Under the pieces are notes generated by a model. The model saw nothing but the letters and a program-made list of their open reading frames with translations, did not search any database and was not told the DNA's origin. A stretch of DNA of 64,000 bases from positions 62,001 through 126,000 of the forward strand of contig DAIDKV010000206.1 of NCBI GenBank assembly GCA_027449865.1, read 5' to 3'. Shown piece after piece: positions 1 to 64,000 of this stretch. The translations under genes were made by a program, and so were the position numbers. Source of the stretch: Planctomycetales bacterium. GTDB lineage: Bacteria > Planctomycetota > Planctomycetia > Isosphaerales > Isosphaeraceae. The stretch's first letter is position 1. The number at the start of each line of letters is the position of its first letter.

Positions 1-560
1 CCCCCTCCGAGAAAAAGTTCCGGCGCGGTGGCGATGACGCGCTCATCGACTCTCGAATCCCCGAATCGAGCCCTCTATGGCTGGTTCGGGATGGTTTTTT
101 ATTTTGTTAAACGGCTCTTAGGGGAAGACCGGGTGTCGTTCTCAGGTAGGGAAGCCGGGGGCCAGCCGCTTCATGCAAGTCTCTTGCCAGCAAAAGTTTG
201 GAGAAAATGACCCGTTTTCGTGATTGGACGATTGTCAAGAACGAAATGATCGCAGAGAATGTGCATGATTGCCCGAAAGAGTCGTACCCAGGGGTGGGTG
301 CGTGTGGCGATACCGTTGAGGGATCGTCGCTCGCTGGGATCATCGAAGCAAGATTGAGTGGAGCATGTTGCCCCACGAACCGGGATCGGGCCGGCCACGG
401 ACCGTACCGGACGTGATCGAGTCGATCACCGATCCTCGCCGATCCTAAAAGGGGATCCCGCCCATGCCAACGTCGGCGCATTCACGGCTGTCGCTGCTTC
501 CTCTGGCGCGACCGAGCCCGAACCACGCGGGACCATCCTCAGATCGCAAGGAGGTCTCCT
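1..560. other. No convincing gene upstream of the recombinase
   Basis: Only short overlapping frames are present and none has a recognisable protein, codon pattern or ribosome binding site. The stretch is less GC-rich than its surroundings around positions 95-260, which suggests intergenic or decayed DNA. No tRNA or terminator was seen. Confidence 0.5.
548..555 (+). promoter_or_regulatory. Strong Shine-Dalgarno deciding a GTG start
   Basis: AAGGAGGT lies 5 nt before the GTG at 561. The next in-frame ATG at 573 would be too far for this site, so the GTG is preferred. Confidence 0.65.
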
Positions 561-1445
561 GTGCATTCTTCCATGACCGATTTCTTGCAACACCTGCGGA
601 CCGAACGGCGATCGTCGCCGCACACTCTTCGATGCTACGAGGACGACCTGATTCAGTACGGGGCGTTCCTGGCCGAGACATTCGGAGAAGGCGAGGATCC
701 CTCGGCCTCGGGGCCCTCGCGGCTCCGAAGGTACTCGGCGTGGCTGGCGAGCCGAGGTTACGCGCCGAGCACGATCGCACGCCGCCTTGCAAGCTTGCGA
801 TCGTATTTTCGCTTTTTGAGACGGCGGGGCGTGGTCACGTCGGATCCAGCGGCCGGGTTGAGGAACCCCAAGCAGGCCAGGCGTTTACCTCGCTTGCTCC
901 GAGTCGACGAGGTGATCCGGCTCCTGGACACCGTGCCCGTCGACACCCCGGCCGGGGTGCGCGACCGCGCGATGCTGGAGACCCTCTACGGCGGCGGCCT
1001 GCGCGTCAGCGAGCTGGTTGGGCTCGACCTGGCCGACCTGGACCTGGAGAGCGAACTGGTCCGGGTTCGGGGGAAGGGTCGTCGCGAGCGGCTCAGCCCC
1101 ATCGGCCAAATGGCCAACGCATGGATCCGACGATGGATTCCCATCCGCAAACCGAAGGCGCCACGAGAGCCGGCCCTTTTTCTGAATCAGCGGGGAACTC
1201 GGCTGACGGCCCGAAGTGTCGGCCGGCTCCTGGAGCAGCATCTCGCTCGGGCCGGGCTCGCGGATGCGGCCAGCCCGCACACCTTGCGGCACAGCTTCGC
1301 CACTCACCTGCTCGACAGCGGGGCCGACCTCCGGAGCGTCCAGGAATTGCTCGGTCACCGCAAATTGACCACAACCCAGATCTACACCCACGTCACACAG
1401 GACCGAATTCTCGATATTTATCATGAGACCCATCCGAGAGCCTGA
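561..1445 (+). CDS. xerC: Tyrosine recombinase, XerC/XerD type
   Basis: This is a site-specific DNA recombinase of the Xer family, which normally resolves chromosome dimers with a partner at dif. It is 294 residues, the usual Xer length. A SAM-like core-binding domain covers roughly residues 1-95 and the catalytic domain the rest. The catalytic set is complete: Arg148 (GGLRVSEL), Lys172 (VRGKGRRER), His240 and Arg243 (HTLRHSF), His266 (LLGHRKL) and nucleophile Tyr275 (TQIYTHV). It stands alone, without phage or transposon genes beside it, which fits a housekeeping enzyme. XerC and XerD cannot be told apart from this sequence alone. Confidence 0.9.
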   Translation: MHSSMTDFLQHLRTERRSSPHTLRCYEDDLIQYGAFLAETFGEGEDPSASGPSRLRRYSAWLASRGYAPSTIARRLASLRSYFRFLRRRGVVTSDPAAGLRNPKQARRLPRLLRVDEVIRLLDTVPVDTPAGVRDRAMLETLYGGGLRVSELVGLDLADLDLESELVRVRGKGRRERLSPIGQMANAWIRRWIPIRKPKAPREPALFLNQRGTRLTARSVGRLLEQHLARAGLADAASPHTLRHSFATHLLDSGADLRSVQELLGHRKLTTTQIYTHVTQDRILDIYHETHPRA

Positions 1446-1968
1446 GGCGATGTCGACGGGCGAGGCCGCGACCCGCCTCGGATCCGATGAGTCGACACAG
1501 CCGTTCCGTCCCAATGGGCTTCGTCCCAACGTCCCGGCGCGGGGACCGTCTCGTTCGCTAGCTCCGGATCTTCGCGAGGATTCCCTCTGCTTCTCCTGAT
1601 TTCGACCTCATACCAATTTCTGCCTGATCGGGCTTCGGAGCGGCCCGAAACCTGACCTCCCGGCGCCTCGCAGGAAGCCGCAAACCTCACCATGTTCTTT
1701 GACGGCGTTGCTTTTGTGACATACACGTTTCAACAGGACGACATCGACTGCCCGCACGCCACGCGACCCACGACGAGGGGGTCAAAGGCCCGGCGGGATT
1801 CAGGGGCCGGTCGGGCCATCGCATCGCGATGGCCTGCCGGCGGGGCCGTGACGGGTTCGTCGCCGCGCCTTCCAGGCGCTCCGTCTCGAAGTTGCCCCTC
1901 CACTCCTTTCAGGGAGGACGGACCGGCCTCGTGCCGTGGCACGGGCATTTGTCGCGAGACCGACTTCC
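1446..1968. other. Intergenic leader before the AAA+/Fis regulator
   Basis: No gene is supported. A possible sigma70-like promoter (TTGACG, 17-nt spacer, TACACG) sits at 1699-1727. A small perfect palindrome, CGTGCC-GT-GGCACG, lies at 1930-1943 just before the regulator's start. Neither is strong evidence alone. Confidence 0.3.
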
Positions 1969-3744
1969 ATGCATAAGCTGCGCATCCTGATCCTTTACCC
2001 CGACCCGGCGGGACTCGCCCTGTTGACCTCGATGTTGAAGTCGCTCGGCTACGGCATTGAGGAAGCGACCAACGATCGTGTGGCCGTCCGCCTGATGGAA
2101 CGGGATCAAATTGACCTGGTCCTCGCCGGGGTCGATCCCGCGGACGGCGACGCCCTGGAGTTGCTGACCTACGTCCGGCGCAAGCACCGAGAAGTTCCCG
2201 TCGTATTGCTCTTTCCCCGGCTTCATCCCGAGCGGGCCAAGGAGGCCCTTCGGCTCGGCGCCATGGCCGTCCTGAAGTATCCCGTACCGGCCGCCGAACT
2301 CCGGGCCGCGGTCCTCCAGGCCCTCGAACGTTGCGAGGCCCAGGTCGGTGAATCGACCGGTTCGGCCGGCTCGCCTTCGCCCTCGACGGGCTCGACCGGT
2401 TCGCTCACGCCGCCCCCCTCCGCGCTTTCCGTGCCGATGCCGATGAACGCGACGGCCACCGGCACCATGGCCAGCCGAACCTCCGGCCTGATCGGGATGC
2501 CCGCAACCGGAATGGCCTCCTCCGTCTCCTTCCCCTCCGTCGGCTCGCGGGCGGGCGGCTCGAACGAGGCCGTCCCGACCGTCGCGGGGATGGTCGGACC
2601 CTCCGGCGGATCCCTCGCCATGTCGGCCCCCGCTTCGTCGCCGATCACCGGCCCACGGCTCGACGTCCTGGTCCGCGAACTCGGACTGCTCGGCAACGAC
2701 CCGGCATGGCGACAGGTCATCGAACTGGCCGCCACCATCGCCGCGACTCGCTCCCCCGTCCTCATCGCCGGCGAACCAGGATCAGGCAAAAGTCAGCTCG
2801 CCCGGCTGATCCACGCGATGACCCACCCCGGCGACCGCCCCTTCATTACCTGCGAGGCCGCGGCCCTCGCCGAGGAACTCGCTCCACCCGAACCCATCGA
2901 CGAAATTGACCACGATCACGACGACGACGAAACCGACGACGAAACCGATGACGACGACGTGAACGGGACCGAGCCGCCGACGGCCTCGCATTCCTCAACG
3001 GCCGCCGACTCGGCCCTCCTCTGGGCGGGACGGATCAACCTCGCCCGAGGCGGTAGCCTCTTCATCCACGATGTCGCCGATCTTCCCATCCCGCTTCAGC
3101 TCCTGCTCCTGCGAGACCTCCAGTTTCGCGACTATGGCGCTGTCTCCGGCTATCCGCCCCCCGGCGGCGATGTCCGATTTATCATGGCCTCCTCCCAAAA
3201 CATGCCCGCACTCATCGAGCAGGGGCGGTTCCGGCAAGAGCTTTTCCACCGGATCAGTGTCGTCGTCCTGACGCCGCCACCCCTCCGGCACCGAGGAACC
3301 GACATCGAGTTGCTCGCGGAGGCTTTCCGCGAGCGCTATGCCCAGGAGTTCCGCAAGAACGTCAACGGTTTCAACCGAGACGCCCTCGACATCCTCCAGC
3401 GACACGACTGGCCCGGAAACGTCCGCGAGCTTGAGGCCGCCATCCAGCGCGCCGTCGCGCTTTGCTCCGGACCGCGAATCTCCTCGCACCACCTGGCGCC
3501 GATCCTCAATCACCACCGCCAGGCCCGCGCCGCCGGCACCTCGCGACCTCATCTCCCGATGGGCATCCGACCCCTCAAGGAAGCCCTCGAAGACCCCGAA
3601 AAGCGGATCATCATCCAGGCGCTCCAGGCCTTTAACTGGAACCGCCAGGAAACCGCCCGCGTCCTCGATATCAACCGCACCACCCTCTACAAGAAGATGA
3701 AAAAATACGGCCTGCTCATCGACGAGCCGATGTGGGTGGAGTGA
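1969..3744 (+). CDS. AAA+/Fis-family regulator with degenerate receiver and no sigma54 contact loop
   Basis: The protein has 591 residues from the ATG at 1969; an upstream in-frame GTG at 1936 would add 11 unlikely residues. It has the layout of an NtrC-like activator: receiver (about 1-125), Ser/Gly/Pro-rich linker (125-225), AAA+ core (230-500) and a C-terminal Fis helix-turn-helix (about 550-587). The receiver has Gly54 where the phosphorylated Asp should be, though Lys103 remains. Walker A is intact (GEPGSGKS, 268-275). The region that should hold the GAFTGA loop is replaced by an acidic stretch (309-330, mainly D/E), and Walker B reads SLFIHDVADLP instead of the usual LFLDEI form. The arginine-finger region (GRFRQELFHR) is kept. 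It is probably a DNA-binding regulator that no longer activates sigma54 polymerase (inference). Confidence 0.8.
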   Translation: MHKLRILILYPDPAGLALLTSMLKSLGYGIEEATNDRVAVRLMERDQIDLVLAGVDPADGDALELLTYVRRKHREVPVVLLFPRLHPERAKEALRLGAMAVLKYPVPAAELRAAVLQALERCEAQVGESTGSAGSPSPSTGSTGSLTPPPSALSVPMPMNATATGTMASRTSGLIGMPATGMASSVSFPSVGSRAGGSNEAVPTVAGMVGPSGGSLAMSAPASSPITGPRLDVLVRELGLLGNDPAWRQVIELAATIAATRSPVLIAGEPGSGKSQLARLIHAMTHPGDRPFITCEAAALAEELAPPEPIDEIDHDHDDDETDDETDDDDVNGTEPPTASHSSTAADSALLWAGRINLARGGSLFIHDVADLPIPLQLLLLRDLQFRDYGAVSGYPPPGGDVRFIMASSQNMPALIEQGRFRQELFHRISVVVLTPPPLRHRGTDIELLAEAFRERYAQEFRKNVNGFNRDALDILQRHDWPGNVRELEAAIQRAVALCSGPRISSHHLAPILNHHRQARAAGTSRPHLPMGIRPLKEALEDPEKRIIIQALQAFNWNRQETARVLDINRTTLYKKMKKYGLLIDEPMWVE

Positions 3745-3750
3745 GGGGGA

Positions 3751-3778
3751 GTTTTCAGTTTTCGGTTTTCAGTTTTCA
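3751..3778 (+). repeat. Heptad array 1a, (GTTTTCA)n
   Basis: Four head-to-tail 7-bp units (three GTTTTCA, one GTTTTCG) start 7 nt after the regulator's stop codon. The array is AT-rich in a GC-rich genome and is the inverted partner of the array at 3926-3946. Confidence 0.85.
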
Positions 3779-3814
3779 GTATGGGACCGACGTGCCAGCC
3801 GGTGAACATACCAG

Positions 3815-3851
3815 TTCCCTCGTATTTGGCTCTGGCGGAACACCGAGGGAA
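3815..3851. repeat. Short inverted repeat inside the array pair
   Basis: TTCCCTCG (3815-3822) and CGAGGGAA (3844-3851) form a perfect 8-bp stem with a 21-nt loop, between the two inverted heptad arrays and the two convergent genes. Confidence 0.5.
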
Positions 3852-3925
3852 TGACACCTCGGGGGTCTTCGGGCGAAAGAACCTACGTCCTGCCAGCGCT
3901 GAGCTGAAGGCCAGTCGTCCTACCA

Positions 3926-3946
3926 ACTGAAAACTGAAAACTGAAA
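3926..3946 (+). repeat. Heptad array 1b, (ACTGAAA)n, inverted partner
   Basis: Three ACTGAAA units end 8 nt before the 3' end of ilvB. With 3748-3773 they form a 26-bp inverted repeat that is perfect except for one position, which could still pair as G-U in RNA. The loop is about 150 nt. A role as a two-way terminator between convergent genes is possible. Confidence 0.8.
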
Positions 3947-3954
3947 ACTCCGTC

Positions 3955-5730
3955 CTACTGCTTGATGATATCCCGAACCGTCCCGCCGGCGGGGATCATG
4001 GGGAGGACGTGCTCCTGGTAGGGGACCAGAACATCCAGGACATAGGGTCCGGGGTGGGCGATCATTTCCTTGAGGGCGTCCTCGACCTCGGCCTTGTCAC
4101 GGACCTGGCGGGCGGTGACACCGAAGCCCCGCGCGATCTGGACGAAGTCGGGGTAGGTGATTTCGGGCAGGGCCCCCTCGCCCTGGCCGATGGCCTCGGG
4201 GTGATCGATGGGACCGAGGTAGGTGTGGGCGCGGTTGCCGGCGTGGAACCGGTCCTCCCACTGAACGACCATGCCAAGGTGCTGATTGTTCAGGACGATC
4301 ATCTTGACGGGCAGATTCTCGCAGTAGAGCGTCGCCAGTTCCTGGATGTTCATGACGAAGCTGCCGTCGCCGTCGATATCGACCACCAGCTTGTCGGGGA
4401 AGGCGGCCTGGGCGCCCATCGCGGCGGGAAGTCCGTAGCCCATCGAGCCGAGTCCGCCCGAGGAGATCCAGGTCCGCGGGTACTTGAACCGCGTCCACTG
4501 CGCGGCCCACATCTGATGCTGGCCGACGCCGGTGGTCATGATGAACTCGCCGCCGGTCAACTCCGAGAACTTCTCGATGACATACTGCGGCATGATCAGA
4601 TCGTCGCGACGGTCATACGTCATCGGCTCGGTGGCACGCCACTCGTCGACCTGCTTGTGCCACTCCCGCCAGTCGCCGGCGACCACCTTCGGGTTGATCG
4701 CCTCGAGGAACGACCGGACGTCGGCATGCACCGGAATGTGGGCGAACTTGTTCTTGTTGATCTCGGAGGCGTCGATATCCACGTGGACGATCCGGCCGTG
4801 CTTGGCGAACTCGCTGAGCTTGCCGGTGACCCGGTCGTCGAACCGAACGCCGAAGGCGAGAAGGAGATCGGCCTCGTTGACGGCGTAGTTCGCGTAGACG
4901 GTCCCGTGCATCCCCAGCATGTTGAGCGAGAGATAATGGTCGCTGGGGATGGCGCCCAGGCCGTGGACGGTCATGGCGACCGGGATGCCGGTCTTCGCGG
5001 CGAACTCGTGGAGCGCCTCGGCGCCGTCGGAGGCGATCACGCCGCCGCCGCAATAGATGATCGGCTTGCGGCTGGCCTTGATCGCGGCCAGCACCTCCTC
5101 GACCTTGCGGGGGTCGGGCGGAGCGGGAAGGCGATAGCCGGGAAGGTCCATCGCGACCTCATAATCGGGGTCGGTGACGATCGTGTTCTGAACGTCCTTG
5201 GGAATATCGATCAGAACCGGGCCGGGCCGGCCGGTGCTCGCCAGGTGGAACGCCTCCTTCACGACCCGGGCGAGATCCCTCGCGTGCGAGACCAGATAAT
5301 GATGCTTGGTGATCGCCCGGGAGACCTCGACCATCGGGGTCTCCTGGAAGGCGTCGGTACCGATCACGTGCGTCGGCACCTGACCGGTGATCGCCACCAG
5401 TGGGACCGAGTCGAGCTTGGCGTCGGCCAGGCCGGTCACCAGGTTGAGCGCACCCGGGCCGGAGGTCGCCATCACCACGCCCGGCTTCCCAGTCGCGCGG
5501 GCGTAGCCCTCGGCGGCGAAAATGCCCCCCTGCTCGTGCCGCGGGAGGATCGTCCGGATCCGGTCGCGATACCGGGTGAGCGCCTGGTGCATCGGCATGC
5601 TGGCGCCGCCGGGGTAAGCGAAAACAACCTCGACCCCGTGCCGGGCCAGCGACTCGACCAGCACGTCGGCCCCGGTGGTCGGTTGGGAAGCGGTCCTCGT
5701 CGACGTCCGACGGTCATCGATGGCGGCCAC
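3955..5730 (-). CDS. ilvB: Acetolactate synthase, large (catalytic) subunit
   Basis: This thiamine-diphosphate enzyme condenses two pyruvates, or pyruvate with 2-oxobutyrate, as the first common step of branched-chain amino acid synthesis. The 591-residue length is typical. The catalytic glutamate is Glu66 in RHEQGG, followed by [10 protein letters not shown] and TSGPGALN. The ThDP/Mg-binding motif GDGSF with its downstream Asn lies in the C-terminal third. The N-terminal 20 residues are a short unconserved extension. No small subunit (ilvN) or ketol-acid reductoisomerase (ilvC) lies alongside, so the pathway genes are dispersed. A possible promoter lies 120-149 nt upstream. Confidence 0.95.
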
Positions 5731-5849
5731 GGCTGATCCTCTCTCGTACTCGACTCTTCACTTCTCGACGCATCCGGCCCGATCCCGCAAAAACGCTTCG
5801 GAGACGGGACGGGCGACATCCTCTCGTATCGGTCACCGATCCGTAGGTG

Positions 5850-5879
5850 ATTGTACCGGCTCGGTCCATTGATCCACAA
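5850..5879 (-). promoter_or_regulatory. Possible sigma70-type promoter for ilvB
   Basis: On the minus strand TTGTGG is followed after 18 nt by TACAAT, about 120 nt before the ilvB start. The -10 hexamer matches consensus at five of six positions; the -35 is weak. Confidence 0.35.
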
Positions 5880-5925
5880 TCCGACGCGGCGACTCCCCCG
5901 CGGGTTCGCCCACTCCTCGCTCCGC

Positions 5926-6234
5926 TCAGCTCGACATCGGCTCCTTCACCGACCGAAGGAAGTGCGGGCCCTTCCCTTGCGCCTTGAGCTTCGCGACCAG
6001 CGCCTCGGCGTCGGCCTTGTCGGGGTAGTCGAACGTGGCGACCGTCCGGCCGCCGACATCGCAAACGGCCCAGACGACCCGCATCCGGGCCGTCGGCGCC
6101 GGCTTCGGCCGCCGCTCCGACTCCGACCGGGGCCGCGACGATCGCGAAGCTGTCTCGGGATCCTTGATCCCCATCGCCTCGGCCGCCTCGGCCGCGGCCC
6201 GCAGTTCCCTGCGATTCAGGGGGCGTCTTGCCAT
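5926..6234 (-). CDS. Conserved-looking small protein of unknown function
   Basis: I do not recognise a family. The start chosen (MARRPLNRRE...) gives 102 residues; the frame runs on upstream, but there it only translates the AT-rich heptad array. The N-terminal half (about 1-50) is basic and low complexity. The C-terminal half (about 50-95) looks like a compact alpha/beta domain, MRVVWAVCDVGGRTVATFDY followed by a helix rich in Ala and Lys. No signal peptide or membrane segment is visible. The heptad array 6241-6275 lies immediately before the start codon, where its ribosome binding site should be. Confidence 0.6.
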   Translation of the reverse strand: MARRPLNRRELRAAAEAAEAMGIKDPETASRSSRPRSESERRPKPAPTARMRVVWAVCDVGGRTVATFDYPDKADAEALVAKLKAQGKGPHFLRSVKEPMSS

Positions 6235-6240
6235 GAGTTT

Positions 6241-6275
6241 GTTCCTGGTAATTGGTAATTTGTTCCTGGTAATTC
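6241..6275 (+). repeat. Heptad array 2a, GT-starting units
   Basis: Five consecutive 7-bp units, each starting with GT, occupy these 35 bases: GTTCCTG twice, and GTAATTG, GTAATTT and GTAATTC once each. The array begins 6 nt upstream of the small gene's start codon, so it probably forms its 5' leader. An AC-starting array in inverse orientation follows at 6326-6346. Confidence 0.8.
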
Positions 6276-6325
6276 GCCGGGGACCGCGCCCCGGCGCGAG
6301 CCGAAACCGCAGTCGGCCCCCCGAT

Positions 6326-6346
6326 ACCAATCACGAATGACCAATA
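6326..6346 (+). repeat. Heptad array 2b, inverse orientation
   Basis: Three units (ACCAATC, ACGAATG, ACCAATA) form an array whose reverse complement resembles array 2a. It overlaps the last codons and the stop of the GNAT gene, whose C-terminus is therefore written by the repeat. Confidence 0.7.
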
Positions 6347-7308
6347 ACTCCCTTACGATACAGGATCGCCTGGTCGAACGGGGCGAATCCAAGGGAACTA
6401 TAAAGCGCCAGGGCGGGCTCGTTCTCGGCGGAGGTCTGAACTTCCACGCGATGGACGAGATTGGTCCGGGCGCGCCGGAGGATCTCGCCGATGAGGAAGC
6501 GGGCGTAGCCCTTCCGGCGATGTTCCTCGGGAACCCGCACGTCGATCAGTCCCGACCGGATCAGGCCGTCCTCCCTCCCGAACCATCGCATTTCCCAGAC
6601 CGAGGCGCTGGCCAGAAGGTCGCCGCTGGTTCGGGCGACGAGGCGGGCGTCGGTGAGGGGGAACTCGCCGATGGCGAGGTTCTGCCACCAGTGGGGCGGC
6701 ATGGCGTCCTCGACGAATTCGGCCTGGGCCTGGCGGCGGATCAGCGGGGTCCGGGGGTCGCGGATCTCGGGCCGGGCCAGGTCGAGCTCGAGCAGTACGG
6801 TCGAGGCGGCGGGGGTATATCCGCGGGCGATCGCGGCCCGGTGGAAAACGGAATGACCCGAGACGATCCCCGATCCCTCGCTCCCGCCGTGAATCCCCCA
6901 GTAGAACGGGTTCAGCGGGAAGAGCGAGCCGCCGTAGAAAACCTGGGCGCCACCCGTTCGAAGGTAGTCCTCGGCGGCGGCGAGCAGGTCCACGGCCAGC
7001 GCTTCCTCGTCGGCGCCGGGCTCGACGAGAAGCATGGCGACGGTGCCCACCTCGTGCGAAAGCTGATACGGCCGGTCGGCGGCGACCGGAACATCGGGCC
7101 CGAACCCGGCGTGCGCGTAGCCGACGATCCGCCCCTCGCGCTCGGCGACGATCAGCCCGGCCGGGTCGAACAGCACCCGACCGAAAACGTGGGCGTCCAG
7201 CTCGTGAACCCGAAGCGCACGCGCGGCCGAGCCCCGGGGCGCCGACAGGTTCCAGAGCCGCGTGAGCGCGGGCGGATCAGAGTTGCGGAACGGTCGAAAT
7301 CGCGTCAA
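6331..7308 (-). CDS. GNAT-family N-acetyltransferase, probably two-domain
   Basis: The frame is open to 7479, but that would overlap the Rieske gene (stop at 7356). The likely start is the TTG at 7308 (TRFRPFRNSDPPALTRLWN), giving 325 residues; no clear ribosome binding site was seen, so the start is uncertain. An N-terminal GNAT-like half includes REGRIVGYAHAGFG. The C-terminal half carries the acetyl-CoA pyrophosphate loop, VPEEHRRKGYARFLIGEI, and the usual late strand (ALALYSSLGF). The substrate cannot be deduced. The extreme C-terminus (VIGHS) is encoded by heptad array 2b, suggesting that the array grew into the gene's end or displaced the original stop. Confidence 0.75.
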   Translation of the reverse strand: MTRFRPFRNSDPPALTRLWNLSAPRGSAARALRVHELDAHVFGRVLFDPAGLIVAEREGRIVGYAHAGFGPDVPVAADRPYQLSHEVGTVAMLLVEPGADEEALAVDLLAAAEDYLRTGGAQVFYGGSLFPLNPFYWGIHGGSEGSGIVSGHSVFHRAAIARGYTPAASTVLLELDLARPEIRDPRTPLIRRQAQAEFVEDAMPPHWWQNLAIGEFPLTDARLVARTSGDLLASASVWEMRWFGREDGLIRSGLIDVRVPEEHRRKGYARFLIGEILRRARTNLVHRVEVQTSAENEPALALYSSLGFAPFDQAILYRKGVIGHS

Positions 7309-7355
7309 GATTTGAGATCGCCACGGTCCATGCCCGTCGAGCCGGCTCGCGACGT

Positions 7356-7664
7356 TCAGGGCACGGCCACGAGGATATCGTCCCCCTCGACCTTCACCTC
7401 GAAGACTTCCAGCTTGATCTTCGAGCCCAGCGGCGTCTTGCCCGAGCAAACGTCGAATTGCCAGCCGTGCCAGGGACACGTGACGACCGTCCCCGAGAGC
7501 GCCCCATCGGCCAGCGTACCCCCTTGATGAGGGCAGATCCCGTCGATCACCGAGATCACGCCATCGGCGTTGAACAACGCATAAACCCGGCCCTCGTGCT
7601 CGACCTCCTTGGCGGCGCCCGGTGGCAGTTCGTCCCGGGTCGCCATCTTCACGAAACGCGGCAT
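7356..7664 (-). CDS. Rieske [2Fe-2S] ferredoxin-like protein
   Basis: This small soluble electron carrier has 102 residues, the length of dioxygenase-type or NirD-type Rieske ferredoxins. Cluster ligands are complete: Cys44 and His46 (CPHQGG), Cys63 and His66 (CPWHGW). There is no signal peptide or membrane anchor, so it should act in the cytoplasm. It precedes the acetyltransferase on the same strand, 47 nt apart. No oxygenase or reductase partner is adjacent, so the redox partner is unknown. Confidence 0.9.
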   Translation of the reverse strand: MPRFVKMATRDELPPGAAKEVEHEGRVYALFNADGVISVIDGICPHQGGTLADGALSGTVVTCPWHGWQFDVCSGKTPLGSKIKLEVFEVKVEGDDILVAVP

Positions 7665-7838
7665 CGGATCACTCCGCTCCCTTGCCTTCTTCGGCCGTTC
7701 GGCTCACCCGCTCTTTGAGATCCCTCAGTGTAACACACGCCCCCCGTTCTCCTCAAACGGAAGACTCGAAACTCCAACCTCTCGGCCACTCCACCCGGGA
7801 ATACAATACCGGCAACACGGTGGGAGGAGAGCGAGCGG

Positions 7839-9440
7839 ATGCACGATGGCGACCGGCCCGACGGCGGGCGGAAATACGATCTGGTGGTGATTGGCGGCGG
7901 GATGGGTGGGCTGGCGACCGCCGGGCTGGCTCAGCGCCTCGGGCTCCGGACCGCGCTGCTGGAGGCCCACACGAAGCTCGGCGGGTGCGCCGGCCATTTC
8001 GGCCGGGGACCCTTCCACTTCGATGCCGGCGCCACCGCGCTGATGGGCCTTCGTCCCGGCGAGCCGGTCGGCGACCTGCTCGATGTCCTGGGGGTCGCGT
8101 TCTCGGCCGAGCCGACCTCGGCCTACCGGGTCCACCTCCCTGACCGCCGGATCGACGTCGTCGCGAATTCCGATCGCTTCATCGACGCGGCGATCGCCAC
8201 GTTTCCGGCGAGAGAGGGGGGCTCGCCGGGCGCGATCCGGCGGTTCTGGCGGATTCAGGAGGCGGTCGGCCGGGCTCTCTTCCGCGCCTCGGGATCAGTC
8301 CCAAGGCTCCCCTCGCGGTCGATTGCCGACCTGATTCACGACCTCCGGATTCTTGGCGTCGGAGGCCTCCTGGCGGCCTCGACGTCGGTCGTGACGGTCC
8401 GCGACGTTCTCCGCCTGCTCGGCCTTGATGGCCACCGGGCGTTCCGGTCGATGGTCGCGATGCTGCTCCAGGACACCGCCCAGGCCGGACCGGAAGTTGT
8501 TCCCTTCGCGAACGCCTCGGCCTGCTTGCAGGCATACCGCGACGGAATGTCGAGGCCCCACGGCGGGATGCGGGCGATGGTCGAGGGGATCGGCGAGCGG
8601 TTCGCCGCGATGGGGGGCGACCTGCGGACCGCCACGATCGTCGACCGGGTCGAGCCCGACCCGGCCGGCGGATTTCTCGTCGTCACTCGACGTCGCGATC
8701 GGCTCCGTACCCGAGAGGTCGCTTTTAACCTTCCGATCGACCTGGCCGCTCGCCTGATCGCCCGACCGATCACGGGAAAGCTCGCCCAGGCCGAGCAAAA
8801 GTCGCGCCCGGCCTGGAGCGCGGTCACCGCCTACCTCGCGATCGATCGGGCCGCTCTCCCCGACGACGGACCCCTGTTTCACCAGGTCCTTCGGTCGTAC
8901 GACGCCCCCATGCACGACGGGAACAACGTCCTGGTCTCGCTCTCGCCGGTCGCGGATGCCGGCTACGGCCCGTCGGATGTCCGGGTCGCGACGCTCTCGA
9001 CTCACACCCGCCCGGCCGACTGGGAGGGGCTCGACAACCCGGCCCACCAGGCAAGGAAGGCGGAATTCGAAACGCGGATGCTCGGGGCGCTGGAGCAGGC
9101 GATCCCGGGGGCCTCCTCGGCGCTCGTGCATGCGGAATATGCGACGCCACGAAGCTTCCGGCGATATACTCGACGGACGGCCGGCGCCGTCGGCGGCGCG
9201 CCGGTCTCCCGGATCAACAGCAATTTCCTGGCGGTCGGACCCGACGTCCTCGGGCCGGGGCTCTGGGTCGTTGGCGATTCCGTCTTCCCCGGCCAGGGGA
9301 CGATGGCGACGGTTCTCTCGGCCATTCGGGTCGTGGAGCGGATCGCCGGTCTCGGCTGGGATGCCGTCCGGAAACACGCGAGGCCCCGCGACGAGCGGCG
9401 CCCGCTCCTGCTCGCCGCCTCCGCCGACCGGGACTCGTAA
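7839..9440 (+). CDS. FAD-dependent oxidoreductase, phytoene desaturase/CrtI superfamily
   Basis: The 533-residue flavoprotein has an N-terminal dinucleotide-binding motif (VVIGGGMGGLATAGLAQ, about 14-30), a Glu ending the second strand (LLEAH), and a C-terminal FAD-contact motif of the CrtI/CrtO/carotenoid-isomerase type (LWVVGDSVFPGQGTMA). Family members desaturate or isomerise carotenoids or act on retinoids and other polyenes. No phytoene synthase or other carotenoid gene is nearby, so the substrate is open. The stop lies 3 nt before the downstream deacetylase start, so the two are probably one operon. Confidence 0.8.
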   Translation: MHDGDRPDGGRKYDLVVIGGGMGGLATAGLAQRLGLRTALLEAHTKLGGCAGHFGRGPFHFDAGATALMGLRPGEPVGDLLDVLGVAFSAEPTSAYRVHLPDRRIDVVANSDRFIDAAIATFPAREGGSPGAIRRFWRIQEAVGRALFRASGSVPRLPSRSIADLIHDLRILGVGGLLAASTSVVTVRDVLRLLGLDGHRAFRSMVAMLLQDTAQAGPEVVPFANASACLQAYRDGMSRPHGGMRAMVEGIGERFAAMGGDLRTATIVDRVEPDPAGGFLVVTRRRDRLRTREVAFNLPIDLAARLIARPITGKLAQAEQKSRPAWSAVTAYLAIDRAALPDDGPLFHQVLRSYDAPMHDGNNVLVSLSPVADAGYGPSDVRVATLSTHTRPADWEGLDNPAHQARKAEFETRMLGALEQAIPGASSALVHAEYATPRSFRRYTRRTAGAVGGAPVSRINSNFLAVGPDVLGPGLWVVGDSVFPGQGTMATVLSAIRVVERIAGLGWDAVRKHARPRDERRPLLLAASADRDS

Positions 9441-9443
9441 AAC

Positions 9444-10136
9444 ATGCTCGATGCGCTCGTGGTGGCACCTCATCCCGACGACGCCGAACTGGGGATGGGC
9501 GGGACCATCGCCCGACTCCTCCGACAGGGATGGTCCGTCGGCATCCTCGACCTGACCAGCGGCGAGCCAACGCCCCTGGGCTCGCCCGAAAAACGCGCGG
9601 CCGAAACCGCCGCCGCCAACGCCGCGCTCGGCCATCCCTGGCGACGCAACCTCGGACTACCCAATCGGAGCCTCGAACCAACCCTCCTCCACCGACGCGC
9701 CCTCGCCTCGGTCTTCCGCGAGGTCCAACCTCGCCTGCTCTTCGCTCCCTACTGGGAAGACGCCCACCCCGACCACACCGCCGCAACCCGGCTCGTGGAA
9801 GACGCCCGATTCTGGAGCAAGCTGAGCAAGTCCGACATCCCCGGCAAGCCGTTTCACCCGGCGAGAATCCTCTACTACTTCAGCGTCCACCTGAAGATCG
9901 TCGAGCGGCCAAGCTTCGCGCTGGACATCACCGACGACCTCGAAACGAAGGTCTCGGCACTCCGGTGCTACCGCTCGCAACTGGTGGAGAACCAGCCCGA
10001 GGGACGCCCGGGCGTGATCGAGGCGGTTTGCGACCGCACGCGATACTGGGGCCATTTTGTCGGTGTCGGCCACGCCGAACCGTTCGCCAGCCGCGAGCCG
10101 ATCGGGCTCCGCGGCCTCGGCGAACTGCTCCTCTGA
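9444..10136 (+). CDS. bshB1: PIG-L family deacetylase, BshB1-like
   Basis: This zinc-dependent N-acetylglucosaminyl deacetylase has 230 residues. The first metal motif is APHPDDAELGMGGT (His10, Asp12, Asp13 near the N-terminus) and the second is HPDHTAAT about 100 residues later. The pattern DLTSGE, the phrase RNLGLPNRSLEPT, and the C-terminal YRSQL-E match the bacillithiol-pathway BshB1 subgroup better than mycothiol MshB. No bshA or bshC is adjacent, so a bacillithiol role is inferred from family resemblance only. It is tightly coupled to the flavoprotein upstream. Confidence 0.75.
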   Translation: MLDALVVAPHPDDAELGMGGTIARLLRQGWSVGILDLTSGEPTPLGSPEKRAAETAAANAALGHPWRRNLGLPNRSLEPTLLHRRALASVFREVQPRLLFAPYWEDAHPDHTAATRLVEDARFWSKLSKSDIPGKPFHPARILYYFSVHLKIVERPSFALDITDDLETKVSALRCYRSQLVENQPEGRPGVIEAVCDRTRYWGHFVGVGHAEPFASREPIGLRGLGELLL

Positions 10137-10143
10137 TGCGGAT

Positions 10144-10695
10144 CTACTTCCGAACCGTCGTCCGACTGCCGGACGTATCGGCCAGCCTCGAATTGATGAA
10201 GCAGTTGAAATCCGGCGTCGACGCGCCAGCGGTGGTCGCACTGGCCATGAAACCGCGATAGATGGTCTGCGGCTCCTGCCCCGACTGCCGAACCGTGATC
10301 GCCAGCAAGCAGGTCTTATCGGCGCCCCGCAATTCAATGTCGCGAAGTTCGATCGTCGCGTGACCATCGGACTTGACGTGAACAATCGGAGCCGGACGAA
10401 ACTTGACGCTCCGATTCGCCGGCTTGATTTCGACGTCGCATCCCTCGGTCCCGAGTCCGGCGATCGCCAACCGAAGATGCACCTTCGGCAGTTTCGCGCC
10501 AACGGTCTTTGGCGTGACGGAGTCGTCCCGGGGACGCCGCTCCGGCGCCGTCGGCGGCTTCTCGGCACCTTTGACCGATGCCTTCGGCTTCGAGGGCGCG
10601 GTTTCTCCGGTGCCCTGGGCCGATAGTCCCCGTCCGATCAGGAGTGTAGAACCCCCGATCAGGGCGAGGGTGGCCATCCATGACCTGACTCGCAT
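10144..10695 (-). CDS. Secreted protein of unknown function
   Basis: The 183-residue protein starts with a classical signal peptide (MRVRSWMATLALIGG..., cleavage probably after GLSA near residue 26). A Lys/Pro-rich linker follows to about residue 68, then a beta-rich domain starting KVHLRLAIAGLGTEGCDVEI. No family is recognised. It is convergent with the deacetylase gene, 7 nt apart. Likely periplasmic. Confidence 0.65.
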   Translation of the reverse strand: MRVRSWMATLALIGGSTLLIGRGLSAQGTGETAPSKPKASVKGAEKPPTAPERRPRDDSVTPKTVGAKLPKVHLRLAIAGLGTEGCDVEIKPANRSVKFRPAPIVHVKSDGHATIELRDIELRGADKTCLLAITVRQSGQEPQTIYRGFMASATTAGASTPDFNCFINSRLADTSGSRTTVRK

Positions 10696-11110
10696 GGTAA
10701 TCCGGCTCCTTCCCGAGTACGACGGCCGTCCCTTCCTGGGCGCGGCACGAGACCCCCGGGTGGTCCCGCGACCCGAGGCGCCTTGAGGATGTTCCGAAGC
10801 GACTCTCGCGGGTTCCCTCAGATGTGGGCCGCAAGGTACACCCCTCCCCCAATCGCCGCAAGGCCAGTCTCCTCAACCCGTCGCCTCCTCGCCTCCACGC
10901 GAGACTCTTACCCAGGGTTCCTTCAGGATTTCACCTTGGATTCACAGTTTCTTAATAATGCAAGGACTACAATGCCTGGGCCTTCAGGACATGCACCGGA
11001 GACGGAGGAGGCTGCCCCACGACGATGCGGCGGGGCAGGTATGGAGGGAACCTTCTCCTCACGCCCACGCCCCGACATCCCCCGTCCGCCCATCAGGAGT
11101 TCGAGAAGAG
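10696..11110. other. Intergenic region with a candidate DUF1559 promoter
   Basis: No gene is supported in these 415 nt. The segment 10925-10975 is clearly AT-rich and holds the promoter candidate listed separately. Confidence 0.5.
10930..10959 (+). promoter_or_regulatory. Possible sigma70-type promoter for the DUF1559 gene
   Basis: TTCACC, an 18-nt spacer and AATAAT (five of six -10 positions) lie in an AT-rich island 150 nt before the gene start. No experimental support is visible. Confidence 0.35.
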
Positions 11111-12250
11111 ATGGCTTCACACCCCATGCGTCATCGCTCCGGCTTCACTCTGATTGAATTACTGGTCGTCATCGCGATCATCGCCGTGCTGATCGCACTG
11201 TTGCTGCCGGCCGTTCAGGCCGCGCGCGAGGCCGCCCGACGGGCTCAGTGCACCAACAATCTCAAGCAGATCGCCCTGGCCGCCAACAACTACGAGTCGT
11301 CCAACGGCTGCTTCCCCGGCGGCTCCTACGAGGGAACGCTCTTCAACCCGCCCCACTGGGCGAGCTTCCCCGAAAATTTCAGCGTCTTTGCCCGGATGTC
11401 AAACTACTTCGAGCAGGGCGCGATCTATAACGCGATCAACTTCAACCTGACCTCCGCCGACATCGCCAATTACACCGTCTGCGGCGTCACGATCAAGTCG
11501 CTGATCTGCCCCAGCGACACCCAGAATCAGTCGATCGCCTTCCCTTCGAGCCAGAACTCCGGGGGGAGTGTTTCTCCCGGCTGGAGCTTCAACGAGATCC
11601 CAACGAACTTCCCGCTCCCCGCCGGGGCCATGCAGGCCTTCACCAGCTACGCCGGCAACGCCGGAACGTTCACCTTTGGCTACTCGCTCTTGATGCCGAC
11701 ACAGGTTCTCCAGCAGTTCAACGGCACCATCTACAACGATAGCGCCGTGACGATCGCCGCAATTACCGACGGAACGAGCAACACCTTCCTCTTCGGCGAG
11801 CACAGCAAGGGCCACCTTTACACCCTCGACCCACGCTACGCCGTCTCGGACAACTCGTGGCAGTCGGGCCGGTGGTACGACACCCTCTTCGCCTCGATGT
11901 ATCCGCCCAACCTCGCCGCCGGAAACAGTGTCAACGGCGTCTCGCTCTCCAACGAGAGCTACTACCTGCCAACCGACGCCGGCAGCTACCACCCCGGCGG
12001 AGCCAACTTCGCCTTCTCCGACGGCTCGGTCCACTTCATCAAGAACTCGATCAGCTCGTGGGCCTTCGGCCAGAGCTTCGACAGCTACGGCGACGCCCTG
12101 CCCAACGGCACGTCCATGGCCAGCGTTTCGGCCACTCCGCCGTTCACCAAGGGCGGCAGCTACCTCCTCAACAGTGGCGCCCAGCTCGGCGTCTACCAGA
12201 AGCTCTCCACACGGGCCGGCGGCGAGGTCATCAGCTCCGACTCGTACTGA
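11111..12250 (+). CDS. DUF1559 pseudopilin-like protein (first copy)
   Basis: This is a planctomycete-type exported protein with a type IV pilin/type II pseudopilin N-terminus. A short basic leader is followed by [20 protein letters not shown], with the pre-pilin peptidase site before the Phe and the Glu at position +5 of the mature protein. The rest is the DUF1559 domain, beginning [19 protein letters not shown]. The hallmark motif [16 protein letters not shown] (His-x-x-x-x-x-x-x-x-x-Asp-Gly) sits near the C-terminus. The length is 379 residues from the ATG at 11111; a second Met five codons on is possible. A lipoprotein gene follows 115 nt downstream, an arrangement echoed at 58.4-59.9 kb. 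Confidence 0.92.
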
Positions 12251-12282
12251 GATGAGAAGCCCGATCGATCGAACGTAACCCC

Positions 12283-12320
12283 ATCGCCCCTGGGAAGGAT
12301 CACTCCTCCCCGGGGGCGAT
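12283..12320 (+). terminator. Weak terminator-like hairpin after DUF1559 copy 1
   Basis: ATCGCCCC (12283-12290) pairs with GGGGCGAT (12313-12320) across a 22-nt loop. There is no T-run, so it could be a processing or partial termination site between the DUF1559 and lipoprotein genes. Confidence 0.3.
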
Positions 12321-12365
12321 CTCGCTTCCCGACCTGATTTCCCTCGTCCTGGAGAACAAACTCTC

Positions 12366-12800
12366 ATGATACGGCGCGCCCGGGCACACGTCGGCCTGCT
12401 CCTCCTCGGACTCGGACTCGGATTCGGCATCTCCGGTTGCGGCGGCGGCCCGACAACCCTCCCCGAGACCACACCGCCGCCCCATCAGGGCAATGTCATC
12501 CCGATCCCCGGCCGCAAGGAAAAAGTCGAGGTCGTCCAGAAGCCGGCCACCTCGAAGAACGCCCCGATGACCGGCGAGGTGCGCTTCTACTTCCTCAACG
12601 AGGACGGAAAAACCACGATCGCTCCTCCCACCTCCGGCACGCTCGAACTCGGCAAGAAGAAGGTCGAGCTCAAGACCGAGGGCGAGGCGCTCGTCACCCC
12701 GAGCGGCCCCGCCCTCTTCGCCGGAACCGGCGGCGTCGACGGCGTCCTCAAGGTCGAGCTCGACGGCAAGCCGGCGACCATCCCCCTCGGCGTCCGCTGA
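12366..12800 (+). CDS. Small lipoprotein following DUF1559
   Basis: The 144-residue protein has a lipoprotein signal (basic start, Leu/Gly-rich core, lipobox GISGC with Cys at about residue 24). A Pro/Thr linker precedes a beta-rich domain (MTGEVRFYFLNEDGKTTIAP...GTLELGKKKVEL), which looks like a small carbohydrate-binding or Ig-like fold, though no family is recognised. Placement directly after the DUF1559 gene suggests shared expression and a role in the same envelope structure (inference). Confidence 0.7.
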   Translation: MIRRARAHVGLLLLGLGLGFGISGCGGGPTTLPETTPPPHQGNVIPIPGRKEKVEVVQKPATSKNAPMTGEVRFYFLNEDGKTTIAPPTSGTLELGKKKVELKTEGEALVTPSGPALFAGTGGVDGVLKVELDGKPATIPLGVR

Positions 12801-13070
12801 AAGCCGGCCATCCGCCTTTCTGGCGAACCGACGCGACGCATGGAGCGCCGGTCGCGCCGGTCAGCGTCGCTTGACCCGGCGCGGGCCGGTGCGTACCCTG
12901 AATGGCGCCTCGGCCGCGGCGACGATCGAGGTCGAACGTGCCGCGCCTGGACCTTCCGGGTGCCCTTGCCGGCCGATCGATGACTTGGAATCTTGCCCGG
13001 GTCGGTGTCCGTCCGCCTCAGGCGCCGCGACCTTCCCCGGACGTCCTTACCGATGGGGAGATCCGTGCCG

Positions 13071-13400
13071 ATGCCCACCGTGACGATCCACGGGGAAAAG
13101 CCGATTCAGATTGATGTCGAGACGGGAAAGAAGCTGGTCCTGGCGATCGAGGACGCGGGCGTCGACATCCTCCACCGATGCGGCGGCAACTCGAAATGCA
13201 CCACCTGCCGCGTCGAGGTGCTCGACGGCTCCGTTCCGCCGATGGGCGAGACCGAGAAGGAGCGATTGGCGCGCGAAGGCGACCTCTCCCCGAACGTCCG
13301 GCTTTCGTGCCAGGTTCGGGTCGAGGCCGATGTCACCGTTCGCGTCATCAATCGATCGCAGCAGGCGGGCGTCCCGCCGGGGCCTCGGCCGGCCGATTGA
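13071..13400 (+). CDS. [2Fe-2S] plant-type ferredoxin
   Basis: The 109-residue electron carrier begins at MPTVTIHGEKPIQ; longer in-frame starts add unconserved sequence. Cluster ligands are Cys37, Cys43, Cys46 (HRCGGNSKCTTCRVEV) and Cys80 (VRLSCQVRV), the spacing of adrenodoxin/plant-type ferredoxins. A Pro/Arg tail ends the protein. No partner enzyme is adjacent, so its redox pathway is unknown. Confidence 0.88.
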   Translation: MPTVTIHGEKPIQIDVETGKKLVLAIEDAGVDILHRCGGNSKCTTCRVEVLDGSVPPMGETEKERLAREGDLSPNVRLSCQVRVEADVTVRVINRSQQAGVPPGPRPAD

Positions 13401-13478
13401 TGGATCGATCGACCAGCCGACAGACCGTCCTGGATTCTCAAGGCGATCGCTATCCCGCCGGCCCCACTTCGGGCCGGC

Positions 13479-13607
13479 TCACTTCTTCTTCTGCCCTTCC
13501 GAGCACTTCTTGCACCGCGACGACCGCCGACGAACCTGCGCCCCGCACCACGAGCAGCGGTGGAACTTGTTCTGACGCGACTTCTTCTTCCTCGGGCGAA
13601 ATGGCAC
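13479..13607 (-). CDS. Tiny basic zinc-ribbon-like protein
   Basis: A very short protein (42 residues from the GTG at 13607) has two CxxC pairs, HRCSWCGAQ and SRCKKCSEGQ, between Lys/Arg-rich ends. The pattern is that of a minimal zinc ribbon that could bind nucleic acid or the ribosome. The frame stays open upstream to 13730, but that part looks non-coding. Function unknown. Confidence 0.5.
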   Translation of the reverse strand: MPFRPRKKKSRQNKFHRCSWCGAQVRRRSSRCKKCSEGQKKK

Positions 13608-13775
13608 GGGACACCTCAGAGCGATCCGCTCGATAAAACATCCGGGCGATCCCCCGCCGGGCGATCCCCGCGTTCCCATTCCTTGACGAAACCTCCGGCG
13701 CGTTCGGTCGGGCCGGATGAAGGATAACATTCTACCCCGTCACCCTCCTGGTTTTCCAGAGGGATCGCGCGCCGA

Positions 13776-14321
13776 TCAGTCAAAGGCGCGATCCAGAGAG
13801 ACGCACAGCCCCCACTGGATCGCGAAGGCCAGCGCCAGGGCCGTGCCGATCACTCCTCCGGAAACGATCGATCCGCCCCGCGCCACGGCTTCCGGAATGA
13901 TCCAGACCCAGGCGACCAGGAGGGCGACAAGGATCGGTCGATAAACCGGAAACGGCCGGTGATACCGCCAGACCTGCAAGAACGCCGTGGCCAGCAGGAA
14001 CAGCCCCGCTCCGGCGGCAGCCTGAAAAACCGTCCACTCCAGGTCGATCAGCAGGAGATAGGCCGCGATCGGATCGAGGGCGACATCGTCCTTCCAGATA
14101 TCCTCGAGGATCATCAGGCAGAGCGTCGGCGCGATCATCAAAAACAGGAACGTGAACCCGGCCGCCATCAGGTTCGCGCCCATCGTCAGAACGTCCCAGG
14201 CCGAGCGGCGGAGGCGGGCGTCCACCCGTGGCTCCTGTGCGAGGGCTTCCGGGCTCGCGGCCCGATTCCGGTTCGTCACGACCACGATTCGGCTCCTCCG
14301 AGAGACGAACAGGTGCATCAC
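13776..14321 (-). CDS. Integral membrane protein of unknown function
   Basis: The 181-residue protein has four predicted hydrophobic segments (around 48-70, 85-110, 125-145 and 150-172). No family is recognised. It lies 24 nt downstream of the DevB-like adaptor gene on the same strand, so it may be the last gene of the exporter operon. Confidence 0.65.
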   Translation of the reverse strand: MMHLFVSRRSRIVVVTNRNRAASPEALAQEPRVDARLRRSAWDVLTMGANLMAAGFTFLFLMIAPTLCLMILEDIWKDDVALDPIAAYLLLIDLEWTVFQAAAGAGLFLLATAFLQVWRYHRPFPVYRPILVALLVAWVWIIPEAVARGGSIVSGGVIGTALALAFAIQWGLCVSLDRAFD

Positions 14322-14345
14322 GCCGACCGCGATCTCACCTCGGGA

Positions 14346-15257
14346 TCAATCATCGACTGCCTGGATCTCGACCTCCACCCGCTGCCCGAGCCGCAAGGGC
14401 GTCGCTTCGAGAAGCTCGATCCGAACAACCAGTACGCGGGTATCGGCCGGACGCGCTGGATCTTCGGGCCGACCTCGCCGCGGGACAACCGCGTCACCCA
14501 CCTCCTCGACCCGTCCGCGCCACCCCTCGGGACGATAACCGGTGGCCCGGACGATGGTCGAGGCGTCGACCGCCACCCGAGGGATATCAAACTCGTCGAC
14601 CTCGGCCTCAACGCGCAACCGCTTCAAATCGGCGATCGTGACGATCGGCGCCGCGGGCGAGACGGTCTCACCCGCGTCGGCATGCCGCCCGATCACGACG
14701 CCGTCGATCGGGGCGACGATCCGATATCGAGCGGAATCCGCTTCGAGCCGATCGATGGCCGCGCGGGCCGCGTCGCGACGGGCCTGATAGGCGGTCAGCA
14801 CCTCGTTGCGCATCGGCGAGGGGATCGCGCCTGGGCGACTCAGCCCGAACCCAGGGAGCAGGCGATCGAGCCCGGACCGGGCGCGCTCGACCTTCAGCGC
14901 CGCCTCCGACTCGGTCAGCCGCGACCGGGCCTCAGCCAGCGAGGCGCGCACCTCATCGTCGCGAAGCTGAGCGAGCAGTTCGCCCCGACGAACCGCCTGC
15001 CTCTCCCGCGCCGGCATCGCCACGATGGTCCCGAGCACTTCCGACCCAACGGTGACCTCGCCGCCCGGATACGCGACGACACGCCCCTCGGCCGAGACTC
15101 GGGCCTCGGCCGGCCTCGCGACTGGCCCGGAGGCCGGTCGTTCCCGGGCCACCTTCCCCGGCGCGACGGCGTTCCAGGCCACGCCGGCCAGCAGGACGAC
15201 GGCCGACGCTGGCAGAAGGATTCGCCCGAGGACCATCGAGCCCGACATCGCGATCAA
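14346..15257 (-). CDS. HlyD/DevB-like periplasmic adaptor
   Basis: This is the membrane-fusion protein of a three-part ABC exporter, with 303 residues. One N-terminal membrane segment (about 10-28) is followed by a lipoyl/barrel-sandwich half-motif (GEVTVGSEVLGTIVAMPARE), a helical hairpin (about 95-165), and the second half-motif (RIVAPIDGVVIGRHADAGE). A beta-barrel domain follows. It overlaps the upstream ATPase gene by 4 nt, so translation is coupled. With the ATPase and FtsX-type permease it resembles cyanobacterial DevBCA glycolipid exporters; the cargo here is unknown. Confidence 0.85.
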   Translation of the reverse strand: MIAMSGSMVLGRILLPASAVVLLAGVAWNAVAPGKVARERPASGPVARPAEARVSAEGRVVAYPGGEVTVGSEVLGTIVAMPARERQAVRRGELLAQLRDDEVRASLAEARSRLTESEAALKVERARSGLDRLLPGFGLSRPGAIPSPMRNEVLTAYQARRDAARAAIDRLEADSARYRIVAPIDGVVIGRHADAGETVSPAAPIVTIADLKRLRVEAEVDEFDIPRVAVDASTIVRATGYRPEGWRGRVEEVGDAVVPRRGRPEDPARPADTRVLVVRIELLEATPLRLGQRVEVEIQAVDD

Positions 15258-15940
15258 TTCTCCAGTTCCTCGTGGGTGATCCGACCATCTCGAATGGTGA
15301 CCACGCGATCGGCGATCGTCCGAACGCGTGGGTCGTGCGTGACGATCACGAGCGCTCGTCCCTCGGACCGGGCGAGCGACCGAAACAGGTCCAGCACGCG
15401 GGCGCCGCTTTCACCGTCGAGATTACCGGTCGGCTCATCGGCGAGAATCAGGCTCGACGGACCGGCCAGCGCCCGGGCCACGGCGACCCTCTGCCGTTGT
15501 CCGCCCGAGAGATCACGCGGGCGGAAGTCCATCCGTTCCCCAAGCCCGACCGCCCCCAGCACCCGCTCGGCCTCGCGACGCGCCTTCTCGCCGGTCCAAC
15601 CGCGAAGGTTGAGCCCGTAGATGACATTCTCCGCCGCCGTCAGCGCCGCGAACAGGTGGAATTGCTGGAAAACGAACCCGATCGCGTGCCGTCGAAGCTC
15701 GCGAAGCTGACCCGGCCTATGCGGATCGACCTGCCGGCCATCCACGACAATACGCCCGCTCGTCGGCGTGAGCAAGCATCCCAGAACGCTGAGAAGCGTC
15801 GTCTTCCCCGAACCCGACGGCCCCTCGATCGCCAGCACCTCACCGCGACGGACCGAGAGCGAAACCCCACGCAGCGCGTGAACCTCGTGCGGCCCCTCGC
15901 GGTAAACTTTCGACACATCATGAGCTTCCAGAACAATCAT
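15254..15940 (-). CDS. ABC transporter ATPase, DevA/LolD/MacB-like
   Basis: The ATPase has 228 residues from MIVLEAHDVSKVY. It shows Walker A GPSGSGKT (40-47), the Q-loop FVFQQFHLF (about 89-97), the signature LSGGQRQRVAVARAL (from 144), Walker B LILADEPTGNLD (164-175) and an H-loop VTHDPR. The motif ADEPTGNLD is typical of LolD/MacB/DevA ATPases that power FtsX-fold permeases rather than classical transporters. It lies between the permease gene upstream and the overlapping adaptor gene downstream. Confidence 0.92.
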   Translation of the reverse strand: MIVLEAHDVSKVYREGPHEVHALRGVSLSVRRGEVLAIEGPSGSGKTTLLSVLGCLLTPTSGRIVVDGRQVDPHRPGQLRELRRHAIGFVFQQFHLFAALTAAENVIYGLNLRGWTGEKARREAERVLGAVGLGERMDFRPRDLSGGQRQRVAVARALAGPSSLILADEPTGNLDGESGARVLDLFRSLARSEGRALVIVTHDPRVRTIADRVVTIRDGRITHEELEN

Positions 15941-16011
15941 CCATCCGCCCCGCAAGGGACCCACTGAATATCAATACTTCTCAGTATGTTTATGCATTCT
16001 TTTCACCGAAG

Positions 16012-16031
16012 ATCTGGAATCTAGTCTGCAA
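16012..16031 (+). repeat. Degenerate heptad-like run downstream of the permease gene
   Basis: ATCTGGA and ATCTAGT sit head to tail in an AT-rich gap between the permease and ATPase genes, and a third unit is recognisable only out of phase. The motif resembles array 61941-61968 but is weak. Confidence 0.35.
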
Positions 16032-16069
16032 TCCGCACCCCCGATTTCCGCAAAATCGAATCCTGCTCC

Positions 16070-17197
16070 TCATCCACGAAACACAATCGCCGGATCGGTG
16101 GTCGCGACTTTCCGAAACGACATCGAGGCGGCGGCGAGGCAAAGGGCCTGGGTCCCGGCATAAACGAGGGCGATGAGCATCGGCGAGACGATCATTTTCA
16201 GATCGAGTCGTTCGAGCAGGGGGGCGAGAGTGAAGGTCAGGGCCAGGGCCAATCCAAATCCGAGGGCCGCGGCGAAGGTGGCCTGTTCGGCGATGATCCC
16301 GAAGACGGTCCGATTGCCGCCGCCGAGGGCCTTGACGGTCCCGAAGTCGGCCAGATGTTCGGTAGTGGAAGCATAGAGTGTCTGGCCGACGATCACGACG
16401 CCGACCAGGGCGCCGAGGCCGACCGTCAGGGCCAGCGTGAGGCCAAGTCCGGTGCTTTCGATCCAGTAGGCGCGGGACCGGGCGGCCCATTCGTCTTGTG
16501 TGTAGACATCGTTATATGGTAATCGTTTGCGGACCTCGGCGCGAACCGTTTCGTGATCGGCCCCGGGTGCGAGACGAATGAGGAGGAAGGTGGTCCGGCC
16601 GTCGAGGTCGGCGGGCGCGAGCGACTGGGCGATCCGGTAGTCGACGAACGCGATCGGGCTGGTGGTGAACGAGAGGGCGCCTCGGGTCCGTCCGATGATT
16701 TTGAGTTGTCGACCGTTGAACTCTCGAAAATCTCCGGGCTGGAACGCTCCGAACCGGCGCTCGGCCGAGGCATCGAGAAGGGCGAACCGACCGCGTCGGA
16801 GGTCGGCCGGCTCGCCCGAGACGACGTCCCACGGAAAGTGCCAGGCGGGGAAATCCTCAAGCCCGTAAAACTCAACCGACTCCTTGGCCCCGGTCGGCAG
16901 GGCGACGAAGGCGTACCAGACGATCAGGTTATCGGCTCGCTCGACGCCAGGGATCGACCGAACGCGATCGACATACCGTTCGGGAAAGGGATTGCCGAAG
17001 TCGATATTGGGGGCGTTGCGCGAGGCGACCCAGAGGTCGGCGTCGAGGCGTTCGATGGTGATGCTGGCGTTTTGAAGGAGTCCGGCGAAGATGCCGACCT
17101 GAACCAGCACGAGTGCCGCGGCGAACCCGACGCCCAGCACGGTCGCCGCGAACCGGGCCTTTTCATCCAGGAGCATCTTCAAGGCCAGATCGATCAA
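16070..17197 (-). CDS. FtsX-type ABC permease, DevC-like
   Basis: The permease has 375 residues starting at a TTG (IDLALKMLLDEKARFAATVLG). This start is chosen because CCTCC at 17205-17209 (GGAGG on the coding strand) lies 7 nt upstream. It has four membrane segments: one after the N-terminal helix (about 15-38) and three near the C-terminus (about 255-280, 305-330, 340-360). A large periplasmic MacB-PCD-like domain lies between (about 40-250). The DevC-type N-terminus (LDEKARFAATVLGVGFA) is clear. The ATPase and adaptor genes follow downstream; the SDR gene lies 57 nt upstream across heptad array 3. Confidence 0.85.
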   Translation of the reverse strand: MIDLALKMLLDEKARFAATVLGVGFAAALVLVQVGIFAGLLQNASITIERLDADLWVASRNAPNIDFGNPFPERYVDRVRSIPGVERADNLIVWYAFVALPTGAKESVEFYGLEDFPAWHFPWDVVSGEPADLRRGRFALLDASAERRFGAFQPGDFREFNGRQLKIIGRTRGALSFTTSPIAFVDYRIAQSLAPADLDGRTTFLLIRLAPGADHETVRAEVRKRLPYNDVYTQDEWAARSRAYWIESTGLGLTLALTVGLGALVGVVIVGQTLYASTTEHLADFGTVKALGGGNRTVFGIIAEQATFAAALGFGLALALTFTLAPLLERLDLKMIVSPMLIALVYAGTQALCLAAASMSFRKVATTDPAIVFRG

Positions 17198-17204
17198 GGA
17201 ACAG

Positions 17205-17209
17205 CCTCC
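17205..17209 (-). promoter_or_regulatory. Shine-Dalgarno supporting a TTG start
   Basis: GGAGG on the minus strand lies 7 nt before the TTG at 17197, supporting it over the upstream in-frame candidate at 17230, which would begin inside the heptad array. Confidence 0.5.
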
Positions 17210-17218
17210 AACATCCGG

Positions 17219-17267
17219 ACCAATGACCAATTACAAATCGACAATTACTAATTACTAACAACTCATT
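17219..17267 (+). repeat. Heptad array 3, AC-starting units
   Basis: Seven consecutive 7-bp steps fill these 49 bases, among them ACCAATG, ACCAATT, ACTAATT, ACTAACA and ACTCATT; one step is out of register (GACAATT). It is the longest run in the window. Its right end covers the last codons and stop of the SDR gene, and its left end reaches within 22 nt of the permease start. Confidence 0.8.
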
Positions 17268-18016
17268 ATGAGACGCAAAACGAAATCCGGAAGCCGATTG
17301 ACGATTTCCATCAGGAGGGCCATTCGCCGGGGGAATCGGTGGACGCCTCCGCGACGTCGATCGATGAGCCGGGCGATCCGACGCGCGGCGTCGTCGGCGG
17401 AGATGATAAACGGTGTAAGCGTCGCGTCCAGGGGAGTCATTTCGGTCTGGACGAATCCTGGGCAAACGGTGGTGACACAAATGCCGCGACCGCGGAGATC
17501 GGCGTGAAGGCTTTGGAGGTAGACATTCACGGCAGCCTTGCTGGCGCAATAGGCGGCCTCACCGGGGAGTCCGCGATCGCCGGCGAGGCTGGAGACGGCG
17601 ACGATCTGCCCGCGACGTCGAGCGAGCATCCCCGGCAGGGCAGCCTCGATCGCATAGACAACGCCCATGAGGTTCACGCGGAACGTGTTTTCGATGTCGT
17701 CGATGTTGACCGGATCGAGGTGGGTGGGCATCCCGAAACCAGCGTTGGCGACCAGGACATCCATGGGCCCGATCGCGTCTTCTACATCGCGAAAAGCGCG
17801 ATGCAGGGCCGCCCGGTCGCCGACATCCGCGACAGCGGCGAACGCGGTCCCGCCGGCCGATTCGATCTCGAGGACGAGTTCCTCAAGCCGATCCCCGCGC
17901 CGGGCGATCAGCCCGACGCGATACCCCGTTGAGGCCAACCGAAGCGCCAGCGCCCGGCCAATCCCGCTGGAGGCGCCGGTGACGATGGCGACCCTATGCG
18001 TCCGTGTAGCCGCCAT
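17255..18016 (-). CDS. Short-chain dehydrogenase/reductase
   Basis: This classical NAD(P)-dependent SDR has 253 residues. It has the cofactor motif TGASSGIG (13-20), NAG (91-93), the catalytic serine in VSSLAG (about 142), and Tyr156/Lys160 (YCASK). Arg39-Arg40 after the second strand suggest NADP preference. The C-terminal tail is hydrophobic (ALLMEIVNRLPDFVLRLI), as in membrane-associated SDRs acting on lipids. The start codon overlaps the stop of the HNH gene (TGATG), so translation is coupled to the Septu-like pair, although the protein itself looks like ordinary metabolism. The last residues are encoded by heptad array 3. Confidence 0.9.
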   Translation of the reverse strand: MAATRTHRVAIVTGASSGIGRALALRLASTGYRVGLIARRGDRLEELVLEIESAGGTAFAAVADVGDRAALHRAFRDVEDAIGPMDVLVANAGFGMPTHLDPVNIDDIENTFRVNLMGVVYAIEAALPGMLARRRGQIVAVSSLAGDRGLPGEAAYCASKAAVNVYLQSLHADLRGRGICVTTVCPGFVQTEMTPLDATLTPFIISADDAARRIARLIDRRRGGVHRFPRRMALLMEIVNRLPDFVLRLIMSC

Positions 18017-18675
18017 CAGACATCCCCCGGGTTGAGCCGGCCCTGCCGACGCAACTCACACGCGACGAACGGTGCCCGGCGAGCCACGAACGCATATGAG
18101 ATCTCTCGCCGGAAGTAGGCATTGGCCCAGGCCCAACGAGCCTCCCGGCAATCGCTCTCGTTGAGCCGCAGCCTTTCAATCGTCCGCTCCAGACGCTCTC
18201 GAATCGAAGGGGAGACCGTCCCGGAGGCCCGCACCTGCATCCCGACCAGATCCAGCTCGAACCAGCCTGGCTCGACCTGGAACGGGTCGAGCACGGCAAT
18301 GGCGGCGTTCTTCCTGGAGTTCATCAGTGAACAGGCTAGCCGATAGTTGTCCCATTCGTAGACGTGGTTCCAATCCACGGCCCTAGGGATCATATGATCG
18401 ATGGTTCCCGCGCCGGTGACTTCCTCGATCCAGATGGCCATGTAGGCACAGATTCGGCCGTAGGCTCGCATCATATCTCCGAGCGCGTTCCGCCAATAAT
18501 CTGGAAAGCTCTCGGAAGGAATCTCCTCGCGATGTTCGGCGATCTTCCGCCGACGACGCCCGGGTCGCGGGATTGTGGGCGGCTCTCCGACCAGTTCCGC
18601 GATGGCGCTGAGCCCCGGTTGACGGACCTTCCGGTCGAAATCCGGCGGCTCGGGCGCCGGCTGAACCGGGATCAA
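18016..18675 (-). CDS. ptuB: HNH-type nuclease, PtuB-like (Septu)
   Basis: The 219-residue protein has a central HNH-like core, TIDHMIPRA (Asp93-His94), DNYRLACS (Asn110) and LMNSRKN (Asn119). The first zinc Cys pair of typical PtuB proteins is reduced to a single Cys (ICAYM). The gene overlaps the upstream AAA ATPase gene by 4 nt. Known Septu systems consist of an SMC-like ATPase (PtuA) with an HNH nuclease (PtuB) and protect against phage. The match here rests on domain pairing and order, so the subtype is uncertain. An unrelated HNH/ATPase pair cannot be excluded. Confidence 0.7.
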   Translation of the reverse strand: MIPVQPAPEPPDFDRKVRQPGLSAIAELVGEPPTIPRPGRRRRKIAEHREEIPSESFPDYWRNALGDMMRAYGRICAYMAIWIEEVTGAGTIDHMIPRAVDWNHVYEWDNYRLACSLMNSRKNAAIAVLDPFQVEPGWFELDLVGMQVRASGTVSPSIRERLERTIERLRLNESDCREARWAWANAYFRREISYAFVARRAPFVACELRRQGRLNPGDV

Positions 18676-19964
18676 GCGCCACCCCGCATTTCTTCCAGTA
18701 GAAAACTCCAGCGGACCCAGAACGGGTCGATGTCGCCCAGGACTCCGCGCAGTTCTCGATCGACCTCCTCGAACTCCCGGATCGGCGGTGTCGGGGTTTT
18801 CCGGAGCAGCGCAAGGGCCTTCTCAAGAACCTGTTCGGCCTCCAGGGATCTCGGCTGGTGCAGCCCGATCGCCGGACTCGTCAGCCAGTTGTCCACAACC
18901 CCCCGTCGAATGTAGGGGAGTTCCTGCAACTCGACCTTGCTGTCCACCAGGTCGAGTCCCCAGAGGGCATCCTTCCGCGAATCGAAGAAGGTTTCCATCG
19001 AGACGAGGATCAGGGGCGAGTGGGTCGTCGCGACGAGCTGAACCGAGACGGTGCCCGGGGAAGTCAGGGCCTCCATCAATTCCAGAAGGGACTTCAAGAT
19101 GCGGCGCTGCCACTGCGGATGGAGATGGTTCTCGATCTCGTCGACGAGAAAGAGGATCTCGCTCGCCGGTTGGACACCCCGGATCTCCGCGGCGCGCCGG
19201 TGCTCCTCCCACGTCCAGACAAGCAAATATGCCAGCGCAGCGATTCGCCGCACTCCAGCCGAGGCCAGGACGAGCGGAACCTCCTGACCGTACGCCGTCT
19301 TGAGGGTCGGGTGATCCCGCGCGTCGGCCACATCGATCCGCGTCAGCCTACCCGGCCGAAGCCGCTCATCGGGGGACGGCGAGAGAGCCTGCAAGACCGC
19401 CACGAGCTGGGCGAAGGCCTCGCCGTTCTCGCGCTGCCAGTTCCCCCAGTCGAGGATCAGACCGTTGCAGAGCTTGCTCGGACGATCGAGAGGCAGGCCG
19501 TCCCAGACCTCCCTGGCGCCGAAGTGGAAGGCCGAAGGCAGGTCAAGGTGTCTCGTATCCCTGTCCTTCCAGGCATTCCGGGCCGGGTCCCAGATAGAGA
19601 AGCCACCATCCGACCGGGCGTAAATCACAAGCCCTGGGGCCACCGGATGGGCGGGCTTCGACGACCAGGATTGCTCGGCGCGGTTGAAGAGGCTCTCGCC
19701 TTCGTGAGGCTTGCCCGAACCGTTCCGGTATCCGTACTGGATCACCGAGGTTCCCCGCTCCGTCCCACTGGGGGTTTTCCAACCCTGCCGTGGAGGCGTC
19801 GCCGGCATCCCGGCCCAGGTTCGGGTCAGCACCCACCAGGCGATATCCAGGAGGAAGGTTTTACCGAGGCCGTTGTCGCCCGTTAGAAGATTGATCCTCG
19901 GCCGGAAATGGATCTCCATCTCAGGCGCCGGCCCGACGTTCTTTAAATGCAAAGATTCGAGCAT
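18672..19964 (-). CDS. ptuA: AAA ATPase, PtuA-like (Septu)
   Basis: The start is the Met at 19964 (MLESLHLKNVGPAPEMEIHF), giving 430 residues; the longer frame adds an unlikely Arg/Gly-rich stretch. It is an ABC/SMC-type ATPase without a long coiled coil: Walker A GDNGLGKT (29-36), a signature-like LASAGVRRIAAL (from 233), Walker B LFLVDEIENHLHP (271-283) and H-loop TTHSP (313-317). This is the OLD/RloC/PtuA style of nuclease-linked ATPase. It overlaps the downstream HNH gene by 4 nt, so the two are made together. Predicted role: sensing and gating of the nuclease in anti-phage defence (inference). Confidence 0.75.
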   Translation of the reverse strand: MLESLHLKNVGPAPEMEIHFRPRINLLTGDNGLGKTFLLDIAWWVLTRTWAGMPATPPRQGWKTPSGTERGTSVIQYGYRNGSGKPHEGESLFNRAEQSWSSKPAHPVAPGLVIYARSDGGFSIWDPARNAWKDRDTRHLDLPSAFHFGAREVWDGLPLDRPSKLCNGLILDWGNWQRENGEAFAQLVAVLQALSPSPDERLRPGRLTRIDVADARDHPTLKTAYGQEVPLVLASAGVRRIAALAYLLVWTWEEHRRAAEIRGVQPASEILFLVDEIENHLHPQWQRRILKSLLELMEALTSPGTVSVQLVATTHSPLILVSMETFFDSRKDALWGLDLVDSKVELQELPYIRRGVVDNWLTSPAIGLHQPRSLEAEQVLEKALALLRKTPTPPIREFEEVDRELRGVLGDIDPFWVRWSFLLEEMRGGA

Positions 19965-20395
19965 CGACCCTCGCCTCGATTCCCAGCGTCGACCGGCCAG
20001 CCCGACCCATCCGCCCTGCCCGCACTGGTGGACGATCGCCCTCCCGAGTTTACCAGAGAGCCCGCCGACGACTCGACCGCCCCCACTCCAGAATCCGAGG
20101 CATCCGACAGCCCGTGACCGCGGACGAGTTCCAGCCCGACACCGTCCGTCCATCGGCGAGGATTCCAAACCCCCGCGCGGCCAACGCGCCCTCAATCGCC
20201 CCGCAACAACCCGGCAAACGACCGCATCTCGGCCGTTCCACCCCGCAATCGGCCTGTGGCCACCTCGGGGGGCGCCGCGGTATCATCGAAGGGAACTTCT
20301 CCGCGGAACGAGGTGTCGAAAAACACAGAACTCCAGCTCTCGTCACGGATCACCCTGACGAGAACCGGGTGGAAAGCCCCGGACCCCGCTGGACC
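19965..20395. other. Divergent intergenic region upstream of ptuA-like gene
   Basis: Long frames on both strands here are GC-driven and match no family. This region should hold divergent promoters for the Septu-like pair and the next plus-strand gene, but no convincing hexamers were found. Confidence 0.4.
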
Positions 20396-21901
20396 ATGAC
20401 GCATCGACACAATCCACGAATGCGATCAGGTCGCCAACGGCTGGAACTTCTCCCATCTCCTTTAGCGAGGATCAATGACGTGGCGGCTGCGAATGATCGA
20501 GGGGGGCGACCCGAGGCGGCTTCACGACCCCATGCCCCTCAGGCGTCAACGGCCTGGTCGATTGCCGAAATCCGGGTCATCAGGGATCCTCAGGGACGCT
20601 TGCGGATCGATCAATCCGATCCCGCCACCTATGGCGCCTATGCCGCCCGTCAATTGCTCGCGACCGCCGAGGCCGACCCGAAGTTCCGGGAGGGCATGAC
20701 CAAGCGACCCTCCACGCCCTCGATCAAGATCACCTATGTCAACGAGGTCGGCGTGCCTCAGCAGATCCGCGTCCGGGAGATCTTCTGCCGGATGGAAGGG
20801 GACGATCTCATCCTGACCCGAATCGAAACGGCCGATGGCGAAAAACTGAAGGACCTGCCCATCGCGGTCCCTCGGCCCGGCGAGCCCGAACCCGACTCCG
20901 AGCTGGACGACGCCGATCACCTGCACAAACTCGCTCTGGCCGCCTTCGGTGAGGCACCCTCGACACGCCCGGAGATGGAACCGGCGCCCGAGGCGCCCCG
21001 GCCAGAGCCGCCTCGCGAACGTCGGCGTCCAACCGGACCGCTTCGGCAATACGACGAGGAGGCGAAATCCGCCCCGGCGTCGAGTCCAGGCCAGGCCCCA
21101 GCGCCCGCCTCGCGGCCCGTTCCGGCCCCCTCCGCCGCCGAGCCGGCGCCTCGCTCTCCAGCCGTCGCACCCGCGGCGACATCGGCCAGGGGAGCAACCA
21201 CCGCGCCACCAGCCACTCCGCCCATTCGGGCGCTCGACGAAGCCGAGGCCACCGCCCTTCGTTCGCTCATCGAGGCCAGGGCCGGCGAAACCCGATGGGC
21301 AAGCGGCCTCCTGATGCAGGCCGCGGAACGCCACCCAGGCGATCGCGCGAAACAGAACGAGTATCTCGCAAACCTCCTGAAGGTCGGTCTGGATACCGCG
21401 CGGGCCGAGTCGCGTACACCGCTCGCCGTCGCCCTGCGCTGCATCCTTGAGGAGGTCCACGCCTACAAGGGCGGCGTGCTCGACCGCGATCCCCTCAAGG
21501 CCGAAAAGCTCGCACTCCAGCCCTTCGCCCGCACGGTCTTCGCCCCGATTCCTGTCGATGACGGCCCGATCAAAACCGTTTCCGGGATGTCCCAGCGCAC
21601 CCCGGCGCAGGTTCTGGCGAAGCTCGAGGATCCCAAGCTCGCCCGGGCCACCCGCGTGCGGTTCCTCCTCGAAATCGTTCCGGAGCTGATCGAGAACTGG
21701 CGGCCCGACAAGGAGAGCGGACACAGCGAGGCCGCCAACGAGAGCAGCCCCGCCATCGTCCGACGACTCTTCGCCGTCGCCAACGAACAGCGTCAGCAGC
21801 GAAAGTTCATCGACGACGGCGCCACCTTCCGAAAAGCCGGCGATCGCTACAAGGGCCTGGAAGGCAAGCTGCCGAAGCCCTCCGTCACCGACGAATCGTG
21901 A
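20396..21901 (+). CDS. Large uncharacterised protein with Pro/Ala linker
   Basis: No family is recognised. The likely start (MTHRHNPRMRSG) gives 501 residues; the frame continues upstream without clear coding character. An N-terminal domain (about 45-165) includes IRVIRDPQGRLRIDQ and a mixed beta region. A Pro/Ala/Ser linker of about 120 residues follows, then a helical C-terminal domain (about 285-500) starting ALDEAEATALRSLIEARAGE. No signal peptide or membrane segment is seen, so it is probably cytoplasmic. Confidence 0.6.
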   Translation: MTHRHNPRMRSGRQRLELLPSPLARINDVAAANDRGGRPEAASRPHAPQASTAWSIAEIRVIRDPQGRLRIDQSDPATYGAYAARQLLATAEADPKFREGMTKRPSTPSIKITYVNEVGVPQQIRVREIFCRMEGDDLILTRIETADGEKLKDLPIAVPRPGEPEPDSELDDADHLHKLALAAFGEAPSTRPEMEPAPEAPRPEPPRERRRPTGPLRQYDEEAKSAPASSPGQAPAPASRPVPAPSAAEPAPRSPAVAPAATSARGATTAPPATPPIRALDEAEATALRSLIEARAGETRWASGLLMQAAERHPGDRAKQNEYLANLLKVGLDTARAESRTPLAVALRCILEEVHAYKGGVLDRDPLKAEKLALQPFARTVFAPIPVDDGPIKTVSGMSQRTPAQVLAKLEDPKLARATRVRFLLEIVPELIENWRPDKESGHSEAANESSPAIVRRLFAVANEQRQQRKFIDDGATFRKAGDRYKGLEGKLPKPSVTDES

Positions 21902-21928
21902 ACCGCCCCGAATCCCGGGACCACCCCG

Positions 21929-23965
21929 CTACCGGGGCACGGGCTGGATGTGCGGCTGGGCTCGCTGCTGCATCTCCATGAATCGTTGCAGGGCGCGGAG
22001 CTGGGCCTGGATATCCTCCGGCCGGCGAAGATCGGGCACCTGGGGAACCAGTGGCAACGCTTCGCCGACGCCGCGTTCACGGCCGAAATCCAGGCCGAGG
22101 GGCGGGTTGGGGGCGAACGGATCGGCGAGGTGAGATTCCTCCTCGCGATCGTCCGGGGCCGAGGAGCCGCCCGGTTTCCCGCCGTCGGCCGCCTGGCCGG
22201 CTCTCGACGCCAGATAGCTCGCCCAGTCGCGCCCCCGGGTGGCGTCCGGCTCCGCGACGAGCGACCGGCCGATCGGTGTCTCCTCGACCCGGTAGACCGG
22301 CCCGCCGTGCGCCTCGACCAGATACTTCGCCACGTCGCGGGCCGTCTCCACTTCCCCCCTCGCCCAGAGAATCTGAGCCCGAAGGGCGAGCAGCTCCAGC
22401 CGACGCCCTCGATCGCGCACCAGCCCCTCCAGCGAGGCAAGGTCGGCGCTCGCCGCGGTGTAGTCACCCTTCAGATAGTCGAAAAGCAGCCGCTCCTCCC
22501 AGTCGCGTCGTGAGGCGGGCGCCCCTCGGCGCGCGGCCATCTCCGCGCCAAACTTCCCCAGCCGCGCAAACCGCGAGCGGAGCGGCGAGGTATCGGCCGG
22601 CTCGCCAGGCAGCGGCAGGATCGTCGGACGCCCGACCGGCCGGTTGTCGACCTGAACCCGTGGCGTGGAGACCGTTAGCAACGACCGCGCCGATTCCTCG
22701 ATCAGCCCAAGCCAGACCCGCCGCGATCCCTCGTCGGGCGCGATCAGCGTGGTCCGCTCTGTCGGCGGATGGCCGTCCGTCTCCAGCTCCACCACGGCCG
22801 GCGGCGAGGGCGCCTCGGCCGGGCCAAACCGCATCGCGACCGCCCGACCGTCCGGGGCGATCGCCAGACCGGCGATCCGAAGCGAGGGATCGACCGGGTG
22901 GAACCGCTTGTACGCGTGATGCTGCGCCGGAACACTCCAGCAAACATCGTGACCCCGGCCCGCCATCTCCGCCGTGAAGAAGCAAAGCTCGTCGTTATTC
23001 CGCCCATAGTCGAGCACCAGACCCCGAAGCGCCGCCGCCCGACGGAGCACGCCGGGAACCAGCGGCAGGGTCGAGGGCGCGGGCGCGGGGTCGTCGATCG
23101 AGACCCGGGCCAGATCGAGGTCGGGCTGGAGCCTCGCTCGCTCCAGCGCCGCGAGGATCGATCGGCCATCGGCTCCCCACCCAACCGGCGCCGGTATCGA
23201 GCCGAGCCGGCGCAGCTCCCGGGGCACGCTCAGCCCCTGACCCGACCGCTCGACCAGATAGAGGCTGTACGAATCGGTCTCGTCTCGGTGAAGATACGCC
23301 AGCTTCGTACCATCCGGCGACCACGAGGGGAGCAGCGCCCGGTCGAGGGTTTGCACCACCCGCTTCGCCTCGATGTGGATGACCAGAACCGTCGGCTCGC
23401 GCCCGGGGACCGGGAAGGCCAGAAGTCGACCGTCGGGGCTCCAGGCTGGGGCCAGATCGGCCAGCGAGATGTGCGAGGGTCCGTCGAGGTCGATCCCCGG
23501 AACCGAGAGCACAACCCGTCGTCGGTCGAGCCCGTCCTGCACGACGACCTCAATCCGCCCGCGCGACCCGGGCGCCCCCGGAACATACCGGCCGAACGCC
23601 AGCGATCGCCCTCGCGTCGACCACCGAGGTGAGGTCAGCGGCGAAGACGACTCCTCAATCACCACCGAGGCCGACCCGTCGCGCCGGCTCGCCCAGATTC
23701 GATGAATCCCGCCCGCGGCCGGAACCTCGGCCTCACCCTCCGCCGCGAGACCAGCCTCAACAACCGAACGCGCCGAGACCGGCGCCAGGTCGAGCGGACT
23801 GGCCGACGGCCGGACCGCGCGAGACACCTCGGGCCTCTCCGTGTAGGTGAGCCATTGCGAGTCGGGCGACCACGAGATCGGCGAGCCGGACCACCCCGCC
23901 ACCGCCGCCGTCGCGAACAGCCGGACCAGCCCAAGCAGGCCCCGCTGAAACAGGAAGGTGCCCAT
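21929..23965 (-). CDS. TolB/PD40-type beta-propeller protein
   Basis: The 678-residue protein has repeated PD40/WD40-like strand motifs: ISWSPDSQWLTY (about 31-42), RWSTRGRSLAFGRY, AWSPDGRLLAFPV, SWSPDGTKLAYLHRD and GWGADGRSILAAL. These indicate a beta-propeller over about 30-420. The last 200 residues are helical, TPR-like, with a Pro/Gln-rich tail. The N-terminus is a hydrophobic helix (FQRGLLGLVRLFATAAVAGW) that may be an uncleaved signal or anchor. Such proteins usually act as envelope binding scaffolds. It is convergent with the preceding gene, 27 nt apart. Confidence 0.75.
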   Translation of the reverse strand: MGTFLFQRGLLGLVRLFATAAVAGWSGSPISWSPDSQWLTYTERPEVSRAVRPSASPLDLAPVSARSVVEAGLAAEGEAEVPAAGGIHRIWASRRDGSASVVIEESSSPLTSPRWSTRGRSLAFGRYVPGAPGSRGRIEVVVQDGLDRRRVVLSVPGIDLDGPSHISLADLAPAWSPDGRLLAFPVPGREPTVLVIHIEAKRVVQTLDRALLPSWSPDGTKLAYLHRDETDSYSLYLVERSGQGLSVPRELRRLGSIPAPVGWGADGRSILAALERARLQPDLDLARVSIDDPAPAPSTLPLVPGVLRRAAALRGLVLDYGRNNDELCFFTAEMAGRGHDVCWSVPAQHHAYKRFHPVDPSLRIAGLAIAPDGRAVAMRFGPAEAPSPPAVVELETDGHPPTERTTLIAPDEGSRRVWLGLIEESARSLLTVSTPRVQVDNRPVGRPTILPLPGEPADTSPLRSRFARLGKFGAEMAARRGAPASRRDWEERLLFDYLKGDYTAASADLASLEGLVRDRGRRLELLALRAQILWARGEVETARDVAKYLVEAHGGPVYRVEETPIGRSLVAEPDATRGRDWASYLASRAGQAADGGKPGGSSAPDDREEESHLADPFAPNPPLGLDFGRERGVGEALPLVPQVPDLRRPEDIQAQLRALQRFMEMQQRAQPHIQPVPR

Positions 23966-24122
23966 GATCGCCGTCCACCCGGGTTCCGAAGAGCAGGGGG
24001 GCGCGCCCTCGCGGTCGCGTCACCCGCCGCCCAGATTCCCCCAAGTATACGATCCGGCCCCGAGCCGTGGATAGCATCCCCGCCGCATACGCGACCCAGC
24101 TCGACACGGGCACCCCTTAACC

Positions 24123-25124
24123 TCAGGGCTCCACGTCCACCGGCTCCGTCAGCTCCGCCGACATTTGAATGAGGTCATGAATGACATACAGTGGGCGGTC
24201 ATAAACATCGGCGATGACGATCTCGGCGCCCTTGACCCTGAGAACGATCCCCGGGACCGCGGCGGCGGGCGTCGACTGGAAAGCACGGGCGCCGTCCTGA
24301 AATCGCGTCTCCACCAGCTCGGCCCATCGCAGCTCGCCCTGGATTGGGCCCTGGATCATCGCCATCCCGCCCGGCCCGATCACCAGGCCGGCGTTCTTCC
24401 GAAGTTTCCGCGTCTGACCGGCCGTCTGAAACTCGGAGAAGCTCGCCGCGAACAGGAGGAAGCCGAAGATCAGGGTCACGATGCCCGCCGGGCTCCATCC
24501 GTCCGACCCGATCCCCAGGGCGCCCAGGCCGATCCAGGCGGCCCCGCCAAGGATGCCCCCGATCGAGAACGCCCGAAGGCCCCGGAGCGAGGATTTCCAG
24601 GTCCGATCCGCCGCTCGAAAGGTGTAAACGTGCTCAGGCCCAAACTTCGCTTCCTGAACCCGGAGGAAATCGGCGAGGGCCGGGTTCACATCGCGAGAGC
24701 CGCGGTCGGGTATGCGATCGGCGAGGAACCGGAGAATCGTGTGCGTCGGAAAACTCGATCGCGAGGGGATGCGAAGGACGCCCGAGTCGTGGAGCAGCTC
24801 GATCGGTCGTCGGCCTCGATCGGGCCCCTTCGGATTCGCCAGCCGGCCACCGACCTTCACGTTCCGGATGCTCGAGTAAGGGACGAGGAACGGCTCGCCC
24901 TCACCCTCCACGAGCAAACCCTCTTCCTGAAACGTCCCGGTGAACGGACGGACGGACCCACTCGCCCACCAGACCGCCCCGATCGCGATGGGAAGAACGC
25001 CGCCGATCGCCAGGTCGCGGTTTCCCATGCCCAGCCCGGCGGCCAGGAGCCCCAGCCCAACCAACAGAAACAGCGCCGCGCCCAGGGGAAAGGCGTGGCG
25101 CGCCTCGATCCGCTCCCCGATCAT
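24123..25124 (-). CDS. Membrane protein with PH-like segments, unknown function
   Basis: The 333-residue protein has two pairs of membrane segments (about 12-55 and 188-240). The soluble parts between and after resemble bacterial PH-like domains (EEGLLVEGEGEPFLVPYSSI and GLVIGPGGMAMIQGPIQGEL), but no family is certain. It overlaps the upstream gene by 4 nt, so the two membrane proteins are co-translated. Confidence 0.6.
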   Translation of the reverse strand: MIGERIEARHAFPLGAALFLLVGLGLLAAGLGMGNRDLAIGGVLPIAIGAVWWASGSVRPFTGTFQEEGLLVEGEGEPFLVPYSSIRNVKVGGRLANPKGPDRGRRPIELLHDSGVLRIPSRSSFPTHTILRFLADRIPDRGSRDVNPALADFLRVQEAKFGPEHVYTFRAADRTWKSSLRGLRAFSIGGILGGAAWIGLGALGIGSDGWSPAGIVTLIFGFLLFAASFSEFQTAGQTRKLRKNAGLVIGPGGMAMIQGPIQGELRWAELVETRFQDGARAFQSTPAAAVPGIVLRVKGAEIVIADVYDRPLYVIHDLIQMSAELTEPVDVEP

Positions 25125-25645
25125 GCCTCGACCCCCTGAAGGAGCACCGCCTTCTTCCGCTCCGCCTCGAAGGCCCGCGCCGCCTTGATCGAGCGGAACA
25201 GTGCGACAATGATGACGATTTTGACGATCAGACCCGAGGCCAGCGTGCCCGGCGAGAGCGCCGCGAAGCCCAGCGACGACAGAATGTAAAGCAACAGACT
25301 CGTCACCGTGATCGCGACCGGGAACTTCTCGATGATCACGCCGAACACCACGAAGACGACGCCCAGCAAGGTCGCGCCTCCGTAGATCAAATAGCCCGCG
25401 ATCCGCACCGTCTGTTCGTATTCGGGGATGGCGTCCGGCGGGATCTGGAACTGCTGGATTCCCTGTCGGATCTCATTCGGGAGGTTGTACAGGGCAAAAC
25501 CGTTGACCGCCGCCGTCAGCAGGCCAATCACAATTAGAATGCGCCGGGCCACCTTCAGTTGGCCGCCTCGGGCCGACTGGGCCAGACTGCCGAGCGACTT
25601 CGGCTCCGCGGTCGGCTGAGACTCGTCGATCGTGTTCGTATCCAC
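25121..25645 (-). CDS. Small polytopic membrane protein
   Basis: From the GTG at 25645 the protein has 174 residues. The start is supported by GAGGAGG (25652-25658, minus strand) 6 nt upstream. Four hydrophobic segments are visible (about 32-50, 80-102, 108-125, 130-148), and both ends are charged. No family is recognised. The stop overlaps the start of the downstream membrane protein gene. Confidence 0.65.
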   Translation of the reverse strand: MDTNTIDESQPTAEPKSLGSLAQSARGGQLKVARRILIVIGLLTAAVNGFALYNLPNEIRQGIQQFQIPPDAIPEYEQTVRIAGYLIYGGATLLGVVFVVFGVIIEKFPVAITVTSLLLYILSSLGFAALSPGTLASGLIVKIVIIVALFRSIKAARAFEAERKKAVLLQGVEA

Positions 25646-26019
25646 CTCGGGCCTCCTCGAAAGAAGTGCGTGACAGGGGGCTCTTGATGCGAGAGGGTCT
25701 GGACCCACGCATCATGGGGTCCGCGCGAGGAGTTGTCAACGCATCCGAGGTTGTTTCGGCCCCGAATCCTCCGGAGATCCTTCGCGGGGGGAAAATCAGC
25801 GCAAACCGGCCAGGCCCGGCAGACGGGCCAAATTTTGCCAGTTCGAGCGAATCTAGCGACGGCCGGGAGGAGTCGTGGACGCGTTCCCCTTGAAGAAGCG
25901 AGAGTTGGACTGATAAATTGACTGATCGACCATGAATGACGCGGCCTAAGCGGGGCAGGCCGGTCCGCCGGCCGGGCAGGACCCCGGTCGTCCCCGGGGG
26001 ATGGACTTCTGGGTGACCT
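25646..26019. other. Divergent intergenic region before the fatty-acid-like cluster
   Basis: No gene is supported. It holds the ribosome binding site of the minus-strand membrane gene and a plus-strand promoter candidate (25890-25917). Confidence 0.45.
25890..25917 (+). promoter_or_regulatory. Possible promoter of the fatty-acid/polyketide-like cluster
   Basis: TTGAAG, a 16-nt spacer and GATAAA (four of six -10 matches) lie about 100 nt before the first dehydratase gene, in a locally AT-rich patch. Confidence 0.35.
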
Positions 26020-26592
26020 ATGCGTTTTGTGCTGATTGATCGTATTCTCGAGGTCGAGACCCAGCATTGTTGCCTGGCGGGAGCCCAGGCGATCAAGGGG
26101 CCGGCGCCTTACCTGATCGCCGTGAAGAATCTCTCGCTCGCCGAGGAATATCTGAACGATCACTTTCCCGGCTTCCCCGTGATGCCAGGGGTCTTGATGC
26201 TGGAGGCCCTCACCCAGGCGGGTGCCTGGCTGATCCGCGAGATGGAAGACTTCGCCAGTAGCATCATCGTGCTGAAGCAGGCGAAGACCATCAAGTACGG
26301 CAGCTTCGTCGAGCCCGGCCGTCGGCTGGAGCTTCGGGTCGAGCTCGCCAGCTTCGACGGCAACGATTGCACCTTCAAGGGCGCCGGGACCATCGACGGC
26401 CAGGAGATGGTCAAGGGCCGCTTCACCCTGACCCGCTACAACCTGCGCGATCGGAGCCCCGATCTCCACACGACCGACGCCTCCATCGTGGCCGGTCTGC
26501 GCGACCTTTATACCACACTCCGCAAGGGGTCCGTGGGAGCCCGCGCGATCGCCCGCCGTCCCGATCCCTCCTCTGTGGTGAACCACGCCTGA
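26020..26592 (+). CDS. fabZ: 3-hydroxyacyl-ACP dehydratase, FabZ-like
   Basis: This hot-dog-fold dehydratase removes water from 3-hydroxyacyl-ACP in type II fatty acid or polyketide synthesis. The 190 residues include the catalytic His48 (NDHFPGFPVMPG) and Glu62 (LMLEALTQ). The strand NLSLAEEYLNDHFPG and the core IKYGSFVEPG match FabZ/FabA-related proteins. A 40-residue C-terminal extension, Arg/Ser-rich, is not part of the fold. It heads a plus-strand series of ACP, second dehydratase and two ketosynthases. Confidence 0.88.
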   Translation: MRFVLIDRILEVETQHCCLAGAQAIKGPAPYLIAVKNLSLAEEYLNDHFPGFPVMPGVLMLEALTQAGAWLIREMEDFASSIIVLKQAKTIKYGSFVEPGRRLELRVELASFDGNDCTFKGAGTIDGQEMVKGRFTLTRYNLRDRSPDLHTTDASIVAGLRDLYTTLRKGSVGARAIARRPDPSSVVNHA

Positions 26593-26944
26593 ACGGCTCT
26601 TCCGGACGTCGCCCAGGTCGGCAAGACCGGAATTGCGCGGCCAACCCGCACCACCCCGCCCTGGTAAATTCTCCGGACGGTATCCCCGTTGCGGACGGAT
26701 GGTGTTGCAACGATCCGGGGTTTTGTTCATGATATGTGACGAAATCCCGGCCCCCGTATCCCCGGTATTGAGGTTCCGGCGGGCCGCCTCCCTGCCCCGG
26801 ATGCTCGCGGGACCCTCGATCTGAAGTTCGAGGCCCGGACCGACCGACGAAATAGGACGAGCCGCTCTGTTCGTCTCCTCGGCGTTCCGGGCACGATGCC
26901 GACGCGTGGGGTTGGTGTATTCCCCCTCTGATTCTGAGGATTCC
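26593..26944. other. Gap between dehydratase and ACP genes
   Basis: No gene is supported. An AT-rich stretch at 26700-26740 might carry a second promoter for the ACP gene, but the hexamers are too weak to name. A good Shine-Dalgarno (GAGGA) precedes the ACP start. Confidence 0.4.
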
Positions 26945-27334
26945 ATGCCGACTTACGAACAAATCTTCGAGAAGGTCCAGGCCACCCTGGTCGATGCGCT
27001 GGGGGTCGATGAGGAGGAGGTCACCAGCAACGCCACGCTTCAGGGTGACCTGGGTGCCGAGTCGATCGATTTCCTCGACATCGTCTTCCGGCTTGAGCGG
27101 AACTTCGGGATCAAGATCCCGCGCGGCGAGCTCTTCCCGGAGAACCTGACCGCCGATCCCGAATGGATCGCCGACGGCAAGCTCACCACCAAGGGCGTGG
27201 ACGAGCTGAAGTCGCGGCTCCCGTTCGCGGATATCTCGAAGATCGAGGAAGACCCCTCGGTCGACAAGATCGGCGATCTGTACACGGTGGATATGCTGGT
27301 TCAGTACGTCCAGAGCAAGCTGTCGACGTCCTGA
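26945..27334 (+). CDS. Acyl carrier protein with C-terminal extension
   Basis: The 129-residue carrier has the phosphopantetheine attachment Ser40 in LGAESIDFLDI (usual form DSLD/ESID). Helix I (MPTYEQIFEKVQATLVDALG) and the acidic character are standard. It is about 50 residues longer than ordinary AcpP: after the core (about 1-75) it has DELKSRLPFADISKIEEDPS and ends in an extra helix (VDMLVQYVQSKL). Lying between two dehydratase genes and before two ketosynthase genes, it is presumably the carrier of this cluster rather than of housekeeping fatty acid synthesis (inference). Confidence 0.88.
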   Translation: MPTYEQIFEKVQATLVDALGVDEEEVTSNATLQGDLGAESIDFLDIVFRLERNFGIKIPRGELFPENLTADPEWIADGKLTTKGVDELKSRLPFADISKIEEDPSVDKIGDLYTVDMLVQYVQSKLSTS

Positions 27335-27466
27335 GCCTGGGTGGACCGGTCTCGGCCCGCCCGTCCGGATCACGGGCGGGCGCTCGGCCGCGCCGGAATC
27401 ACGCAGTGGACGGACGGTCGCGGATCGGGATCAAGGACCTGGACCCAAGGGCGGGTGCTGCCGACG

Positions 27467-28057
27467 ATGAGATGGATCTGGATCGACAAGTTCCTGGAAT
27501 TCCGTAGCGGCGAGTTCGCCCGCGCGATCAAGAACCTGACCCTGGCCGAGGAGCACCTCCACGACCACTTCCCCGGATACCCCGTGATGCCCGCCTCGCT
27601 GATCATCGAGGGACTGGCACAAACCGGCGGCATCCTGGTGGGCGAGGCGGGCGGCTTTGCCGAGAAGGTGGTCCTTGCCAAGATCCCCCGCGCCGAGTTC
27701 TTCGGAGTCGCCTGCGCCGGCGACCAGCTCGTGTACGAGGTGACGCTGACCGACCTTCGGAGCGAGGGCGCGGTCGTCGAGGCCAAGGCGTTCCTCGCCG
27801 GCGAACTCCTCGCCGACGCCGAGATCGTCTTCGCCCACCTCGACAACTCGCGGGCCAACCAGATCTTCGGTCCCAAAAATTTTGTTTTCACGCAGCAGCT
27901 CCTCGGCGTCCTTGACCTGGCCAAGGCGCAGGCTCGGGCTCGAGAAGCCGTGGCCCAGGGCCAGAGCCAGGCCCAGCCCGTGCCGGCCATCGGAGCCTCG
28001 GCCGAAGGCGGCGGTGAAGCCAACGGCCAGCCCAGGGAGCCCCAGACCGTCGCCTGA
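27467..28057 (+). CDS. Second FabZ-like dehydratase
   Basis: The start is MRWIWIDKFLEFRSGEF at 27467, giving 196 residues; longer frames are unconserved. The hot-dog core has His34 (HDHFPGYPVMPA) and Glu48 (LIIEGLAQ). It differs from the first dehydratase in lacking the Gly before the helix (MPASL rather than MPGVL). The tail (about 160-196) is Ala/Gln-rich low complexity. Two unlike dehydratases flanking an ACP gene suggest a heterodimer or two chain-length roles (inference). Confidence 0.82.
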   Translation: MRWIWIDKFLEFRSGEFARAIKNLTLAEEHLHDHFPGYPVMPASLIIEGLAQTGGILVGEAGGFAEKVVLAKIPRAEFFGVACAGDQLVYEVTLTDLRSEGAVVEAKAFLAGELLADAEIVFAHLDNSRANQIFGPKNFVFTQQLLGVLDLAKAQARAREAVAQGQSQAQPVPAIGASAEGGGEANGQPREPQTVA

Positions 28058-28343
28058 CCAGTTCCGTCCAGTTCCGGCCCGACCCGGCTCGGCCCCGCTC
28101 GCCGACGCTTCGGCCCGGTTCCACTCGGATCTCTTCTCGTTTCGCGGAAGGATCGGCGCGATTGCATCGGGAGGACGGACGCTCCCGATCGATCGAGTAA
28201 ATTCTGAGCCCTGGGTCGGGTTTGTCGCCGCACGATCGCCGATCGCGGGCCATAATCAGGGAGGCGGTTCGACTCGGGTGAGGTGAGCAGCTCAGGACGC
28301 ACGAGCGTTGAGATCGAGCCCGGCGACGATCGACGAGTTTGAC

Positions 28344-29663
28344 ATGCTTGGTTACGAACGCCGCGTTGTCATTACCGGTCTGGGCCTCGTGACACCCCTC
28401 GGGGATCGTCCGGACGTCGTCTGGACCTCCCTCATCGAAGGGCGAGGGGCCGTCCACCGACTGGAAGCCTTCCAGGTCGCTGGACTCCCCAACGATGTCG
28501 CGGCGGAAGTCCGCGACTTCGACCTGAAGAAATACGCGCTCCCTCATTGCGCCAAGGAACTGCGCAAAATGCGCAAATATATGGCGCGAGACATCCAGCT
28601 CGCGGTCGCCGCGGCGCAGATCGCCGTCGCCGACGCCGGACTCGCCGACGGCGGTGTCGATCCTACCCGGTTCGGAATCGACCTCGGCGCCGGCCTGATC
28701 TCCAGCGAGCTTGACGAACTCGCGCCGGCGATCGCCAAGGCGTACGAGTCGGGCGACGAATTCGATTTCCAGGCCTGGGGCCGCGAGTCGATCGGCATGA
28801 TGGAGCCGATCTGGCTGCTCAAATACCTACCAAACATGCTCGCCTGCCACATCTCCATCCTGCTGGACTGCCAGGGGCCGAGCAACACCATCACCGAGGC
28901 CGATGCCTCCGCCAACCTCGCCGTCGCCGAGGCGACCCGGATCATCGCTCGAGGTCGCGCCGACGTCATGATCGCCGGTGGTGCCGACTCCAAGATCCAC
29001 CCCCTCAGCCTGATCCGGATGGGTCTCCTGGATAACATGTCGCGCTGGAAGGGCGACCCCGCCGCCGCCTGCCGTCCCTTCGACGCCGACCGAAGCGGAT
29101 GGGTCCCCGGCGAGGGCGCGGGCATCGTCGTCCTGGAAGAACGCGAGCACGCCCTCCGGCGAGGCGCCCGCATCCATGGCGAGATCCTCGGCGGCGGTTC
29201 GGGCTGCGACGCCCGGCCAGGCGGCGGACTCGACCCCGACGGAATCGGGACCGAGGTCGCCCTCACCGCCGCACTCGCCGACGCCGGAATCGATCCGGCC
29301 GCCATCGGACACGTCAACCTTCACGGATCGGCCACCCGCGTCTCCGACCTCGCCGAGGCACGCGCCTTGCACCGCGTCTTCGGCTCCCGAGCCGTCCCGG
29401 CCACCGCGCTGAAGGGCTACCTCGGAAACCTCGTCTCCGGTTGCGGATCCGTGGAGATGATCGCGAGCCTGCTGGCGGTCCGCCACGGCGCGATCCCGCC
29501 TATCCTGAACTGCGACCACCCTGATCCGGAAATCCAGGCCGATCTGGTCGTCGGCTCGGCTCGTCCGCTCGACAACCCGCTCTTCCTGACCACCAATCTC
29601 ACCCCACTCGGCCAGGCCGCGGCGCTGGTGGTCCGGGGCGAGGGGCCGTCGAGCGGGGCTTGA
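28344..29663 (+). CDS. Ketosynthase homologue without the catalytic Cys (KS-beta/CLF-like)
   Basis: This thiolase-fold protein has 439 residues from the ATG at 28344 (MLGYERRVVITGLGLVTPLG). It aligns with FabF along its length, but the nucleophile elbow reads TITEADASAN, with Asp187 where Cys should be. The second catalytic His is replaced by Asn362 (KGYLGNLVSGCG against the usual GHLxxAAG), while the first is kept (NLHGSATRVSD, His327). It therefore cannot condense acyl chains in the usual way. Type II polyketide chain-length factors also lack the Cys and pair with an active ketosynthase, which is encoded next door. A partner role in a KS heterodimer is the simplest reading (inference). Confidence 0.85.
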   Translation: MLGYERRVVITGLGLVTPLGDRPDVVWTSLIEGRGAVHRLEAFQVAGLPNDVAAEVRDFDLKKYALPHCAKELRKMRKYMARDIQLAVAAAQIAVADAGLADGGVDPTRFGIDLGAGLISSELDELAPAIAKAYESGDEFDFQAWGRESIGMMEPIWLLKYLPNMLACHISILLDCQGPSNTITEADASANLAVAEATRIIARGRADVMIAGGADSKIHPLSLIRMGLLDNMSRWKGDPAAACRPFDADRSGWVPGEGAGIVVLEEREHALRRGARIHGEILGGGSGCDARPGGGLDPDGIGTEVALTAALADAGIDPAAIGHVNLHGSATRVSDLAEARALHRVFGSRAVPATALKGYLGNLVSGCGSVEMIASLLAVRHGAIPPILNCDHPDPEIQADLVVGSARPLDNPLFLTTNLTPLGQAAALVVRGEGPSSGA

Positions 29664-29832
29664 CAGGCATCACCTTCTGAACAAAGATTCCGTAATTGAT
29701 CCCGATCGTACCATCCAACAGACTCCCGGCGTATGGGCCCGTGGCGGATCCGAAAGTCGGGCGGGGTATACAGAAGAGGTCCGGGCGAATCAAACGGCGG
29801 ACGCGGGCCGGGACGGTCCGGGGAAGGGTCTC

Positions 29833-31122
29833 ATGCGGCAAGTCGTGGTGACGGGAATGGGGATGGTCACTCCGGTCGGGAACGACCTGGAGTCGACCTG
29901 GTCGTCGCTGCTGGAAGGCCGGAGCGGAGTCGGTCCGATCGGTCTGTTTGACGCCCGGACGTTCCCCACGCGGATCGCCGCGGAGGTCCACGACTTCCGC
30001 CTCGACGACTACCTGCCCGACGCCTCGCGATGGGCCGAGCACTCGCGGAACACCAAGTTCGCGCTGGCGGCCGGCTCGATGGCGATGAAGGACTCGGGCC
30101 TCGATCAACCCGGCTCGGGCCTCGACCCTCGCCGGTTCGGCGTCTATCTCGGCTCGGGCGAGGGGCAGCAGGACTTCCCCCGGTTCGTCCGGCTGGTCCG
30201 CCATTCCGCGCACGATGGGCACCACGTCGACACCTCCCAGTTCACCCGGATGGGCATCCAGGAGCTGCACCCGATCCGGGAGGCCGAGCAGGAGCCTGGC
30301 ACCCCCTCGGCGCACCTGGCGAGCCTTCTCGGCGCGCGGGGTCCGAACGCGAACTGCCTGACCGCCTGCGCCGCCAGCTCGCAGGCCATCGGCGAGGCGT
30401 TCGAGCTGATCCGACGCGGAAGCGCCGACGTGATCCTCTCCGGCGGAACGCACAGCATGATCCACCCGTTCGGGGTCACGGGGTTCATCCTCCTGACGGC
30501 CCTCTCCACCCGGAACGACGAGCCGACCCGCGCCAGCCGGCCGTTCGACCGCGACCGCGACGGATTCATCCTCGGCGAGGGCGCCGGGATGCTCGTGATG
30601 GAGGAACTGGAACACGCCAAAAAGCGCGGGGCGCGGATCTACGGCGAGATCGTCGGCTACGGCTCGACGGCCGACGCCTTCCGAATCACCGACAGCCACG
30701 ACGAGGGCCGAGGCGCGATCGCCTGCCTCAAGGAAGCCCTCGACTGCGCCGGCCTGAATCCCTCGGAGATCGACTACATCAACGCCCACGGCACCAGCAC
30801 CTCGGTAAACGATTCGATCGAGACCCTGGCGATCAAGCGCGCCTTCGGCGAGGACGCCTACCGGGTTCCGGTCTCGAGCACCAAGAGCATGATGGGGCAC
30901 CTGATCGCCGCCGCCGGGAGCGTCGAGGCGATCGTCTGCCTGCTGGCGATCCGGGACGGCGTCCTTCCGCCAACGATCAACCTCGACAACCCCGACCCCG
31001 AATGCGACCTGGACTACATCCCCCACACAGCTCGCCGGCAAGAGATCGACGTGGCTCTGTCCAATAGCTTTGGGTTCGGGGGCCAGAACATCACGCTCAT
31101 CCTGAGACGGTACCGGGGCTAA
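29833..31122 (+). CDS. fabF: Beta-ketoacyl-ACP synthase II type, catalytically intact
   Basis: This condensing enzyme has 429 residues. The Cys-His-His set is complete: Cys179 (LTACAASSQAIG), His319 (NAHGTSTSVND) and His356 (KSMMGHLIAAAGS), with Lys351. N-terminal VVVTGMGMVTPVGND and C-terminal SFGFGGQNITLIL are typical FabF. It has an insertion of about 20 residues around 115-150 (HSAHDGHHVDTSQFTRM), unlike E. coli FabF. It follows the Cys-less homologue by 169 nt and probably forms the active half of the pair. Confidence 0.92.
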   Translation: MRQVVVTGMGMVTPVGNDLESTWSSLLEGRSGVGPIGLFDARTFPTRIAAEVHDFRLDDYLPDASRWAEHSRNTKFALAAGSMAMKDSGLDQPGSGLDPRRFGVYLGSGEGQQDFPRFVRLVRHSAHDGHHVDTSQFTRMGIQELHPIREAEQEPGTPSAHLASLLGARGPNANCLTACAASSQAIGEAFELIRRGSADVILSGGTHSMIHPFGVTGFILLTALSTRNDEPTRASRPFDRDRDGFILGEGAGMLVMEELEHAKKRGARIYGEIVGYGSTADAFRITDSHDEGRGAIACLKEALDCAGLNPSEIDYINAHGTSTSVNDSIETLAIKRAFGEDAYRVPVSSTKSMMGHLIAAAGSVEAIVCLLAIRDGVLPPTINLDNPDPECDLDYIPHTARRQEIDVALSNSFGFGGQNITLILRRYRG

Positions 31123-31228
31123 AACCAGCGCCGAATCGGAGAGAGCCAGAGATCCCCACGCCGAGAGGTCGCGCTCGGCGGACCGCCGCCCCGCCGAGGG
31201 CCGCCAATCGGGCGGACCCGGTCGTCGG

Positions 31229-32377
31229 ATGCGGCTCGCGACCGGGAGTCCATCCGTGACCGGCCTACTCGCTTCGCATCCCTCTCTCACTCTCGGCCTG
31301 CTGGTACCAGCGACGTCGCTCGTCGTCTCCCTGGTCTACCTGCGCATCAAATACGCGCCGATCATCGGCCAGAAGTTTGAGGATTCCCCACTCTTCCTCC
31401 CGCTCCGGGTCACTGCCGAGGAACCGGGCGAACCGGTGAAGTTCACCACCCGGGACGGCATCGCCCTGGCCGGCTCGTACTTCCGCGCCCGAACGCAGAG
31501 CCGCGCGGGGGTTCTCGTCTACTGCCACGAGTTCCTCAGCGATCGCTGGAGCTATCTCCCCTACATCGACCACATGCGCGACCTGGGCTTCGACGTCTTC
31601 ACCTTCGACTTCCGGAACCACGGCGAGAGCGAGGCCGAGGCCGGCTACGAGCCGATGCACTGGGCCTCCGACCGCGAGGTGAACGACCTGCGCGCCGCTC
31701 TGGCCTACCTGCGGACCCGCCCCGACCACGACCCGGCCGGCTTCGGCCTTTTTGGAGTCAGCCGGGGCGGAACGACGGCGCTGCTGGTCACGCCCAACGA
31801 GCCGGACGTCTGGGGAGTCGTCACCGACGGCGCCTTCCCAACGATCGGGACGATGATGGCCTACATCCACCGCTGGGCCGAGCTCTACCTGCGCAACCCG
31901 ATCATCCGCGAGGGGATCCCGAACTGGGTGTACCGGGTGCTGGCGCGATCGGGTCGTCGGCGTTCGGAGCGGGGCCGAGGCTGCCGGTATCCCGACCTGG
32001 AAAAAGCGGTGGCCCGACTGGCGCCTCGCCCCTGGCTCGCGATCCACGGCCAGCGCGATACCTACATCAGCCCCGAGATCGTCGAGGAGCTGATCGCCCA
32101 CGGCGACGGGCCCCGGGAATTGTGGCTGGTCCCCGACGCGAAGCACAACCGATGCCGCGAGCGCGAGCCCGAGGCCTACGCCGGACGACTCCTCGACTTC
32201 GTCGATCGATACGCCCCGAGGCGCCCGATCACCGAGTCGTCCCGACCCGAGTTCGTGCCCGGGAAGAAGCGTGAGCCCTCGCCCGCGATCGAGGCCCAGC
32301 CCGAAGCGGAAGAGTCGGACGCCTTCGAATCCGAGATCGAGCCGCCCAAGAAAAAGGTCGCCACGCCGGTCCGCTAG
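31229..32377 (+). CDS. Membrane-anchored alpha/beta hydrolase
   Basis: The 382-residue protein has one N-terminal membrane segment (about 18-38), then a serine hydrolase fold. Its nucleophile elbow is GVSRGG (Ser178), its acid is in GQRDTYIS and its His in DAKHNRC. The oxyanion/HG region reads YCHEFLSDRW. The C-terminal 55 residues are charged low complexity. Family members are thioesterases, acyltransferases or lipases; in this cluster, release or transfer of the finished acyl chain at the membrane is plausible (inference). Confidence 0.8.
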   Translation: MRLATGSPSVTGLLASHPSLTLGLLVPATSLVVSLVYLRIKYAPIIGQKFEDSPLFLPLRVTAEEPGEPVKFTTRDGIALAGSYFRARTQSRAGVLVYCHEFLSDRWSYLPYIDHMRDLGFDVFTFDFRNHGESEAEAGYEPMHWASDREVNDLRAALAYLRTRPDHDPAGFGLFGVSRGGTTALLVTPNEPDVWGVVTDGAFPTIGTMMAYIHRWAELYLRNPIIREGIPNWVYRVLARSGRRRSERGRGCRYPDLEKAVARLAPRPWLAIHGQRDTYISPEIVEELIAHGDGPRELWLVPDAKHNRCREREPEAYAGRLLDFVDRYAPRRPITESSRPEFVPGKKREPSPAIEAQPEAEESDAFESEIEPPKKKVATPVR

Positions 32378-32436
32378 ATACCCATCCCCGGATCCGGCTC
32401 GCTCTCCTCGCGATCTCGAGGAAAGGGTCTCCCACG

Positions 32437-34152
32437 ATGATCGAATCCCGCCTGATGCGTCTGATGGGCGCCCCGGTCGAGATCCGGGCGCGTCGCCTGG
32501 CACGGGCCTTCCTCGACCAGACCCAGCGCGCCGGCGAGTTCCAGCGCGAGTTGCTCCTCTCGCGGATCGCCCGCCACGCCGATAGCCAGTTCGGCCGCGA
32601 CCACCACTTCGGCGAGATCCGAACCCCCGCCGACTTCCGCCGCCGTGTCCCGATCGGCGGCTACGACCGCCACGAGCCCTACATCGACCGCGTTCGCCAG
32701 GGCGACCTGCGCGCCCTCTTCGGCGAGGGGACCGAGGTCCTCATGTTCGCCCTGACCTCGGGCACCACCAACCGGCCCAAAACGATCCCCGTCACCCGCG
32801 AATCGCTCCGCGACTACCGCGAGGGCTGGACCATCTGGGGCATCCTGGCGTTCCAGGCCCACATGGACATCCTCCGTCTCGGCCTTCGTCCCATCCTCCA
32901 GATCGCGAGCGACTGGCGCGAATCCTCCACCGACTCCGGCATCCCCTGCGGCGCCATCACCGGGCTGACCGCCCACATGCAGAACCCGCTCGTCCGAACC
33001 ACCTACTGCATGCCGGCAATCGCCTCGCGGATCAAGGATATCGAGTCGAAATACTACGTCGCCCTCCGGTTCTCCTGCTACCGGAACCTCGGAACCATCA
33101 TCGCCGCCAACCCGAGCACCATCCTCGCGATGGCCCGCCTCGGCGACCGCGAGAAGGAAACCCTCATCCGAGACCTGCACAACGGGACCATCGACCAGCG
33201 CTGGAACCTCCCCGGCGAGGTCCGCAAGGCCCTGCAATTCCGGACCGCGTTCAAGCACCGGATCGCCGCCCGCCGGCTGGAGCAAATCGTCGACCGTACC
33301 GGCCGGCTCCTGCCGAAGGACTACTGGCCCAACCTCGAGTTCCTCTCGAACTGGATGGGCGGGACGATGAAGGCCTATTTGAGGGGCTATCCCGAGTTCT
33401 TCGGCGAGACCCCGGTGCGCGACGTCGGCCTGATCGCCTCCGAGGGGCGGATGACGATCCCGATCGACGACGGCACCCCCGCCGGCCTCCTCGACATCCG
33501 CCATCACTACTTCGAGTTCATCCCCGAGGACCAGGCCGACTCCGAGAATCCCGAAACGGTCGAGGCCACCGAACTGATCGAGGGGCGAAACTACTTCATC
33601 CTCCTGACCACCGCCGGCGGACTTTATCGCTACAACATCTCCGACCTTGTTCGCTGCGTCGGCTTCCACGGAACAACCCCGCTGATCGAGTTTCTCAACA
33701 AGGGCGCCCACTATTCCAGCCTGGCCGGCGAGAAGCTCTCGGAGCATCAGGTGATCGCCGCCGTCCAGTCGGCGCAGAGGTCGGCCGGCTGTCTGTTGCG
33801 GTCGTACCTGCTCCTGCCGACCTGGGGCGAGCCGCCGTATTACTCGATGCTCGTCGAGGAAGACGACCTGACCGACCTCGAATCGGCCGACCGGCTGGCC
33901 TCGGCCGTCGAGGAACAACTCCGTCGCCAGAACGAGGAGTACGACAACCGACAGGAGACGCGGCGGCTCGGCCCGGTCCGAATTCTCCGCATCCGGCGCG
34001 GGTCGTGGGTCGACCTTCAAAAGCGCCGGCTCGCGAAAAGCGGCGGGGCGCTCGAACAATACAAGCAACCTCACCTGATCCCCGACCTGGAGCAACTCTC
34101 CAAATTCGAGGCGGCCGATCCCTGGCCGGGCTCGGCTTGCCGATTGGGCTAG
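32437..34152 (+). CDS. GH3-family acyl-adenylating enzyme
   Basis: The protein has 571 residues, the full length of GH3 proteins known from plants as acyl-acid amido synthetases. It shows the ATP-binding motif LTSGTTNRPKTIPVT (106-120), a mid-domain motif RNLGTIIAANPSTI, and the conserved YRYNISDLVRCVGFHGTTP with the adjacent FLNKGAHYSSLAGEKLSE. The family activates a carboxylic acid as an adenylate and joins it to an amino acid or another nucleophile. The gene stands 60 nt after the hydrolase and close behind the ketosynthases, suggesting that it acts on the cluster's acyl product (inference). Confidence 0.88.
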   Translation: MIESRLMRLMGAPVEIRARRLARAFLDQTQRAGEFQRELLLSRIARHADSQFGRDHHFGEIRTPADFRRRVPIGGYDRHEPYIDRVRQGDLRALFGEGTEVLMFALTSGTTNRPKTIPVTRESLRDYREGWTIWGILAFQAHMDILRLGLRPILQIASDWRESSTDSGIPCGAITGLTAHMQNPLVRTTYCMPAIASRIKDIESKYYVALRFSCYRNLGTIIAANPSTILAMARLGDREKETLIRDLHNGTIDQRWNLPGEVRKALQFRTAFKHRIAARRLEQIVDRTGRLLPKDYWPNLEFLSNWMGGTMKAYLRGYPEFFGETPVRDVGLIASEGRMTIPIDDGTPAGLLDIRHHYFEFIPEDQADSENPETVEATELIEGRNYFILLTTAGGLYRYNISDLVRCVGFHGTTPLIEFLNKGAHYSSLAGEKLSEHQVIAAVQSAQRSAGCLLRSYLLLPTWGEPPYYSMLVEEDDLTDLESADRLASAVEEQLRRQNEEYDNRQETRRLGPVRILRIRRGSWVDLQKRRLAKSGGALEQYKQPHLIPDLEQLSKFEAADPWPGSACRLG

Positions 34153-34231
34153 AATCTGGTATTCGAGGCTTCCTCGAAGCTTCCCCCGACCATCGGGGAT
34201 GAACGCCCCCACGGAGGGGAGCAGGTCGATC

Positions 34232-35560
34232 ATGTTCAGGACGAAGCGGAACGGCGGCCGAATTCCGGCCGTCTGGGCACTGGCGACGGTCGCGGCGATC
34301 CTCTCGGGATGCGCCGACGGGGGTGGTCTGCGCTCGGTCTGGCCCAATCATCCCTCGCTCCTCGGTTTTCGAGATCGGAAGTCGAAGCCCGCCGCGCCCG
34401 ACCCGGCCGACGACTCCTACGCCCGAGCGATGCACGGCGCCCGGGAGCGCTCTACCGCCCTCGCCAAACGCCCCCGAGCCATCGCGCCCGAGACTCTCCG
34501 CGAACGCGAAGGCGAGGGCCCGCCGGCTCCCGACGACACCCTGCTCGCCGATTCGGCCGAGACACCGACGCCCCGTCGTACCTCCGGGCGACAAACCGAG
34601 CCCGCCGAGGACGACTCGATCCGCGTCACCCTGGGCACTCCCGAGCCCATCCCTGGCTCCACGCCCGACGAAACACTGGCCGACCGTCGCCAACCCGCCC
34701 GCGGGCGCCCCGTCCGCCCCGCTCTCGAGCCCGAATCATCCCCCGCCGAGGGATCCGAGCCGCCCGTCGCGGTCGCCGAGGTCTCCAGGCCCAGGCCCAC
34801 CCCGCGACCCGCTCCCACCCGGTCGAAACCCGCCGTCCAGCCGGCGAAGAACGACGCGAAGACCATCCTCACAAAGGCCGAGGCCAAACTCCAATCGCTC
34901 GACACCTACCAGGTCCGAATGCAGCGGATCGAGCGGGTCGGCGGCAAGCTTCAGCCCGAGGAAGAGGTGATCCTCAGCGTCCACCAGCGCCCACGCGAGG
35001 TCCGACTCACCTGGGACAAAGGTCCCAGCCAGGGCCGCGAGGTGATCTACTCCACACGCGTCGACGATCACTCGCTCTTTGTCCACATGCCCAAAACGGC
35101 CATCCCGCTACCCACCATGAAAATGGCGATCGACAGCCCGATGGTCACGAAAAGCAGCAAGCACTCCATCGCCGAGGCCGGCTTCGATACGATCGTCAAC
35201 AACCTGAAGAAATCGGTCGCCAACGGCAGCGCGGCCTACCGGGGGATCGAAAAGCCTCCCGGCATGGATCGCCCCAGCCACGTCTTCACCCGGCGCCTTT
35301 CCAACGGCGAGACCTGGACCGTCTTTCTCGACGCCCAGACATCGCTCCCCAGCATGGTCGTCGCCAAGAACAGCGCCGGCGAGCTTGACGAGAAGTACAT
35401 TTACCATGAGGTCGTCGAAAACCCGACCGACCTCGCCGCCGCCGACGCCTTCGACCCCGATCGACGATGGGGCAGCGCGAAGGGCGGCCTGCTCTCCCGA
35501 TTCGCCCGAGGCGGCCCGGCCGCGACCGGGTCGAAGGACGGCACAACGACCGTCCGATGA
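34232..35560 (+). CDS. DUF1571/LolA-like lipoprotein
   Basis: The 442-residue protein starts MFRTKRNGGRIPAVW and has a lipobox (AAILSGC, Cys about residue 27). A long charged and Pro-rich linker runs to about residue 210. The C-terminal domain, about 210-420 (KTILTKAEAKLQSLDTYQVR ... EEEVILSVHQRPREVRLTW), is of the DUF1571/LolA-like outer-membrane lipoprotein-sorting fold, which binds lipid. Its position behind an acyl-synthesis cluster would suit a lipid carrier, but this is inference. Confidence 0.75.
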   Translation: MFRTKRNGGRIPAVWALATVAAILSGCADGGGLRSVWPNHPSLLGFRDRKSKPAAPDPADDSYARAMHGARERSTALAKRPRAIAPETLREREGEGPPAPDDTLLADSAETPTPRRTSGRQTEPAEDDSIRVTLGTPEPIPGSTPDETLADRRQPARGRPVRPALEPESSPAEGSEPPVAVAEVSRPRPTPRPAPTRSKPAVQPAKNDAKTILTKAEAKLQSLDTYQVRMQRIERVGGKLQPEEEVILSVHQRPREVRLTWDKGPSQGREVIYSTRVDDHSLFVHMPKTAIPLPTMKMAIDSPMVTKSSKHSIAEAGFDTIVNNLKKSVANGSAAYRGIEKPPGMDRPSHVFTRRLSNGETWTVFLDAQTSLPSMVVAKNSAGELDEKYIYHEVVENPTDLAAADAFDPDRRWGSAKGGLLSRFARGGPAATGSKDGTTTVR

Positions 35561-35773
35561 CTGTCAAAGCGGCAGCCGGGCCCCTCCAGGGGCCCGACCA
35601 GCCCCGAGAATCGCCTTCCGTCCGCAAAGTCGTAAACAGCCCCCTTGCAAAGGTTTGGTGAAATGGGTTCTGATGATGGGGGGCAAAGATCGGTCCCGGC
35701 GCGAGACGTGCATACGGATCGCCCAAAGGAATGATGGCTCAAGCTGTTCGGTGATAGCGAGCGAGCCCGCCTC

Positions 35774-36193
35774 ATGATCTACGACCGAACCTATTCGATC
35801 CTCATCACCGACGACGACCCCATCGCGCGTGAGACGCTGCGTGAGATCGTCGCGCCGCAGGGATACCACACCCTCATGGCCGAGAGCGGCGAGCAGGCCC
35901 TCGACCTCGTTCGCGAGCACGAGGTTCACCTCGCCCTCTTCGACATGCACATGCCCCGACTCTCGGGACTGGAAACCCTGGCACTGGTTCGCCAGATCAA
36001 GGGCGCCATCCCGGCCATCCTCATCACCGGAGACCACGACGAGAACCTGATGCGTCGAGCCCTCTCGGAACACGCCTTCTGCGTCCTGGCGAAGCCGGTC
36101 AGCAAGAGTGCGGTGATCTACGTCGTGCATCGGGCGATCGACAAGTATTACAAGTGGCAACTTGGGGACGGACCCTCGAAAATGGAGAACTGA
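35774..36193 (+). CDS. Stand-alone response-regulator receiver
   Basis: The 139-residue protein is a receiver domain without an output domain. Acidic pocket Asp13/Asp14, phosphoacceptor Asp57 (LALFDMHMPRLSG), Thr85 (ILITGD) and Lys107 (LAKPVS) are all present. The C-terminal helix (AVIYVVHRAIDKYYKWQL) closes the fold. No histidine kinase is adjacent. It probably acts by protein contact, as CheY/Spo0F-type receivers do. Confidence 0.88.
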   Translation: MIYDRTYSILITDDDPIARETLREIVAPQGYHTLMAESGEQALDLVREHEVHLALFDMHMPRLSGLETLALVRQIKGAIPAILITGDHDENLMRRALSEHAFCVLAKPVSKSAVIYVVHRAIDKYYKWQLGDGPSKMEN

Positions 36194-36224
36194 CCGGCGG
36201 AGGATCCGCCGTGTTCCGCCCCGC

Positions 36225-37559
36225 ATGAGGAATCGCCCCTCGCCATTCGCGATCGCGCTGGCCTGGCTTGTCGGGGCCGGAGTCTCGGTCCAGGCGCACG
36301 ACATCCCCAATCAGCGCGTCGACCGCTCGATTCAGGTGGTGCTCGCCCCCGGCCGGCTCGAAATCGAATACGAGGTCGGCCTGACTGAGCTCACACTCAC
36401 CCAGGATCTCCGCGCGCTGACCACCCCCCAACCCGGCGCCGATCGCTCCGAGTGGCTGAAACTCTACGGCGAGGTGGTCGGCCCGCTCGACGCCCGAGGC
36501 TTCCTCGTCTCGGTCGACGGCTCGCCGATCGAGGTCCACCCAGCCGGTTATCGGCTCTCGGTCGAGGAGCATCCTCGATACACCTTCCGCTTCACCGCGA
36601 CGATCCCCAGCGCCGGCCGGCTGGTCCTTCGAGACACCAACTACCTTTCGAGCGAGGGAACCAGCCGCCTGGCCGTCCGCGCCCGAGACGGCCTGGAACT
36701 CGAAGGTTACCATGGCCCGGCTCATGTCGAGCAGGTCGCGATCCGGCCGGTCTGGGAGCTTTCCGACCTCGAGGAACGCGCGACGAAGGAGCTTGAGGTC
36801 CGCTACCAGGCTCCGGTCTCGACCGCACTCTCCACCCCGAAACCTGAGCCCGAGCCCGAGCCCATCCTCGCCCCGAAACCACAAGCCTCGACGCTCTCGG
36901 CCCTGCTGGACCGGGGATCGAGGCTCTCTTGGTTCGTCCTGGCGATGATTGCGATGGGCCTGGGCGCCTCGCACGCGATCCAGCCGGGGCACGGCAAAAC
37001 GCTCGTCACGGCGGCGGCGATCCGTCCCGGAGCCCGTTTCTACCACCCGGCGCTCCTGGGTCTCTCGACGACCGTGGCTCACGTCGGCAGTGTCCTGCTG
37101 ATCGCGGCGGCGCTGTGGTCGACAGGGACGAGCCGGGTCGAGTCGATCCACCTGGGACTGGCGCGATCGGCGGGCTTCCTGATCGGGGCGACCGGCTTCT
37201 GGCGGCTCGGCCGCCACCTCGGCGGCCACGGCGAGCACGAGGCGGAGACCGTCGAAATGACGGGCCGGGGCGCCCTCGGTCTGATCGGGCTGGGGCTGGC
37301 CGGCGGAATCGTCCCGTGCTGGGACGCCGTCGGGCTCCTGGTCATGTCCGCCGCGCTCGGGCGGCTCCAGGCGGGCGTCGGGTTGGTCCTGGCCTTTAGC
37401 GCGGGGATGGCGGCGGTGCTGGTGGTCGTCGGGATGCTCGCCTGGAAGCTCCGGGCGCGGGTCGTCGGCCGGGATGTCGACCGTCGATGGCAGCGCCGGC
37501 TCGGAATCGCCACCGGCGGACTGCTCGCGGGACTGGGCGTGCTCCTGTTCGTGCAATAA
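36225..37559 (+). CDS. NicO/RcnA-like nickel-cobalt exporter with periplasmic domain
   Basis: The 444-residue protein has a signal or first membrane helix (MRNRPSPFAIALAWLVGAG...). A periplasmic beta-rich domain, about 25-215, starts HDIPNQRVDRSIQVVLAPGRLEIEYEV. A Pro/Glu linker precedes six hydrophobic segments. The metal-transport signature GASHAIQPGHGKTLVTAAAI lies near residues 246-265, and a second one, IGLGLAGGIVPCWDAVGLLV, further on. Both are typical of the NicO/RcnA/HoxN superfamily. The substrate (Ni, Co or another metal) is not certain. Confidence 0.82.
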   Translation: MRNRPSPFAIALAWLVGAGVSVQAHDIPNQRVDRSIQVVLAPGRLEIEYEVGLTELTLTQDLRALTTPQPGADRSEWLKLYGEVVGPLDARGFLVSVDGSPIEVHPAGYRLSVEEHPRYTFRFTATIPSAGRLVLRDTNYLSSEGTSRLAVRARDGLELEGYHGPAHVEQVAIRPVWELSDLEERATKELEVRYQAPVSTALSTPKPEPEPEPILAPKPQASTLSALLDRGSRLSWFVLAMIAMGLGASHAIQPGHGKTLVTAAAIRPGARFYHPALLGLSTTVAHVGSVLLIAAALWSTGTSRVESIHLGLARSAGFLIGATGFWRLGRHLGGHGEHEAETVEMTGRGALGLIGLGLAGGIVPCWDAVGLLVMSAALGRLQAGVGLVLAFSAGMAAVLVVVGMLAWKLRARVVGRDVDRRWQRRLGIATGGLLAGLGVLLFVQ

Positions 37560-37742
37560 TCGTCGCGTGGTGGAATTCCGACGGCATGGGGTAGGCCCGA
37601 TCTTACCATCTACCTATGATAAGGGTCTCTGACAAAACGGGGACTGCCTCCGCGTCTTCGAGGGGCCTGTCCGCGTTCTGTCAGCGCGGGCGGTGGAAGG
37701 AATCCGGATCGAACCTGGGCCTTCGGTTGAGGATAATCCATC

Positions 37743-38492
37743 ATGCCACGTTATTGGCACGTTTTGTGGGCAGCAACGGCTCTGCTGGGAATGGTTGCAA
37801 CCTCCTCGGCGCAGGACCCGTTTGCCATCACGGAGAAACCCCAGTCCGACGCGACCGGCACTTCCGGCGCATCGGGTCGATCCTCGGAGAAATCCGGGGA
37901 TGCGAAGGCTTCGAAGAAGGAGGAGCCGAAGTACGTCCGCAAGTCGCTCCAGGAGTGGCAGCGGACCCTCCCGCCCGCCGTCTTCTCGGTCACGCGGATG
38001 AAGGCGACCGAGCCGCCGTTCTCGGGGCGGTACGCGGTCGGCCACTTTGAGGGGACATTCGTCTGCGCCTGCTGCCAGGCCGAGTTGTTCTCGTCGAAGG
38101 CCAAATTCGATTCGGGAACGGGCTGGCCGAGCTTCTGGGCCCCGGTCAAGCCGACCGCGATCGCCCGGGCGGTCGACAACTCCGAGGCCGAGCCTCGCGT
38201 CGAGGTGATGTGCTCCCGCTGCGGCGCGCATCTCGGCCACGTCTTCGACGACGGATACGGCACACCCACCGGCCTCCGCTTCTGCATTAACTCGCTCTCG
38301 CTGAAGCTCGAATCGAAGAACGGCGAATCGGCCCGTCCCTCGACCTCGCGAACGCGCTCTCGATCGCGAACCCGGACCGCCCGGTCCCGATCGCGACTGA
38401 ACCGACCCTCGACGACCGAAAACCAGGAGGCCGACGCGCCGAAATCCGGCGAGGCGAAGCCATCGGCCGAGAAGCCGAGCGGATCGGAATGA
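37743..38492 (+). CDS. msrB: Secreted peptide-methionine (R)-S-oxide reductase
   Basis: This enzyme reduces methionine-R-sulfoxide in proteins. The 249-residue form has a signal peptide (MPRYWHVLWAATALLGMVATSSAQ) and a charged linker to about residue 63. The MsrB domain (64-190) has zinc ligands Cys108/Cys111 (CACC) and Cys157/Cys160 (CSRC), GWPSFWAP, and catalytic Cys181 (RFCINSLSL). An Arg/Ser-rich tail of about 60 residues follows. It should act in the periplasm, repairing envelope proteins. The stop overlaps the next gene by 4 nt. Confidence 0.95.
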   Translation: MPRYWHVLWAATALLGMVATSSAQDPFAITEKPQSDATGTSGASGRSSEKSGDAKASKKEEPKYVRKSLQEWQRTLPPAVFSVTRMKATEPPFSGRYAVGHFEGTFVCACCQAELFSSKAKFDSGTGWPSFWAPVKPTAIARAVDNSEAEPRVEVMCSRCGAHLGHVFDDGYGTPTGLRFCINSLSLKLESKNGESARPSTSRTRSRSRTRTARSRSRLNRPSTTENQEADAPKSGEAKPSAEKPSGSE

Positions 38493-40414
38493 CGACGTCC
38501 GGCGACTGGTTGTTGTTGCAGGAACTGCTGGAGCGCGGCGATCCGGCGTTCGTCGATCGCCTGCGCTCCGTGACCGACGCCAACGCCCTCGGCGATTTCG
38601 CCGGGCGATGGTACGAGAACCGGAACGCCAACGCACGACGCCTGCTGCTCGCCTATCTGGAACGGCCGCTCAACGCCTATCGCCACGAGGCACTGGTGAA
38701 GCGGTTGTTCAAGCTCGCCGAGGCCGCCGGCGACGACGCCGTGATGGCGCGGTTCCTGGTCGCCTTCGATCGATCGATCCGACGGGTGGTGCGGAACCGG
38801 GTCCACTTCGAAAGCCAGTATGTTGACAGTCACGAGGAAGCCGAGCGGCTGGCGGACCTCTGGCGATCGCGCGGCATCCAGGACGCTCGCTTCTTCGAGT
38901 ATCCGAACGGGTCGGGAAAATTTTATGCCACCGGATCGTGGACGGAGCCCAGGATCGGGGCGGTCGTCGGGACCACCATGCCGCGCGGCCGGGTCATCGA
39001 TTACCATAACACCGCGATCGGCCGGATCCCGATACTCGACTGGGCCGCCCGGCTCCGCCTCTCCTTTTCCGAACCGCCCCGCGAGGGCGAGCCAACCGAG
39101 GCCGAGCGACGGCAGCTTGAAAAATACCGGCTGTTCTCGCTCCCGACGCGACAGTACCTGAGGCGCCGGGCCTGGCGTTACTTCCGACACCTGGGCAAAA
39201 CCAACCCCGAGCGTTACGTCGCCGCGATCTCCGAAGCGATGGTTCTGTACGAAAATGCCGACGTCGACACCGGTCTCGCGCTGATCGACAACTGGGGCCT
39301 GGTTCACGCGCTTTTCCACCACAGCCCGGTGCTGGTCTCGCGCCCGAACGGATGGGATGTCGCCGAGGACGGTTCGCTCTCGGAGCTGGAGCCCGCGCCG
39401 ATCTTCGAGGATCTCTGGCGATCGGCCCCGCGGGCGATCCTCGACCTGATCGTCCGGGCGCGGTGCCGACCGGTCCGCCAGTGGGCCGTCCGGATGCTGA
39501 AACGCGATCCAGCCGCCCGGTTGGTGGTGACGATCGACGATCTTCTGAACCTGCTCGGTCATGCGGATGAGGAGGTCGTCGCGCTGGCCATCGAATGGCT
39601 GAGCGAGGCGAAAGACCTTTCGACGGTGACGCCCGAACGATGGCTGGCGGTCGCCGAGTCGGCGAGCCCGGGCGCCCTGGAGACGCTGACCGCGATCATC
39701 CGACGTCAGATTGCGCCCGATCAGATCGCGATCGAATCCGCCGCGCGTCTGGCCGCGGCCCGCCCACTGCCGATCGCCCGACTCGGGCTCGACTGGCTGA
39801 AGGCGAAGTTCCCTTCCTCCGACGAGCAACGCCAGGCCCTCTTGCCCCTGCTGGAAGCCGAATGCGAGCCGATCCGTCCCGAGATCCTCGCCTGGCTCCG
39901 GTCAGTGCTTTCGGACGATTTCCGATCCGACGGGCTGCTCGAATTCCTCGACAGCCGACACGCCGACGCCCGCGCCGAGGGCCTCTCCTGGTTCCGCGCC
40001 GAGCCGATGGCACGCGACGATGTGAGCCTCTGGCACCGGCTGATGGAATCGCCGTACGACGACGTCCGCCTGGCGCTCACCACGGAGCTGGAAGCCCGAT
40101 TGCGGCGCGATCGCACCGACGCCCACGACCTGGCCCTCGATTCCGACCGGCTCCGACTGCTCTGGGCCTCGGTGCTGCTGAACGTGAACCGAGGGAGCCG
40201 CTCCAAGCCGGGAGCGATCGAGCAGGTGGCGCGCCGCCTGGCGCACCGGCCCGAGGAGGCCGAATCGCTCCTGCCGATTCTGACGATCGGCCTGCGATCG
40301 CTCCGGGCGCCCGAGCGTCGGGCGGCGATGGCGGCGATTGTCCGACTGGTCGCGACGCGGCCTGATTCCGAGGCGATGGTCCGCGCGGCGCTTCCCGAGT
40401 GGCAATGGGCCTGA
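38489..40414 (+). CDS. Large helical-repeat protein of unknown function
   Basis: No family is recognised. The 641 residues are largely helical. An N-terminal helical region (about 1-100) is followed by a short alpha/beta part (about 115-185, FEYPNGSGKFYATGSWTEPR). A long series of HEAT-like helical pairs runs from about 230 to the end (LDLIVRARCRPVRQWAVRML, LLNLLGHADEEVVALAIEWL, and others). There is no signal peptide. Overlap with msrB suggests translational coupling, yet msrB is secreted and this protein should be cytoplasmic. Confidence 0.65.
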   Translation: MTTSGDWLLLQELLERGDPAFVDRLRSVTDANALGDFAGRWYENRNANARRLLLAYLERPLNAYRHEALVKRLFKLAEAAGDDAVMARFLVAFDRSIRRVVRNRVHFESQYVDSHEEAERLADLWRSRGIQDARFFEYPNGSGKFYATGSWTEPRIGAVVGTTMPRGRVIDYHNTAIGRIPILDWAARLRLSFSEPPREGEPTEAERRQLEKYRLFSLPTRQYLRRRAWRYFRHLGKTNPERYVAAISEAMVLYENADVDTGLALIDNWGLVHALFHHSPVLVSRPNGWDVAEDGSLSELEPAPIFEDLWRSAPRAILDLIVRARCRPVRQWAVRMLKRDPAARLVVTIDDLLNLLGHADEEVVALAIEWLSEAKDLSTVTPERWLAVAESASPGALETLTAIIRRQIAPDQIAIESAARLAAARPLPIARLGLDWLKAKFPSSDEQRQALLPLLEAECEPIRPEILAWLRSVLSDDFRSDGLLEFLDSRHADARAEGLSWFRAEPMARDDVSLWHRLMESPYDDVRLALTTELEARLRRDRTDAHDLALDSDRLRLLWASVLLNVNRGSRSKPGAIEQVARRLAHRPEEAESLLPILTIGLRSLRAPERRAAMAAIVRLVATRPDSEAMVRAALPEWQWA

Positions 40415-40530
40415 CGGCATGTCGTTACGGATCTCGATCCGGGGCCGAGCCGTACGAACTCATCGTGGCGTGGCGGCTCGATGCTCGGTAAAATGAGGGG
40501 GATTCTTCCATCACCGAGCACTCGAGGCCG

Positions 40531-40776
40531 ATGATGCGAGCCGATGCCATCCGTAATGAAGTCCTTCGAATGATCCACCAGGCGCCATTCCGACCGTTCG
40601 TCCTCAGCATGGAGAATGGCGATCGGGTCACGATCGGCCATCCCGAGAATATCGCCTTCGACCCGGAAGGCGGGTCTCCGGATTTCTACGTGATCTCCGG
40701 GCGTATCCGGCTCTTCGGGACCTTCGATGCGGTCTCCAGCGTTGCCACAGCGGATTCGGTGGAGCATCTTGCGTAA
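40531..40776 (+). CDS. Small protein of a planctomycete-type family, function unknown
   Basis: The 81-residue protein has a helix, the phrase APFRPFVLSMENGDRVTIGHPENIAF, and a beta-rich end. This layout (PFRPF, then NG, then HPE) recurs, as I recall, in small planctomycete proteins of unknown role, often beside mobile or toxin-antitoxin genes. Two Met codons begin it (40531, 40534). It lies just upstream of the ParE-type module. Confidence 0.55.
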   Translation: MMRADAIRNEVLRMIHQAPFRPFVLSMENGDRVTIGHPENIAFDPEGGSPDFYVISGRIRLFGTFDAVSSVATADSVEHLA

Positions 40777-40899
40777 CGCGGTGCAGCGGACAAGCCGATC
40801 TCTGGCGTCGGGGCGTGAAGAGGGAGTCGAGGACGGGACTTGCGTCCCAAACCCGATCGAGGGAGACTTGCGGATCTCGTTCTCGCGGAGGGACAATCC

Positions 40900-41133
40900 A
40901 TGTCACTGACCACCGAACAGGTTTTCACGGCCGCACTCGGGTTGCCCGATGCCGTCCGGCTCGAACTGATCGAGGCGCTGATCGACTCCGTAGAACCCGC
41001 CGACCGCCCGCCATTCGACGAGTCCTGGCGGGAGGTCATCCAGCGGCGGTCGGCCGAGTTGGCCTCCGGAAGCGTTGCCGCGGTGCCGTGGGCCGAGGTG
41101 AAGCGACGGGCCCGGGAGACGGCCGGTGGCTGA
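40900..41133 (+). CDS. Addiction-module antitoxin for the ParE-like toxin
   Basis: The 77-residue protein starts at MSLTTEQVFTAALGLPDAVRLELIEALIDS, with GGAGGG 7 nt upstream. This matches the TIGR02574 addiction-module component pattern: an N-terminal helical pair ending LIEALIDSVEP and a C-terminal FDESWREVIQRRSAELASG segment that wraps the toxin. It overlaps the toxin gene by 8 nt, so the two are coupled. Confidence 0.8.
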   Translation: MSLTTEQVFTAALGLPDAVRLELIEALIDSVEPADRPPFDESWREVIQRRSAELASGSVAAVPWAEVKRRARETAGG

Positions 41134-41419
41134 TCTCTGGTTTCACCCGGAGGCCCAGGCCGAGTACGAGGACGCCCTGACCTGGTATCACGCCCGCAGC
41201 CGACAGGCGGCGGAACGTTTCGAGGCCGAGGCCGAACGCGTGCTGACCCTGGTCGCATCCAACCCGGGCCTGTTCCCACGGTACGATGACGAGCATCGCT
41301 TCGCCATGCTGCGGCGGTTCCCGTACAGCTTGGTCTACCGGGTTCTCGCCGACGGGCTCTATGTGATGGCGGTGGCCCATTCGCGCCGGAAGCCGGGCTA
41401 CTGGCACGGGCGAGGCTAA
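41126..41419 (+). CDS. RelE/ParE-family toxin
   Basis: The 97-residue toxin begins at the GTG at 41126 (ADLWFHPEAQAEYEDALTWY). The family signature is clear: the N-terminal helix pair with ARSRQAAERFEAE, LVASNPGLFPRY, and the C-terminal strands RFPYSLVYRVLADGLYVMAVAHSRRKPGYW. ParE members poison gyrase and RelE members cleave mRNA; the HSRRKPGYW ending is common in ParE-like proteins. Paired with the antitoxin immediately upstream. Confidence 0.85.
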   Translation: MADLWFHPEAQAEYEDALTWYHARSRQAAERFEAEAERVLTLVASNPGLFPRYDDEHRFAMLRRFPYSLVYRVLADGLYVMAVAHSRRKPGYWHGRG

Positions 41420-41491
41420 CGAGGCCATCCGGCGGATCCGCGCTGCGGGCCGCCGAACCGGAAAGGTCGTCAGTCCGACCTGGATTTCCAG

Positions 41492-41698
41492 GTGCGTTGG
41501 TTCGATGAGGAGGACAACGAGCAGATACGAAGTCTGATCCAGGCAGAACCGCTCCAGGCTTATCGGAACTCCGACGATGAGATCGTGTGCTGGGAGCTGG
41601 TCCAGATCTTCGCCATCGAGCCGTTCTCGCCGCAGGCCTCCGGCGAGGAAGTGATCGGCTTCTTCGCTTCGCTTGGCGACCTGACCGATCTTCTTTGA
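41492..41698 (+). CDS. Small acidic protein, unknown
   Basis: A 68-residue acidic frame starts at a GTG (RWFDEEDNEQIRSLIQAEPL) and ends GFFASLGDLTDLL. It has no recognised family. It sits between two toxin-antitoxin modules and may be a small accessory or immunity-like protein. The start is uncertain because the sequence reads plausibly a few codons upstream (LDFQV). Confidence 0.4.
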   Translation: MRWFDEEDNEQIRSLIQAEPLQAYRNSDDEIVCWELVQIFAIEPFSPQASGEEVIGFFASLGDLTDLL

Positions 41699-41830
41699 CG
41701 GTTCCGAATCCCGGTCGCCCGGGCACTCATGGCGTCTCGCCGTGGGCCTCGCGAGGGGCATTGCGGTCGGTCCCGGTTGTTACGTAGTATGTCGGTGGAT
41801 CGAAGTCCTGGAGCGTGGAGGTCCGACCCC

Positions 41831-42031
41831 GTGACGACCGCGGTGCAAGCCCTGTTCGAGTCTTTCGACGCCCTTTCCGAGGGCGAGCGGCACGTGGTGG
41901 CGGTCGAACTCCTCCGCCGGGTCGGATCGACGGACGAACTGCCCGACGAAGCCCTGGTGGCTGCGGCCGACGAGGTCTTCCGCGAACTGGACGCGCGGGA
42001 GGCGGCGGATGCCCGAGCCGAGGCGCGGTGA
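41831..42031 (+). CDS. Probable antitoxin of the MazF-like module
   Basis: The 66-residue helical protein starts at the GTG at 41831 (TTAVQALFESFDALSEGERH), preceded by GGAGG. Its VAVELLRRVGSTDELPDEALVAAADEVFRELDAREA resembles the short helical addiction-module antitoxins. It overlaps the MazF-like gene by 23 nt. The earlier in-frame ATG at 41789 is an alternative start. Confidence 0.65.
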   Translation: MTTAVQALFESFDALSEGERHVVAVELLRRVGSTDELPDEALVAAADEVFRELDAREAADARAEAR

Positions 42032-42323
42032 GGTCTGGCTGGTCGACCTCGGGATGGTGGCCAAGGTCCGCCCCTGCCTGGTCCTGAGCGTCCCGATCGG
42101 GCCACAGGATCGCGTCCTCGCCACACTCATCGGACATACGACCAGCACGCGGGGCTCGTCTTTCGAGGTATCGGTGCCGGTGCGATTCCTCCAGGCCGGA
42201 GTTTTCGACGCGCAAAGCCTCGTGACCGTGCCCCACGCCAAGCTCATCCGCAAATTGGGCGACCTGACGCCCGACCAGTTGGCTTCGGTCGAGGATGCCG
42301 TTCGTCGTTGGCTCGGTCTCTGA
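42009..42323 (+). CDS. MazF/PemK-family endoribonuclease toxin
   Basis: The 104-residue protein has the family opening RRGEVWLVDLGMVAKVRPCLVLS, the core VLATLIGHTTSTRGSSFEV, and FLQAGVFDAQSLVTVPHAKL followed by LTPDQLASVEDAVRRWLGL. MazF toxins cut mRNA at short sequences. It forms a second toxin-antitoxin module within 1 kb of the ParE-like one, just outside the left repeat of the accessory region. Confidence 0.85.
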   Translation: MPEPRRGEVWLVDLGMVAKVRPCLVLSVPIGPQDRVLATLIGHTTSTRGSSFEVSVPVRFLQAGVFDAQSLVTVPHAKLIRKLGDLTPDQLASVEDAVRRWLGL

Positions 42324-42420
42324 CGGGCGGAGTCCCCGGGTCAGGATACCGCACTCGCTCCCGGAGTCAGCGAGATCCTTTGGACCATGCGATCCAGTCG
42401 CCTGCCCACGGATGTCAGAC

Positions 42421-42500
42421 CTTGCCGCGCCCGGGGAGCATGTGCGATAGTGGCCGGTCCTCCGATCCGGAGGGCGGTCGGGCCGGTTTTCGAGACCGGC
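42421..42500 (+). repeat. Direct repeat, left copy
   Basis: About 80 nt are shared with 46789-46868. The first part is nearly identical, and a central run of 57 nt (42441-42497) is exactly identical, starting TGTGCGATAG and ending CGAGACC. It contains CCTCCG-ATC-CGGAGG and, on the minus strand, a hairpin GCCGGT-CTCGAAA-ACCGGC. Confidence 0.85.
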
Positions 42501-42533
42501 ACGCCTGAGCCACAAGTCGCTACACTGCCAGAA

Positions 42534-42719
42534 GTTAAGAACACCGACGATCCCGCGGTGCCCTCTGTGGTGCCCTCGGGTCCGAAAGTCCCCGCTCCAG
42601 CTCAATGTGACGGTATCACGCTTGACCCCGACTTGGCAAGGGTGGCTATAGTCTGGGGAGCCTTACCGGGTCATATCAAGCTGGCTATCCTCGCGTTGGC
42701 GGGGGTAACGGGAGGGTAG
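42534..42719 (+). pseudogene. Possible C-terminal tail of a planctomycete integrase gene
   Basis: After the repeat, the open frame reads VPAPAQCDGITLDPDLARV then AIVWGALPGHIKLAILALAGV before a stop. The pattern LDPDLA-V-x-W-x-LP-x-I+x-x-I-A is, from memory, typical of the tail behind tyrosine-recombinase domains in planctomycetes. No catalytic part is present, so this would be a remnant. The assignment is weak and rests on a short match. Confidence 0.3.
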
Positions 42720-43143
42720 ACGAGTCATCGTCTCCCCCGTCCATGCGTCTCCCCGAATGACGTTGAGTGTTATCCAGGCTCAGAGAGCGTCCGTCTCGTC
42801 CGTCTCACCGTCACCCCTCGCATCTTTGCGTCTCCATCGTCTCCGGGACAACAGACCTCAAGTCCTGGCGGGGCTCATCCCTTCGCGTGTTTTCGCGGAT
42901 AATCGCGGTATTTCGGGGGCCAAGCCGGTAGAATCCGGTAGACGTCGATCGGGGTACGGAGTCTCGCCTGATACCTGACTCGCGGTCGATCTCTGACCCG
43001 CCAGAAAGCCCGTATCGATAAAACTCGCTCCTTGTCTTATGCTCACCCTTCCCGCCCCAAGCTTGACATCTAGACATACCCGAGTGGGCCTCCGGCCAAA
43101 TTGATCCGGCTACCCATTCACATCCACCCGCACTCCCCCTGTA
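42720..43143. other. Intergenic stretch before the transglutaminase-like gene
   Basis: No gene, hairpin or clear promoter is supported. It is somewhat less GC-rich than the core genome. Confidence 0.4.
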
Positions 43144-44145
43144 ATGAGCGAATTCTATGAATCCCGTGGCATCGGATTCAAGCACGATCGCATCCATTGT
43201 TTGACTGGCCGACCTATGGCGATGCAGCACCTTCATCCGCTGGGACGGCTGGCTATCGCCGAGCTCTACAACGCACCGGCCGAAGCTGTGCCACGGTTCG
43301 AGATCGCCGAGATGAACCTCATCTCCGCGTTCGGCCTGCCCGGGACCGATGGCATGGACATGGGTGCGATGCTGGCCACGCTCGATGCTTGGGCGAAGCG
43401 GATCGCCGACCACACGCTCAGGAGCATCCACGTCTTCCACAAGTATCGGTCGGACTACGGGACGCTCGCCCGGTTCCGGGTCACGGCGATGCTCCAGGCG
43501 TTGACGCGGGAGTTCGGCGTCCGCTACAACCCGGACCGGATCACCGACCCGCACGTCTGGACCGACCCGGAGGACTCGTTCATCCACGGCCTTCTCGGTC
43601 CCAAGCGAACCGGGACCTGTTCGTCACTGCCCGTCTTGTTGACCGCCCTGGGTCGCCGGATGGGCTATCCGCTCAAGCTGGTACTGGCACCGGGCCATGT
43701 GTTCTGCCGCTGGGACACCCCTGGCGAGCGGTTCAACGTCGAGTACAATGAGCGGGGTCTGAACTCGCATCCCGACGAGCATTACCAGGTATGGCCGACT
43801 CGCTGGACGCCCGAGTTGAGAGAGCACGAGAGAGCCGACCCGATGTTCTTGGTATCACTCTCGCCGCAGCAGGAGTTGGCCCTCTTCGCCTCGTTACGTG
43901 CCCACTCTCTCGATGTGGCCGAGCGGCGGAAGGAAGCCGTATGGGCCATGCGGGTCGCATACCGCCTGTGGCCGACGCATGCCCACGGCATGTGGATCAA
44001 TCACCTCGCGACCAAGGCCGCGTTCCCGGATCGCCAATACCCGGACCGCCCCTGCGACGAGACGGCCGGGCCGAAGGCCGTCAAGCGGCTCCAAGCGGAC
44101 GTGTTCGATCGATGCCTCGAACGATTGTCGATTCCAATCGGCTGA
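43144..44145 (+). CDS. Transglutaminase-like fold protein
   Basis: The 333-residue protein has a helical N-terminal part with FEIAEMNLISAFGLPG, then a transglutaminase/SirB1-like core. The core's likely nucleophile lies in KRTGTCSSLPVLLTALGRRM, its His in APGHVFCRWD and its third position in ERFNVEYNERG. The C-terminal part is helical (LALFASLRAHSLDVAERRKEA), resembling a TPR. The start may instead be the Met at 43216. Related proteins occur widely in planctomycetes; substrate unknown. It lies 15 nt before the Rhs-type toxin gene. Confidence 0.75.
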   Translation: MSEFYESRGIGFKHDRIHCLTGRPMAMQHLHPLGRLAIAELYNAPAEAVPRFEIAEMNLISAFGLPGTDGMDMGAMLATLDAWAKRIADHTLRSIHVFHKYRSDYGTLARFRVTAMLQALTREFGVRYNPDRITDPHVWTDPEDSFIHGLLGPKRTGTCSSLPVLLTALGRRMGYPLKLVLAPGHVFCRWDTPGERFNVEYNERGLNSHPDEHYQVWPTRWTPELREHERADPMFLVSLSPQQELALFASLRAHSLDVAERRKEAVWAMRVAYRLWPTHAHGMWINHLATKAAFPDRQYPDRPCDETAGPKAVKRLQADVFDRCLERLSIPIG

Positions 44146-44160
44146 AAGGGAGGAAGGGCC

Positions 44161-44988
44161 ATGTTGATGACGCACGCCATGGAACCGGACAGCATTCGAC
44201 CCGGCTTCGACGTGACCCTGTTGCCGCAGCGGAACTACGATACCACGCTCGGCCGGTTCACGAGTTTCGATACGTTCGAAGGCGAGACAACCAACCCAAT
44301 TACCCTCAATCACTACATCTACGCGGGAGCCGATCCGGTCGACAATATCGACCCTACCGGCCATACAACGATGCAGGAGGGGCAAGCCGCTCACAAGATC
44401 ATTGGGGCAATCTACCAATTTGACCATCCAGGGAGCTTGGTTGACTTCAGCATCAAGCCATACTCAGGAGGCAAGAGATTACTGGCCGACATCATTAATT
44501 ATACGGGTAGCAATATCAATACAGGACTGTTGGCGGAGATCAAGACTCCCGGGGAGGCTGCTCTCGGCGATAAGCAACTCCAAGGATATGTAAATGATTT
44601 CAATGCAGCACATGCCGCAAATAAGGCGTGGGCCAGGGACAGTGGGTGGGACCCCTCGGTGAAATTCTTCTGGCTCGGTGCGGCCGACCCGAGCTTGGCT
44701 AAGACATTTGGGGTAATTATCGGGAATTTCAACGGCGTTATTGTCTATCAGACATTTACTCCTCCGAGTCCGCCCCCGGTTCCCATTCCCATTCCTGATC
44801 CTGTCATTGAAACCATCACTCGTGACATTTATTCTGGTCTTGAGATCGCCAGGGACGTTATCTATGAGACCATACTGGTCGGCGCGGCATTGGGCGGCGC
44901 GCGTGCCCTCATCTCGAAGGCTATTCCGGCCATCGCCGCCTACGTCGATCTTGGTGAGTCCACAACGGTCGTGACGAGTCTCGCCTGA
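44161..44988 (+). CDS. Orphan Rhs tip with nuclease-like C-terminal toxin domain
   Basis: The 275-residue protein has GGGAGGA 6 nt before the ATG. Residues 24-66 (RNYDTTLGRFTSFD ... NPITLNHYIYAGADPVDNID) are the Rhs-associated core that normally ends a protein of more than 1000 residues; here nothing precedes it. Residues 70-150 look like a PD-(D/E)xK nuclease: LLADIINYTG, then LLAEIKTPGEAALGDKQLQ (Glu126-x-Lys128, Gln139). The end is hydrophobic (ETILVGAALGGARALISKAI). Lower GC content than its neighbours suggests transfer. Orphan tips of this kind serve as spare toxin cassettes in polymorphic toxin systems. Confidence 0.75.
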   Translation: MLMTHAMEPDSIRPGFDVTLLPQRNYDTTLGRFTSFDTFEGETTNPITLNHYIYAGADPVDNIDPTGHTTMQEGQAAHKIIGAIYQFDHPGSLVDFSIKPYSGGKRLLADIINYTGSNINTGLLAEIKTPGEAALGDKQLQGYVNDFNAAHAANKAWARDSGWDPSVKFFWLGAADPSLAKTFGVIIGNFNGVIVYQTFTPPSPPPVPIPIPDPVIETITRDIYSGLEIARDVIYETILVGAALGGARALISKAIPAIAAYVDLGESTTVVTSLA

Positions 44989-45011
44989 TGGTGGGAATCC
45001 GGCGATAGTTG

Positions 45012-45049
45012 CCCCCTATGCCTTTCGTAGTCGTAGGGGGTTGCTTTTT
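45012..45049 (+). terminator. Rho-independent terminator-like hairpin after the Rhs tip gene
   Basis: CCCCCTA (45012-45018) pairs perfectly with TAGGGGG (45034-45040) across a 15-nt loop, followed by TTGCTTTTT. It lies 23 nt after the toxin stop and 13 nt before the next start, so the next gene may be expressed separately from the toxin. Confidence 0.65.
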
Positions 45050-45061
45050 GCGGGAGGACGC

Positions 45062-45508
45062 ATGCAACCGACCTACACCGGCCGCAAAGACATATGTAGG
45101 GATGGTCAAGATCATTTCGCCGAAGTCACGGTTCGGGCATCGCCGGGCCAATCGCCGTCACAGGTAACCCTCTCGACGGAGGCACTTGAGGTCTTGAGGT
45201 CCGTGTTCGGTGCGGACTTCGATGTTCAGCGACATAACGTGCAAGCGGCCGTCGCGGTCCAGATTAAAGTTGCGAATGTAGCCGGCCAGCTGCCTCACGT
45301 CGGAGCCATGTCTTTCCACGCGGAGGTCGTGGACGTCCGAGTATCCGGCAACGCGGGACGTGAGGTGTCGGGATTCCTCCTCTCAGTCGCTGGCATGGAC
45401 GCCATTGGTAAGTATTTGGTGGCGTGGGAACTATCACAGGAGCCCGAACGGCAATCTGGGAAAGATAAGGGCGGAGGGAACGAAGGGGATCAGCCAGGCC
45501 AACAATAA
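45062..45508 (+). CDS. Unknown protein after the toxin, possible immunity protein
   Basis: The 148-residue protein starts at ATG 45062 with GGAGGA just upstream. It is mostly beta strands, including FAEVTVRASPGQSPSQVTL, VQAAVAVQIKVANVAGQL and FHAEVVDVRVSGNAGREVSG, with a charged Gly/Lys-rich tail. No family is recognised. Position directly behind an Rhs toxin tip is where cognate immunity genes normally lie, but the terminator between them weakens simple co-transcription. Confidence 0.55.
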   Translation: MQPTYTGRKDICRDGQDHFAEVTVRASPGQSPSQVTLSTEALEVLRSVFGADFDVQRHNVQAAVAVQIKVANVAGQLPHVGAMSFHAEVVDVRVSGNAGREVSGFLLSVAGMDAIGKYLVAWELSQEPERQSGKDKGGGNEGDQPGQQ

Positions 45509-45530
45509 TCGACAAAGCGGAGATGAAAAT

Positions 45531-46133
45531 TTGATAATACATAGTTACATCAAGGCGTTGCAGTTCGTTGCCAATGATTCATGGGTAAACGCTCTTTGGT
45601 CGGCGACCACGTTCCGGTGGCACCCGCAGAGCAAGGCCCCGCCGGTGATGGGCCTCGTGTTCGATGACGCTGTGGCCGGACAGCGGATCTTCTGCGATTG
45701 GGCGGAGGAGCACGGCAGTGCCGACCCGCTCGATGAGATTCGCGTTGCCATCGTCGAGGGCGACGTCGAAGGCTTGCGGCCCGGCTACACCGTCCACTTG
45801 AGCGGAGATGTCGAGGGCATCCTGGCCAGGGCCACGGCGGAAGGGGTTGTTGTACCCAACGGGCAGTTGCCTTGGATGAGCCGGATGAACCGGATGCATC
45901 CTGTGCCCGGCTCGCCGCCGATGCTGGCCCGGTTCAAGGAGGAGTTCGCCATGCATCGGGAGTACATGCTTGCACCGGTCACCCGGCGGGGCGATGGGCA
46001 ACTCTGGTTCGATGTTGAGCTTGGAATCGTGAAGCACCAGGTGCACTTCCGGCACGTCAGTGAGATCGGTGATAATGACGTCGATTCTGTGGTCAAGTTG
46101 GGCACGGTCTTCGCGATGCCGCAGGACCACTAA
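45531..46133 (+). CDS. Unknown protein, second immunity candidate
   Basis: The start is taken as the TTG at 45531 (IIHSYIKALQFVANDSWVNAL), because GGAGA lies 7 nt upstream and the earlier frame overlaps the preceding gene. That gives 200 residues. It has an alpha/beta pattern: GLVFDDAVAGQRIFCDWAEE, DEIRVAIVEGDVEGLRPGYT, and FDVELGIVKHQVHFRHVSEI. No family is recognised. It is convergent with the TIR-like gene, 6 nt apart. Confidence 0.55.
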   Translation: MIIHSYIKALQFVANDSWVNALWSATTFRWHPQSKAPPVMGLVFDDAVAGQRIFCDWAEEHGSADPLDEIRVAIVEGDVEGLRPGYTVHLSGDVEGILARATAEGVVVPNGQLPWMSRMNRMHPVPGSPPMLARFKEEFAMHREYMLAPVTRRGDGQLWFDVELGIVKHQVHFRHVSEIGDNDVDSVVKLGTVFAMPQDH

Positions 46134-46139
46134 AGACCA

Positions 46140-46688
46140 TTACGGCATCTTGCCCGGCCCCAGCCCGACCACCGCCCGAATTCGGACCGCCAACTTCTCG
46201 CGAAGATCGGCCGGCTCCTTCCAGACGATGTGATTATATTGCCGAGTATCGAAATGAGTCGCGTTGAAGTGGTCCTCTCTGCATAGCCAGATCACCGGTA
46301 GGCGCCGCCCCATCGCAAGCCCCACCTCGAAGTACACGCTCTGATGCCCGGTGAAATCCGCGACGAGGAATCGGCTCTCCCGGATCTCGGCGATGATGCG
46401 GTCATCGATCTTGCCCGTATGCCCAACCGCATCGACTCGGATGGCCCGGTAGCCGGCATCATCCTCGATAGCGGGCTTGATGCCTAGCCGGTAGGCGTCG
46501 CCCATCTCCGGGTTGAACCACATGGCGACGAATGCCTTATCGCTCTCGACGTTCGCCGAGCGGTCGGACTCGACTTCGATCCAGCCGGGAGGGGTGAGCT
46601 TGTAGGTGATGCCGCCGGAATCCGCCTCCATTTCAAGCCAGAAAAGACGCTCGAGGCGTTGCAGCGGACGTGCCGCGATCCAGTCCAT
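46140..46688 (-). CDS. TIR/nucleoside 2-deoxyribosyltransferase-like effector, probably N-terminally truncated
   Basis: The 182-residue protein has a complete Rossmann-like domain: KAFVAMWFNPEMGDAYRLGI (51-70), RVDAVGHTGKIDDRIIAEIR, SRFLVADFTGHQSVYFEVGL (105-124, probable catalytic Glu121) and FDTRQYNHIVWKEPADLREK. Related domains hydrolyse nucleotides or NAD in anti-phage systems, or act as deoxyribosyltransferases. Full-length relatives, as I recall them, have an additional N-terminal region. Here the protein begins abruptly at MDWIAARPLQRLERLFWLE, and the right repeat copy lies about 120 nt upstream, so the gene may have been cut by the rearrangement that made the repeat. Confidence 0.72.
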   Translation of the reverse strand: MDWIAARPLQRLERLFWLEMEADSGGITYKLTPPGWIEVESDRSANVESDKAFVAMWFNPEMGDAYRLGIKPAIEDDAGYRAIRVDAVGHTGKIDDRIIAEIRESRFLVADFTGHQSVYFEVGLAMGRRLPVIWLCREDHFNATHFDTRQYNHIVWKEPADLREKLAVRIRAVVGLGPGKMP

Positions 46689-46788
46689 CAGCGAGCGGGC
46701 GGCCCCACCTGACGACCGTCTCCGGTCGGCCGCCCACCGGCCCGGTCCGGCTGGCTGGCTTCGCGGCCGTCACTGATCGAGGAAGCTC

Positions 46789-46868
46789 TTGCCTCGCCCG
46801 CGGATCGTGTGCGATAGTGGCCGGTCCTCCGATCCGGAGGGCGGTCGGGCCGGTTTTCGAGACCAGCT
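46789..46868 (+). repeat. Direct repeat, right copy
   Basis: This is the counterpart of 42421-42500, in the same orientation, with the same 57-nt identical core (46809-46865). The anticodon-arm-like hairpin has one changed pair (G-T) relative to the left copy. The two copies bracket 4.3 kb with the Rhs tip and TIR-like genes. Confidence 0.85.
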
Positions 46869-46872
46869 TGCT

Positions 46873-46887
46873 GCGGCGTTCCGCCGC
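46873..46887. other. Small perfect hairpin
   Basis: GCGGCG, loop TTC, CGCCGC. It immediately follows the right repeat and precedes the large hairpin, as short msr stem-loops precede the msd stem in retrons (analogy only). Confidence 0.4.
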
Positions 46888-46915
46888 GGTCGAACCTGAG
46901 CCGGAGATTGCTTCC

Positions 46916-47021
46916 CCAGGACCGTTGTTCTTTTCGGCCCCGACGGGATTCCGCCGGGTGCGCTGAGGCAACATCGTTCCGCCCGACGGAATCCCGTCGG
47001 GGCCTCGGTGAACGGCCCTGG
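46916..47021. ncRNA. Large nested hairpin, candidate retron msr-msd or palindromic element
   Basis: An inner stem of 18 perfect base pairs is formed by 46936-46953 (GGCCCCGACGGGATTCCG) and 46987-47004. A mismatch and 4 further pairs continue inward. An outer imperfect stem is formed by 46916-46930 and 47010-47021 (CCAGG...CCTGG). The total is 106 nt, ending 62 nt before the SWIM gene of the SWIM-reverse transcriptase operon. No a1/a2 flanking repeat was found with confidence, so a dispersed palindrome remains an equal alternative. Confidence 0.4.
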
Positions 47022-47083
47022 TCGTCGCCTCGAAGTCGAAATCGGCCCGCCCGCCCCCCGGATCGGAGCGTCGGGGAAACCCC

Positions 47084-48799
47084 ATGCAACTGGACCTCGC
47101 CTACCGCGGCCGGAGCGCCGTGACCTGGAGCCCCGCCGGCGTCGCCGTCGCGCTGGCGCCCAACCTCCGCCGCGACCGCGTCGCCTTCGAGGGGATCCTC
47201 CGCGACCCCCTCCGCTTCCGAGAGGCCGTCGCCGCACTCCACGACGTCGTCATCAGCGACCTCCGCTATCACCCCCGCGATAAGACGGCCTACGAAGCCT
47301 ACAAGGCCACCGAACGCCGTCGCGAGGACCAGTTGCGGCAGGCCGCCGCCAAGCAGACCCAGGCCGCGATCCAGGCGACGATGCCCGAACTGCCCGAGTC
47401 GTACTCCGCCGACCTGGAGAAGCGCTATCGGCGCGCCCGCAAGACCTACTGGAACACCCGCCAGAAGTATTCCAATTATCTTCTCAAGCACGACATCCAC
47501 CTCTGGCGGCTGCTGCTTCCCTGCGACCCGGTCGTCACGGTCACGCCCGACTGCCTGTTCCTGGAGTGCTTCTCGGCCGACGAGAGCAGTTACGGCTGTT
47601 TGACCGTCGATCGATCGGCGTTCGCTCACGAAAGCAACGTCGCCCTCGGGACGACGAACGTCGATTACTCGTGGACGCTCCACGAGCACTTCCAGCGGAT
47701 GCGGAGCTACCGGGAGACGCGGTTCCTGGTCGATCCCTCGGGGTTCGAGGTCCGGCACGAGGCTGGCGACGGCCACCGCGAGGAGAAGATCGAACTCCCC
47801 GCGAGCTGGCTCCGCGGCTTCGCGCAGCTCCAGGCCGCGATGAGCCTCCCCATGCGACGCGTCCCGATCGGCCTCGAGGGATTGTATAACCTGCTCGCTT
47901 TCCTGAAGCGTCACCGGGCCGCGAGGAGCCCCCGCGCGATCCGGTTCGAGCTGGAGCCAGGCCGGGCGCCCTGGGCCGTCCTCGAACCGTGGGAACAGCG
48001 CATCAAGCTGGGCGATCGGCCCTACGATGGACCTCGGACAGAAACCATCCGCACCTGGGGCCGCGACCGCTTGCAGGTCCTTTCCCGACTGCTCCCGATC
48101 CTCGATTCGGCCGACGTCTACCTGCTCGGCACCGGCCTGCCGAGCTTCTGGTCGGTCCAAACCGGACCATTCCGGATGATCCTGGGGCTCTCCGGCTGGA
48201 CAACCAACGACTGGACCGGCGCCTCGGCGCTCGACCAGCTCGCCCCGCCCGGCGCGCCCGACGCCGCCACGATGCAGGCCATCGCCGCCGCGTTCCGGAT
48301 CGATCCCGCCCTGTCTTTCGATCAATTGAAGGCCAGCACGGGCGCCGAGGCCCCCTCGCTGGCGGTCGGCCTGAACCGGTTCGCGATGCTCGGCCAGGTG
48401 ATCCACGACCTTCCAGCCGGTCTCTATCGATGGCGGTCGATCCTCCCCGTGGCGCTCTCGGCCGAGCTGATCGGCCCCGAGAACCCGGAGACGGTCGCCG
48501 CCCGGCAGTACGTCGCTCAGAAGGCGGTGAAGGTCCGCCGCGACGAGGCCCAGGCGAACGGACTTCGTATCCTCGAAGGACGCGTGCTCGCCACCGAGGT
48601 CTCGCTACTCCTCGACGCCGACGGCCGGATGCTCCGCGGCCGATGTTCGTGCTCGTACCACTTCACCGGCGGCCTCCGCCGCGGTCCGTGCCGCCACCTT
48701 CAAGCCCTCCGCGATGCCGCCCGCAAGGCTTCAACCGATCGCTCGACGGCCGCATCCTGGTACGCCGCCCTCTGGAGCGGGGCAGGGGCCCGGCCATGA
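47084..48799 (+). CDS. SWIM zinc-finger protein coupled to the reverse transcriptase
   Basis: The 571-residue protein has a SWIM finger near its C-terminus: Cys521, Cys523, Cys536, His538 (GRCSCSYHF ... GPCRHLQAL), the CxC-xn-CxH form that binds DNA or protein. The N-terminal 515 residues match no family I know. A helical, charged part (about 65-125, AYEAYKATERRREDQLRQAA) is followed by mixed alpha/beta sequence with a beta-rich stretch (DPVVTVTPDCLFLECFSADE). No signal peptide. Its stop overlaps the start of the reverse transcriptase gene (ATGA), so the two are translationally coupled and probably work together. Confidence 0.8.
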   Translation: MQLDLAYRGRSAVTWSPAGVAVALAPNLRRDRVAFEGILRDPLRFREAVAALHDVVISDLRYHPRDKTAYEAYKATERRREDQLRQAAAKQTQAAIQATMPELPESYSADLEKRYRRARKTYWNTRQKYSNYLLKHDIHLWRLLLPCDPVVTVTPDCLFLECFSADESSYGCLTVDRSAFAHESNVALGTTNVDYSWTLHEHFQRMRSYRETRFLVDPSGFEVRHEAGDGHREEKIELPASWLRGFAQLQAAMSLPMRRVPIGLEGLYNLLAFLKRHRAARSPRAIRFELEPGRAPWAVLEPWEQRIKLGDRPYDGPRTETIRTWGRDRLQVLSRLLPILDSADVYLLGTGLPSFWSVQTGPFRMILGLSGWTTNDWTGASALDQLAPPGAPDAATMQAIAAAFRIDPALSFDQLKASTGAEAPSLAVGLNRFAMLGQVIHDLPAGLYRWRSILPVALSAELIGPENPETVAARQYVAQKAVKVRRDEAQANGLRILEGRVLATEVSLLLDADGRMLRGRCSCSYHFTGGLRRGPCRHLQALRDAARKASTDRSTAASWYAALWSGAGARP

Positions 48800-50391
48800 A
48801 CATTTTTCGACGTCTCCTCACGTGGCTCCTCGGCCCAAGCGCGAGCCCAACGCCGCGCTCCGTCCCACCCGCGCCGACGGTCGACCAGGAGTTCCAGCCC
48901 GAGCCGCCCGAGAAGCCGAAGAAGCCCCGCGGCTCGCTCGGCCTCGACGCCTTGGATTACCTGCCGATCACCCGGGGCGAGATCCAGCAGGCGGCCGAGG
49001 GCCGGAACCTGCTCGCCAATCCCTGGTTCGGCCAGCGCGACCTGATCCCGCCCGCCGACGACCCTCGCACCCAGCTCATCGACCGCGCCATGGTCACGCA
49101 GGGCCTGATCGCGCCCGAGCAGCTCGCCGAGATCCACGCGATCGGCGGCGAGATGGACCGCGTCCGGCCAACGTTCGCCTCGATCGAGCACCAGGCCGCG
49201 ATGTCGGGAGAGGCCGCCGTGCAGGCCGATCGCGAGGCCCGCGCCCGGATCAAGGCCCAGAAGAAGGCCGAGGCTGAGAAACGGCGTCAACTCCGCGCCG
49301 AGGCTGTCGCAAGGCGGAAGGCCGAGGACATCGTCTTCCTCGGCCGGGGCGTCTCGGGCCGGCTCGGCGAGCGAGAGAGCCGCGTCGCCGATCTCGAAGC
49401 CGCCGGCCTGCCGATCCTCAGCACGCCCGCCGATCTGGCCCAGGCGATCGGACTCTCGGTCGCCCGCCTCCGATGGCTGGCCTTCCACGCCGAGGTCGCC
49501 ACGCGAACGCATTACATCCACTTTGACGTCCCGAAGAAGAGTGGTGGCGTCCGTCGTCTGAGCGCCCCGCATCGGACGCTCGCCGAAGCCCAGCGCTGGA
49601 TTTTCGAACGGATCGTCTCGCGCCTCCCGGCCGAGCCCGCCGCGCACGGATTTCTGCCGGGCCGAAGTATTCTCACCAACGCCCAGCCACACGCCGGCCG
49701 GGCGATCGTGGTGAACCTCGACCTGGAAGCCTTCTTCCCAAGCATCGGCTTCGGGAGGGTCCGAAAGGTCTTCGAGCGGCTGGGCTACTCGCCGGCGGTC
49801 GCCACGATCCTCGGGTTGATCTGCACCGAATGCCCGAGGCGATCGGTCGTCCTCTCCGGGACGACCTACCACGTCGCGACCGCCCCGCGCGGACTCCCTC
49901 AGGGCGCCTGCACCAGTCCTGGTCTCTCGAACCAGGTCGCGCGCCGACTCGACCGGCGATTGACCGGCCTCGCCACAAAGCTCGGTCTCACCTACACCCG
50001 ATATGCCGATGACCTGACCTTCTCGGGCGACGCCGATCAGGAAAACCGGATCGGCTACCTGATGGCGACGGTCCGCCACATCGCCCACGACGAGGGTTTC
50101 ACGGTCAACGAATCAAAGACCCGCGTGCATCGCCGCAACACGGCGCAAATGGTGACAGGCCTGGTTGTGAACGACCGACCGGGCGTCGCGCGCGACGAGG
50201 TCCGCCGCCTCCGGGCGATCCTGCACCGAGCCCGGCTCGAAGGGCTCGACCGCCAGAACCGCGAGAACCACCCCAACTTCCGTGCCTGGCTCCGGGGCAA
50301 GATCGCGTTCGTGAGGATGGCGAGGCCCGAGGTCGGCGATCGCCTGCTCGCCGAGCTGGAGGCCCTGGAAGAGGACAACCGAAACGGCTAA
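48796..50391 (+). CDS. Retron-type reverse transcriptase, myxobacterial-like, with long N-terminal extension
   Basis: The 531-residue RT has retron hallmarks: the NAxxH motif (Asn295-Ala-Gln-Pro-His299), catalytic YADD (403-406, TRYADDLTFSGD), and the VTG motif (453-455, QMVTGLVVN). Motif A is VVNLDLEAFFPSIGFGRV (first catalytic Asp309), and PRGLPQGACTSPGLSN is the next block. The phrase LSVARLRWLAFH-x(10)-HYIHFDVPK strongly resembles what I recall of Myxococcus retron RTs such as Mx162, which also carry an N-terminal extension. Here residues 1-205 are Pro-rich then a basic coiled region (ARIKAQKKAEAEKRRQ). No recombinase or maturase domain, so not a group II intron RT. The partner is the SWIM protein. 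Confidence 0.88.
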   Translation: MNIFRRLLTWLLGPSASPTPRSVPPAPTVDQEFQPEPPEKPKKPRGSLGLDALDYLPITRGEIQQAAEGRNLLANPWFGQRDLIPPADDPRTQLIDRAMVTQGLIAPEQLAEIHAIGGEMDRVRPTFASIEHQAAMSGEAAVQADREARARIKAQKKAEAEKRRQLRAEAVARRKAEDIVFLGRGVSGRLGERESRVADLEAAGLPILSTPADLAQAIGLSVARLRWLAFHAEVATRTHYIHFDVPKKSGGVRRLSAPHRTLAEAQRWIFERIVSRLPAEPAAHGFLPGRSILTNAQPHAGRAIVVNLDLEAFFPSIGFGRVRKVFERLGYSPAVATILGLICTECPRRSVVLSGTTYHVATAPRGLPQGACTSPGLSNQVARRLDRRLTGLATKLGLTYTRYADDLTFSGDADQENRIGYLMATVRHIAHDEGFTVNESKTRVHRRNTAQMVTGLVVNDRPGVARDEVRRLRAILHRARLEGLDRQNRENHPNFRAWLRGKIAFVRMARPEVGDRLLAELEALEEDNRNG

Positions 50392-50401
50392 TTCCGTTTT
50401 T
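50382..50401 (+). terminator. Terminator-like hairpin overlapping the RT stop codon
   Basis: AAACGG (50382-50387), loop CTAATT and CCGTTT (50394-50399) are followed by TT; the stop codon lies in the loop. The stem is short. Confidence 0.4.
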
Positions 50402-50603
50402 CGTGGAGATCTCGAGCGAAGGCCCGGACCCAGCGCGCTTGCTCGAAACGGAAAGTCGTCCCGGCCCGGAAGCGCCCGACCATCTGGGCGGGCTCGTCGG
50501 ATCCGTGCCCAGCCCGCGAGAGCCCTCCACGCCGCCCACCATTCCGGATGTCGAACCGGATCAACTTGCGGCCCGTTTGTCCCGTCGCGACATTCTTCGC
50601 CAT
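50388..50603 (-). pseudogene. Possible N-terminal remnant of a planctomycete integrase
   Basis: A 71-residue minus-strand frame starts MAKNVATGQTGRKLIRFDIR and ends RWVRAFARDLHEKRN. Planctomycete tyrosine recombinases often open with a similar GRK-x-I-x-F-x-x-R-x-G-x-RR block and continue with a -RWV- segment before the core domain. Here the middle is unlike that pattern and nothing catalytic follows, so it may be a decayed or frameshifted head. A genuine small basic protein is the alternative. Confidence 0.35.
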
Positions 50604-50641
50604 CTTCCGACCCTCGACCTGATTGCCCCCGCCGGGTAACC

Positions 50642-52969
50642 TCAGCCGGCCTGCCGCCCCTCGGGCGATCTCGGCGCGGTCGGGGTGCGCGCGCGCTTCC
50701 GCGTCGAGCGCGACGGCGGCCTGCGCGGCGACCTCTTGACCTCCTCGTCCGCACTGCCGAGCTTGCGTTCGAGCGAGAGAACCGCGGCCTTCGCCCGGGC
50801 CGAGACCCGGCCGTTGTCGTCGTCGATCGCCTCTTTCAGGGCCGGCAGGCACTTCTCCGTGCCGACGGTGTCCAGCATCTGGCAGGCGAAGGTCCGGGCG
50901 TCGGGCGACTCGTCCTTCAGCAGGTTAATCAGCGCCGGCTCGGCCAGCGGGCCGTAGTCGCGAATCGCCTTCATGGCCTGCGAACGGACGGCCCGATCCT
51001 GTCCCACCGCGACGATCCGAGCAATGACCTCGGGGTCCTTGCTACGGGCAAGGGCCTCCAGCGCCGTCGGGCGGGCGAACCGTCGATCCGCTTTGTCTTC
51101 CAGAACGGCGAGCAGGATCTTCTCGTCACCCGGCCGCGCCCAGACTCCGATCGTGCCCACCGCGTCGGTCCGGGCGTTGCTCGTGTGGTCCTGGATCAAC
51201 GCCTTCATCGCCGAGACCACCTCGCCCTGCAACTGCGGCACGACCGGCATCCTGCGAAGCCTCTGGACAGCGCGGAACCTCGTCCCCTCATCCTCCGACA
51301 TCGTCTCGGCCAGCGCGATCCGGACGGCGTCGAGCCGGGCGGTCTCGCGGCCGCGCTCCACCGCCTCGTCGATCGCCTTGCGGCCCTCGGTTCCCTCGGC
51401 GTCCCGGAGCCGTTGCAGGGCCTGCTTCGCCAGCATCGAGACGGCGGGCGGATGCTCGTACCAGGAAGCCGCGGCCAGGGCCGGCAGATCCTTGATCGTC
51501 GCCCATCGGACAAGCCCGTGCGCCGCCATGTTCGCCTCGTTGGGGTGCTCTAACAGGATCGCCGAGAGGGCCTGGCCGATCTCGGCCTGCCTCGGCTCGT
51601 CGGCGGCCGGCGCATTCGAGTCCAGCCATCGGAGCGCGTCCAGCCGCTCCGATTTCCCGCCCCGCAAGCCCGCGAGCGCCTCGGCCGCTCCGGGCCCCTT
51701 CAACGCCACCGGCGCCGGCGGCGCGACCGGGACCGGAACGGGGAACGGTCGGCCGGGCGCCGCCTCGATCGGCCGGGGCTCCCCCTTCGTCAACGCCCGG
51801 GGCTCCCCCGGCGCGGGACTGAAGGGGCCGGCGATCTGCTCTCGCCCGCCGTCCATCGACGCTTCCCAGACCTTCGACGCCACCGTTAGGGCGACCGCCA
51901 CAAGGGCCGCCGGGACGATCAGCGCCCCGCCCATCAGCCCCCAGGCCAGCACCGGGACTTCTGGAACCTCGCGCTCATCCTCGGGGATGCCGATCGCCTC
52001 GGCGTGCGGGTCGGCGATGATCCGGGCGCGCGGTTTCGCACCCGCCGCGAACGAGCGGCGATACTGCACCGCACAGCTCAGCACACACCACGGTATCGTG
52101 AACAGCACGCCGAGACCCAGCAGCAACATCCCCGACGTCGCCAACGCCATCATCGCCAGGATGAACAGCGCCGCCGAAATCCAGTCTCGGCCGAGCGCCC
52201 TCAGGCTCATCTTCAGCGCCGCCCAGGCCCCCATCCGGCCATCGACGATCAGGGGAATCGAGAAGAACGACAGCCCGAAGAACACCAGACCGGGGATGAA
52301 GAGGAAGACAAAACCGAGCATCCCCAGGACGCCCATCAGGATGCCCGCCTTGAACAGCCGCTCGGCCCGGCCCTCGCCGCCGATCGAGAAGAGGTCGCCC
52401 ACCGCGACCTCGCCGCCATCGACCTGCTTCAGCGCCATCCCGAACAGACCGCCGTAAACGATCCCCTGAACCCCCATGTTCAGGAAAAACATGGTTCCCA
52501 TCACCACAGGAACCGCGATCGGCCCCAGCAGCCCAACCCCGATAGCCAGCCCGGCCGCCATCCCGAGCTGGAGGATGATCCCAAGTCCCATCAGGCTCAG
52601 GTAGAGAACGAACGTCGTGAGGATCCAGGTCCCGAGCTGTTCGCGGAGCAACCGCCAGGCGACCCCGATCGCTCCCCACGAGATCGCCCGTCCCGATGGA
52701 CCCGGCGGGCCGACCTCATCCTCTTCCCAGACGCCGGAAGACGCGTGGACCGGAGGCGCCGCGGGCGCCGACTCGTAGACCGCCTCCTCGACCATTTCCG
52801 CAACCACGAGCGACGGCGCCGGCTCCGGCGCCATTGCCGGTGTCGCCATCGGGACCACGATCGAGGCCCCGCACCCCGGACACTTCCCCTTCCGCCCGGC
52901 CGCCGCATCAGCCACCGTCAGCTTCTTTCCGCAGCCCTCTGCCAGGCAATGAAACCGAATCATCGTCAT
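50642..52969 (-). CDS. Zinc-ribbon, multi-membrane-segment protein with HEAT repeats
   Basis: The start is taken as MTMIRFHCLAEGCGKKLTV (775 residues). A zinc ribbon (about 5-45, with CGKK and CPGCGASIVV) opens the protein. Five to six membrane segments (about 115-320) follow, with glycerophosphoryl-permease-like GLFGMALKQVDGGEVAVGDLF. A further membrane helix (about 345-365), a Pro-rich linker and HEAT-like helical repeats (about 430-740) come next, then a basic tail. Function unknown; the architecture is typical of planctomycete envelope proteins. Confidence 0.7.
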   Translation of the reverse strand: MTMIRFHCLAEGCGKKLTVADAAAGRKGKCPGCGASIVVPMATPAMAPEPAPSLVVAEMVEEAVYESAPAAPPVHASSGVWEEDEVGPPGPSGRAISWGAIGVAWRLLREQLGTWILTTFVLYLSLMGLGIILQLGMAAGLAIGVGLLGPIAVPVVMGTMFFLNMGVQGIVYGGLFGMALKQVDGGEVAVGDLFSIGGEGRAERLFKAGILMGVLGMLGFVFLFIPGLVFFGLSFFSIPLIVDGRMGAWAALKMSLRALGRDWISAALFILAMMALATSGMLLLGLGVLFTIPWCVLSCAVQYRRSFAAGAKPRARIIADPHAEAIGIPEDEREVPEVPVLAWGLMGGALIVPAALVAVALTVASKVWEASMDGGREQIAGPFSPAPGEPRALTKGEPRPIEAAPGRPFPVPVPVAPPAPVALKGPGAAEALAGLRGGKSERLDALRWLDSNAPAADEPRQAEIGQALSAILLEHPNEANMAAHGLVRWATIKDLPALAAASWYEHPPAVSMLAKQALQRLRDAEGTEGRKAIDEAVERGRETARLDAVRIALAETMSEDEGTRFRAVQRLRRMPVVPQLQGEVVSAMKALIQDHTSNARTDAVGTIGVWARPGDEKILLAVLEDKADRRFARPTALEALARSKDPEVIARIVAVGQDRAVRSQAMKAIRDYGPLAEPALINLLKDESPDARTFACQMLDTVGTEKCLPALKEAIDDDNGRVSARAKAAVLSLERKLGSADEEVKRSPRRPPSRSTRKRARTPTAPRSPEGRQAG

Positions 52970-53538
52970 ACCCCGGGAGATGATGAGAAATCGGAGTGCC
53001 AAGTCTACCAATTTTGAAGCCCATCGCACAGGACTTGCGCAAAAAATGCGTCATCCCTGTCTATTCCGTCCCTAAATAACGCCACAACAGCGAAATTCAC
53101 ATGTATATTTCGTAAATGAGGCGGTTTGACACTCGGGCAAACGCACACGATCGGGCTTCCCCGGACCGAAATGTTTCGGAGCTTCCTCCTACAGGCGTCA
53201 GTCCTCTCGTCGATCGACGAGGGTCTTCCGCAGAAGCGAATATCTGGAATTCTTTGTAGGAGCCGGCTCCAGCCGGCGATCGACGCGAAAGCTTCGGCTT
53301 CGACCGCGTCGGGAGCTACAGGGGATCGGCCCTCTCGTCGATCGACGAGAGTCCTCCGCCGGAGTTTTCGATTTCGTGAGTCACGGATCGAGCCCGAGCA
53401 CCGTAGAATGGGGTGGAGCAAGCGGGCGGAGCAAGACGATCCGACCTCCCCGATCGATCACCCGGAACGGAACCGCCGCGGGGTCTGCAACGGACCCATG
53501 ACCGCACGAGCCGTCCGTCCGAACAGGGAGCGACACCC
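52970..53538. other. Long intergenic region with AT-rich leader and REP-like elements
   Basis: Positions 53060-53120 are AT-rich (probable promoter zone of the minus-strand gene). From 53202 to 53351 lie palindromes and a REP-like unit described separately. No protein gene is supported. Confidence 0.5.
53202..53316 (+). repeat. 115-bp direct repeat, left copy, with a REP-like unit
   Basis: This ungapped 115-nt segment matches 54862-54976 at about 90 percent (11 differences counted). It begins with the palindrome CTCGTCGATCGACGAG and contains a REP-like unit (53256-53280) starting GTAGGAGCCGGCTCC and ending CCGGCGAT. A further palindrome copy lies at 53332-53351. Confidence 0.85.
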
Positions 53539-54684
53539 ATGCGGGCGATGCATCGTTCTCAGGGCGTCCTGGTGGCGTGGATGATCCTGCTGACAGGCGC
53601 GCCGGCCCTGGCTCAGCACCGGGGCCCCGTCGAGCAGGCTCGGGGCGGTAGCGTCCATCCGGCTCTCCGGGGGAACCCGGCCGCGATGCCCCAGATCTCG
53701 CCTCAGCTCCAGAAGCAAATGGAGCAGCAATACCGCCAGGCCATGCAGCAAGAACAGGCCCAGATGGCGGCCATGGCGAAACAGGCCCAGCAGTTTCATC
53801 AACAACGCCTGCAAGCCTTCAACCAGTGGGCCAGGAACAACTCCGCCGCTCCCGGACCCTCCCAGGCCCGCGGTTTAAGCCATCTCCCGCAGTCGCCCAA
53901 CGCGTTCGCCGCCTGGTACAGAACGCAAAAGCGGCACAAGGCCATGAACCGATCCTACGATCCAGCCTTCGATCAGTATCGCGCCTACGAGAAAGCCCAG
54001 CAGGCCAGCCGACACCATCACATCCACTCGAATACCACGGCATCATCAACATCAACCGCGGCCGCGCACACAGTGCGGAAACCGCCGTCATCGACCCTGG
54101 CGAGCGCGCACCCCGGACGGGTGGTTCCCACGGTCCGAGCCCAGTCGTCCGCGTCCGGATCGAACGTGAGGAACGCACAGCAACCGACGACGCCACGGAG
54201 CCAGGCTCCCGTGTCGTCCGTTCCGCCAACGACGCTATCGTCGAACTCTCCGAACGCGACGAGCCCGATGCCTCAGCCGGTGGTTCCCGTGACCTCGGCT
54301 CCGTCGAGCAATCTCCAGCAGATGCCGCTCACGCAGATGACATTCGCCCCGCTCGCGAAGCCTCAGCAAATGCCACTGACCCAGATGACCTCCGCCCCGC
54401 TCGCGAATCCCCAGCAGATGTCGCTCTCGCAGATGACGTTCGCTCCGCTCGCGAAGCCTCAGCAAATGCCGCTGACCCCGATGAATTCGACCCTGTTCCC
54501 CATTCAGCAAATGCCGCTGACCCAGATCCAGAGCGCCCCGCTGCCGAAGCCCCAGCAAATGCCGCTGACCCAGATCAAGAATGCTCCGCTCGCGAAGCCT
54601 CAGCAACTGCCGCTGAGCCCGATCACCTCCACTCCGCTCACGAATCCACAGCCGCAAGCTCAGACGCCGTCGCAGGCCCCCTGA
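53539..54684 (+). CDS. Secreted protein with 16-residue C-terminal tandem repeats
   Basis: The 381-residue protein has a signal peptide (MHRSQGVLVAWMILLTGAPALAQ after a short MRA). A Gln/Met-rich helical region (about 55-100, QKQMEQQYRQAMQQEQAQMA) and a Ser/Thr/Pro-rich spacer follow. Seven tandem repeats of about 16 residues, consensus QQMPLTQMTFAPLAKP, run from residue 260 to 370 (DNA 54316-54648). The repeats differ slightly, one being 15 residues. No family is recognised; it may be a surface or matrix protein. The gene is flanked by the two 115-bp repeats. Confidence 0.7.
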   Translation: MRAMHRSQGVLVAWMILLTGAPALAQHRGPVEQARGGSVHPALRGNPAAMPQISPQLQKQMEQQYRQAMQQEQAQMAAMAKQAQQFHQQRLQAFNQWARNNSAAPGPSQARGLSHLPQSPNAFAAWYRTQKRHKAMNRSYDPAFDQYRAYEKAQQASRHHHIHSNTTASSTSTAAAHTVRKPPSSTLASAHPGRVVPTVRAQSSASGSNVRNAQQPTTPRSQAPVSSVPPTTLSSNSPNATSPMPQPVVPVTSAPSSNLQQMPLTQMTFAPLAKPQQMPLTQMTSAPLANPQQMSLSQMTFAPLAKPQQMPLTPMNSTLFPIQQMPLTQIQSAPLPKPQQMPLTQIKNAPLAKPQQLPLSPITSTPLTNPQPQAQTPSQAP

Positions 54685-54823
54685 CGCTCGCCCGATCGAC
54701 CGAGTTTGCCGAGAGCACCTGGACGGGATTCTTGAGACGAAGACGGTGGCAAGGATGCCGGGTTTTCCCTACCGGGCAAAAACGCCCGATCACGTGGAAA
54801 ACCCCATTTCAATGGAATTCTTT

Positions 54824-54848
54824 GTAGGAGCCGGCTCCAGCCGGCGAT
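54824..54848 (+). repeat. REP-like unit
   Basis: This 25-nt unit is identical to 53256-53280. It is followed by the perfect 20-bp palindrome CTCTCGTCGATCGACGAGAG at 54864-54883. Confidence 0.8.
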
Positions 54849-54861
54849 CGACGCGATACGA

Positions 54862-54976
54862 TCCTCTCGTCGATCGACGAGAGTCCGCCGCACAGGCGAA
54901 CATCTGGAATTCTTCGCAGGAGCCGGCTCCGACCGGCGATCAACGCGAAAGCTTCGGCTTCGACCGCGTCGGGAGC
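54862..54976 (+). repeat. 115-bp direct repeat, right copy
   Basis: This is the counterpart of 53202-53316, including a diverged REP-like unit at 54916-54940. With 54824-54848 it places two REP units head to tail 92 nt apart. Confidence 0.85.
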
Positions 54977-55024
54977 CGGATCTCCCGCCTGCAATGACCG
55001 GGCGCCATGACGTCGTGACTCGAC

Positions 55025-55945
55025 TCACCGCCGGGCTGGATTGTCGGGGCGAGGTCCGGCGTTGCCCTGACGGGGCATCTCGGCGGTCGGGTTGCGCACG
55101 ACCTGCCAGTTCTTGTAAACCCCGCCCTTGAAATACTTCTCTTCGATCGGCTTGTTCGGCCGCTGGTTGTCGAGGAAGAAGACCCGGCTACTCTTGCCGT
55201 CGGGCGAGATCAGCGCGATCTGCGAGGGGAGGAGGAATTTCTTGTCGAGCGTCAGGAAGGCCATTTTGAAGGTCTCGCGGTCGCCCTGGAGCTTCGGGAT
55301 CACCCGGACGAGGTAGAAATTGGCGTTCTCCTTGTCGAGGGTCATCGAGTAGCGGGCCTCGGCCTCGTCGGCCTTCATGTTGAAGAGGAACGGCAAGGGC
55401 CCTTCATCCAGGGCACGCTGACGCTCTCCCTTCGCCAGGGGGAAAATATAAATCTGCTTCCCCTCATGGAGATACTGCCAGACGGCGTCGTTCGAGCAGA
55501 TGATCGTCTCGGTGTGCGTCTTGAGCCGGGCGCCTGGCTTCTTCGGGTCGGGGACCGGAACGAGCTGTTTCTTGTCGTTCTCGGCGAGCTTCAGCCGGGA
55601 GAAATCCAGGTAGGCCAGCCCCGGACTCTGGAAATACGCGCTCCCCTCGTAGTGGACCTCGTCACCCCACCGAATGTCGCGGTCGACCCGGTAGATGCTC
55701 ACGGCGAGCGTCTTGAGCTTCTCGCTCTGCTTCGCCCAGGCATTGAGGAGCCACTTCATCCGCGAGCCGTCCGGATCGATCGCCGCGGGCGCCCGCTTCG
55801 CGGCCGGCTCGGGCAGGTGCGTCGGAGTTTGGGCCGGCGGTCGCGAGGCCGTCCCGCGCGCCGGTTGCTGGGCGGTCGCCGCGACGGGCACCGCCGCGAT
55901 CATCGCCGTTAGCGATACCCGAAGGATGATCCGCGATGGTCTCAT
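55025..55945 (-). CDS. Secreted TIGR03009-like (LolA-fold) protein
   Basis: The start is taken as MRPSRIILRVSLTAMIAAVPVAATAQ, a clear signal peptide; 306 residues. After a Pro-rich spacer the domain (about 65-285) runs MKWLLNAWAKQSEKLKTLAVSI ... VHYEGSAYFQSPGLAYLDFS and ends KPIEEKYFKGGVYKNWQVVR. This is the planctomycete TIGR03009 pattern, related to LolA-like lipid-binding proteins. Probable periplasmic location; role unknown. Confidence 0.8.
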   Translation of the reverse strand: MRPSRIILRVSLTAMIAAVPVAATAQQPARGTASRPPAQTPTHLPEPAAKRAPAAIDPDGSRMKWLLNAWAKQSEKLKTLAVSIYRVDRDIRWGDEVHYEGSAYFQSPGLAYLDFSRLKLAENDKKQLVPVPDPKKPGARLKTHTETIICSNDAVWQYLHEGKQIYIFPLAKGERQRALDEGPLPFLFNMKADEAEARYSMTLDKENANFYLVRVIPKLQGDRETFKMAFLTLDKKFLLPSQIALISPDGKSSRVFFLDNQRPNKPIEEKYFKGGVYKNWQVVRNPTAEMPRQGNAGPRPDNPARR

Positions 55946-56539
55946 GGCTCGATCCGCTCCCTTGACCTGAACAAACGCGACCCTCCGCCCACCGGAGGCC
56001 CCCGCGCCGCGGAACCCTATCACAGTCGCCCTGAAGCCACCAGACCAGACCCGCTCTGTCTCCCCGCGCGGCGGCTCTGCCTGGATCGTGGGCGTTGACG
56101 ATCGCACGGCCACCGATCCCAGCGTTTGGTAAAAAATACCTGATGTCGACCCTCCCAGCCTTTACCCGGAAGGCCGAAATTCCGCGAATTCGCGGGCGTG
56201 GCCCGTTTTTCCATAAACCCTCGACTTATGGCATGGTCTTTGCTACGGGAAGTGATCCGGAATCTGAGAAGATCGGGCGACGAATCCCCGACGGCCGATC
56301 GCGGCCGTCGCCGACTGGATGATGACGAGAGGAGGCAGACGATGCGGAGACCGCAACCGATCCGCGAGATCGCCCCGCCGGCCTGGCCGCTCCCCCTGAT
56401 CGCGATCGAGGCGAAGGGTCCGCGTCGGCGTTGTTCGGCTTGACACGGTTGTGTTCGCGGTTACGATGAGGTGGGATCTTCCGCTCCGAACGATCGGGCG
56501 GGCCCGGGATCGGTCCAGGCCAGTCCGAGGGGGCGGGCG
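55946..56539. other. Divergent intergenic region
   Basis: There is no convincing gene in 594 nt. An AT-rich patch at 56125-56145 and a good promoter candidate at 56440-56467 are the only signals seen. Confidence 0.45.
56440..56467 (+). promoter_or_regulatory. Good sigma70-type promoter candidate for the Memo-like gene
   Basis: Consensus TTGACA, a 16-nt spacer and TACGAT (four of six) lie 72 nt before the GTG start at 56540. Confidence 0.5.
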
Positions 56540-57862
56540 GTGAGCGAGCTCGAGACGCCGGCGGGCATCGACCCATCCCTGGAACGGCCGAGGCTCCGAC
56601 CGCTGAACGCCCGGCGGATCGACCACCAGGGCCAGGCCCACGTGATGCTCCACGATCCGGCCGGAGTGGTCACGCAGCCCGTTTTGATCCCTCTCGACGG
56701 CTACGCCCGCATCTTACGCCATTTCGACGGCCAGTCGTCCTTGCCCGAGATCCAGGCCCGGGCGCTCCAGGAAACCGGACAGTTCGTCCCGATGAAGGAT
56801 CTCCGCGACCTGGTCCGCCGGCTCGACGAGTCGATGATCCTCGACGGCCCGGCCTTTGGCCTGTTCCTCGAACAGTATCGCCAGGGCCGCCAGCGACCTC
56901 CGGCGATGGCCGGTCGGTCGTATGCCGGCTCGCTCCGGGCGCTTCAGGCGCAGATGGAGCAGCTCTTCGTCGGCCGCGACGGCTCGGGATCGCCCAGGCT
57001 CGACCCAACATCCCCGCTCGACGGCTTTCGCGGCATCCTCAGCCCGCACATCGACTTCCACCGCGGCGGGCCGGTCTACACCTGGTCGTATCGCGAGCTG
57101 GTCGAGAGGTCTCCGGCGACCACTTTCGTTATCCTGGGTGTGGCGCACCAGTACTGTCGACGCCGATTCGCCCTGACCTACAAGGACTTTGAGACACCCC
57201 TCGGCGTCGCCCGGACCGATCGGGCGTACGTCGAGGCCCTGGCCGCGATCGCCGGCCGCGACCTCTTCGACGACGAACTGGTCCACCGGACCGAGCACTC
57301 GATCGAGTTCCAGGTGGTCTTTTTGCAATACCTGCTTGGCGGTCGCCGTGATTTCTCGATCGTCCCGATCCTCGTCGGCTCGTTCCACGACCTGATGGAG
57401 TCGGGTGTCGATCCGATCGCCGATCCCGAAGTCGCGCGGTTCATCGAGGCGCTCCAGACGGTTGAGGCGAGCCGGGGTCGATCGGTCGCTTACATCGGCG
57501 GGATCGACCTCTGCCACGTCGGCCCGGAATTCGGCGACACGCATCCGGTCGATCCGATCCTCCAGGAGGAGCTTCGCCGGTTCGACCGCGAGATGCTCGA
57601 CCGGGCCGCGTCCGGCGACGCCGAGGGGTGGTTCCGGACCGCCGGCGCGATCGGCAACCGATGGCGTGTCTGCGGCCTCGCGGCCACCTACACCTTCCTC
57701 CACGCGATCGGCCCGGCGCAAGGTCGACTCCTCCGCTACAATCAGGCCATCGACTCCCGCCGAACCTGCTGTGTAACCTTCGCCAGCATGGCTTTTCAGG
57801 CATCGGAACCGGCGATGCCGCCGGAATCCGCGGCCCTGGGACACGTTGCCCCGACATCCTGA
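56540..57862 (+). CDS. Memo-like protein (AmmeMemoRadiSam system protein B)
   Basis: The start is the GTG at 56540 (SELETPAGIDPSLERPRLRP) with a G-rich ribosome binding site; 440 residues. A planctomycete-type N-terminal domain (about 1-130, VLIPLDGYARILRHFDGQSS) is followed by the Memo domain (about 130-420). Metal-site motifs are SPHIDFHRGGPVYTWSY, HRTEHSIEFQVVFLQ and IGGIDLCHVGPEF. In other bacteria, Memo proteins occur with AMMECR1 and a radical SAM protein; neither is adjacent here. Confidence 0.85.
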   Translation: MSELETPAGIDPSLERPRLRPLNARRIDHQGQAHVMLHDPAGVVTQPVLIPLDGYARILRHFDGQSSLPEIQARALQETGQFVPMKDLRDLVRRLDESMILDGPAFGLFLEQYRQGRQRPPAMAGRSYAGSLRALQAQMEQLFVGRDGSGSPRLDPTSPLDGFRGILSPHIDFHRGGPVYTWSYRELVERSPATTFVILGVAHQYCRRRFALTYKDFETPLGVARTDRAYVEALAAIAGRDLFDDELVHRTEHSIEFQVVFLQYLLGGRRDFSIVPILVGSFHDLMESGVDPIADPEVARFIEALQTVEASRGRSVAYIGGIDLCHVGPEFGDTHPVDPILQEELRRFDREMLDRAASGDAEGWFRTAGAIGNRWRVCGLAATYTFLHAIGPAQGRLLRYNQAIDSRRTCCVTFASMAFQASEPAMPPESAALGHVAPTS

Positions 57863-57967
57863 CCCAAGGATTCACGAGCCCGATGATTCCGTCCGGTTTG
57901 TGATGGCTGGGGTTCGCCGATCTTTTGTCGAAGGGCGCGCCGGGTCGTGACCGTGTCGATAGCCCGT

Positions 57968-58044
57968 GTAGGAGCCAGCACCAGCTGGCGATCCGGACGT
58001 AGCCAAAACCGACGCGAAGATCGCCGGCTGGAGCCGGCTCCTAC
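57968..58044. repeat. Inverted REP doublet (REPIN-like)
   Basis: A forward REP (57968-57992, GTAGGAGCCAGCACCAGC then TGGCGAT) faces an inverted one (58020-58044) whose reverse complement is exactly the 25-nt unit of 53256-53280. The spacer is 27 nt. Confidence 0.75.
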
Positions 58045-58093
58045 ATCGGCTAGCGTCCCGGACGTAGCCAAACCCGACGCGAAGATCGCCGGC
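57995..58093 (+). repeat. 34-nt direct repeat beside the REP doublet
   Basis: Positions 57995-58028 and 58060-58093 differ at a single base. Each starts GGACGTAGCCAAA and ends GATCGCCGGC. The second copy carries a truncated REP. Confidence 0.75.
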
Positions 58094-58281
58094 GGAAACT
58101 CTCGGAAGTCAAACGATCGGCCAATCGCGAAGGACCCGAACCATGGCCCGTGGAGGATTTTAACCGAGGAAAACGCGCATCGGTCATGCACGACCAGTGG
58201 CCAGCACCGTGGACCCGCCCGTGGTGAAAAGAAAACAGACCGTGGGAGACTCCAAGATCCCACAATCCCACATCCAGTCAC

Positions 58282-58311
58282 TTGACAGTGTGCCTACAAC
58301 ACATTTACTAA
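58282..58311 (+). promoter_or_regulatory. Possible promoter upstream of the small lipoprotein gene
   Basis: Consensus TTGACA, an 18-nt spacer and TACTAA (three of six) lie 140 nt before the lipoprotein start, in an AT-rich patch. Confidence 0.35.
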
Positions 58312-58452
58312 CCATTCGCATTCCCGCCACGAAAGAATTGGGTCGAAATCAGGTGCGCCAGACGAATCCGGACCAATCCCCCGACCTCGGTCAGGGGACG
58401 GGATCGGTGTTTCGTCATCGGCACTCCGGTGTGATCAAGGATTTATTGAACG

Positions 58453-58674
58453 ATGCGAAGAACTGGAAAGCGGTTTGCGATCGCGGTGCGGGCGTCGATC
58501 TTCTCGCTGGCCATTGGATCCCTGGTGCTCCAGGCGGGCTGCGACGATTCGGGCTCGCCCCAGACGGAGCAGGCAAACAAGGACCAGGCCGATGCTTACA
58601 AGAAGCAGATGGCCGAAATGAAAAAGGCCGGCAAGGTCGGCCCCGCGGCTGGCGGCAAGACCCAGTCTCGGTAA
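58453..58674 (+). CDS. Small lipoprotein preceding DUF1559
   Basis: The 73-residue protein has a lipoprotein signal ending LVLQAGC (Cys about residue 29). A short charged peptide follows (ANKDQADAYKKQMAEMKKAG), ending in a Gly/Ala tail. It has no domain. With the DUF1559 gene 138 nt downstream it repeats the lipoprotein-DUF1559 pairing of the 11-13 kb region. Confidence 0.65.
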   Translation: MRRTGKRFAIAVRASIFSLAIGSLVLQAGCDDSGSPQTEQANKDQADAYKKQMAEMKKAGKVGPAAGGKTQSR

Positions 58675-58812
58675 CGCGATCGACCGATCGGTGGGCCGAC
58701 GCCCGAACGTCTCGCCGATCGTTGGCCTTCGCTTCGGGACCATCAGGACACATTTTCCTCATCGTTTCTCCAACAGTTCATTTCGTGTTTTCCCCCTGAG
58801 GAGTGATCGCGG

Positions 58813-59856
<1,044 letters not shown>

Positions 59857-59959
59857 TCATCCTGATACGGAGACCGGCGCCGAAGGCCGGGGATGGGGCG
59901 TTCGACCGCCATCGAGCGGTCGAAGGTCCGATCCCCGGTCGCGCGCGCCGGGCGTTCGA

Positions 59960-61834
59960 ATGAGCGAAGGACCAGCCCCCGCAACGGTGAATTCAGCCCG
60001 GCCTGGCCCGATCGACCTGCTTCTGCTGGCGGCCTGGTGCGGCCCGATGGCCGGCGCGCTGGAGGTGCTGGCCCGGGTCGGACCTGGCCTTTCGGGCCGG
60101 CTCTACCTCGTCACCCGCCACTTCGTCTGGGTGGTCCCGGCGATCGACGCGGCCATCTTCGCCCTTCTGGGCCTGGCCTGCGCGGCGGCGGCCCGGATCT
60201 GGCCGCGATCGGCCTGGGCCTCGACCCGACTTCTGATCTCGCTGGCGATCCTACCCACCCTCATGATCGCCGGGCCAGGCGTGCTGGCCGAAGCCTGGAT
60301 GCTCGTGGCGATGGGCCTCGCCTTCCAGGTCGCCCCGTGGCTCGAACGCAATCCGGCCACCTGGCGGCGCCGGGGCCGGCGCGCCTGGCCGGTCCTGCCG
60401 ATGCTGATCGCGGCGGCCGGGGGATGGGTCGTCGGCTCCGACCGGCTGGCCGAGTGGCGCGAGTCGAGGCGCCCGATCCCCACGCCCCGGCCGCCGAACG
60501 TCCTGCTGGTGGTCCTGGACACGGTCCGCGCCGACCGGTTGAGCCTCCACGGCTACACCCGGCCGACAAGTCCCACGCTTGTCGAGCTATCGAAACGCGG
60601 CATCCGGTTCGATCAGGCTCGATCCACAGCACCCTGGACGCTCGCCTCGCACGCGACGATCCTGACCGGTCAGTGGCCGCACGATGTGGACGCCCGGTGG
60701 TTAACCGCGATCCGGGGCGGCGTCCCGACGCTCGCCGGGTTCCTCGGCGGGCTCGGCTACGCGACGGCCGGCTTTGTCGCCAACACGATCTATTGCTCGT
60801 ACGATAGTGGCCTCGCCCGCGACTTCGGCCATTACGAGGACCACGTCTTCCGCGACTGGGCCACCCCGCGGGCCTCTCGTCTGTTCGAGATGGGGGTGAA
60901 CCTGGTCGGATGGGTGGCGCCGGGGTGGACGATCCGACGGATCCAGGTCGGTGACCGCAAGGACGCCTCGATCATCAACCGAGAACTTCTCGACTGGCTG
61001 GATCGCCGGAGCGAGCCCCATCGGCCCTTCTTCGCGTTCCTCAATTATGTGGATGCGCACGCGCCTTACGTGCTACCCATGGGCGTCCCATACCAGTTCG
61101 GCGACGGACCGAGAACCGAGGGCGAATACTTCTTCCTGCTCGATGGCTGGATTCACACCGACCGGGAGAAGCTGCCACCACCCGCGCTCACGATGGCGCG
61201 CAACGCCTACGACGACTGCCTGGCCTATCTCGACGCGCAGCTTGGCAAGCTCTTCGACGCGTTGAAGCGACGGGGCGAACTCGATCGGACGTTGATCGTG
61301 GTGGTGGCCGACCACGGCGAGGGGCTCGGCGAGCACGGACTCTACGACCACGGCGAGAGTCTCTATCGAACGGAGATCCACGTACCGCTGGTGATCGTCC
61401 CGCCGGGCGGACGAAGTTCACCCTCGGTGGTTCGCGAAGTGGTGAGCCTGCGGGACCTTCCGGCGACGATCGCCGAGCTGGCGGCGCCCGGGGCGCGGTC
61501 GCCGTTTCCGGGCCGGTCGCTCGCGCGCACCTGGGCCCCGCAGCCGACCGCCCCGGGACCCGACGCGAGCCCGGCTTTCTCGGAGCTATCGGAGCCCAAT
61601 CCAATCGACCCGAACCAGGGCCGAGCCCCGGTGCGCCGAGGCCCGCTGGCCGCGATCGCCCAGGGAGACTATGTGCTCATCCGCAACGCCGGCGATGACC
61701 GCGTCGAGCTCTACAACGAGCGTGAGGATCCCCGCGAGCTGATCGACCGATCGCGATCCCCGGCGATGACTCCGGTCGTCGACCGCCTGCGATCGACGCT
61801 GGATCGCCTCGCACCCGCTCCACCGGGGCGTTGA
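59960..61834 (+). CDS. Membrane-bound sulfatase/alkaline phosphatase-superfamily protein
   Basis: The 624-residue protein has four hydrophobic segments in the first 165 residues. The sulfatase domain follows (about 175-600, PPNVLLVVLDTVRADRLSLH). Metal ligands include the Asp in LLVVLDTVRADRLS and the late VVADHGEGLGEHGLYDH. At the nucleophile position it reads STAPWTLASHATILTG, without the Cys or Ser of the C/S-x-P-x-R maturation motif; a Thr/Ser could act directly, as in phosphotransferase relatives. It may hydrolyse or transfer phosphate or sulfate at the membrane. Confidence 0.8.
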   Translation: MSEGPAPATVNSARPGPIDLLLLAAWCGPMAGALEVLARVGPGLSGRLYLVTRHFVWVVPAIDAAIFALLGLACAAAARIWPRSAWASTRLLISLAILPTLMIAGPGVLAEAWMLVAMGLAFQVAPWLERNPATWRRRGRRAWPVLPMLIAAAGGWVVGSDRLAEWRESRRPIPTPRPPNVLLVVLDTVRADRLSLHGYTRPTSPTLVELSKRGIRFDQARSTAPWTLASHATILTGQWPHDVDARWLTAIRGGVPTLAGFLGGLGYATAGFVANTIYCSYDSGLARDFGHYEDHVFRDWATPRASRLFEMGVNLVGWVAPGWTIRRIQVGDRKDASIINRELLDWLDRRSEPHRPFFAFLNYVDAHAPYVLPMGVPYQFGDGPRTEGEYFFLLDGWIHTDREKLPPPALTMARNAYDDCLAYLDAQLGKLFDALKRRGELDRTLIVVVADHGEGLGEHGLYDHGESLYRTEIHVPLVIVPPGGRSSPSVVREVVSLRDLPATIAELAAPGARSPFPGRSLARTWAPQPTAPGPDASPAFSELSEPNPIDPNQGRAPVRRGPLAAIAQGDYVLIRNAGDDRVELYNEREDPRELIDRSRSPAMTPVVDRLRSTLDRLAPAPPGR

Positions 61835-61895
61835 AGCAGAAAATGGAATAGTCACACAAAATGCATCATATCAATTTCACTATTCTTATTGCATG

Positions 61896-61968
61896 ATACT
61901 GAATCATGAATACTTAATTAGTTGTATAGTACTTTATGCAATTCTGAATCTGCAATCTTGAATCTCTT
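61896..61968 (+). repeat. Heptad array 4
   Basis: Two short runs of 7-bp units lie in an AT-rich gap. Those at 61896-61916 are ATACTGA, ATCATGA and ATACTTA. Those at 61941-61968 are ATTCTGA, ATCTGCA, ATCTTGA and ATCTCTT. The second run is out of phase with the first. Confidence 0.65.
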
Positions 61969-62047
61969 TCACTCTCATGGATTTCGCAAACTTACCGCGT
62001 TTCTGCGTAAAACACCGGATTCCCCGAGGACGACGGACAAGGGCGTC

Positions 62048-64000
62048 ATGGTGAAGCGTTGGCACTGGCCGATGGTGATGGGGGTGGTCGCGGTACTGGG
62101 CTGGGGTGTGTGGCTGGGCGTTCGGGCGTGGACGCTCCGGGTTGAACTCCGGCGGGCCGAGGCCGAGGTGAGTGCGGGTCGGTTCGTCGCCGCGCGCGAG
62201 CGGCTCATCGCGCTCGAGCAATCGCGGCCCGGCGCGCGGGGCGGAGCGGCCGATTACTGGCTGGGAATCTGCGAGGCCGCCCTCGATCGCGACTCCGAGG
62301 CGCTGACCGCGTTCGGCCGATTGCCGAAAAACCACGTTTTTGCCTCGGCTGGCGCATTTTTGGAGGCTCGGGCGAACGTCAACCAGGGTCGAATTCGTGC
62401 CGCTGAGTGTCGCCTGGTGCCGATTCTGGCCAACGGCTATCCCGACCCGCATCTGCTCGTCCCGCTGCTAGTGCGTGTCTATCAGATCCAGGGTCGATTC
62501 GCGGATGTTCGCCGCGTCTATCGGCGCTGGCTTGCATCGGCGGAGAAGCCGCTGGAGATCCTTCGGAAGCTGGACAACCTCGACCTGGGCCGGCACGCCT
62601 TCGACGGCCTTCGCGCGGCTCTCGATCGCGATGCGAGGCTGGCTCCCGAAGACGATCGGGTCTGGCTCGGCCTCGCCCGGATGGCGATCGCCGCTGGTCG
62701 GTGGGACGAGGCCGACCGCTGGACCGCGCGGTGCTTGCAGTCCCATGAGGACGGCCCGGCCTGGCATGCCCGGCTTGACTGGGCGATCGCCGCCGACCGT
62801 CCCGATGAGGCCGCGCGGGCGCTGGCGCGCCTCGGGCCAGACGAGATCGAGCCCACCGACCGGCTCGCCGCCATCGCCTGGCTGGCCGGGCGCGGCGGCG
62901 AGCCCCGGGCCGAACGCGCGGCGATCGAGGCGTGGCTGGCCGTCGAGCCGACCGCGACCCGGGCCCTGATCCGCCTCGCCGAGATCCTCCAGCGCGACGG
63001 TGAGCCCGAAGCCGCCGTCCGGTTCCGAGTCCGCAAGGCCGAGGTCGACCGCGCCATCGATCGATACCGAGCGATCCTCTGGAGCGACGACCCGATCGGC
63101 GATCCGCCCGCCTGCCTCAACCTGGCTCGATCGGCCGAGGCGGCCGGCTATCGGTCCGAGGCCCGCGCCCTTTACGCCCGGATTCCAGGCTCGGACGAGG
63201 CAATCGCCCGCCTCGACCAGGCGGAGGCCCGCCTGCGCGCGGTCGCGGCCGGGTTGAAGGTCGCGGCCCCGTCGAGGATCGCGACTCCCTCCGAAAGCTC
63301 GCGCCTCGTCCCGACGTTCACCGACGACGCCACCTCCGCCGGCCTGGTCTTTACCTACGAGAGCGGCTCGTCGCTGATCCGCCAGCTTCCCGAGCAATCG
63401 GGCGGCGGCCTCGCGGTGCTGGACCATGATCGGGATGGCCGGCTCGATCTGTACTGCGTCCAGGGAGGCCCGTTCCCACCGACCGACGACCGGCCGCTCT
63501 CCGGCGACCGACTCTTCCGCAACCGGGGCGACGGCTCCTTTGAGGATGTCACCGCTCGATCGGGGATCGCCGCGATGCCGCGCGGTTACGGCCATGGCGC
63601 GGCCGTCGGCGATATCGACAACGACGGCGACCCCGACCTCTTCATCACCCGATGGCGAGGCTACGCCCTCTATCGGAACGAGGGAGACGGCACCTTCCGC
63701 GAGATCACCACCGACGCCGGCCTGGGCGGTGATCGCGGCTGGCCGACGTCCGCTGCGTTCGCGGATCTTGACAACGACGGTGACCTCGACCTTTACGTCT
63801 GCCATTACGTCGCATGGGACGCCTTGAAGCCGAAGATCTGCCGGGATCCGGCCAGCGGTGCCTACCTGACCTGCAACCCTCGCGAGTCGTCGGCCGAGCC
63901 CGATCACCTCTTCCGCAACGATGGCGGGCGGTTCGTCGATGTGACGAGGGAGGCGGGCATCGACGATCCCGACGGCCGGGGCTACGGCGTCGTCGCCGCC
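62048..64000 (+). CDS. TPR plus VCBS/FG-GAP (CRTAC1/ASPIC-like) protein, 3' end missing
   Basis: An open frame starts at ATG 62048 (MVKRWHWPMVMGVVAVLGWG, a signal anchor) and runs without a stop to the window end: 651 residues visible. Residues about 35-410 are TPR-like helical pairs (VSAGRFVAARERLIALEQSR and others). From about 418 the VCBS/FG-GAP propeller begins: FTDDATSAGLVFTYESGSS, then calcium-binding repeats LAVLDHDRDGRLDLYCV, AAVGDIDNDGDPDLFIT and AAFADLDNDGDLDLYV. This is the common planctomycete CRTAC1-like architecture, extracellular or periplasmic. The ASPIC/UnbV end is outside the window. Confidence 0.85.
   Translation, partial: MVKRWHWPMVMGVVAVLGWGVWLGVRAWTLRVELRRAEAEVSAGRFVAARERLIALEQSRPGARGGAADYWLGICEAALDRDSEALTAFGRLPKNHVFASAGAFLEARANVNQGRIRAAECRLVPILANGYPDPHLLVPLLVRVYQIQGRFADVRRVYRRWLASAEKPLEILRKLDNLDLGRHAFDGLRAALDRDARLAPEDDRVWLGLARMAIAAGRWDEADRWTARCLQSHEDGPAWHARLDWAIAADRPDEAARALARLGPDEIEPTDRLAAIAWLAGRGGEPRAERAAIEAWLAVEPTATRALIRLAEILQRDGEPEAAVRFRVRKAEVDRAIDRYRAILWSDDPIGDPPACLNLARSAEAAGYRSEARALYARIPGSDEAIARLDQAEARLRAVAAGLKVAAPSRIATPSESSRLVPTFTDDATSAGLVFTYESGSSLIRQLPEQSGGGLAVLDHDRDGRLDLYCVQGGPFPPTDDRPLSGDRLFRNRGDGSFEDVTARSGIAAMPRGYGHGAAVGDIDNDGDPDLFITRWRGYALYRNEGDGTFREITTDAGLGGDRGWPTSAAFADLDNDGDLDLYVCHYVAWDALKPKICRDPASGAYLTCNPRESSAEPDHLFRNDGGRFVDVTREAGIDDPDGRGYGVVAA

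Follow-up and report, generated by a model that had tools for sequence, protein, structure and literature searches.

Most of the retron effectors known so far are either enzymes or membrane proteins. Retrons are sorted into types by a classification that reportedly goes back to Mestre and colleagues in 2020. The components of type XIII in PADLOC-DB are RT_XIII, SWIM_XIII, HEAT-ARM_XIII and WGR_XIII. We found no mechanism for type XIII retrons in the literature, where nothing relevant turned up on retrons in combination with type XIII, SWIM or clamp. A retron ncRNA is defined by a1/a2 inverted repeats, an adjacent conserved G and an msd hairpin (PMC8989520). One precedent is a type IX retron whose msDNA stem is bound by a winged-helix protein; a phage HTH protein mimics this stem and thereby triggers the system (PMC13405049).

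In this study, we analysed a locus of an Isosphaeraceae-family planctomycete within a window, the whole stretch of DNA under analysis, of 64,000 nucleotides. Judged by profile matches, the locus is almost certainly a retron of type XIII and thus of a kind already catalogued, since its SWIM protein, reverse transcriptase (RT) and HEAT-ARM protein match SWIM_XIII (E 4e-175), RT_XIII (E 1.4e-155) and HEAT-ARM_XIII (E 3e-189), the models covering most of the length of all three proteins. The preliminary description had regarded the SWIM and RT genes as a candidate undescribed system; this novelty falls away because SWIM, RT and HEAT-ARM together already constitute type XIII in PADLOC-DB. Its account of the pair itself stands, as ORF calling in the window gave two ATG-initiated genes that share 4 nt (ATGA). 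The features of the locus are as follows.

38489-40414, + strand: HEAT-ARM_XIII gene, 641 aa, first gene of the retron (PADLOC PDLC02922)
40415-46803, no strand: inserted block, from the HEAT-ARM stop to the promoter-like element of the ncRNA (alignment to same-genus loci)
42421-42500, + strand: left one of two 80-bp direct repeats, comprising promoter-like element, a1 and GAGACC, 94% identical to the right one
46788-46867, + strand: right copy of the 80-bp repeat, overlapping the ncRNA 5' end (repeat comparison)
46833-47062, + strand: retron ncRNA (msr-msd), just upstream of SWIM (RNA fold, CM, covariation)
46936-47004, + strand: msd hairpin, the expected msDNA stem-loop, a 23-bp duplex as DNA (DNA fold, covariation)
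47084-48799, + strand: SWIM_XIII gene, 571 aa, with predicted PCNA-like clamp, winged helix and SWIM zinc finger (PADLOC PDLC02972, AF2)
47183-48205, + strand: predicted PCNA-like two-domain sliding-clamp fold, residues 34-374 (Foldseek, VIA-align, BFVD)
48206-48448, + strand: predicted winged-helix region, residues about 375-455 (helix/strand order in the AF2 model)
48644-48697, + strand: SWIM zinc finger CxCx12CxH, residues 521-538 (ligand conservation, Pfam SWIM in homologues)
48796-50391, + strand: RT_XIII gene, 531 aa (PADLOC PDLC02956, Pfam RVT_1)

The coupling of SWIM and RT is not due to chance, because in 33 of 38 relatives the gene that immediately follows SWIM encodes an RT. The contig stops within or just past SWIM in three of the other five. 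At two SWIM loci (L058 and L063), the flanking DNA examined contains no RT. SWIM neighbours of RT homologues, which the preliminary description had proposed to tabulate, recur in Planctomycetota, Verrucomicrobiota and Myxococcota. HEAT-ARM adjoins SWIM in every relative that has an RT and a usable left flank. The distance matrices of SWIM, RT and HEAT-ARM are correlated pairwise with r of 0.90-0.93, a value reached in none of 2000 permutations, and the components are conserved as one co-evolving unit. The RT combines the motifs expected of a retron RT (NAxxH, YxDD and VTG) in the form NAQPH, YADD and VTG, as had been noticed earlier, and matches Pfam RVT_1 with E 3.7e-19. Among 33 relatives, YxDD is kept in all, VTG in 32 and NAxxH in 31.

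The third gene, HEAT-ARM, was recognized by clustering the neighbour genes of the relatives, which gave the correct small subtype. Its product is 51% identical to the homologue of Aquisphaera insulae, in which the gene is located directly upstream of the ncRNA and SWIM. The AF2 model (pLDDT 92) shows an alpha-solenoid with a small alpha/beta insert at residues 99-183. Structural matches in the PDB were generic solenoids (Z at most 11.3), and this model revealed neither an enzyme fold nor a membrane-disrupting one. Two other candidates were rejected: the downstream HEAT gene (50642-53029, - strand), a generic HEAT protein with 22.6 bits to HEAT-ARM_XIII only, and the hits of a 1972-aa HEAT-ARM model, which represents the wrong subtype and gave generic partial matches only in a genome scan. 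A tRNA-Arg called by ARAGORN (40239-40321) falls within the HEAT-ARM ORF and was treated as a false positive.

Rfam gave no match in the window, and the ncRNA therefore had to be located by comparison. It is bounded by a1 (from 46833) and a2 (to 47062), with a priming-G region, GAGACC, at about 46860-46865, an msr hairpin at 46871-46889 and the msd hairpin, so that every part of the definition given above is present. The RNA folds with -140.6 kcal/mol (z -6.9) and occurs as a single copy in the genome. The CM R2, built without the window sequence and without its compact relatives, recognizes it with 137.9 bits (E 5e-32). Its covariation score was 0.303 against 0.134 ± 0.011 in shuffled alignments, none of 500 shuffles reaching this value. 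Double-sided changes were observed at 18 of the 24 pairs of the msd helix in 13 relatives, and the complementary strand of msd folds as DNA with z -6.3. Each of the 42 complete loci, counting that of the window, has an ncRNA, which either precedes SWIM or lies between SWIM and RT, or is found at both positions.

The SWIM protein was modelled by AF2 with a pLDDT of 80.7 and a pTM of 0.78. The model indicates, with high confidence, that residues 34-374 form a complete PCNA-type sliding-clamp fold of two domains, interrupted by a helical insertion at residues about 68-136. The 50 Foldseek matches listed for the PDB were sliding clamps (best E 6e-7, prob 1.0), VIA-align superimposed 219 of 245 residues on a clamp (Z 15.9, rmsd 2.9), and viral PCNA and beta clamps predominated among the BFVD matches. 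In the predicted model, conserved arginines (44, 46, 244, 327, 329 and 335) are located on helices that would line the clamp channel. The clamp homology is one of predicted structure only: the protein and its homologues gave no Pfam clamp match, and a PDB sequence search with the protein returned no relative and no clamp. No report of a clamp-like domain in any retron was found in the literature. The winged-helix region shows weak DprA_WH and MarR matches in homologues. The N-terminal 515 residues, described earlier as of unknown kind, thus comprise a predicted clamp and winged helix. The C-terminal SWIM finger reported in the same description was borne out: the sequence CSCSYHFTGGLRRGPCRH has the CxCx(n)CxH pattern, each of the ligands C521, C523, C536 and H538 is 95% conserved, with retention in at least 90% of 48 homologues, and Pfam SWIM matches 25 of these 48. 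Pfam and NCBIfam gave no domain, SWIM included, on the window protein itself.

In type XIII, a HEAT-ARM (or WGR) gene belongs to the operon; here the gene is present and co-evolving, but the operon is interrupted by an insertion of about 6.4 kb, which carries two toxin-antitoxin pairs and transglutaminase-like and TIR-like genes. HEAT-ARM is separated from SWIM by 6673 bp, compared with 18-996 bp in 44 relatives. The GC content is 0.65 and 0.60 in the insert versus 0.68-0.69 in the retron genes. By comparison of the loci the insertion is recent, because the block is missing from all relatives, including those of the same genus. The accessory island mentioned in the preliminary description is indeed linked to the retron; it lies inside the retron, however, not beside it. 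No comparable copy of the 80-bp repeat other than the two listed was found in the genome, and no functional ncRNA lies behind the left copy, where the CM has no match. Since the insertion removed the short junction between HEAT-ARM and the ncRNA, HEAT-ARM may have lost co-expression with the rest of the retron. It is accordingly conceivable, although rather unlikely, that the system is a decaying remnant that no longer works in this organism; the separation of more than 1 kb, unique among 45 loci, and the truncated copy of the ncRNA 5' end inside the insert would fit such decay. However, all parts of the retron look intact. The three ORFs are open with all catalytic and zinc residues retained, the a1/a2 and msd stems are preserved, the insertion left the HEAT-ARM stop and the promoter-like element of the ncRNA untouched, and the divergence of HEAT-ARM keeps step with that of SWIM and RT.

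Taken as a whole, the explanation that we hold to be somewhat probable is a type XIII retron that is complete yet physically divided, arranged as HEAT-ARM, the gap of foreign genes, msr-msd RNA, clamp-SWIM and RT, whose clamp-SWIM protein would be released to block replication. The RT would use the conserved G that follows a1 for priming and copy msd into msDNA with a long hairpin. The clamp-SWIM protein and the ARM solenoid might bind the RT-msDNA particle and be kept inactive until a phage interferes with the msDNA, with the RT or with the replication fork. Clamp-SWIM could then be released onto DNA, engaging it by a ring or half-ring, the winged helix and the zinc finger, while the ARM solenoid would serve as scaffold; replication would be blocked and the infected cell would stop growing (abortive infection). 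We propose this effector step only tentatively. Judging from the models, binding to DNA or to replication proteins is a more probable mode of action of the effector than an enzyme reaction, because no enzyme fold was found in the retron proteins except that of the RT.

It is also imaginable, though again unlikely, that clamp-SWIM is not a toxin but serves as a decoy or sensor. It would compete with or sense the phage sliding clamp or replisome, the msDNA would mimic a fork, and HEAT-ARM or a host factor would execute the response. The predicted PCNA-like fold is compatible with this role; phages encode their own clamps, several of which are among the BFVD matches, and a winged helix that binds msDNA has a precedent (PMC13405049). 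The HEAT-ARM protein, however, is likewise devoid of a detectable enzyme or membrane-disrupting fold. A still less probable proposal concerns the layout of the RT, in which an amphipathic N-terminal motif (MNIFRRLLTWLLG) is followed by a Pro-rich linker and the retron RT domain (about 200-525). This hydrophobic motif could be a membrane tether, so that loss of msDNA would free clamp-SWIM from the membrane. The motif is present in most relatives, and apparent transmembrane helices replace it in L057 and L075. However, it is internal in L042, L045 and L078 and shortened in several Gemmataceae, and it would equally fit a clamp-docking peptide (h-x-x-a-a). The preliminary reading of SWIM and RT as a two-gene system, suggested by their being the tightest pair in the window, is hardly credible, as it left out the covarying RNA just upstream and the third gene 6.7 kb upstream, both of which recur in the relatives and refute it, and every part has its matching type XIII model in PADLOC.

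The replicative clamp of bacteria is a three-domain beta clamp (PMC8357120). The predicted clamp fold would introduce the PCNA type of fold to bacterial immunity and gives a testable idea for type XIII, action on replication forks or phage clamps. Type XIII retrons may well be built around such a clamp, although we would not yet presume it: a bacterial clamp/ARM-solenoid module, which also exists without RT as SWIM-DUF6493, would have been put under the control of RT and msDNA as a non-enzymatic effector at replication forks. With its ends mapped and its covariation established, the conserved ncRNA opens this type to msDNA detection and to retron engineering. The shifting position of the ncRNA and the recent insertion indicate that ncRNA, effector genes and RT can be non-adjacent, and neighbourhood-based annotation can therefore miss complete systems.

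Among known systems, the type IX retron Kva2 likewise has a winged-helix partner, an RT and msDNA as sensor (PMC13405049), but its effector is a HEPN RNase, and none was found in the window retron. PCNA and the 9-1-1 clamps share the two-domain fold with the predicted model over their whole length (Z 15.9), whereas clamp-SWIM has the additional helical insertion and the fused winged helix and SWIM finger, with no sequence similarity found. In the SWIM-DUF6493 pairs (L160-L165), a SWIM protein 24-30% identical to clamp-SWIM adjoins a large HEAT-like protein (DUF6493/DUF7824/DUF7825); these pairs differ in the lack of an RT and of an ncRNA match and in a shorter SWIM protein. The large HEAT-ARM type XIII operons of Gemmataceae and Archangium (L089-L097) have homologues of the SWIM protein (31-36% identical) and of the RT, and their ncRNA is divergently related to that of the window (27-49 bits). 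They encode two large HEAT-ARM proteins (~1100 and ~2160 aa) in place of the small one (PDLC02922, ~600 aa) of the window, and their ncRNA is often at the 5' end of the operon and sometimes duplicated. Retron type XIII of PADLOC-DB has the same gene order, HEAT-ARM, SWIM and RT; the window differs from it in the 6.4-kb insertion that splits the operon and in an ncRNA that precedes SWIM instead of lying between SWIM and RT.

The SWIM and RT genes, whose coordinates in the preliminary description were confirmed exactly, are as follows:

47084-48799, SWIM gene, 571 aa, matching PADLOC-DB SWIM_XIII (PDLC02972, E 4e-175)
48796-50391, RT gene, 531 aa, matching PADLOC-DB RT_XIII (PDLC02956, E 1.4e-155)

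The two ORFs overlap by ATGA. The PADLOC-DB matches span most of the length of both proteins, which therefore belong to a retron type already catalogued and not, as first proposed, to an undescribed system. Thirteen retron types are recognised (PMC12548924). The system in the window is almost certainly a type XIII retron. When 84,980 species genomes were scanned for close SWIM homologues, 38 loci were found (42-63% identity) in Planctomycetota, Verrucomicrobiota and Myxococcota. The recurrence of the pair in other genomes, the point that the preliminary description had singled out for checking, was borne out: RT lies directly 3' of SWIM in 33 of these loci, across the three phyla. At three of the five loci lacking an adjacent RT the contig stops within or just past SWIM, and the close SWIM homologues at two loci (L058:7852-9504 and L063:8262-9938) have neither RT nor ncRNA (the msr-msd RNA) within the locus DNA examined. 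SWIM and RT are separated by 200-950 bp in most loci; in a few, the window's among them, the two touch. The window's genome also carries a second retron-like RT (G000:C58:75204-76235; loci L010 and L169), best matched by the PADLOC models RT_other and RT_outgroup; no SWIM gene adjoins it, and it gave no match to the type XIII ncRNA.

Like most RTs in the family, the RT of the window starts with a short, conserved amphipathic motif (here MNIFRRLLTWLLG, 48796-48834) followed by a Pro-rich linker. Since transmembrane-like helices take the place of this motif in the RTs of two relatives (L057 and L075), it may be a membrane anchor or docking peptide.

HEAT-ARM, SWIM and RT form one unit. Clustering of neighbour genes revealed a gene of about 600 aa immediately upstream of SWIM in relatives; tblastn placed the window's homologue at 38492-40408, and this is PADLOC HEAT-ARM_XIII (PDLC02922, E 3e-189). 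The distance matrices of the three proteins correlate at r 0.90-0.93 (35 loci), while none of 2000 matrix permutations came near the observed r (maximum 0.27), and the same two loci (L146 and L147) are nearest to the window for all three. The HEAT-ARM model is a confidently predicted alpha-solenoid (pLDDT 92), in which residues 99-183 form a small alpha/beta insert. Compared with the PDB, the model matched generic ARM/HEAT scaffolds and no enzyme. A tRNA-Arg called by ARAGORN at 40239-40321 falls inside the HEAT-ARM ORF and is probably a false positive.

A conserved RNA is present in the SWIM-RT gaps of relatives, and the same motif lies upstream of SWIM in the window. When 36 copies were aligned, compensatory changes were seen at 22 of the 30 consensus pairs, and the first covariance model found one copy in the window's genome (46847-47049, 158 bits). 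A second model, built against circularity only from loci with the RNA between SWIM and RT, also matched the window (137.9 bits, E 5e-32). The full ncRNA (46833-47062) has a fold z of -6.9. Among 13 copies of the family Isosphaeraceae, its structure of 71 pairs scored 0.303 for covariation, versus 0.134 ± 0.011 for shuffled alignments (0 of 500), and all slid versions scored lower. The layout follows the retron plan, with an a1/a2 stem, GAGACC right after a1, an msr hairpin and a long msd hairpin. The DNA complement of the latter is computed to fold into a 23-bp duplex. The ncRNA was present in all 42 complete loci counted: only between SWIM and RT in 24, only before SWIM in nine, including the window, and in two or three copies in the remainder. 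Its position varies even inside one family. Weaker ncRNA relatives (27-49 bits) occur in the type XIII operons that are more distant and have large HEAT-ARM genes. Loci with two or three copies include L042, L046, L049, L050, L055, L056, L156, L090 and L096; copies within one locus differ chiefly in msd stem sequence; a single retron may make several msDNAs.

The distance from HEAT-ARM to SWIM is 6673 bp in the window versus 18-996 bp in 44 relatives. Because related genomes of the same family, including two of the same genus (L147 and L158), keep the compact form, the block 40415-46803 is, on this sequence comparison, a recent insertion in the window's lineage. Compact relatives with the ncRNA before SWIM have it 43-84 bp past the HEAT-ARM stop. 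The insertion left whole both the HEAT-ARM stop codon and TGTGCGATAGTGG, an element that we read as promoter-like and that relatives retain right after that stop. GC is 0.65 and 0.60 in the insert versus 0.68-0.69 in the retron genes. The insert contains:

40900-42323, two toxin-antitoxin-like pairs: an Unstab_antitox/ParE pair, and a small ORF followed by a PemK/MazF-like toxin
43144-46688, genes for a transglutaminase-like protein, a tail protein read from its sequence as RHS-type, with a possible toxin end, a 257-aa ORF and, on the minus strand, a TIR-like protein (PADLOC TIR effector, 51 bits)

An 80-bp direct repeat (42421-42500 and 46788-46867, 94% identical), with no other comparable copy in the genome, comprises the right end of the insert together with the promoter-like element and the a1 segment of the ncRNA. 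This suggests recombination or duplication at the 5' end of the ncRNA as the source of the right 4.4 kb of the insert. The assembly may be in error at the repeat, but this would leave the sequence that directly follows HEAT-ARM unexplained.

The N-terminal part of the SWIM protein very probably has a clamp fold. Among PDB structures, the 50 that Foldseek listed as matches to the AlphaFold2 model (48 homologues; pLDDT 80.7, pTM 0.78) were all sliding clamps: PCNA, 9-1-1 and a single bacterial beta clamp (best E 6e-7, prob 1.0). Residues 34-374 aligned with a Sulfolobus PCNA subunit at a VIA-align Z of 15.9 (219 residues, rmsd 2.9), far above the 7-8 usual for models with no clear relative, and matches in a viral structure library were mostly PCNA and beta clamps. 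Sequence searches with the protein found no PCNA, so that clamp homology rests on structure. The bacterial replicative clamp is a three-domain beta clamp, whereas PCNA has two domains (PMC8357120). R44, R46, R244, R327, R329 and R335 are invariant or nearly so and, since the order of secondary structure agrees, appear to sit on helices matching a clamp's DNA-facing helices. A winged-helix region follows the clamp domain, and then the SWIM finger (C521, C523, C536 and H538, 95% conserved). No report of a clamp fold in a type XIII retron was found in the literature searched, the founding type XIII paper lying outside that search.

More distant SWIM proteins in six planctomycete genomes (L160-L165) adjoin a large protein, which is DUF6493/DUF7824/DUF7825 in the three cases scanned. 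These six loci have no RT and no ncRNA match, which suggests that a SWIM-plus-solenoid module is older and that RT and ncRNA were added later.

Retron RT-ncRNA-DNA complexes restrain an effector until the arrival of a phage trigger (PMC12548924). The only effector candidates in the window retron are clamp-SWIM and HEAT-ARM. RT-msDNA would hold both, clamp-SWIM probably through its winged helix, and release would load onto forks a clamp-like protein that binds DNA, halting replication; for this effector step our confidence is low. The winged helix has a precedent in the type IX retron, where a partner protein with a winged helix attaches to the msDNA stem, and the system is set off by a phage HTH protein that mimics it (PMC13405049). 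By classification the system is ordinary, one more type XIII retron; what it adds is the clamp fold, an ncRNA that is both defined and mobile, and the recent insertion that splits the system.
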